Shown: positions 1 through 32,522 of the stretch, piece by piece
Numbering within the stretch: the first letter of the stretch is position 1
Layout of the letters: every line of letters starts with the position of its first letter
NCBI GenBank assembly: GCA_000310025.1
Contig: FN649733.1
Span: 3,299,750-3,332,271 of the forward strand
Source of the DNA: Ectocarpus siliculosus
Taxonomy: Eukaryota; Sar; Phaeophyceae; Ectocarpales; Ectocarpaceae
Reading direction: 5' to 3'
Length of the DNA stretch: 32,522 nt
Notes under the pieces: generated by a model
The model's database searches: none
Told to the model about the DNA's origin: nothing
What the model saw: only the letters and a program-made list of their open reading frames with translations
Made by a program: the position numbers and the translations under genes

Positions 1-57
1 GCGACTTCACGGCCCGCAGCGGTTGCATACAGCGGTTGCATACGGAAAAAGCACAAC

Positions 58-555
58 TTAGTTAATGATGGTTTGGGGTTGGGGTTCCTGGAACTCGCCG
101 CAGCTGCTGCAAGCCCGTGCCCCTGGTGTCTGCGGGGGCCACTGCTGGGCGTCCTGCATTTGCCCGTTGTAGTCGACAATACCCGCCTGTTCTGGTGCTG
201 ACAGCGGCGGGGGCGGGCGTTTTTGAGGTCCCGCGCCCTGCTGTCCTCCACCGCGCATCGGTCCGGTGGCTATCGGCTTCCTCTTTGTTAGCAGAAGAAT
301 GACTGGCGGCGGCGCTCCCGTAGCGGCAGGGAAAACCGAAGGGGTGGGCCCGTTTGGAGCCGCGGCGGCGAAGGTAGATGGAAAGGGGGCACCCCTTCTG
401 GCGGGGAGGGTGGGGTGTGACTCGGCCGCAGAGCGGCCCGCCTGCGGCGCGTAAGGCCGCCTGTTCATCTTGCGGACAAGTTTCAGATTCCGATTATCGC
501 GGATATTGTTGTCGGCGAATATTCCGTGGATATTTGGGAAATATCTGGTACACAA
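58..555 (-). CDS. Possible Pro/Gln-rich terminal exon, unknown function
   Basis: I do not recognise this ORF. It is an open frame of up to 165 codons in a very GC-rich patch, ending at a stop near base 58. Its residues are dominated by Pro, Ala, Gly and Gln, with a CSSCG motif close to the C-terminus. A true start is not evident. An AG at the ATG of the internal MNRRPY segment could be a splice acceptor, so it may be the last exon of a minus-strand gene. The plus strand is also open in places, as is usual for GC-rich DNA, so this could be chance. No membrane segment or catalytic motif is visible. Confidence 0.25.
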   Translation of the reverse strand: MCTRYFPNIHGIFADNNIRDNRNLKLVRKMNRRPYAPQAGRSAAESHPTLPARRGAPFPSTFAAAAPNGPTPSVFPAATGAPPPVILLLTKRKPIATGPMRGGGQQGAGPQKRPPPPLSAPEQAGIVDYNGQMQDAQQWPPQTPGARACSSCGEFQEPQPQTIIN

Positions 556-1487
556 TGGGAGGACACCGTAGGGTTCCTCACAGGCAAAAAGAAGAGGCCG
601 TCCGGGGAACGCTGTAGCGCGCGCGGGATGTCCGAAATCCCCAGCTCCAACACAGGTTGACAGGTAGTAACGACGGCGAGGTCAAAGTCGACCCAGGGAC
701 CGAGCTTCCCCGGAGTTACGCTCGAGCCGCTTGATCGTCAAGATGTTCGGTAATATATATGTGGGTAGAGTGCAAGCATGCGGCAAGCGCCGAAGAATCA
801 TACAGTAACGACGTCAGGTGAACCTGAGACAAGCGACCCCGGAATTCAGGGTATATGTGCGTCCAGCTCCACAGCCCTGAGATGTGCGGCGACATCTGCA
901 TGTAGTGTGAACATGCGGTAAACGCCCCAGCCATGGCCAGGCCAGGTGGGAAACCACATCCGGACCCGACAAAACCAACATGTGGAAAATATTCTACCCA
1001 CCCGGGTCTATTGCAGGAGCATCTCACGCGCGTTTTTGTGCCGAATATAGAGTCGTGTGTGGACCCGATTTTACTCGAAATTCGTTCCATCTAGCCGATA
1101 ACGGTTTCCGGGCGACTTCTCTACATACCTTCGTACGGTCGACCGGAGCGCGACAAATCTCAACAAAAGCGGTCTACCTTCCAGATGCGTATGCTCGCAG
1201 ATTGATTTTTTTTTTCTACCGTTTCCAGTGCGTCGATTGGTTGTTACTGCCCGCGCCCCCCTCCCAGTGAGGCAGCAGCCTGGACTCCGCTCATCTTGCG
1301 GAGTACCGCATACTGGGTCGCCCCCTCCCTTCACGCGCTAGCCGCCGTGCCTCCGGCGATCCTTGGCTTTCATGCCTTAGCCCTTACTCGACCGTGTGGG
1401 TTCGTCGCCCGCTCGTGTACTTGCTCGTTTTTGGTGTCCCCCATCATTCCTTTCTTGCGGTCTTTCGTGTGCCGACTGAAATTCCAG
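556..1487. other. No recognisable gene
   Basis: This stretch holds only short overlapping frames on both strands, with no recognisable protein signature. The missing 5' exons of the downstream DUF2419-like gene might be expected here. I searched for a phase-0 donor after a segment resembling the family's conserved region before the KxAQ motif and did not find one. Confidence 0.4.
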
Positions 1488-1520
1488 GGGTTGGACGTGC
1501 TCATGCTCAAGAACGCTCAG
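1488..1520 (+). CDS. QNG1: QNG1-like exon a (GLDVLMLKNAQ)
   Basis: A 33-nt exon in phase 0 on both sides. The acceptor is ctgaaattccag. The donor is CAG followed by GTAGGT, close to consensus. It encodes 11 residues ending in KNAQ, matching the start of the family's KxAQ helix. Confidence 0.5.
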
Positions 1521-3587
1521 GTAGGTGATGGGTGGTAGATAGGGGAACTTTGGTGGTAGACGGTGCTTCGGTCAAGATACTTTCTCCTTGTGTGCCACCG
1601 CTCTTCTGTCTCTACATGTGTCGGTAGTTCTACTTTGGGTCTGGTTCCGTATTTCGGCCAAGCGCGGGCCAATGCGTCTACCGGAACCCAGTGTAGATAT
1701 AGCTCCCGGAGGAGCTGGGAGCGCGAAGAGGCTCGCGTGTGCGTGGATCAGACGGCGCGCTTGTTCCATATATGCGTCTGAAGACCGAAGATCCGGGGTC
1801 GGCGAGATTAGCGTCGTCCCGTGCCGTTGATCCGGGTGCGAGATCTATTTTTCGTGTTTGGAGCGGTCTCTTTCCGGAAATGGAGATAACATGACGGCGA
1901 GGGCAAAAACCTGCTCTTCCGGGCACTCTGGCGCGGAGAAGCGCATTGCCGAGTCTGTCATGCGTGACTCGAGGAATATTTTGGACGGGTCTTGATTGAT
2001 TTGGCTGTTTTGCGCGCCGCTGCAGGTGCTGGCGGGCGAGCTAAGCTCAAGGATGGGGAAGGCCGTGGAAGACCTCCGGTTTGATGACTCGGACAAGCTT
2101 ACCGCCGGTATGAAAATAGAATTCTCCACCATATTGTGGGGAGCGAAGCAAATTTCGTGGTATGTGTTCAGATAGAAAAAGGGGCTTCCCGCCAGAGACG
2201 GGCGGGACTGAGCGGATGATGCTCTGGAAAATCATGTGCCGACACAGTCTGGCTGTTCAATACAAGGCGACGGCCAGCAACGATAGCCTTTGCAAGTCCT
2301 TTGCGACATGATGGTGCTCCGTCGTTATTCGTTTCCTGGAGGGCGGTTGCCGACGGGCGACATGCGGGTTGTTCAGCTGTACCTCTTGGTGCCGGCCATT
2401 CGGAGATGAGGGTCAGCCTAGCCTTGTTTCGTGTGGGACACAAGCAAGGCGCTGCTGTCCTTCGAAACCTGCCAATTGACGCCTCCGACAACACAACGAA
2501 ACCCACAGCATTATTGATTTTGTGCTTCGAAACGGATTCATTCGTCGCCGGAAAGAGACACCTGACACGCAGGTCCCCTTCCCGCACGAACTGCATCCTT
2601 TGATTGCCGGAGTGTCATTCCACCGATGAATGCGTCATGTGCTACAGAGCATTGTTATACGAAGGTTTGATGCCGGAACGCGTCGTTATCATATTGTGTC
2701 AACACCAGGCTTGCTCTGCCCCCTTTCGTTCCTGCGTCACTGTACGCGGTGCTTTTGCAGTGGCGGACGCCGACGTCATCACGGCTCTCACCACTCTAGG
2801 AATCCTCGAGCCAGCAAAAACGGCAACGCCAACAGGGACTGCCGAAACGGCTGCAGACGGGGCGCCGCGAGAGGGTGAAGAGATAGCAGAAACGGCGGTG
2901 GGAGCAAGTAGCGCCGACGGGCGCGTGGGTCCGGCGTTCAAGCCGAAGGACACGGCAGAGCTGAGGGCCGTCGCAGTACAGGTAGGCGAAAAATATCACA
3001 TTCGGTGATGCTTGCTGGTGATGTCTGAGAATTTTTTCGTCGATTTGCTGTTGGTTTTAGCTCGAGGTGTACGGAAGAATACAGCTCCGCGTGGTGTATT
3101 CCAGTCCAGCCGATCATTTTCTTTCTTTGCCAAGTTCCAACGATCGACTCCTACCTCCAACACACACCACCACGGCTCCCTCTCGTTGAATCTGCACGTT
3201 GGCACCCCATGACTACATAGTCGACGCGTTCGAGGCTGGAACGAAACGAAGTAACCAGAACGCCTCCGGATAATCCGGCTCAACATACCCTGGTCAAAAA
3301 AGTGTAGTATGATTCCCGAAGCCTATGCCACCGGGGATGCCCGGTTCACCACTATCGGCCATGAACGCTTCCATGTCCTCCTACTGCCCGACGCGCACAG
3401 TGACCCAACGCCATGACGTCCCTCGTGTGGGTTTTTCTTCGTTGTCCAGGCGTGCCACAGAATGGCGGAGTCCCTGGGGAAGGATTACCGGCCGCACGAG
3501 CTGTCCTTGTACCTCAAGCGACTATCGCGGCGGAAAGAGTACAAGGATGCACCACGGTTCTTGCCCAGGGAGTCTCGAGCGCTATGA
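1488..3587 (+). CDS. QNG1: Queuosine salvage protein (DUF2419/QNG1-like), 3' exons
   Basis: Four exons (1488-1520, 2026-2107, 2761-2981, 3450-3587) join in one frame to give 157 residues ending at TGA 3585-3587. Every junction is GT-AG and every phase agrees (0, 0, 1, 0). What I see: a KNAQVLAGEL segment, then LTAVADADVITALTTLGIL, a low-complexity Ala/Thr/Glu-rich stretch, ELRAVAVQACHRMAE, and a C-terminus with LSLYLKRL and a basic tail. From memory of the family these line up in order with the DUF2419 landmarks: KxAQxLVAD, LTxFADYRxPxxLxxLGxL, EIRxxxxxAVEL, and the DYYLW block with its basic C-terminus. Family members release queuine base from queuosine 5'-monophosphate, a salvage step feeding tRNA wobble modification. 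About 190 N-terminal residues of a normal family member are not found. The conserved FADYR appears as VADAD, so activity is doubtful. It could be a diverged or decaying paralogue. Confidence 0.6.
2026..2107 (+). CDS. QNG1: QNG1-like exon b
   Basis: An 82-nt exon: 27 codons plus one base. The acceptor is a pyrimidine-rich run ending in gccgctgcag. The donor is GCCG followed by GTATGA. It encodes VLAGELSSRMGKAVEDL and then a DSDKLTA end. Its leftover G joins the TG opening exon c to make a Val codon. Confidence 0.55.
2761..2981 (+). CDS. QNG1: QNG1-like exon c with low-complexity insert
   Basis: A 221-nt exon: two bases completing a Val codon, then 73 codons. The acceptor is ggtgcttttgcag. The donor is CAG followed by GTAGGC. 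It starts with VADADVITALTTLGIL, followed by about 45 residues rich in Ala, Thr, Glu and Gly. It ends with the ELRAVAVQ segment. The low-complexity stretch sits where compact family members have a short loop. Confidence 0.55.
3450..3587 (+). CDS. QNG1: QNG1-like terminal exon d
   Basis: A 138-nt terminal exon: 45 codons plus TGA. The acceptor follows a long pyrimidine run (gtttttcttcgttgtccag). It encodes ACHRMAESLG, then ELSLYLKRL and a basic C-terminus containing PRFLPRESR. This block resembles the closing helix and tail of the DUF2419 fold. Confidence 0.6.
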   Translation, partial: ACHRMAESLGKDYRPHELSLYLKRLSRRKEYKDAPRFLPRESRAL

Positions 3588-3834
3588 AGGGCAACCGGTT
3601 TGGAAGCCGGATCCAGTTGATGGCCCTTGACGGCGCTGGCTCTTCTAGCGGCGCCGGGGTGTCGTTTGGGCAAGCGATTGAAATTCAACGATTCTGAACT
3701 GCCGTCTCGGCCTATTCTTGAAGCGTGCGACCGGCATGTCGACTCGTTTTCCCCCTGGCCATAGGAGAACGTCGACGCGAAACAAGTTGATATTGAGAGG
3801 TGCCGCTGTGGTTCGTGGACAGGTCTGTGATCTC

Positions 3835-3897
3835 CCTCGATTGGGCTACAGCCCCATTGGTTAGAAGCTTGTTTTGGGTTCGATTCCCGCATCGAAG
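3835..3897 (+). other. Short tRNA-like sequence (copy A edge)
   Basis: About 63 nt with a pol III box-B match (GGTTCGATTCC at 3877-3887). CCTCGAT and ATCGAAG at the ends can pair in six of seven positions. A D-arm-like CATTGGTTAGAAGC precedes box B almost directly, so the anticodon arm is missing. Probably the head of a tRNA-derived SINE or a shrunken tRNA pseudogene. It lies 65 bp inside the left edge of the duplication. Confidence 0.5.
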
Positions 3898-4490
3898 AGT
3901 TCGTTTCTTGAAATTTCGATTGGAAAATTGTTTAATTTCGCGAACAATGCATTCACACTGCTGCCGTGTATCCGGCGGAACCTCGTTGTTGGCCTTGGTA
4001 AAGTGGGCGTTGTGTAGAAAGTTCCTCTGTTTGCGGCGCGCAGAACATTCTTTGCTGATGTGATCACACGACGATAGTAATCCGATTCGCGACAGAATGC
4101 GTTTCAAAGGAGAACGTGAGGGGCGGCGGAGATATAGCGGTACTGATGATTTGATAGGCACGACCCCCCACGAAGACTGGAATATCATTCGCACCTGAAG
4201 CAACCTAGTGAGAATGCAATGTCAAATATGTATGTAGCCTCGCGCTCCAGTGGCTCCACTAGTGCTAAACTGCTGCCAGGCTGGATTGTCATTGGTCATG
4301 CCTAACAAAAACATATTTTTTTATATGCACCTGGTGTGTTAGTTTGGTGGCGTGCGTTGCGATGCCCCTGGGCCGGTGGCTGCTGTACCAAAGCCTGGGA
4401 AATGCGACCATATCTTCTAGATTGGGGACGCTAGACAAGGTCGCCATACCTCATGCGAAGGTGCACGTAACGCATTGGCAAGACGAGGAT

Positions 4491-4562
4491 GTGTCGGCCG
4501 GACTCGAACCTGGACGGAATTGACGATGCGCGGGTGATTCACCACGTCGGGGGAGCCAACAC
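4491..4562 (-). other. tRNA-related pseudogene or SINE head (copy A)
   Basis: A 72-nt minus-strand unit. Its ends form a fully paired seven-base acceptor-like stem (GTGTTGG with CCGACAC, one wobble). It has a good box B (GGTTCGAGTCC). The T-stem has a mismatch, and the D and anticodon arms are not canonical, so it is unlikely to be a working tRNA. The same unit recurs in copy B. Confidence 0.5.
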
Positions 4563-5286
4563 TCCCAGGCACGACGCACAAGCCACGATGGAGGGACTCA
4601 AAGACGTGAAGCTGGGTTATGAAAAGGGGCCGCTTTATGGGAGGATAGGAGAGTGGGCTTGCGGATCAGAGTGATGCAAGATTTGGGAAGGTGACAACGG
4701 GTTAACAGCAAGCGAACCTATGTCGGGCGAGGAAGTGGTGGTTGTGAGGGAGGGGCCACGGACGCGCAGCTGCCCCAAAACCCATTTGGCGTCGTGTTTC
4801 TTGGTGGGCGTGCCAGCGTTCTCTGTACGAGGCGTACCCTGATGTCAATCCCCCAATGAGGAAGGGTGGGGTGAATGAGAAGGCCATCATAGTACCAGAG
4901 TAGCGCCGTTAGGCGGAAGCTACAGAAAGCTGATACAAATATATTACCACGTGAGCCCCACAGCGTACACGTAGACTACTTCAGATATCGAGGGCTACCA
5001 CCGGGGCCTAGTGGCGGACGACCGGAGACTATTTCCAAGTTGTGGGAAGAGCTTGGAGATGAAACCCACTCGGGTCGTTACACATGTCCGAACACACCAC
5101 ACGGAGAACAACGTGCACTCCTGTAAATTGGCTCAAGGTCGGATTGTCCGCAGTATGCCACTATCAATAAAGTACATTCATTTTCACGTGTGCACGCCCG
5201 GATGTCAAGATGATGGCTCGTCCCGGCGGTGCTCGCTGTCGCCTTGTCTCTCTACTGTACAACCAGACTCTCCCACCGGACTGTCC
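4563..5286. other. 3' flank of the receptor-like gene, no gene seen
   Basis: This sequence is shared with copy B (about 22006-22710) but frames are not kept between the copies, so I see no coding pressure. It ends at the insertion point of the TIR element. Confidence 0.5.
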
Positions 5287-5312
5287 TACAGAACGCGCCA
5301 CCACCTAAGAAC
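5287..5312 (+). repeat. Left terminal inverted repeat
   Basis: 26 bp beginning TACAGAACGCGCCACCACC. It pairs with 7775-7800 at 25 of 26 positions. Confidence 0.85.
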
Positions 5313-5557
5313 TCAGCAGTCAAGAACTTGAGCCTCACACAATTCAAAATCTAAGAACTTGGCCATGAGAACAGGTGCTCAGTTCCAACGTGACAATAAG
5401 AACAAGCACCCGCCCTTATGGTGAACCAATGCGCATACCGAAAAGAGCGGGGCCCCCAAAAGCAGCGGCTGCAAGATAAGAACTCAGGAAGGTTGGGGAT
5501 GACCGAGACAGCAGTTTGTTTCAGATTCGAGGCGGGGGGGGGGAGAGGACCTCGTGA

Positions 5558-5587
5558 AAAAAAGCTTGTACGCGCGGAGGGGGAGGG

Positions 5588-5626
<39 letters not shown>

Positions 5627-6255
5627 TCTCTCTCTCTCTTTCATGTTTCGGATGCCTCAGCGGTTAGACAATTGACCACGCGTCCTTGAGAGGACGCATC
5701 ATTGTTCCCACAGGACCGATCACGGATGGCCAATCGTTCCTTCCTACTTTGCCAAAGGTGCCTAATACATGTTTTCCCTAGCCTGTCTATCCTAAGATAC
5801 CACTTCCCGCCTTTGCAACCCACTTCCTATGCCCCAGTACAGCTACCGTCTTTTCCTGGCTATTCCATGCCTCAAACGTCTCCCTGTACCTTTCCTTCTA
5901 CTTTTCCAGCGCAGTCATGTACATTTCTCTGTCCTTGTCACCCAACACGGACTTTTGGCAACGACATGAACCCGGTCTTCGGACTCGGAGCCTCATTCAC
6001 AGTTAGTTGAACCTGTCTTCTTCATCGCGTTCCTTCCTGAATCTTCGTCAAAGTTCTCGAAGGCTTTGTCCCTGCATCTATTGGTCTATGTAGGTACCTT
6101 TTCCATCTTTCAACATCCGTACACATCTAGACCCTCCTTATCTTTGGAACTTTTGATAGATTGTGTTCTCTCTCGGCAAAAGCAGCAGATTTCTGGTTCT
6201 CGAACCCCTACAGACTTTCTGTTCGTTTCCAATGGATGGACCTCATTGATTTTGA
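5558..6255 (+). repeat. Internal direct repeat, unit 1
   Basis: This unit matches about 6745-7440 in order. Shared landmarks are the ggcgta(c)cctctctctc run, the ttgaccacgcgtcc block, ggccaatcgttccttccta and ccccagtacagctaccgtc. The units differ by many substitutions and small indels, so the duplication is old. The head resembles a tRNA D-arm (CAGCGGTTAGAC) and may itself be SINE-derived. Confidence 0.75.
5594..5639 (+). repeat. CT microsatellite
   Basis: A 46-bp CT-repeat run with one interruption, in internal unit 1. The matching place in unit 2 (about 6758-6773) has only a short run. Confidence 0.9.
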
Positions 6256-6273
6256 ACTAAGGTCTAAGCCGGT

Positions 6274-6595
6274 CGCCCCGGTGGTCTAGTTGGCATCCTC
6301 GAAACTTTCTAGAGGTCAGGTCAGGGGTTTGAATCCCGGCGTAAGCGAGGTTTTCTTGCAAAGTGAGTTTTTCTCTCGCTGCCGCTCCTGGCCTAATAGA
6401 TAGCGCTAGTTCGTGTGTACACAGAGGGAAGAGAGTGCTGCACTCTTCTCGCATTAAAAATTGAAGGCAAAGTACCGCAGGAGGGGAGGGTGGAGAGGGG
6501 CTCTTTTGTGTGACCACGGGTTGGAGTAAAACGGCGCTAGCGCTGTGAGCGCTGATTTGAAGTGAAGACAAAAAATAAAAAACGTTATCTAAAAC
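6274..6595 (+). mobile_element. tRNA-derived SINE nested in the TIR element
   Basis: The head has pol III promoter boxes at tRNA spacing: box A TGGTCTAGTTGG (6282-6293) and box B GGTTTGAATCC (6327-6337), each one mismatch from consensus. An unrelated body of about 250 bp follows and ends in an A-rich tail (acaaaaaataaaaaac near 6570-6585). The second internal repeat unit lacks this block at the corresponding place, so it inserted after the units duplicated. I could not define the target-site duplication with confidence. Confidence 0.7.
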
Positions 6596-6744
6596 CATAA
6601 TCCACGCCCTGGGTTATTACCCCTACTCTCTTGTTGTTTGTCCACTCCACCTCCCAAGCTTCTCTCGGCAACCTCTCCTCTCCCTGTCGTACATATATAT
6701 ATACGAGCTTCCCTACACTTCTTCCCGATTGTAGGAGTTGGATC

Positions 6745-7440
6745 CGAAGGGGGGGCGTACTCTCTCTCTTTCTCATGTTTTCGATGCCTTAGCGGTGAGA
6801 CTATTGACCACGCGTCCTCGACAGGACAGAGGGCATTGTGCCCACAGGACCGATCACCGATGGCCAATCGTTCCTTCCTACTTTGCCAAAAAGGTGACTC
6901 AAAAACGTTTTCCCTAGCCTATCTGTTATCTTGTCGATATCACTTCCCGCCTTTTCAACCCATTTCCTATTCCCCAGTACAGCTACCGTCTTCTCTTGGC
7001 TATCCATGAGTCAAACATCTCTCTGTACCTTTTCCTTCTATTTTTCCCGGCTCAGCCATGTAGGTTTCCCTCTCTTTGTACAACCGACATTGCGCAAGAA
7101 CAGTACATGAACATGGTCTTCGCGCTCAGGGCCGCATTCACATCTGGATTTGTCGTCTTCATCGTCTACCTAAATCTTCGTCTAAGTTCTCGAAGGTCAA
7201 TGTCCCCAGTCCTAATTTTTGATATTCAGCTTTGTCCCTGCATCCGTTGGTCCATATAGGTACTCCTTATGCTATTCCTTCTTGACACTCCGTGAACATC
7301 GAGACCCACCTTATCCTCGGTTTCTCTGGTTACATTATGTCCTTCTCTCTCGGCTAGACAACATATATCTTCTCCTGGAACCCCTCCAGACCTTCCGGTT
7401 CCAGGGTATCACCTTCGTGAATTTCGAACCCCTTCCGTGC
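6745..7440 (+). repeat. Internal direct repeat, unit 2
   Basis: Partner of 5558-6255 and free of the SINE. The similarity continues past the SINE position: the ctcggtaacctctcctctccc near 7512-7532 matches a similar string near 6664 downstream of unit 1. Confidence 0.75.
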
Positions 7441-7774
7441 GTCATCTACAACATTGTACCACTCCGTAGGTTGGTACATCAATTATTCTTGTTTGCCCAC
7501 TTCGCCTCCTGAGCTATTCTCGGTAACCTCTCCTCTCCCACACCGTACAAGCGGTGCTGCCATCTAGGGGGCGATTTTACGGCTACTCTTACAGCCGTAG
7601 TGCCTCGGGATGAAATCCACCCAGAAAGACCTGTGTTCTCTGCATCGGAAATCGGTTTAAAAATTAGAACCCCGTTTATCAGGTGGATGCCTGCTCGAAA
7701 TAAGAACTTGGAAAATGAGCATGTGCTCGGTTGGAAGCAACCAAAAAGCGCCGAGCCTCAAGCTAAAATAATCG

Positions 7775-7800
7775 GTTCTTAAGTGGTGGCGCGTTCTGTA
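7775..7800 (-). repeat. Right terminal inverted repeat
   Basis: Reverse complement of the left end with one mismatch. It ends GGCGCGTTCTGTA, directly followed by cagtcc, which continues the copy-B-like flank. Confidence 0.85.
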
Positions 7801-8016
7801 CAGTCCTTATATATAGAGGAACCCTCACGGCCCTTGGCGTTTCGTTCGGGTCCTCGGACCTCCTATTTAGTATCTAGATGTTCGTTCACATGCATTCCCT
7901 GCCTTGGGCCGCCCACACAAGCGCCAATTCAACCTGCCTCTTTCCCCTTCCTCTACAAGTAGACTATGCAAACAAAACAGTCACTCTACATGTATGAATG
8001 AGCCTGTGCACACACG

Positions 8017-8307
8017 TCACCGATCTATTAGCTCTGACGCCATCGGGATCACCTTCGTGGTCAGAGCTCCTCCATGTGCTCCGACGGCAATAGGACAATT
8101 CTCTTTCTTCACCCACTGCCTTTCGTCATCATTTTTCTCTTCAAATGTCTTGGTCGCCCTCGGCGACAGGAACGATTTGGTCATCGATCCTAAAGATGAA
8201 ACAGCTGATGACTGTCCCAGGAGTCGTCGAGCAGATGGTGCTCCCCTCGCCCCAGCTGGTTTGGTGAAGTGAACCGTCGCGACTAAACCCACCTCTCCCA
8301 GCAACAC
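8017..8307 (-). CDS. Receptor-like gene copy A, terminal exon (tail)
   Basis: 97 codons including the stop, entered in phase 0 after acceptor acacgtttttttag. It encodes a hydrophilic tail with THFxKP-like and KTFEEKNDDER segments. It differs from copy B's terminal exon by a 15-nt deletion and 3 extra nt, all in frame. That is strong evidence of past coding constraint. Confidence 0.65.
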   Translation of the reverse strand: MLLGEVGLVATVHFTKPAGARGAPSARRLLGQSSAVSSLGSMTKSFLSPRATKTFEEKNDDERQWVKKENCPIAVGAHGGALTTKVIPMASELIDR

Positions 8308-9007
8308 CTAAAAAAACGTGTGCATCATCGTTCGTGCCTGCTTCAGAGGGGAAACGCGCGCCATACTTGCAAAACTATGTAGCTATGGGTCCGCCCAAAA
8401 CATGGCGAAAGATTTGGTTCTGGCTTCATTCGTTTCCATCGCCTACACCATGGAGCTGAAACGACAGGGCCATTGCGCATCAATGTGTCACATGTGAGTG
8501 TGTGTCAATGAAATCTCTGACAGCCACCAGCCGCCAACCTAGTAGGAACAACAATCCTCAAATAATGGTTACTGTTTGCCCCGAGAGAGGCAAACGATAC
8601 CGCGCAGCGTCATGCGTTTGTCGTGACGCCAAAGGCTTGGAGGGTTCAAAATATTCAAAAGCCCTAGGGGGGAGGGAGTGGTTATCGTACAACGTGGGAA
8701 TCCTGATGATCGGGTAGGATTGTGTGCTTCAGTGTTTGTCAGGAACACCCCACATCAAATTATCGTGTGACCTTGCAGGGTGGTGGTGTTCAGCACCGTT
8801 CGTTGGAGCAATCCAAAGGTTTCATGGACTCAGCTCTCGATATTGGTTGATGACGCGGCACTGATGCTGATGGCCACATGGTCCATTGAAGGGCGGGTGG
8901 AATTCGTAAGCTGACTTAAGCGAGTTGTGTCGCAGGAACAAGAAGAAACTTGGCATTGACCTTGCGCGGCACATAGATTTAACCAGACGTTAGTCGGTGG
9001 GAAGCGC

Positions 9008-9190
9008 CTAGTTGGTGATGAAAGGATATTTTTCGATCGGTGTTTGAATACTTGCACAACGATTTTGGTTGGCTTCGCGATCAAACTTGGCGAAAATGCA
9101 TTCCGAACGACTCTGTCCAGAGGGGGCATCACTCGCGATAATCGCGTTGAACGCACAACGTGAGTGTTGATTTTGACATTGCCAACTTAC
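9008..9190 (-). other. Possible retained-intron tail (copy A)
   Basis: The frame of the 9191-9381 exon runs through its GTAAGT donor and stays open to a TAG at 9008-9010. Copy B does the same and stops at the homologous TAG (23942). The copies differ inside by a +1 indel and later losses that restore the frame, so the middle is read in different frames. It may be an alternative C-terminus ending PFITN, or chance. Confidence 0.25.
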
Positions 9191-9381
9191 GAGTACGGTG
9201 TAGGGAATGATAGGGGCGCTCCGGCCTGCGTCCGTCAGCTCTAGTGCCACCACAGCTGCGACGCAGAGGCTGCCTGCCACCACGAGGACGCCCGCCTGTC
9301 GTCGGATTCGTATCCTTGCTTTCGCATGCCAGGCCTGAGGTGCCTGTGGAGATACCGGAAAGGCAGCCAACCGAAACGATA
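9191..9381 (-). CDS. Receptor-like gene copy A, exon with C-terminal helix
   Basis: 191 nt: two bases plus 63 codons. It encodes WHAKARIRIRRQ, then a membrane helix (GVLVVAGSLCVAAVVALEL) and PIIPYTVL. The donor is GTAAGTT, near-perfect. The exon has the same length in copy B. Just outside the acceptor the copies differ by 3 nt (cggcagtag against cggtag), which leaves two possible tandem acceptors in copy A. Confidence 0.6.
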
Positions 9382-9463
9382 CTACTGCCGATAAGGACAG
9401 CAATTCGCTGCAGTTGATGGACTCAGTGCTTCGTATACAATGTTGGGCATGCCGCCAACAATT

Positions 9464-10609
9464 ACCGTAATATCCAGCCCGTAATATCCTCTGATTTGTC
9501 CCCCCCCCATGAATTGTCTCCCCCCCCCCCAAATTTCCGGTGAGAACCCGGCGTGCTCCGTCCCGGCTTTGTAGGGATGCGAGGTCAATGGTCTAACGAC
9601 TACAGCATGCACGACTATGAGTACACTACCCTCAATTTAGCCGAAATAGGCACAAAAACGCTGAATTATCCCGGGGACAGTTTTTTTGTTTTTTTGAAGA
9701 TCTCCCCCCTACCGTTGAGATAACCCCGGGGACATATTTTTCTTGGCATAGAAAAACGTGTCCCCGGGGGAGTTTTGCGCATAGAAAACGCGTCCCCGGG
9801 GGAGGAGTGCATGGCAAACGGTTGTTGGTGTGTTTTGTTGAATAACGTCGGAATAAGGCTCGAGGTTTACGGGCTCCGTCCGCGCGTTTAGCAATAATGT
9901 CGCATGATGGTACAAACATCGTTCTTCGAAATCGGTGCAACCGAACCAGCATTCAATCAGTCGCAGTCCTACCCAACCAAGCCAAATCCTCTTCGTTCAA
10001 CAGAGTACCTATTAATAATAGTATTGTTCAACTGATTAGCCTAAAGCAGTAGAAGGCGCAACGGAGCCACATGATGGGCAGTTGAAATCAGAGGACTGGC
10101 CTTTTCGTCCTTTGATGCGGCGGTGCGTGAACAAGGGCTGAGGGTACTCCCGCTGTGGTTTACCCTTCCCTTTGTTGGAGGTGTCTTTGCCGCTATCCGA
10201 GTCAGGGTGTAAACCCCCCCAATTGCTGGCTGCCGTGTGCCTCTTAAGTTGTTGTTCGTAGACGGTGTTTAGACCAGAAATCGTGGAACTGCTGAGGTGA
10301 GGTAGTTGTGTGTGTGAGGGGGTGGTGCGTGTGTTTTTTTTTATAAATAGCATCGACCGCGCTAACATGCTGACCAATGAAAAGACGTCAGTCTTAGTGC
10401 GGTTGAAAACACAAAACAGTTCTATCTGCATGTGTGTGTGTTTCTGGTTGATCTCCCCGGGACAATTTGTCCCAGGGGTGGTGGTTTGTTTGTTTTTTAA
10501 GATGTCCCCCCTACCGTAGAGATTGCCCCGGGGATATCGCTGTGGGCAAAAACGATAGAGGTCCGCCCGGGGACCATTCGGAGGATATTAAGGCACGCAA
10601 TCCATCTGG
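9464..10609. repeat. Copy-A-specific block with CCCCGGGG modules
   Basis: About 1.15 kb present only in copy A. Copy B goes straight from gccgccaacaat to ttaaggatgcgag. It contains two C-homopolymer runs (about 9501 and 9521). It also has a repeated module (t-rich run, then cccccctaccgt, then gagat, then ccccgggga) at about 9679-9730 and 10485-10535. On the minus strand near 9565-9610, GTTAGACCATTGACCTCGC resembles the tRNA-like head of the TIR element's internal units. No gene is seen. Probably a composite of small non-coding repeats. Confidence 0.6.
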
Positions 10610-10631
10610 TAAGGATGCGAGAGAACGCACG

Positions 10632-11411
10632 GTTCGGTGATATCGCACGTACCGGTGATATCGCACCCCCGTGCGACAAAACCCCCAACAACCAGGTGAT
10701 TTAATTATATTATCGCACGGGGTTCGGTGATATCGCACGGGGGTGCGATACCACCGATACCGAGCCCCGAGTGGCTCCGGGGCACTCGCTGCACAGGAGG
10801 AACTTCACGGTATCGTGAACGGTGTTGTACTGTACGTATGGCGGCATCGCCTACCACATATTGAAACACTGGAAAATATGACAAAAACAAGGAGTCAGAG
10901 GAGACTGTCAATGGTCACTTCACGTTATTCATTGGTTGATTCAACCGTTTGCCATCATCAACAGCTACGACCGGTGATATCACACCCCCCGTGCGGTGAA
11001 AAACCAAGACCAATTCATTGAATTTGTGGAAACCAGAATACAGGTATCTTCCCAGTGGTGGTGACACACATGCAACCGTAGAGATCCGAGAACCCACGAA
11101 CGACGTTCCCGAGGTCTGAAGATCTCTACGAAGAAAAGACCCTCCGTCTGCTATGACCAGCCGGAGGGTGAAAGCATGCCCCTAAGGCTCACTCTCACCT
11201 TTCAACCTAGCAAGGCCAACTGAAGTCAGCCACGCCTGGCAATTCCTCGCCACATTGCAACAAGAGCCAAATACCTCCGCTGGTGAACGGTTACTAAATA
11301 CTTTCAAGGACCTTTCCTTGGTAATAGGGAAAGGGTATTCTCACATTCGGTTATCGCACGGGGACCGGCGATATCGCACGTACCGGTGATATCGAACGGG
11401 GGTGCGATAAA
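10632..11411. repeat. Palindromic GGTGATATCGCAC repeat cluster, copy A
   Basis: Six copies or near-copies of ggtgatatcgcac occur within about 780 bp (starting near 10637, 10653, 10726, 10974, 11369 and 11386). Most are adjacent to cccccgtgcg or cgggggtgcgata, so tatcgcac and gtgcgata arms can form hairpins. The cluster lies in an intron of the receptor-like gene and is kept in copy B. It could be remnants of a small foldback element or a protein-binding array. I cannot tell which. Confidence 0.65.
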
Positions 11412-11840
11412 CAGTCAAGAACCGAATCATTTTAAAATCGATCGCACCCGCATGCGTTCTCAAGGATCCTTGCGGTATGCCCACACCTAATTCCCGACGC
11501 AGGACGTGTGAAACAACCCATGGCTAGTTGTCTTCCGTCTTCAATCAGGAGGCTTGTTGTGCCTGCCCTCCTCACGATTGCTGCCGGCGACAATCTAGGT
11601 ACACCCGGTGTTGTGGTGGCATTCACGAGCAAATATCTCCGAACCCGATGCTACAATGGGGTGACTAGGGATTAAAGATGCCTCGGCAAAAAGAAGAATA
11701 GTTGAATGGATCGTACGACTAGTGTACTTGCCTTGGGGCAGTTGGGTCCTTCTTTCAAATGAAGGAGGAAAGGGTGATCGATGTTAGCCCTCACAATTCA
11801 TCGCATGCCGCACGACACCAAATCAGACTGTGAACATCAC

Positions 11841-11903
11841 CTTCGTGTGGGCAATCTTGATCTCCCGGATGAGAATGCCCGCCAGCGTAGTGAACCCGAA
11901 CAT
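11841..11903 (-). CDS. Receptor-like gene copy A, 63-nt exon
   Basis: 21 codons in phase 0 on both sides, encoding MFGFTTLAGILIREIKIAHT and one more Lys. The acceptor ttgctgaatcctttgcag is strong and the donor is GTGATG. A possible alternative terminal exon follows at 11541-11594: 17 codons then TGA, also open and stopped at the same place in copy B. It would give a short hydrophilic end. Confidence 0.6.
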
Positions 11904-12422
11904 CTGCAAAGGATTCAGCAAGTTAGGAAGGCTCGAGCGGTGCGTGTGTCAAGCACATAAGTGAAGTCGCTTTGGATGCCTCTGTCCACGAATCGCGCCA
12001 TCTAGCGCGAACAGAATCATCAAGTGACGAGACGACGTGCCACGACCCGGATTGGGTGGTAATTTGGCCATCCGCCATCTAAAATGAGCTGTGGTCGCCG
12101 ATAGGACGAGCAGGCAGAAACGATGAATTCAACGCGTGATCGTCCTACCCTGCATTTTCGGAAAGAACTATAATATTGGCATGGTTTGGGCTCGTTCTAC
12201 TCAAACGTACATCAGGCTTTGGAGACCTCCTCAGAACGATGGTGCGATGCCTAAGGTATTGCATGGCACCTGACAGTTGTCACGAAATTTCCCCCTTGAT
12301 TTTTCGTTTGTCAAGGAAACAACAGTTTTGAATCAACAGCCGGGTCTGCTAGCAATTATCTCGAACATGCAGGAGCTAGATATTGTGTCAGCTGCTCACA
12401 CCGTCTGCTTGAAGCATCTCAC

Positions 12423-12736
12423 CGTACACAAGCACATTCCACCCGTGGCGAGGTGAACGACCGAGACGATTTTTCGCTTGTCGACGATCAAGGACATCAC
12501 CGCTACAAGAATTGTGGACCCCATACCGGCCCAGCCGCCCCGCACGAGCAGATTCCGTTCCATTGCATACGTCTTCATCTTGGCCATAGCACTACCCGCC
12601 ACGACCAGCTGCTCAGGGGGAGATGGGGTGGAGGAATTGCCCGAGAAGAAATGATTCGAACGGATGCTCGCGTTTCTCGGGAAGGTACAGACCTTCCATA
12701 CAATGTTTGTGGCGGGTGTTGCGCTACAAGTTAGCA
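12423..12736 (-). CDS. Receptor-like gene copy A, 314-nt exon
   Basis: Two bases completing a codon plus 104 codons. The acceptor is ctcaccactcctgcag and the donor is GTGAGA. It encodes a Ser/Thr/Pro-rich loop (FFSGNSSTPSPPEQ) and a basic segment (AKMKTYAMERNLLVRGG). A hydrophobic helix (GMGSTILVAVMSLIVD) follows, then a second weaker one (VSVVHLATGGMCLC). The length matches copy B exactly, with about 13 residue differences. Confidence 0.65.
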
Positions 12737-13560
12737 CTGCAGGAGTGGTGAGAGGAACAGTTTGTGCATTGACAGCTGAGCCGCACGACCGCTAATCACC
12801 ACTGGCACTTAATATACACGCTTTGACGTTTTGCCTCAGCCTGTTGCCTCCGCGTGACGTGTCGTATCTCTCTGTTGTAGCTACTGATGCTGTTGTTCTT
12901 ACGCTGAAACTCGTTCTGGCCTCTGTATCTGGCACCTCCTCCGTCCTCATGCAACCGGGTGTTCATGGCCATAGCCTTTCCCCATCTGAGACCCGAACAA
13001 GACTGAGACGACCCAGAAAATGTCCGGTCGCTCGACAATCATCCTCAAACGATTCATGCGCGGCACTACGAAAACGAAACACAATATTAAGAGATCTACA
13101 AGTTTGCCGCTCATAATCGAAAGTTAAGTACTACAGACGATGAAATGTACCACAAATGATAGGGCGGATCGCTGTGAAAAACAACCGAACAAGAATACCC
13201 CGTACCCATTCGAAGCCCCGGTTTTTTTCACGATCGGGTTAACCGGCGACCATGACAACCCCTTTCGTAGCCAAAATTAAGCATTTACACCGTTTGGCGG
13301 TGACTGGTCTCACGGATTGATTTTGGTTGCTAAAATTGCAGGTCATGGGGGCCAAATGGCCCAACATTTTCTTTGCAAGGAGCGTCGCTTCCCTCAACAG
13401 CACGATCGTCCATCTACTGTTATCTTCGCGGCATGTATGCTCAACATCAACCACATGCAGTTCAGAATATCCAGAGTGTGAGACTTCAAGCTTTTCCATC
13501 GCCAATTAGTTTTTCAAGACTCTCTACAAGTAGGTTACCAAGAAGAAACCGCGTCAGGCG

Positions 13561-13655
13561 TTCAGCCTGGAATTCCTAACCCTAACCCTAACACCCCTAG
13601 CACTAGCCCCGCTTTGCCAGCACACAAAATCGGTGGGTTCAAATTCCAGGCTGAA
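13561..13655. repeat. Interstitial CCCTAA repeats inside a 14-bp inverted repeat, copy A
   Basis: Three CCTAAC units (13575-13592) lie between ttcagcctggaatt (13561-13574) and its perfect reverse complement (13642-13655). The right arm overlaps a box-B-like GGTTCAAATTCC. The same arrangement occurs in copy B at 26963-27057, so it predates the duplication. Confidence 0.75.
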
Positions 13656-14348
13656 TGAACACTCGAGGTTTTCCTGAGACCCTGGAAACTCTTGGATATA
13701 GTATCGGTGGCGAAATATCTCTACGTCTGAGACCCTGGGCTTTGTGACCTGAACGTGGGTGATGTCTTGAGAAGAATGGCAACGAAATGGCCCCACCAGA
13801 TGATCATTAGTGCTGGTGAGGGGAGCGACCCTCCTCGAAAGGAAAAGCGTCTGCTCATTTGGACCCCACGCTTTACATATTTAGCAACCGAAAGCTATTG
13901 GGCTAGGCAACTAGAGTCGGTTGCCCCAACGGTTTGATTGCACTAGCTATTTCCTCCCAATCCACCATGGGAGAAAATAACATAATGTGCGCTCTTTCCT
14001 CGCCATATTTTCACGTGCCCCTACTGATTCAGAAAGCTCGCTGTCCCAGGTATCCACCAGGTAAACATACACACATTCCCGGATGTTGGGGGGCACACGG
14101 CCTGTTTTCGCCGGGTTGTCACAACTGAACATAGAATTGGGACCTATGACATATTGTCCTTAATTTTCCCAACCCCCCTTTGCGCTCCGCAGCTCCTCTA
14201 TTCAGATTCGCCTGCAGCTCACTATGTAGGAACTCGGTTCCCGGGCGTACTGTAGTCGGCTATTTAGTCTTACGTTGCGACCTTGCTCAAGGATGCCCCG
14301 TCCCATGTGCAGCCAGGAGTTACTTTGCTTGCCATAGAGATCATTCAC

Positions 14349-14584
14349 CTGTGAGGGCACTGATTCCAGCCAGATTTCCGTGAAGCTGCCGCAGACAACC
14401 GGAAGAGGGGAGATGCTCATGGCCATGGCGACCCAAAACATTCCGCCGTCCCATATCGCCGCATGGCCCTCACAGACCGCAGCAACGCCAAACCCGATCG
14501 TCGTTCCAAGCGAGGAACAGCTTCTCGGCAGATACGGGGTGCGTGCCACGGTGGGACGGGGTTCGATCGGAGTCAATTGTCTCA
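14349..14584 (-). CDS. Receptor-like gene copy A, 236-nt exon
   Basis: Two bases plus 78 codons. The acceptor is tgctttgcccctttgacag and the donor is CACAG then GTGAAT. It encodes RQLTPIEP, a hydrophobic segment (SLGTTIGFGVAAVC), then GGMFWVAMAMSISPLPVVCG and an acidic IWLESVPSQ end. The length is identical in copy B. Confidence 0.65.
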
Positions 14585-14681
14585 CTGTCAAAGGGGCAAA
14601 GCACGCGTGAGGCGAATGTGGTCACTGTAGGTGGTCCGGCCCGTGGGAGTGCTTGTCGCGATCGGCTTTAGAACTACGTAC

Positions 14682-14755
14682 CATCGCAGCCAAAACGTTC
14701 TAGGATGACGAGGAATGTGCGGTACAGTAGTTTGCCCGCCGGTGGAGGGTACGTC
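14682..14755 (-). CDS. Possible linking exon end, copy A
   Basis: The minus-strand frame YPPPAGKLLYRTFLVILERF runs to a GATG-GTACGT donor at 14682. Its leftover G joins the TG of the next exon to make Val, so the phase fits. The acceptor is not found because copy A and copy B diverge just upstream of here. In copy B the frame is interrupted by a 2-bp insertion. Confidence 0.3.
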
Positions 14756-15678
14756 CAGACAAAATTGCACGCACAAAATTGGCAAAAATTTCCGAAAAGA
14801 GGCTCAGATTTTGTCGGCATGACGTGGCGACTGCCTCCTGCTGATTGGCCGAAAGGTTCGCGCGCGACGTTCCGACGCCGCTTCTTCGCTTGCCTACACA
14901 AGAACGAAATTTTTTTGTTATTGCGTGGTTGGCTGCAGCTATCTACCATCCAAGGTGCCAGGAGCATCATCTAGCAGGGGTGGGCGTTGTCACCGCAGAG
15001 AAACACCCTGAAAAGACTTCTTGCAAGCAAACTCTCAGCCGTTCAGGTGGCTTGTTTCAATCAAGCGAAAGAGGGAGGCGGCGGTTCAACAGCAGGTAGC
15101 TGAGCAGCAGCAGCAGCAGCTTCAGCCTGGAAGAATCGCCCTTACACTATCTATTTCCTGCATTCCAAACCGCAACATCTGTCTAGAGGAGGTGGCGCCG
15201 ATAGAGAGTAACACGAGGCAACTTTTGGGCCACCTCCCGGCAGTTCGAGTGACCTACAGCTCATGGTCTTAGAGTTCTCCCGAATTGGTTGTACGCAGAC
15301 GATTTTGGCGGCTGGTGAACCTTGTCTCATCGCACCCTTCCTTCCTTGCCCGTTCCACAAAATGTTGACACACACCACCCGCATCGGAGGAGCAGGCTTG
15401 TCCAGTGGTGGTGATATGAGCCTCGGACGAGTGAGTCGATTTCATCTTTTGTGGTTAACTGGTATGTACTCTGTTTCCGCTGAAAGCCTGAGGCAGCTGA
15501 ACACAAACCCATGCCTCAGATATTTTGAAGGTGGTGAAGGGTGTTTATCTCAGCGGTGGGGAGAAAGTGGGGCCGTCTCGGACAAAACAAATCGTTACCG
15601 GCTATAATATTAAAAAATCTGACCCTCGGTTTGTCAGAGCCATTTGTCTGACCCAAAAATAAACTTCCGAAACGGTCT
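14756..15678. other. Copy-A-specific intronic block
   Basis: About 920 bp that replaces an unrelated block of about 200 bp in copy B (28162-28355). It includes a short CAG run near 15104-15120. No gene, TIR or tRNA-like head is evident. Confidence 0.5.
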
Positions 15679-15986
15679 AATGATTCAGGTTCGCTACTTA
15701 CTGTAGCCGACAACATCGGACCAGGCGAATTGTGCCAGAAATGGAACTCCAAGCAAGCGTATTGAGAACCTACATTTACGGGTTGAGAGACCCGCGACTA
15801 CCACAGATGGAACTGCGACCCATCGCAACGAAAAAACTCAGCATTCGCACCAACTGCTGAATTTCTACACGAGTTATAGTCGGCCGCAAGAGCGGAGCAC
15901 AAGTGCCGTCTCTTGAGATTCTGCCCGGGATGCGAAGCTATGTAGCTGCGGTACTGGTTGCAACCACGGCAACAACGAGAAAATAC

Positions 15987-16138
15987 CTGCTCGCAGCGAT
16001 CAGTCGGCGACGCGAGACACCTCGATGCGTTGCCCTAGCCGCTGCCGACATGTAGCTGGACTGAACCAGATGCCACATGCAGATCACGAACGCAGTAGCC
16101 GCCACCACGCTAACGCTGAGATAGAAATTAACAAGTAC
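15987..16138 (-). CDS. Receptor-like gene copy A, first membrane-helix exon
   Basis: 152 nt entered in phase 0. It encodes a membrane helix (NFYLSVSVVAATAFVICMW) followed by a basic segment (GVSRRRLIAAS), typical of a cytoplasmic loop. The acceptor is tctcgttctaaaccag and the donor is GAGCAG then GTATTT. The intron before it is only 138 nt in copy A. Confidence 0.65.
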
Positions 16139-16276
16139 CTGGTTTAGAACGAGAGGTATTGGGTGGGCAGCGGGCGGAGCTTTACGTACGCGGCATGCGT
16201 CGATGTTCAATCGATGAGGCCTTCAGCCTCCCGGCGTGTACGGCTGTAGACTACACATACATACGTACATGCGCAC

Positions 16277-16426
16277 CTGCTTCGGGACGCAACTGGGGTT
16301 CCCGAAGGAATCTCTCGAGACGAAGCCAGCATCGCACTCGCATGTGTCGTCAACGCTACGATCTTCGGCTACGATACACCTTCCAGATCCACCCCATAGG
16401 GGATGCCGGCACTCGAAAACTCAACG
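16277..16426 (-). pseudogene. Receptor-like gene copy A, EGF-like exon with stop
   Basis: 50 codons in phase 0 in the copy-B frame. It keeps the FECRHPLWGGSGRC and CECDAGF landmarks and the SCVPKQ end. The second codon is TGA (16421-16423) where copy B has TGC. That change removes the first cysteine of the module and stops translation. The donor is CAG then GTGCGC. Confidence 0.6.
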
Positions 16427-16475
16427 CTCTCCCGACATCAAGTTGCTCCTGGGCAGTAGAGACAACAGATCATGT

Positions 16476-16817
16476 ATACCAGTGATTAGGAAACATAAAT
16501 ACAAACACAGAAAGACTACACGCTGGGCCAGCCAAGAAGATAACATTCAGTCGTCCAGCCGTAACTCTTGAAGGAATCAGAATTGGAACGAGCTCAATCA
16601 GCCAATCACAGCGGAAGTGCAGCTGTCTCTCAAAAACACCGTCGACACGTTCTGTCAAACGAAGAAAACCCTCCGCATTTAATCTATGTTTTAGAGTTGC
16701 GAAAAAAAAATTGAAACGCTTTTTTTTTGCGGCGGAAATAATTTTTTTAAAAAACACGGCACAGACCGCACAACGGATAACACACACAGCACCCGCTAGC
16801 ACCGTGTAGCGGACAGC
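16476..16817. promoter_or_regulatory. Leader of the transposase gene, promoter not resolved
   Basis: AT-rich runs (poly-A near 16701-16709, poly-T near 16722-16729, T and A runs near 16742-16754) precede a pyrimidine-poor leader and the ATG in context gacagcATGG. No clear TATA box or TIR is visible at the junction with copy A. Confidence 0.3.
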
Positions 16818-17123
16818 ATGGAGGCCGCCCTTGCAGCACTCAAAACCAACGAGTGGCAGAAGACCTCCGCCCCATGCTACTATCTAGATCGGGGTAGAGG
16901 CAAGTGGCGGCTTTGGCTCAACTTTACAACCCGGAAAGGAGCCACTCGACAGAAGAAGCATGGGCCCTTGTGCGACACAGAGGAGGACGCCCGTGCGGCC
17001 AGCCTTGCCTTCAGGCTTAGCTGGGAGGCCAGCCAACGTGGGAAGCCCTGCCACCCCAGCAAGGAGGATATAGACTCAGCATCTGTCGCGGTGGACACTA
17101 CGCTTCCAGCAGGCAAGTGGTGA
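16818..17123 (+). CDS. Small basic ORF, probable first exon of the transposase
   Basis: 101 codons starting at a good-context ATG. The core CYYLDRGRGKWRLWLNF, then a basic stretch, then DTEEDARAASLAFRLSW, is reminiscent of AP2/integrase-type DNA-binding domains (a Trp-containing sheet followed by a helix starting DTEEEAA). That reading is by pattern only. A GTGAAC donor after 17119 and an acceptor ending at 17876 would join it in frame to the downstream transposase frame, forming a Trp codon at the junction. A GC-type donor (AG then GCAAGT) at 17112 is an alternative. If unspliced it ends at TGA 17121-17123. Confidence 0.5.
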   Translation: MEAALAALKTNEWQKTSAPCYYLDRGRGKWRLWLNFTTRKGATRQKKHGPLCDTEEDARAASLAFRLSWEASQRGKPCHPSKEDIDSASVAVDTTLPAGKW

Positions 17124-17779
17124 ACGGCGGGTACATGTGCGAACACATGGTAGATCATGATCGTGCAATTTTGAATTTTCTGGGGCAGCAGCAACGGCAG
17201 CACACACGTGACAATGCAAGCGATTGCTGTACAACCTACCTTGTGCGCAGCCACAGTGCCGCGGACGGGACTTACACGTCTTGTATGTTCTTTCAGGAAA
17301 GTGAAGTAGGTGGCACTACAAGTACAATAGAGGTGGTCGCGTCTGTTGAATTGCACGAAGTGCACGACTAAAAATATTTTCGTCACCCAGGATATTTGAT
17401 TTTTCAACGGTATTTCTTCGCATGCACAAGTGTAATCATACGACATGATATCCACGCCCACATGCGTCGCCCTCATTACGCGTCTATTGTTGGGGTACTA
17501 GAGGCGCCTGCAGCAGTAGGTACAGCAATTTTCGCTCAAGTTTGTTGCCTGTATGCCCCGTTGTGTTCTGCTGCAACGATGTGCTACTGTATACGACACA
17601 AGATAACACACCCCCTGGACCGATTTTGACAGCTCGATTAGTCAACAGCATCTGCATGAAAAAAAAACGACATCGTCACACATCGGCTAACAGCGGTAGG
17701 CACTGCTTGTGCCGTTACCTCTGCATATTGTTTAATGTTTATGGGGTGGTCTCCAACTCCAAAGTGAATAACAACCAAG
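17124..17779. other. Probable intron or spacer between the transposase ORFs
   Basis: About 650 bp with no conserved frame. A strong-looking acceptor (tgtatgttctttcag, ending 17296) leads into a short open frame ending at 17371, but none of the upstream donors match its phase. Confidence 0.4.
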
Positions 17780-19384
17780 ATGTGCCGCCCTGCCGCGTGC
17801 TTGCGACTCCCCACCGCTGCTCGCGCAGGGAAATCGCCCAACAGCATTGGGATCCTCAATTCCTCACAGCAGCCCAGGTTCAAGCGACAGCGGCTGTCCG
17901 GCTCCCACGCGACCCGCGCGCAATTCGCGACGCAGCAGCACATGTTCACCAGCCGCCAAGAGCGCTCGATGAAGCGGGGTTGGAGCAGGAGAGAGACGAA
18001 GCTACGCAAGGACTTCGACAAGCGTGGTGGCTACCTCCGCGGCCGGATTAAAGACTTGACGGAGAAAACCAGAACCAACACACAACACGTGCAGCGTCTC
18101 GAGACTGCCCTCGGGGAGAACAAACTCGCCAGCCTTCTCATCCCCGTTCCCCCCTCTCCCGTGGAAGACGGTGAGGACGCGGGGGCCGGCTTGAAGGGAA
18201 ATGTATCCGAGAAGCAGATTAACCGTTTGTGGCAGCAAGGGTACTGCACGTTGAAGGTGCTGGTCGCGGAGCTGGCCCGCGACACCAAGCAACTGGTCCT
18301 CACGGTAGAGGCGAACGAAGTTCTTGCGGGCAGTAAGGGTGTAACGGATGCCGCCGTGAGGGAAGGCGAAGCCAAACGGTTTGAGCTGCTGAACGAGGCA
18401 TCGCTTGTTCGATACGATGCTTCGCTCCTACGGATCGCGGCCAACGTCGTACAAACTGGCTCGCACCCTTATGCGGTATCTACGATCCTGAGGTGGCTCA
18501 GAGACTTTCGGAAGCAAGGTGGTTTCAGGCGGGATTCAAGGGGTGTGCACGAGCCGGACTGGATCATGTCCGAGGAGGATCTGAAGGGTCAGCTTCTGAC
18601 GTGGATGAGAACCCAGCAGCGTCTCACCGTCAAGGACGTCTGGAAGTTCATCAACGGATCTCTGTTCGAAGACGACGCCAAGGATCTTGCCAGGCTCCTT
18701 TCGTACCAGGTGACCCTTCCGATCTCCATGTCCACGGCGCACTCGTGGATGATAAAGTTGGGTTGCAAGTACGAGCGGGCCACGAAGTCGTTCTACACGG
18801 ACACTCACGAGAAGAAGGACGTTGTCGAGTACCGCGGCGAGTACATCGGGATGAGACGCAAGCTTGCTCTGCGTCAAGCGTTGTGGGTGCAAGTTCAACG
18901 AGCGTCCCTGAAGCAGGAGGAGCTGAAGCGACTCGACCGTATCAAGGCTGAAGAGATGCATGTGGAAAAGGTTCTGCAAGCCTTGCCTGACTTCAAGAAC
19001 GAGAGGACAGCCCTGCAGCACCTCGTAGAGAGTAGGGGACACATCCTTTTGTTGTCTCCGAAGTGTCACCCAGAGGTAGCGGGGGTAGGGATCGAGTACT
19101 CGTGGGGTTTTTCCAAGCAGAAATTTCGGCGGAAGATCAATGATGAGGTCCCGAAACACTTGCACGCGAACATCGAAAAGTCGCTGTGCACGGAGAAGTA
19201 CTTGACGGTCGGTCGGGTGCGGCGCTTTGCCCGGCGGACACGAGATTACTGCCGGGCTTACCGCGACATTTCGCTGAGAGGGGTAGTCATCGAGAGCAAG
19301 GATTTCATCGAGAAGATGCGCAAGAACCAAAAGGCCCACCGCAACATTTTGGACATGGAAACTAGTTTTCTTGGCAACCAGTAA
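17780..19384 (+). CDS. DDE-type transposase lacking its catalytic middle
   Basis: 534 codons, uninterrupted. Residues 1-35 may be intronic if the upstream exon is used. Residues 55-110 are basic and helical. At 140-170 there is a helix-turn-helix-like segment (SEKQINRLWQQGYCTL). At 255-330 there is the region that precedes the nuclease fold in this transposase group, followed by DTHEKKDVVEYR (341-352). At 426-443 is SPKCHPEVAGVGIEYSWG, which I read as the block with the last catalytic acid (PKxHxELNxIExxWG in relatives). After it comes the usual C-terminal RVRRFARRTRDYCRAYR. Only about 75 residues separate these blocks, and the two aspartate motifs expected between them are absent. It is therefore a decayed or repurposed transposase, not an active one. 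Confidence 0.7.
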   Translation: MCRPAACLRLPTAARAGKSPNSIGILNSSQQPRFKRQRLSGSHATRAQFATQQHMFTSRQERSMKRGWSRRETKLRKDFDKRGGYLRGRIKDLTEKTRTNTQHVQRLETALGENKLASLLIPVPPSPVEDGEDAGAGLKGNVSEKQINRLWQQGYCTLKVLVAELARDTKQLVLTVEANEVLAGSKGVTDAAVREGEAKRFELLNEASLVRYDASLLRIAANVVQTGSHPYAVSTILRWLRDFRKQGGFRRDSRGVHEPDWIMSEEDLKGQLLTWMRTQQRLTVKDVWKFINGSLFEDDAKDLARLLSYQVTLPISMSTAHSWMIKLGCKYERATKSFYTDTHEKKDVVEYRGEYIGMRRKLALRQALWVQVQRASLKQEELKRLDRIKAEEMHVEKVLQALPDFKNERTALQHLVESRGHILLLSPKCHPEVAGVGIEYSWGFSKQKFRRKINDEVPKHLHANIEKSLCTEKYLTVGRVRRFARRTRDYCRAYRDISLRGVVIESKDFIEKMRKNQKAHRNILDMETSFLGNQ

Positions 19385-19836
19385 CAACGTCGGCCGGCCG
19401 ATGCCAAGGGGGGAGTCTCGAGTTGGGTGCGTCTTGTAGATAATGTTTGTTTTTTGCATGTTATTCGGCTGTACGTGTACAATAGGTGTTTGGTACTCCT
19501 AGAGTTCGACCGCTGATAAGAAACGCAGCTTGATTTTTTTTGTTCATTGCACAAGGGATCGACAAGTTTTGTACAAAGTACTACAGCAGTACATTGACTT
19601 GTACTAATAATGCAATTCTGCAGGGGGTGACCTCAGATTTTTACCTTGTTCTGTAATGTCACATCATCATGATCTACATGTACCCGTACCCCTCCTCTAC
19701 GGGGTCTAAGTCGGCGTGTGTGCCGCTGTTGCCATCGGTTCGCTTTCGCACCCGGTTCGTGGGCTGTGAGCCATTCATTTTCCTATATATATTTTCGTCC
19801 TTGCGCCCAGGTGTAGAGGCCAGTAAGCAATTTTCT
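19385..19836. other. 3' flank of the transposase gene
   Basis: No gene seen. A palindromic cggccggccg lies just after the stop. No inverted repeat matching the 16.5-kb side was found, so the element's ends are undefined. Confidence 0.4.
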
Positions 19837-20147
19837 ATTTACACCACGATTGTCACGAGTTAGAATCTGAAATTATGACACGTGGTCGGTGTTAGTATAA
19901 CGAAGACCTTGACTGGCCNNNNNNNNNNNNNNNNNNNNNNNNNNNNNNNNNNNNNNNNNNNNNNNNNNNNNNNNNNNNNNNNNNNNNNNNNNNNNNNNNN
20001 NNNNNNNNNNNNNNNNNNATTTTCCCTTTAATAGGGCTACCTCGTGAAAAAAAAAAAAAAAGTACGGCCAGTCAAGGTCTTCGTTTCACTAACACCGACC
20101 ACGTGTCAAAATTTCAGATTCTAACTCGTAAAAATCGTGATGTAAAT
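19837..20147. repeat. 82-bp inverted repeat enclosing an assembly gap
   Basis: 19837-19918 and 20066-20147 are reverse complements at 76 of 82 positions. Between them lie exactly 100 N (19919-20018), the usual placeholder for unknown length, and 47 bp ending in a 15-base A run. The arms are either the TIRs of an element whose body is missing or a hairpin that stopped the assembly. Confidence 0.85.
19919..20018. other. Assembly gap (100 N)
   Basis: A run of 100 N abutting the inner end of the left inverted-repeat arm. True length unknown. Confidence 0.99.
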
Positions 20148-21100
20148 CGTTTTCAACCATTTTGTAGGCGTCTTGGCTGGCCCAGCTTGTACCCATTCAC
20201 CATTCACCAGAGGCATGACCAGTCAAACCGGAATAGCCACAAGTTCACGAACCGCAACAGGATGCGCCGCACGCATGTCTGTCGGTCATCAGTCCGTCGT
20301 CGGTCGTCGGTCAGTCGGTCAGGACCGCGAACCAGAAATCAGCTGCGCAACTCCCGGGGATACCCTCCATCTGTCCCTCCCCGGCAGTTGGGACAAGCAG
20401 TCCGTCTCGTCCGCTACCGCTACCGGCTGGGCTAGAGTGGGAGGCCAGACGAAGGCACACAACCTGTGGGGGCTGCAACTCCAGAGCTGCTGTTGTATTA
20501 CAGCCACTTCGCGGAACAAACTCCACTTGCGTCCCCAAACCCGTGAGAATCCTGGAAGAAGAGCGAGACGCCGGCGTGCGACACAGCCGACGACAACCGT
20601 TAGGCAGACATGCACCCGCAATGCGGTCTGTTGCTTCCTTTGTGCCTATCCACCGTGAAGAGAATAAGATGGGTAACATTGCTGTGCGCGGTGCGCAGGT
20701 ATACAGCTGACCAACTAACTATACTGCTGTCTGTGCCGTCTTCTGCTGAACAGCTGGACAGCTGCATGCAGTTAGTTGTTGTTCCTTCTGGCGGAGATGT
20801 GCGCCGGGTTCTCCGGCATCCCTATATATCTATGTCGACTAGACCATAGCTTCTTACCTGCTGCTGTTTACGCATTAAGATACATGCGGCGAAGACAGAC
20901 ACGTGCTGGAGGTGGAGTGGATCTATTGTTTGTGTTCTACTAGTAGTCGTGGGAAGTGAAAACGACCGCAAACTCACTATCTATACCTGTAGCCAAACAA
21001 TCACCAACCAACCGCTCATTGGCCGGCATTGTCGAGTGCTTCCGATGGACAACCTATCTATCTATGCATAGCCTTTGCACAACCTTGTATCTTTGTAGGG
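20148..21100. other. Spacer before copy B, no gene recognised
   Basis: It holds overlapping open frames of up to 161 codons on both strands without recognisable motifs. A degenerate GTC/GGTC-rich run lies at about 20275-20325. Confidence 0.4.
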
Positions 21101-21168
21101 GAACGTCGACGCGAAACAAGTTGATATTGAGAGGCGCCGTTGTGGTTCGTGGGCAGGTCTGTGATCTC

Positions 21169-21230
21169 CCTCGATTGGGCTACGTACAACCCCGTTGGCT
21201 AGAAGCTTGGGTTCGATTCCCGCATCGAAG
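21169..21230 (+). other. Short tRNA-like sequence (copy B edge)
   Basis: Counterpart of 3835-3897: box B GGTTCGATTCC, CCTCGAT/ATCGAAG ends, and a CGTTGGCTAGAAGC box-A-like block set directly beside box B. Copy A has extra T-rich bases at this junction. Confidence 0.5.
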
Positions 21231-21933
21231 AGTTCGTTTGTTGCAATTTCGATTGGAAAATGGTTTAATTTCGCGAACACTGCATTCACACTCTAGACTA
21301 GTCTATCTGCCGTGTCTCCGGCGGAACCTCGTTGTTGGCCTTGGTAAAGTGGGCCTTGTGTAGAAAGTCTTTCTGTTTGCCGCGCGCAGAACAATCTCTG
21401 CTGATGCGATCACACAGACATGGGTGGCAATCGATTCGCGACTGAATTCAGTATCATCACAAGAGAATGTATGTGAGGTGGGGCGGAGATAGCGGTGCTG
21501 ATGATTTCATAGGCACGACCCCCCACGAAGACTGGAATATCATTCGCGCCTGAGGTAAACTGCAGGACAAGTAGTGACAGCGCAATGTTAACTAGCGTCG
21601 GGCTTTAGTGGCTTCATTTGTGCTATGGCTGCCTCTCTGGATTGTCATTGTTCCTACCTACATAACAACAATACATTTTTTCTGATATGTGTCTGGTGGA
21701 TTGGGTTGGCGGTACCGTTTGTAGTAGTGTGTTGCCTGCAGAGGTTCCACACACAGCAGCTTCGACCATGCGACTTGACGTGGTGCGCAGGGTGCGTTGC
21801 AATGCCCCTGGGCCCGCTGCTGCTGTTACAAAGCCTGGTAAATGTGACCACCATATCTTCTTCATTGGGGACGCTAGACACGGTCACCATACCGCATGCG
21901 AAGGAACACGTAACTAATCGGCAAGACGGAGAT

Positions 21934-22005
21934 GTATCGGCCGGACTCGAACCTGGACGGACCAGACGATGCCCGGGCGATTCACCACTTCGGGGGAGCC
22001 AACAC
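21934..22005 (-). other. tRNA-related pseudogene or SINE head (copy B)
   Basis: Counterpart of 4491-4562, also 72 nt. Its end stem uses two G-T pairs, and box B is unchanged. Confidence 0.5.
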
Positions 22006-22937
22006 TCCCAGGCGCGACGCACAAGCCACGACGGAGGGGCTAAAAGATATCAAGGTGGATTATGAAAAGGGATCGCTTGATGGGAGGCGAGTCGCTTGGC
22101 GGGTCAGAGTGATGCAAGATTTGGAAAGGTGGCAAGGGGTTAAAGCAAGTGAACTTCCGTTGGACGAGGAAGTGGTGGTTGTGGGGAAGAGGCCGCGGAC
22201 GCACAGCTGCCCAAGAACCCATTTGGCGTCGTGCTTCTGGGGTGGGCGTGCCAGCGTTCTCTGTACAAGGCGTAACAACCCCCCAATCAATAAGGAAGGG
22301 TGGGGTGAATGAGAAGGCCATCACAGATACCTGAGTAGCGCCGTTCGGCGGAAGCTAAGCTGATACCAACATGGTATCACTTTTAAGCCCCGACGGAGTA
22401 CATTTGCTGTAGTCAGATAGAGAGGGCTACCGCCGGGGCCTAGTGGCAGACGACCGGACTGCTTCCAAGTTGTGGGAAGAAATTGAAAGATGAACCCCAT
22501 ACCTCCTTTACGTGGTCGGGTCGTTCACATGTCCGACTGCACCATACGAAGAACGTGCACTCCTGTAGCTTTCCTCAAGGTCGGATCGTCCGCTGTATGC
22601 CACGATCGATACGGCACATTCATTCCACGTGTGCACGCCCAGATGTCAAGATGATGGCTCGTCCCGGTGGTGCCCGCCGACACCTTGTCTTTCTCTCACC
22701 GGACTCTCCTGCAGTACTATTTATATCGAGGACTCCTCACGGCTCGTGGGGTTTCCTTCAGGGTCCTCGGGGTCCTTCAGCCTGTGGCTAGATGTCCATT
22801 CACATCCATTCCTTGTCTTGGCCGCGCACACAAGCGCCAATTGAAGCAGGCTCGTCATCCTCCTATTCAAGTATACTACGTGGACAATATCCAGTCACTC
22901 TACATGTATGAGCCTGTGCACACACGTCACCGATTCA

Positions 22938-23240
22938 TCATTCTAATAGCTCTGACGCCATCGGGATCACCTTCATGGTCAGGGCTCCTCTATTTGATCC
23001 GACGGCAATAGGGTTAGCCTCTTTCTTAACGCACTGCCTTTCGTCGTCACTTTTCTCTTCAAATGCCTTGGTCCCTCTCGGGGATAGGAATGATTTCGCC
23101 ATCGATGTTAAAGATGAAACAGCTGGGTAGCCCACGGCTGATGACTGTCCCAGGAATCGTCGTGCAGATGGTGGTGCCCTCGCCCCAGCTGGCTTCGTCA
23201 AGTGAACCGTCGTACCTAAACCCACTGTTCCCAGCAACAT
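22938..23240 (-). CDS. Receptor-like gene copy B, terminal exon (tail)
   Basis: 101 codons including the stop, phase 0 after acceptor cacgcttttcag. It is a charged tail (KAFEEKSDDERQ) with short Ser-rich patches. Relative to copy A it has five extra residues (GYPAV region) and one fewer near the stop. Confidence 0.65.
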   Translation of the reverse strand: MLLGTVGLGTTVHLTKPAGARAPPSARRFLGQSSAVGYPAVSSLTSMAKSFLSPRGTKAFEEKSDDERQCVKKEANPIAVGSNRGALTMKVIPMASELLE

Positions 23241-26200
23241 CTGAAAAGCGTGTGCATCATGGTTCGTGCCAACTTCAGAGGGGAAGCGCGGGTCAAACAT
23301 ACTCGCAAACCTATATCGCTATGGGTCCGTCCAACTATGGTGAAATATTTGGTTCTGACTTCTTTCGTTTCCATCGCCTACACCAGGAAGCTGAAACGAC
23401 AGGATCATTGCGCATCAATGTGTGAAATGTGGGTGTGTGTCAATGAATCCATGACAGCCACCCGCGGCCAACCTACTGCAGTAGGAAAACACTCCTATCA
23501 TACAATAATGGTTTCTGTTTGCCCCGAGAGTGGCAAGCGAAAGCACCCAGCGTCATGAACGGTACCGTGATGACGAAGGCTTGGAGGGTTCAGAATATCC
23601 CAATCCCTAGAGGCGAGGGAGTGGCTATCGTATAATGTGGGAATCCTGATGATCGGGTAGGATGTGTTCGTCAGTGTTTGACAGGAACACCCCACATCAA
23701 ATCATCGTGTGACCTTGCAGGGTGGTGTTCAGCACCGTTCGTTGGAACCGTGCGAAGTTTTTATTCGACTCAGCTCTCGATATTGGTATATGACGGCGAC
23801 ACTGATGTTGATGGCACCATGGTTCATTCAAGGGCGGGTGGAATTCGTCAGCTGACTTAACCAGATTGTGTTGCAGGAACAAGAGTAAACTAGGCATTGA
23901 CCTTGCGCGGCAAATTGATTGAACCAGTCGGTGGGAAGCGCCTAGTTGGTGATGAAAGGTTGCTTTTCCGGCGGGTGTTTGAATACTTGCTCATACGTAT
24001 TTTGGGTTGTCTTAGCAATCACATTTGCGACAAATGCATTCCAAATGGCGTTGTCCAGAGGGGGCATCACTCGCGATAATTGCGTTGAACGCAAACGTGG
24101 GTGTTGATCTTGATATTGATAACTTACAAACACCGTGTACGGGATGATAGGGGTGCTCCGGCCTGCGTCCCTCAGCTCTAGCACCACCATAGCTGCGACG
24201 CAGAGGCTGCATGCCGCCACCAGAACGCCCGCCTGTCGTTGAATTCGTATCCTTGCTTTCGCGTGCCAGACCTGTGGTGCCTGTTGAGGTACCGGAGAGA
24301 CAGCCAGCCGAAACGATACTACCGATAAGAACAACAGATCGCCGCAGTTGATGGACTCATCAGAAAACATGTGACCACCCAGTGCTTTGTATACGACGTT
24401 GGACTTGCCGCCAACAATCATGCAATACGGGCTTAAGGATGCGAGAGGACGCACAATTCGGTGATATCGCACGCACCGGTGATATCGCAAGCTATCGTAC
24501 CCCCCGTGCGACCAAAAACCCAACAACCAAGTGATGCAATTCGATCATCGCACGGCGTTCGGTGATATCGCACGGGGGTGCGATATCATCGATACCAAGC
24601 ACCGGGTGGCTCCGGGGCACTCGCTGCTGCGCAGGAGGTACTTCGCGGTATCGTGAACGATGTACTGTACGGCGGCATCGCGCACCACATATTGAAACAT
24701 TGGAAATATGACAAAAACAAGGAGTAAGAAGAGACTGTCATTGGTTACTCTCACGTTATTCATTCCTTTATTCAACCATTTGTAATCAACAACAGCGACC
24801 GACTTCCCGTGCGGTGAAAAACCAAGATCAAATAATTAAAATCGATTATCGCATGATATCGCACGTACCGGTGATATCGAACGGGGGTACGATAAACAGT
24901 CAAGAACAAGCCCCATGACATAATCAATCGCACCCCCGTGCGTTCTCACGTTTCATTACGGTATTTTCCCATCTAATTCCCGACGTAGGACGTGTAAAAC
25001 AATCCATGGATAAATGTCTTTCGTCTTCAATTAGGAGGCTTGTCGTGCCTGTCCTCCTCGCGATTGCTGCCGTCAACAATCTAGGTACACCCGGTGTTGT
25101 TGTGGCATTCACGAGCAAATATTTCCCAACCCGATACCACATTGGGGTTTTAGTTTTATAGGGATTGGAGGTGCCTGGACTAAACGAAGAATAGTTGAAT
25201 GGAGTGTGTGACTGGTGTACTTGCCTTGGAGCAGTCGGGTCCTTCTTTCAAATGAAGGGGGAAAGGGTGATCGATGTTAGCCCTCACAATTCATCGCATG
25301 CCGCACGACACCAAATCAGACTGTGAACATCACCTTCGTGTGGGCAATCTTGATCTCCCGGATGAGAATGCCCGCCAGCGCGGTGGAACCGAACATCTGC
25401 AAAGGATTCAGCAAGTTAGGAAGGTTCGAGCGGCGCGTGTGTCAGGTACACAAGTGAAGTCGCTTTGGATGCCTCTGTCCACGAATCGCGCCATCTAGCG
25501 CGAACAGAATCATCAAGTGATGAGACGACGTGGCACGACCCGGATTGGGTGGTAAATAGGCCATCCGCCATCTAAAATGAGCTGTGGTCGCCGATAAGAC
25601 GAGCAGGCAGAAACGATGAACTCAACGCGTGATCGTCCTACCCTGACATTTTCGGAAAGAACTATTGGCATGGTTTGGGCTCGTTCTACTCAAACGTACA
25701 TCAGGTTTTGGAGACCTCTTCAGAACGATGGTGCGATGCCTAAGATATTGCATGGCTCCTGGCAGTTGTCGCGGAGTTTTCCCCTTGATCTTTCGTTTGT
25801 CAAGGAAACAACAGTTTTGAATCAACAGCCGGGTCTGCTAGCAATTATCTCGAACATGCAGGAGCTAGATATTGTGTCAGCTGCTCACACCATCTGCTTG
25901 AAGCATCTCACCGAACACAAGCACATTCCACCCGTGGCGAGATGAACGGCCGAGATGATTTTTCGCTTGTCGACGATCAAGGATATCACCGCTAGAAGAA
26001 TTGTGGACCCCATACCGGCCCAGCCGCCCCGCACGAGCAGCTTCCGTTCCAGTGCATACGTCTTCATCTTGGCCATAGCACTACCCGCCACGACCAGCTG
26101 CTCAGGGGGAGATGGGGTGGAGGAATTGCCCGAGAAGAAATGATTCGAACGGATGCTCGCGTTTCTCGGGACGGTACAGACCTTCCATACCATGTGTTTG

Positions 26201-29200
26201 GTGGGCGCTGCGCTACAAGTTAGAACTGCAGGAGAGGTAAGAGGCACAGTTTGCGCGTTGACAGCTGAGCTACACGGCCACTAATCACCATTGGCAATTA
26301 ATGTACACCCGTTCACGTTATGGTTCAGCCGGTTGTCTCCGCGAGACGTGTCGTATCTCTCTGCTGTGGTTACGAATCCTGTTTTTCTTACGATGAAACC
26401 TGGTCTGGCCTCTATCTGGTACCTCCTCCGTCCTCATGCGACCGGGTGCTCTTGGCATAGGCTATCCCCATCTGAGACCCGAGCAAGACCGTATGTCCCA
26501 TCGCTCGATAACTATCCTCAAATGATCCATGCGCGGCACTACAGGAAAGAAACAAAAATAACTGGGTGGATCGCTGTAAATAACAACCGGACAAGAATAC
26601 CCCGTACCCGTTCGAAGCCACGGTACTGTTCACGATAGGGTTAACGGGCGACCATGGCAACTCCTTTCGCAGTTAAAACCAACCCACTACACCGATTGGC
26701 GGTGACTGGTCTCACGGATTGATTTTGTTTGCTAACATTGCAGATCGTGGGGTCGAAATGACCCGACATTTTCCTGCGAGGAGGGTTGCTTCCCTCAACA
26801 GCACGATATTCCATCTACTGTTTTCGTTGCCGCATATTCTCATCATCAAAACCACATGCAGTTCAAAGTATCCAGAGTGTGATACATCGAGCTTTTCCTT
26901 CGCCCATAGCCATCCAAGACTCTCTACATGTAGGGTGTCAAGAAGAAAAGCCACCTCAAGCGTTCAGCCTGGAATTCCTAACCCTAACCCTAACACCCCT
27001 AGCACTAGCCCCGCTTTGTCAGCAAACAAAATCGGTGGGTTCGAATTCCAGGTTGAATGAACACTCGAAGTTTTCCCTGAGACCCTAGAAACTCTTGGAT
27101 ACCGGCGGCGAAACAACTGCTGTACGTTTGAGACCATAGATTCTCTGACCTGAACGTGGGTGATGTCTTGAGAAGAAAGACAGCGAAATAGCGACAATAG
27201 GTGAGCAATAGTGCTGGTGGCGAAGCGGCCCTCCTCGAAAGGAAAAACGTCCGCTCATTTGGACCCCACGCTTTGCATATCTAGGACCGAAATCAAACTA
27301 TTGGGCCAGGCAACTAGAGCAGTCGGTATTGGGGTTGATTGCGCTTGCGGCTTCCTCTCAATCCACCCTAGGAGAAGATTTGTTCAAACCAAACCAATGA
27401 ATTCTCTTCCCTAGACATATTTTCACGTGCCCCTACTGATTCCGAAGCCTCCTCTCTGTCCCAATTATCCACCAGGTGAACACATCCATAATTTCCTAGG
27501 GGGCACACGGCCTGTTTCGCCGGAGTATCACAACTGAACATTGATTTTGTCCCCTGTGACATATTGTCCCTAATCCCCCCAACCCCGCTTTGCGTTCCGC
27601 AGCTCCTCTATTCAGATTCGCCTGCAGCTCACTAGGAACTGGTCCCCGGGCGTATGGTAGTCGGTTTGTCTCATTTCGCCCTTGCTCCAGGATGCCTTGT
27701 CGCATGTGCAACCAGGACTTACTTTGCTTGTCATAGAGATCATTCACCTGTGAGGGCACTGATTCCAGCCAGAGTTCCAATAAGCTGCCGCAGACAACGG
27801 CAAGAGGAGAAATGCTCATGACAATGGAGACCCAAAACATCCCGACGTCCCATATCGCCGCGTGGCCATCACAATACGCAGCAACGCCAAACACGATCGT
27901 CGTTCCAAGAAAAGAAAAGCTGCTCGGCAGATACGGGGTGCGTGCCACGGTGGGATGGGGTTCGATCGGAGTCAATTGTCTCGCTGTCCAAGGGGCAAAG
28001 CACGTCCTGCGCGATTGTGGTCGCTGTAGGTGGCAGGCTCGTGGGAGTGTTCTTTTCTCGATCGGCTTTAGAATTACGTACCATCGGAGCCAAAACGTTC
28101 TAGAGGATGACGAGGAATATGCGGTAAAGCAGTAGTTTGCCCACCGGTGGAGGGTACGTCTTCGCATGAGTTGAAGGTCCACTGAGCCGATATTGATCCA
28201 GTCAAGCCAAGTTTTCAAATCTCTGGCAGCCCATTTCTCCAAGAGTGGAGTACCGAGTTCATTAGACGTCTCACAGCGAAGCCCACAGACGTGAACTTCG
28301 CGTATTCCCCACGTCGGGCGTGTCTGAAACACCCCTTTTGGCATTCCTAAGCTCCAGTCTAATGTCCCAGGTTCGCTACTGCAAATGTCTGTTCTGCGCC
28401 AACAACATCGGGCCAAGCGAATTGTGGCAGAATGGCACACCAAGCGTATGGAAAACCTACATTTCGGGTTGAGAGATCCGCGACGCCCACAGATGGAAAA
28501 GCCACCCATTGCAACGAAAATCCTCAGCTCCTTTGTACCAACCGCTGAATTTCTACACAAGGTATGGCCGGCCGCATGATGAGTGGAGCACAAGTGCCGT
28601 CTCTTTCGATTCTGCCCCGAGATACGAAGCTGCGGTACTGGTAGCAACCGCGGCAGCGAGCGCAGCGAGTAAATACCTGCTCGAAGCGATCAGTCGGCGA
28701 CGCGAGACGCTTCGACACGTTGCCTTAGCCGCTGCCGACATGTTGCTGTGCTGAACCAGATGCCACAAGCAGAGGACGCACGCAATAGCCGCCACAACGG
28801 CAACGCTGAGATAGAAACTAACAAGTACCTGGTTTAGGACGAAGGGTATTGGGTGGGCAGCGGCCGGTGTTGATATTTGAGCTTCACGTGAGCAGCATGC
28901 ATTGATATTCAATCGAGGAGGACGTGGTGCAAGCCGTGTCATGACATTTGGATGACCAGGCAAACGTAGCAGCTTCGTAGATGAAGCCGATGCGACATTG
29001 AACGTATTTCGAGCGCGTGGGAAACACATGTTCCGTGTTCTCGGGTCGTTGTGCGGCCCGTCCATGGTTGCCGTGTACTCTTGTGCAAAAAGACAAACAA
29101 CACCGTCGGCGGAAGGTTTCTGCATGAAGGAACATTTCTCCCCGATGTCCATATTTCTCTAAATTCCCGTCCAGTGTGGTCGTTGGTGCAGCACCGGCCC

Positions 29201-31049
29201 TCTAGTAAGAAATGTTCAACTCTGGTAGGCTCGGGTTCTTATTTCGTCGCCACCGTCGAGCATGGACTACCACATCTGCAGAGTAGAGTGTCATGTAGGA
29301 TACACAGCGGAGCTGGCCTCATGTGTTGCTCCGAGTGATACTGCATACTTTGGAAACGTTGAACCTGTCCTGCATTGTTTTCCCTGCGGTATGTAGCGGG
29401 GCGGTATAACATACATGCATGTGGGGACAAATAGGACCACTCATAAACCGGCGGTGCCCCCAATGGCGCTACATAGTCGATGTACTCTTCGCGGATAACC
29501 CCCGCGCGTTTGCACGCACACAAAGCGAACAACACCCACCGCGGTAATCATACACACAGGCAGCGCACGGTCTATATTTGCAAGGCAAGAATGTTGTTCC
29601 TCGAATTGTGCGCCGATAAACCAACGCGCCAAACAGATATGACAGGAGCATTGTGTTGTTTGGTCAAGCATGATCGAAACAAGGCACCAAGCAGCGTGGC
29701 AAAGAGGCAGAGGTGATGTCACTGATTCGAAAGGATAGAAGTGGACTTTGCATTTTCACGTGTTTGATGCACGTACGAGGCGCGTGTTATTCTTCAATCT
29801 TTGTGAGGGGTCGTGACTTGAACCATTGTCTCGTCTTTGGCCTCCACCCCGCACCCCCATTCTCTCTACCGTTAAGTTCATCCGCGGATTGCATTGTTCG
29901 AGGCGCCACCGTCCTCCTCAGCGGCTGGTGTTGAGTATGGATACACTATCATAGTTGAGTGCGTGGCGAACGAAATGACCTATGACACAAGTTCGAAGGG
30001 GAGAACAAAAAAAAGCAATGTGTTGCGTATTTTTCATTTTCCTGTACACATCTGTAGGAGGTACTTGTATTATAGTCTAAAGCACTATTGTATTAAATCA
30101 TAAAACTCTCGTTTGTCTTCACAGGGTGGATACCTACTCGATGCTGGCTGGCTAACCCAGGACCCCCCTACTGTACGCATCCTATCCTTTTCCCCATCTG
30201 GTCTCCACCCATATATCATGACAACCCAACGTTACTCGAGCGGCTGCTTGACGACTTAGTTGGATGCGCAACGAGAGGGGGAGCGCGCATGGCATGTACA
30301 GATAGATTTGTCTCGGCGTGCCGAGCCTCTCTCTGCGTCGGTGTATATGACACATGTATGTAGAGTATGTACGTACTTCCAACCCAACCCAACCCGACCC
30401 CAAAACACACAACCCGACCAATCGACCGACCACCAACCGATCAACCAAACCCACTCTACCCACAACCCAACCCTAAACCCTACCCAATCCAACACAAAAC
30501 ACAAAACCCAGCCCCAACCCAATCGGCGTGTAGAAACTATGTATGTATGTATATATGTATGTTACAGTCTACTGTATAGTTTCCAACAAAAGTTTACTCT
30601 CCTCTCACTCCTGTACAGCCTGTAACGGCGGTGGAAATTCGATGAATCTAAACCATTAGACCACCCAGTCAGGAGATAGAGCTGTCGTCCGCTGACTGAA
30701 ACCTGACTCTGGGGTAGTCTAGAGGATAACAGCCGCAGTATACCAGCACGTAGGGTTCGCATCCCAGCTGGATCACTTAGAGCACACCACTATTTATTTA
30801 CATAATACAGAAGTAATTTCCTCCTTCAGCATGGCGAGGGGTTCGTCCCCCGAGATCACAGTCGTCACTGCTCGGAGGAGGAGAGCCCTCGTGTGCATCT
30901 TGTATCAGAGAGTCGAATGGCTAAACCATTGTTTCAAGTAGACCACACTCGCCGGGCAGTGGTCTATTGGGTTCAGCCTTTCTTTGTCGACTACCGCATG
31001 TAGACTATGCATATCAACCTCTGGTACACTGCTGGACGTAGACGAAGTA

Positions 31050-31090
<41 letters not shown>

Positions 31091-31271
31091 TTGTTGCACA
31101 CGTACGTGCGTACATGCGTACCTGCTTCGGGACGCAACTGGGGTTCCCAAAGGAATCTCTCGAGGCGAACCCAGCATCGCACTCGCATGCGTCGTCGGCG
31201 CTACGATCTTCGGCTGGGATACATCTTCCAGATCCACCCCACAGCGGATGCCGGCACTCGAAAACGCAACG
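22938..31271 (-). CDS. EGF-like multi-pass membrane protein gene, copy B (partial)
   Basis: Exons at 31122-31271, 28677-28828, 27748-27983, 25912-26225, 25334-25396, 24128-24318 and 22938-23240 mirror copy A with the same boundaries. The first has an intact cysteine pattern (C-x3-C, then GRC, then C-x-C, then a final C before VPKQ) and leads in frame to a membrane helix. I infer a surface protein with a short EGF-like ectodomain piece, several helices and a cytoplasmic tail. The family is unknown to me. Phases require an exon between the second and third blocks, one between the third and fourth, and one between the fifth and sixth. The start codon and further ectodomain exons are expected above 31.3 kb but were not recognised. 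The candidate second linking exon carries a 2-bp insertion that creates TAG, so this copy may also be defective. Confidence 0.55.
24128..24318 (-). CDS. Receptor-like gene copy B, exon with C-terminal helix
   Basis: 191 nt. It encodes WHAKARIRIQRQ, helix GVLVAACSLCVAAMVVLEL, then PIIPYTVF, with donor GTAAGTT. The phase-0 end allows direct joining to the 22938-23240 exon. The acceptor is ttgttcttatcggtag. Confidence 0.6.
24458..24945. repeat. Palindromic GGTGATATCGCAC repeat cluster, copy B
   Basis: Five copies or near-copies (from about 24462, 24478, 24560, 24852 and 24870) with the same cccccgtgcg / gggggtgcgata companions as in copy A. The cluster is shorter here because the unique spacers between motifs differ. 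Confidence 0.65.
25334..25396 (-). CDS. Receptor-like gene copy B, 63-nt exon
   Basis: 21 codons in phase 0, MFGSTALAGILIREIKIAHT plus Lys. Splice sites are identical to copy A. It lies in the high-identity patch shared by the copies. Confidence 0.6.
25912..26225 (-). CDS. Receptor-like gene copy B, 314-nt exon
   Basis: Same length, phase and splice sites as 12423-12736. It encodes the FFSGNSSTPSPPEQ loop, a basic AKMKTYALERKLLVRGG segment, helix GMGSTILLAVISLIVD and ISAVHLATGGMCLC. The acceptor is cctcttacctctcctgcag. Confidence 0.65.
26963..27057. repeat. Interstitial CCCTAA repeats inside an inverted repeat, copy B
   Basis: CCTAAC units at 26977-26994 lie between 14-bp arms at 26963-26976 and 27044-27057 (one mismatch). 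The right arm overlaps GGTTCGAATTCC, a good box B match. Confidence 0.75.
27748..27983 (-). CDS. Receptor-like gene copy B, 236-nt exon
   Basis: Counterpart of 14349-14584. It encodes RQLTPIEP, hydrophobic FLGTTIVFGVAAYC, GMFWVSIVMSISPLAVVCG and LELWLESVPSQ. The acceptor is tgctttgccccttggacag and the donor GTGAAT. A 383-codon frame (27496-28647) runs open through this exon and its introns, so an unspliced reading is also possible. Confidence 0.65.
28677..28828 (-). CDS. Receptor-like gene copy B, first membrane-helix exon
   Basis: 152 nt, phase 0 at entry. Helix SFYLSVAVVAAIACVLCLW, then a basic SVSRRRLIASS segment. The donor is GAGCAG then GTATTT. The preceding intron is about 2.3 kb, against 138 nt in copy A. 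Confidence 0.65.
30379..30523 (+). repeat. A/C-rich, G/T-poor tract
   Basis: About 145 bp made almost wholly of A and C (aacccaaccc, ccaccaacc and similar), with only about six G. It includes telomere-like ccctaaaccctaccc near 30471-30485. Probably a degenerate simple repeat or telomere-like satellite. Confidence 0.75.
30539..30562 (+). repeat. GTAT/GTATAT microsatellite
   Basis: A run of tatgtatgtatgtatatatg-type repeats, about 24 bp. Confidence 0.75.
30710..30775 (+). other. tRNA-like sequence (SINE head or pseudogene)
   Basis: Box-A-like TAGTCTAGAGG lies about 33 bp before box-B-like GGTTCGCATCC, a normal pol III spacing. A full cloverleaf is not convincing. It sits in the copy-B-specific block. 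Confidence 0.4.
31051..31088 (+). repeat. AC microsatellite
   Basis: 19 AC units, uninterrupted, 30 bp downstream (minus-strand sense) of the EGF-like exon's donor in copy B. Copy A has only a few acat/acgt units here. Confidence 0.95.
31122..31271 (-). CDS. Receptor-like gene copy B, EGF-like exon
   Basis: 50 codons, phase 0 at both ends. It starts RCVFECRHPLWGGSGRC, continues through a short acidic linker to CECDAGF, and ends GNPSCVPKQ. Six cysteines and the C-x-C-x-x-GF signature fit the EGF-like fold. The donor is CAG then GTACGC. The acceptor is placed at gtcgggagag by phase and is the least certain boundary. Confidence 0.6.
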
Positions 31272-31330
31272 CTCTCCCGACATCAAGTAAGTTTACATAC
31301 TCCCTGACACAGTAGAGACAAACAGATCGT

Positions 31331-32224
31331 GTTGCTGCTGAGCGTCTTTTGTCGAACAATCGTGACACCACACGAGTTGTTCGCGTTGTAACAACGACGG
31401 CCAATTCAACGTACGAAACAAACAACAGCAGTCAAGCCATTGCTGGCACGACGACACATTGGACAGGCGTTACGTGAAAAAAGGCGTGAAGGCTGGGAAG
31501 AAGGTGCGGCGAAATCCACGAGGCATGGGCCAATCAGAAAATCGAACCATCAGGCCATTTCTTGCGGTTCTTTTTTCGCAGATCTTTTTTTCCCCCTTTC
31601 GGACAACCCAGAAAGGGGCGATTTTTTACTGGTGGTGCATGAAAAAAAAAAGAAAAAGGAAAAGGAGGAAACCCCGGGTTTTGTAGGAAGAGTTCTGCTG
31701 CGATCCGTCACGTGTTTGACTCGACCTTACTCGACCATCCCGCCCTCGATTAACTCGCGAGTTTTTGCACTAGATGCGCAAAGAAAGCCAGTACCACCCT
31801 GGATCGACATACACATTAACATGCATGCATGTACGGTGTGGCTTTCTCTCTATCCAACAGAACCGCGTGACCACCAGTATTCGGATAGCATGCAGAGAGC
31901 CCGCAGCCCGCACTGCATGGGAGTAGTAGCCGTCGCGAGCAGAGCACAGGACAATGGCGGGCGCTGCCTCGACAGATCATGCACAGAGGATGAGAAAAGA
32001 TCCAAGTTAAATACTCTCCAACGGCCACAAGTAGTCTTGCTTCTAAAACTCAGCAGACCAACCCAGCGCTGCGTCGTGACTAAATAATAAGCAGCAGGGC
32101 AAGGAACCAAGACCTGCTTGGGAAAGCGTGTGTATTGGTCTGAAAGGGTTCATCCGGCTGCCAGGCTCTCTGTTTAGCCGGGGGGCGCACCCTCTCTCTC
32201 TCTCTGTCATCAGCTGTCGCATCA
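31331..32224. other. Right flank, no gene recognised
   Basis: The missing 5' exons of copy B's gene should lie in this direction, but no cysteine-rich or signal-peptide-like minus-strand frame is convincing. A plus-strand frame (31440-32087) is open but low-complexity (Lys/Glu run near residue 75) and lacks a strong start. Confidence 0.4.
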
Positions 32225-32522
32225 GCTTCGAGGCTCTACTCTGGTGGGCGGCGTACGTACGCTCTCTGCTCTCTCTCTCTCTCTGCTCTGGGTCGCTGTT
32301 GTTGCGGCAGCAGCAACCAGCTGCTAACACTCTTCATTGCTGGCGTGGTGACTGTTCTGTAGCGGCTGTGTCTGTGGCAGATGTGAGGTCTCTAACACGC
32401 GTCAAAGAGTGTTAACAGCTGGTTGTTGCTGCCGCAACAACAGCGACCCAGAGCAGAGAGAGAGAGAGAGAGAGAGAGAGAGCGTACGTACTACGCCGCC
32501 CACCAGAGTAGAGCCTCGAAGC
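32225..32522. repeat. Long foldback (inverted repeat), cut by window end
   Basis: 32225-32334 pairs with 32405-32522 around a 70-bp loop. The arms differ mainly in the length of a CT/GA run and a few bases. Both arms contain gtcgctgttgttgcggcagc or its complement. The right arm ends at the last base of the window, so the palindrome may continue. It is probably a foldback or MITE element, and its transcript would make a long hairpin RNA. Confidence 0.85.

Follow-up and report, generated by a model that had tools for sequence, protein, structure and literature searches.

The window, i.e. the whole analysed stretch of 32,522 nucleotides, contains a gene in two direct tandem copies on the minus strand, designated copy B (31283-22938) and copy A (16438-8017). 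In both copies, seven exons (E1 to E7) could be joined in phase through GT-AG introns (Table 1). The original prediction of seven blocks with common splice sites was borne out: the two copies share all of them, and GT and AG stand at corresponding places in all six introns, the acceptors being those chosen by the analyst. As predicted, the lengths of six exons (162, 152, 232, 186, 63, and 153 nt) do not differ between A and B. The seventh (303 nt in B, 291 nt in A) had been described as varying only in frame, which is true of the 15-nt gap and not of an 8-nt out-of-frame indel at the stop codon, altering the last 2-3 residues. With the refined acceptors, the copy B blocks join in phase to 416 codons, open from ATG to stop. 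Flanking DNA also lies within the duplication (3762-5253 and 21096-22694, self-blastn).

Table 1. Exons of the two gene copies and extent of the duplicated unit in the window.
Feature	Position	Strand	Remarks
Copy B exon 1	31122..31283	-	Candidate ATG start and putative EGF-like module; phase 0 out
Copy B exon 2	28677..28828	-	TM1 and basic loop; 2 nt left over at the end
Copy B exon 3	27748..27979	-	End of loop 1, TM2, TM3; its acceptor is the model's weakest site
Copy B exon 4	25912..26097	-	TM4 and first part of TM5; refined acceptor behind a long pyrimidine-rich tract, phase 0
Copy B exon 5	25334..25396	-	Remainder of TM5, beginning of basic loop 3
Copy B exon 6	24128..24280	-	Remaining basic loop 3, TM6, first part of TM7; phase 0 with the refined acceptor
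Copy B exon 7	22938..23240	-	Remaining TM7, charged tail, stop
Copy A exon 1	16277..16438	-	Putative EGF-like module; in-frame TGA at codon 6, the position of the first EGF cysteine
Copy A exon 2	15987..16138	-	
Copy A exon 3	14349..14580	-	
Copy A exon 4	12423..12608	-	
Copy A exon 5	11841..11903	-	
Copy A exon 6	9191..9343	-	
Copy A exon 7	8017..8307	-	15-nt in-frame gap relative to B
Duplicated unit, copy A	3762..16475	.	Self-blastn, right edge by eye; interrupted by insertions
Duplicated unit, copy B	21096..31335	.	Self-blastn, right edge by eye; own insertions

Splice sites and the 5′ end

Since the splice sites were picked to preserve phase and helices, the spliced model is no independent evidence for either. 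The E3 acceptor is a GAG located 6 nt past a better-looking CAG, to which the E2 donor would not join in phase. That CAG does fit an extended E2 (donor CCA|GTACCG), whose frame stays open in both copies; this may be an alternative to the chosen E2/E3 junction and would lengthen loop 1 by 12-14 residues, most of them hydrophobic. A first joined model (474 aa), in which the blocks E3, E4, and E6 extended further, was rejected due to out-of-phase junctions and, in copy A, a stop within the longest form of E3, and both faults were cured by the refined acceptors. Additional exons between 24127 and 23241 were left out, as 1-nt indels occur throughout this region and the direct in-phase joining of E6 and E7 yields TM7; nevertheless, the loosest automatic exon chain placed two short blocks there.

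Upstream of exon 1, homology between the copies ends after about 40-50 bp. Inspection by eye revealed a 10-nt difference between the copies behind a common CAG acceptor-like site upstream of exon 1 and, in copy B, an in-frame TAA just upstream of the ATG. Neither a signal peptide in copy B nor an upstream signal-peptide exon in 31284-32522 was found by eye. Given its early stop and the end of homology, copy A is most likely a pseudogene, a tandem duplicate with a lost start region.

Cysteine module and hydrophobic segments

The cysteines of copy B exon 1 follow the pattern C-x3-C-x10-C-x11-C-x1-C-x14-C, which includes the motif CECDAGF. EGF modules are characterized by six cysteines in order, C4-x-C5 and a glycine-aromatic pair after C5, all of which are present in copy B, whereas C1 is replaced by the stop in copy A. 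The module is therefore termed EGF-like here, by its cysteine order alone. In the Pfam search no EGF model was matched, the sole match being SLR1-BP with an E-value of 0.016, under its cut-off. Structure prediction for exon 1 resulted in four short strands (pLDDT 66), and a PDB fold search with this model returned three weak matches (best E 2.6), no EGF among them.

Only four residues separate the last cysteine of the module from the exon in which TM1 starts. The predicted arrangement, an EGF-like module joined in phase and without a spacer domain to a membrane helix and its basic loop, was recovered in the spliced 416-codon model by hydropathy, as were the further helices and the charged tail. 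On the splice sites chosen, seven hydrophobic segments were detected in B and seven matching ones in A, the number of helices in the fold that, according to the original prediction, would support a GPCR-like receptor. TM5 and TM7 are each assembled over an exon junction, and the hydropathy of TM2 is low (1.32 in copy B and 1.26 in copy A). For the longer version of the E3 block (28023-27748), single-sequence folding gave a two-helix hairpin (helices 35-51 and 57-87) with low confidence.

Stretches rich in Lys and Arg lie between TM1 and TM2, TM3 and TM4, TM5 and TM6, and past TM7; the TM4-TM5 stretch, outside in the model, is likewise basic (DKRK). Judged from the translated sequence, copy B appears to have a GPCR-like topology with the N-terminus outside, seven helices, mostly basic inner loops and a charged tail. 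The tail comprises about 88 residues and has no predicted helix. A TM1-TM2 loop of about 47 residues, as found here, is long for a GPCR. An outer cysteine-rich module on TM1 together with a charged tail lacking predicted helices is more typical of receptors than of other membrane proteins.

Divergence of the copies and controls

The claim that introns vary freely could be confirmed for their lengths only. Some differ strongly between B and A (2293 vs. 138, 697 vs. 1406, and 1053 vs. 2497 nt), others are nearly equal (1650 vs. 1740, 515 vs. 519, and 887 vs. 883 nt). In sequence, the aligned introns 2-6 are 84.1% identical (3789/4508; sums from the alignment rows, as the printed total of 3955/4730 also counts a 3′ flank), and the E4-E5 intron even 95.7% (492/514). 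Intron 1 was omitted from this count because a large insertion separates the copies there. The seven blocks, as first drawn, are 89.7% identical (1278/1425), and with introns this similar, exon conservation by itself proves little. Apart from the 8-nt indel at the stop, the 1425 aligned bases of the blocks contain one indel, compared with 67 in 4508 intron bases, a contrast that is biased because the blocks were picked for being gap-free.

The comparison of copy A with copy B resulted in an overall dN/dS of 0.59 (95% interval 0.41-0.87, Fisher p = 0.012). In the other two frames of nearly identical blocks the ratios were 1.07 and 1.10, both given without a significance test. The original prediction is weakened by the early stop in copy A and by ratios that are not low throughout: low values were obtained for E1 (0.22), E6 (0.27), and E5 (0.31) and intermediate ones for E7 (0.61) and E3 (0.74), whereas E2 (1.79) and E4 (2.49) exceed 1.

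Counted from exon 2 onward, the best sense chain contains six hydrophobic segments conserved in both copies, compared to 1-3 in the antisense, reversed, and complemented alignments and 0-2 in 16 block-shuffled alignments. The contrast was smaller in a cruder count over all unspliced frames: at a mean hydropathy of at least 1.6, 14 segments were found on the three minus frames of copy B vs. six on the three plus frames, and eight vs. four in copy A. At the loosest threshold, up to 8-9 hydrophobic stretches occur in a single unspliced plus-strand frame. Paired conserved reading frames arise on control strands too, the longest measuring 273 nt antisense vs. 396 nt sense.

Interpretation and comparison with known systems

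No match to Pfam 7tm families was obtained for either copy up to E 10, with most weak matches dropped by the HMMER filters, and the 7tm_3, 7tm_2, and GPS models did not match. A PDB sequence search gave no match, NCBIfam no meaningful one, and Rfam none at the gathering threshold. Two pattern searches in viral contigs (29 and 14 pattern matches) and one in prokaryote genomes (71) left none confirmed, and a plasmid search with the DNA of 25100-26300 gave none. No convincing relative was found in Pfam, NCBIfam, PDB, or the viral and prokaryote collections. Among the literature matches listed, no such protein is described for brown algae.

Copy B is probably a seven-exon gene encoding a 416-residue receptor-like membrane protein of GPCR-like topology, with copy A as its likely pseudogene. 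It is quite improbable that conserved open frames of a young duplication were taken for exons. The long paired frames on control strands, introns almost as alike as exons and the hydrophobic stretches in plus-strand frames would fit such an artefact, but the excess of conserved segments over the control strands, a dN/dS interval excluding 1 in this frame and the complete frame from ATG to stop argue against it. It is considered fairly unlikely that both copies are decaying remnants of what was once a larger receptor gene with multiple helices, and that no full protein is made from either now. Such decay is favoured by the modest overall dN/dS with two exons above 1, the early stop in A and the state of the 5′ end (the 10-nt difference, the TAA in B and no upstream signal-peptide exon seen); the seven exons of B, however, are open throughout, E1, E5, and E6 range from 0.22 to 0.31, and the exons of the two copies differ by just two indels, an in-frame one and one at the very end.

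Topology does not by itself prove signalling, and with no family matched, the protein could be a transporter or other non-receptor membrane protein with seven helices by coincidence; the outer module directly on TM1 and the charged tail without a predicted helix speak against this, and it is regarded as unlikely. A known GPCR class is possible but doubtful, most plausibly a Glutamate (class C)-like receptor with an EGF stalk, diverged beyond Pfam detection. The long TM1-TM2 loop and the missing 7tm and PDB matches oppose this, whereas the topology fits and EGF-like modules are reported in glutamate-type receptors, namely mGlyR/GPR179 and those of other opisthokonts (PMC12716839). As a tentative and rather speculative proposal, the gene may represent a separate seven-helix receptor family in one eukaryote lineage (brown algae or relatives, as a guess), with a single EGF-like knob straight on TM1, no GAIN, ANF, or Cache domain, and tandem expansion.

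If copy B acts as a receptor, its most likely mode of action would be that the cysteine module outside senses or holds a ligand or a component of the wall, upon which the bundle of seven helices shifts and the tail, together with the basic loops on the inner side, couples to G proteins. Should the model be true, a compact receptor candidate is gained that combines an EGF-like module with seven helices, comes with a full exon map and has no meaningful match in the searched family libraries. Descriptions of receptor families from organisms other than animals, plants, and fungi are scarce, so that even one well-defined seed gene would enable family searches by others.

The EGF-TM7 adhesion GPCRs (ADGRE: CD97, EMR) likewise combine an outer EGF-like module with seven helices. 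They differ in their GAIN/GPS region between module and TM1, for which the four residues present here leave no room. With mGlyR/GPR179 and the EGF-bearing Glutamate-family GPCRs (PMC12716839), the model shares the EGF-like module in a seven-helix receptor, but its 416 residues include neither a Cache nor an ANF domain. Two sex-pheromone-responsive proteins of the diatom Seminavis robusta, compared by description, carry these features separately, Sro65_g036830 being a transmembrane protein with an EGF-like domain and Sro1719_g293450 having 7-8 predicted helices (PMC8027222). The oomycete GPCR-bigrams join a GPCR to a C-terminal kinase or phosphatase domain (PMC5784254), whereas the tail described here, with no Pfam match, ends without a catalytic domain.

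Duplicated unit and exon structure

The window is intron-rich eukaryotic DNA with a GC content of 48-57% (2-kb steps). Self-comparison revealed two direct tandem copies of one unit, copy A at about 3762-16475 and copy B at about 21096-31335, with 81-92% identity across eight larger aligned pieces and large insertions in each. Copy A was probably the comparison partner behind the original prediction, the gene described being that on the minus strand of copy B. As claimed there, six of the seven exons are equal in length between the copies. The seventh, said to vary only in frame, contains a 15-nt in-frame gap and an additional 8-nt indel at the exon end. In both copies, exons 1-7 are entered in phases 0, 0, 2, 0, 0, 0, 0. 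Copy B has 416 open codons from ATG to stop. In copy A, a TGA at codon 6 stands in place of the EGF-like module's first cysteine, and codon 413 is the terminal stop.

Exons (E1-E7), derived from the copy comparison plus a phase check, and membrane helices (TM1-TM7) of the copy B protein, predicted by hydropathy
Feature	Copy B	Copy A	Strand	Remark
E1	31283-31122	16438-16277	-	
E2	28828-28677	16138-15987	-	
E3	27979-27748	14580-14349	-	
E4	26097-25912	12608-12423	-	
E5	25396-25334	11903-11841	-	
E6	24280-24128	9343-9191	-	
E7	23240-22938	8307-8017	-	
TM1	residues 55-73			then long basic loop
TM2	residues 121-139			weak
TM3	residues 150-168			then basic loop
TM4	residues 206-224			
TM5	residues 238-256			then basic loop
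TM6	residues 283-301			
TM7	residues 310-328			

By eye, the homology between the copies extends only some 40-50 bp past the 5' end of exon 1, and slightly farther upstream copy A meets an element with inverted arms (16510-16537 / 20171-20198); copy A therefore probably lacks its own promoter and any further 5' exons. An in-frame, open, signal-peptide-like hydrophobic run immediately 5' of exon 1 in copy A (about 16546-16439, minus strand) overlaps the arm of the element, runs into the TGA and has no counterpart in copy B. For copy B, no signal peptide was seen by eye in 31284-32522 and an in-frame TAA immediately precedes the ATG, so that either the exon 1 ATG is the true start or copy B, too, is broken.

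The insertion between the copies (16510-20198; end arms 28 nt, 86%) looks like a DNA transposon. It contains a 533-aa open frame (17783-19381, plus strand) and a Resolvase Pfam match under the cut-off (E 0.018); none of 12 pattern matches to viral contigs was confirmed. An assembly gap of 100 N (19919-20018) has an 82-nt arm at its left with an inverted partner at 20066-20147. In the 3' flank of copy A, the insertion at 5287-7800, with 26-nt inverted arms (5287-5312 / 7775-7800) and an internal direct repeat (5628-6072 / 6760-7206), is probably another transposon. The last 300 bp or so of the window (32225-32522) form an inverted repeat that is interrupted and has CT/AG runs (arms 66 nt, 97%, and 31 nt, 100%). 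A GATATCGCAC/ACCGGTGATATCGCAC motif is dispersed in intron 5 of both copies (10626-10666, 11352-11401, 24459-24487, 24854-24879), its occurrences in copy A being called as 18-nt tandem repeats.

Conservation, controls and selection

Conservation between the copies does not by itself lift the gene model above chance. The exon blocks as first drawn are identical at 1278 of 1425 bases (89.7%), the aligned bases of introns 2-6 at 3789 of 4508 (84.1%) and intron 4 at 492 of 514 (95.7%). The best chains of paired open blocks with common AG/GT sites, which differ from the final exon model, scored 1322, 923 and 686 in sense vs 952, 658 and 409 in antisense at three penalties, a modest margin. Helix content separates the strands better. 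From exon 2 onward, six conserved hydrophobic segments were found in sense, vs two in antisense, three in reversed and two in complemented sequence when helix-weighted, and one in each control when unweighted. Shuffling of blocks (16 runs) gave 0-2, but breaks reading frames, which makes the comparison with the three strand controls the fairer one. A cruder count in unspliced frames showed a smaller sense contrast: at a mean hydropathy of at least 1.6, 14 minus vs 6 plus segments in copy B and 8 vs 4 in copy A, and at 1.3 up to 8 (B) or 9 (A) in one plus frame.

Between the copies, dN/dS was 0.59 over 410 codons (bootstrap 0.41-0.87; Fisher p 0.012), with stop and gapped codons excluded and the last two codons, past the 8-nt indel, paired position by position; the two other frames of nearly identical blocks gave 1.07 and 1.10. 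Per exon, E1-E7 gave 0.22, 1.79, 0.74, 2.49, 0.31, 0.27 and 0.61. The ratio is not near 1 in all blocks, and strong constraint was not seen; the values would fit one constrained and one relaxed copy, short of proof. A stretch of about 1 kb (25150-26150 in B, about 11650-12650 in A) with 92-97% identity through exon and intron, flanked by about 83-85%, suggests gene conversion between the copies.

Predicted protein and receptor reading

The predicted layout was recovered in the copy B model, with the helices placed by hydropathy: an EGF-like module (C-x3-C-x10-C-x11-C-x1-C-x14-C), TM1 with its basic loop, further helices and, after TM7, a roughly 88-residue tail containing charged stretches. 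Copy A has the same seven segments; one more weak peak per copy (B 1.02; A 0.96) was left uncounted. Exon junctions fall within TM5 and TM7. An alternative, longer exon 2 would add 12-14 mostly hydrophobic residues to loop 1.

Weak single-sequence fold models gave four short strands for exon 1 (pLDDT 66), with no EGF match in PDB, and two helices for the exon 3 block. The sole Pfam match of exon 1 was SLR1-BP (E 0.016, under its cut-off). The joined protein had no 7tm, EGF or GPS match to E 10 in Pfam, where HMMER filters discard most weak matches, only two chance-level matches in NCBIfam (E 0.12 and 0.13), none among PDB sequences and no confirmed relative in viral and prokaryote contigs. As eukaryote genomes lay outside these searches, the absence of relatives says little.

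The original observation was largely right, and a receptor is a plausible reading. The coding layout, the hydrophobic segments and the early stop of copy A are shown. The N-terminus would lie outside, given the cysteine module and the mostly basic inner loops; the basic TM4-TM5 stretch (DKRK), outside in this topology, speaks against it. The cysteine module may sense a ligand, and the signal may pass via G proteins. Relevant to an Ectocarpus source, PMC3879662 reports that the genome of this alga contains six paralogs of G-alpha, and that GPCR, growth-factor-receptor and integrin family members occur in its gametes. The copy B gene is likely GPCR-like, with no class assigned.
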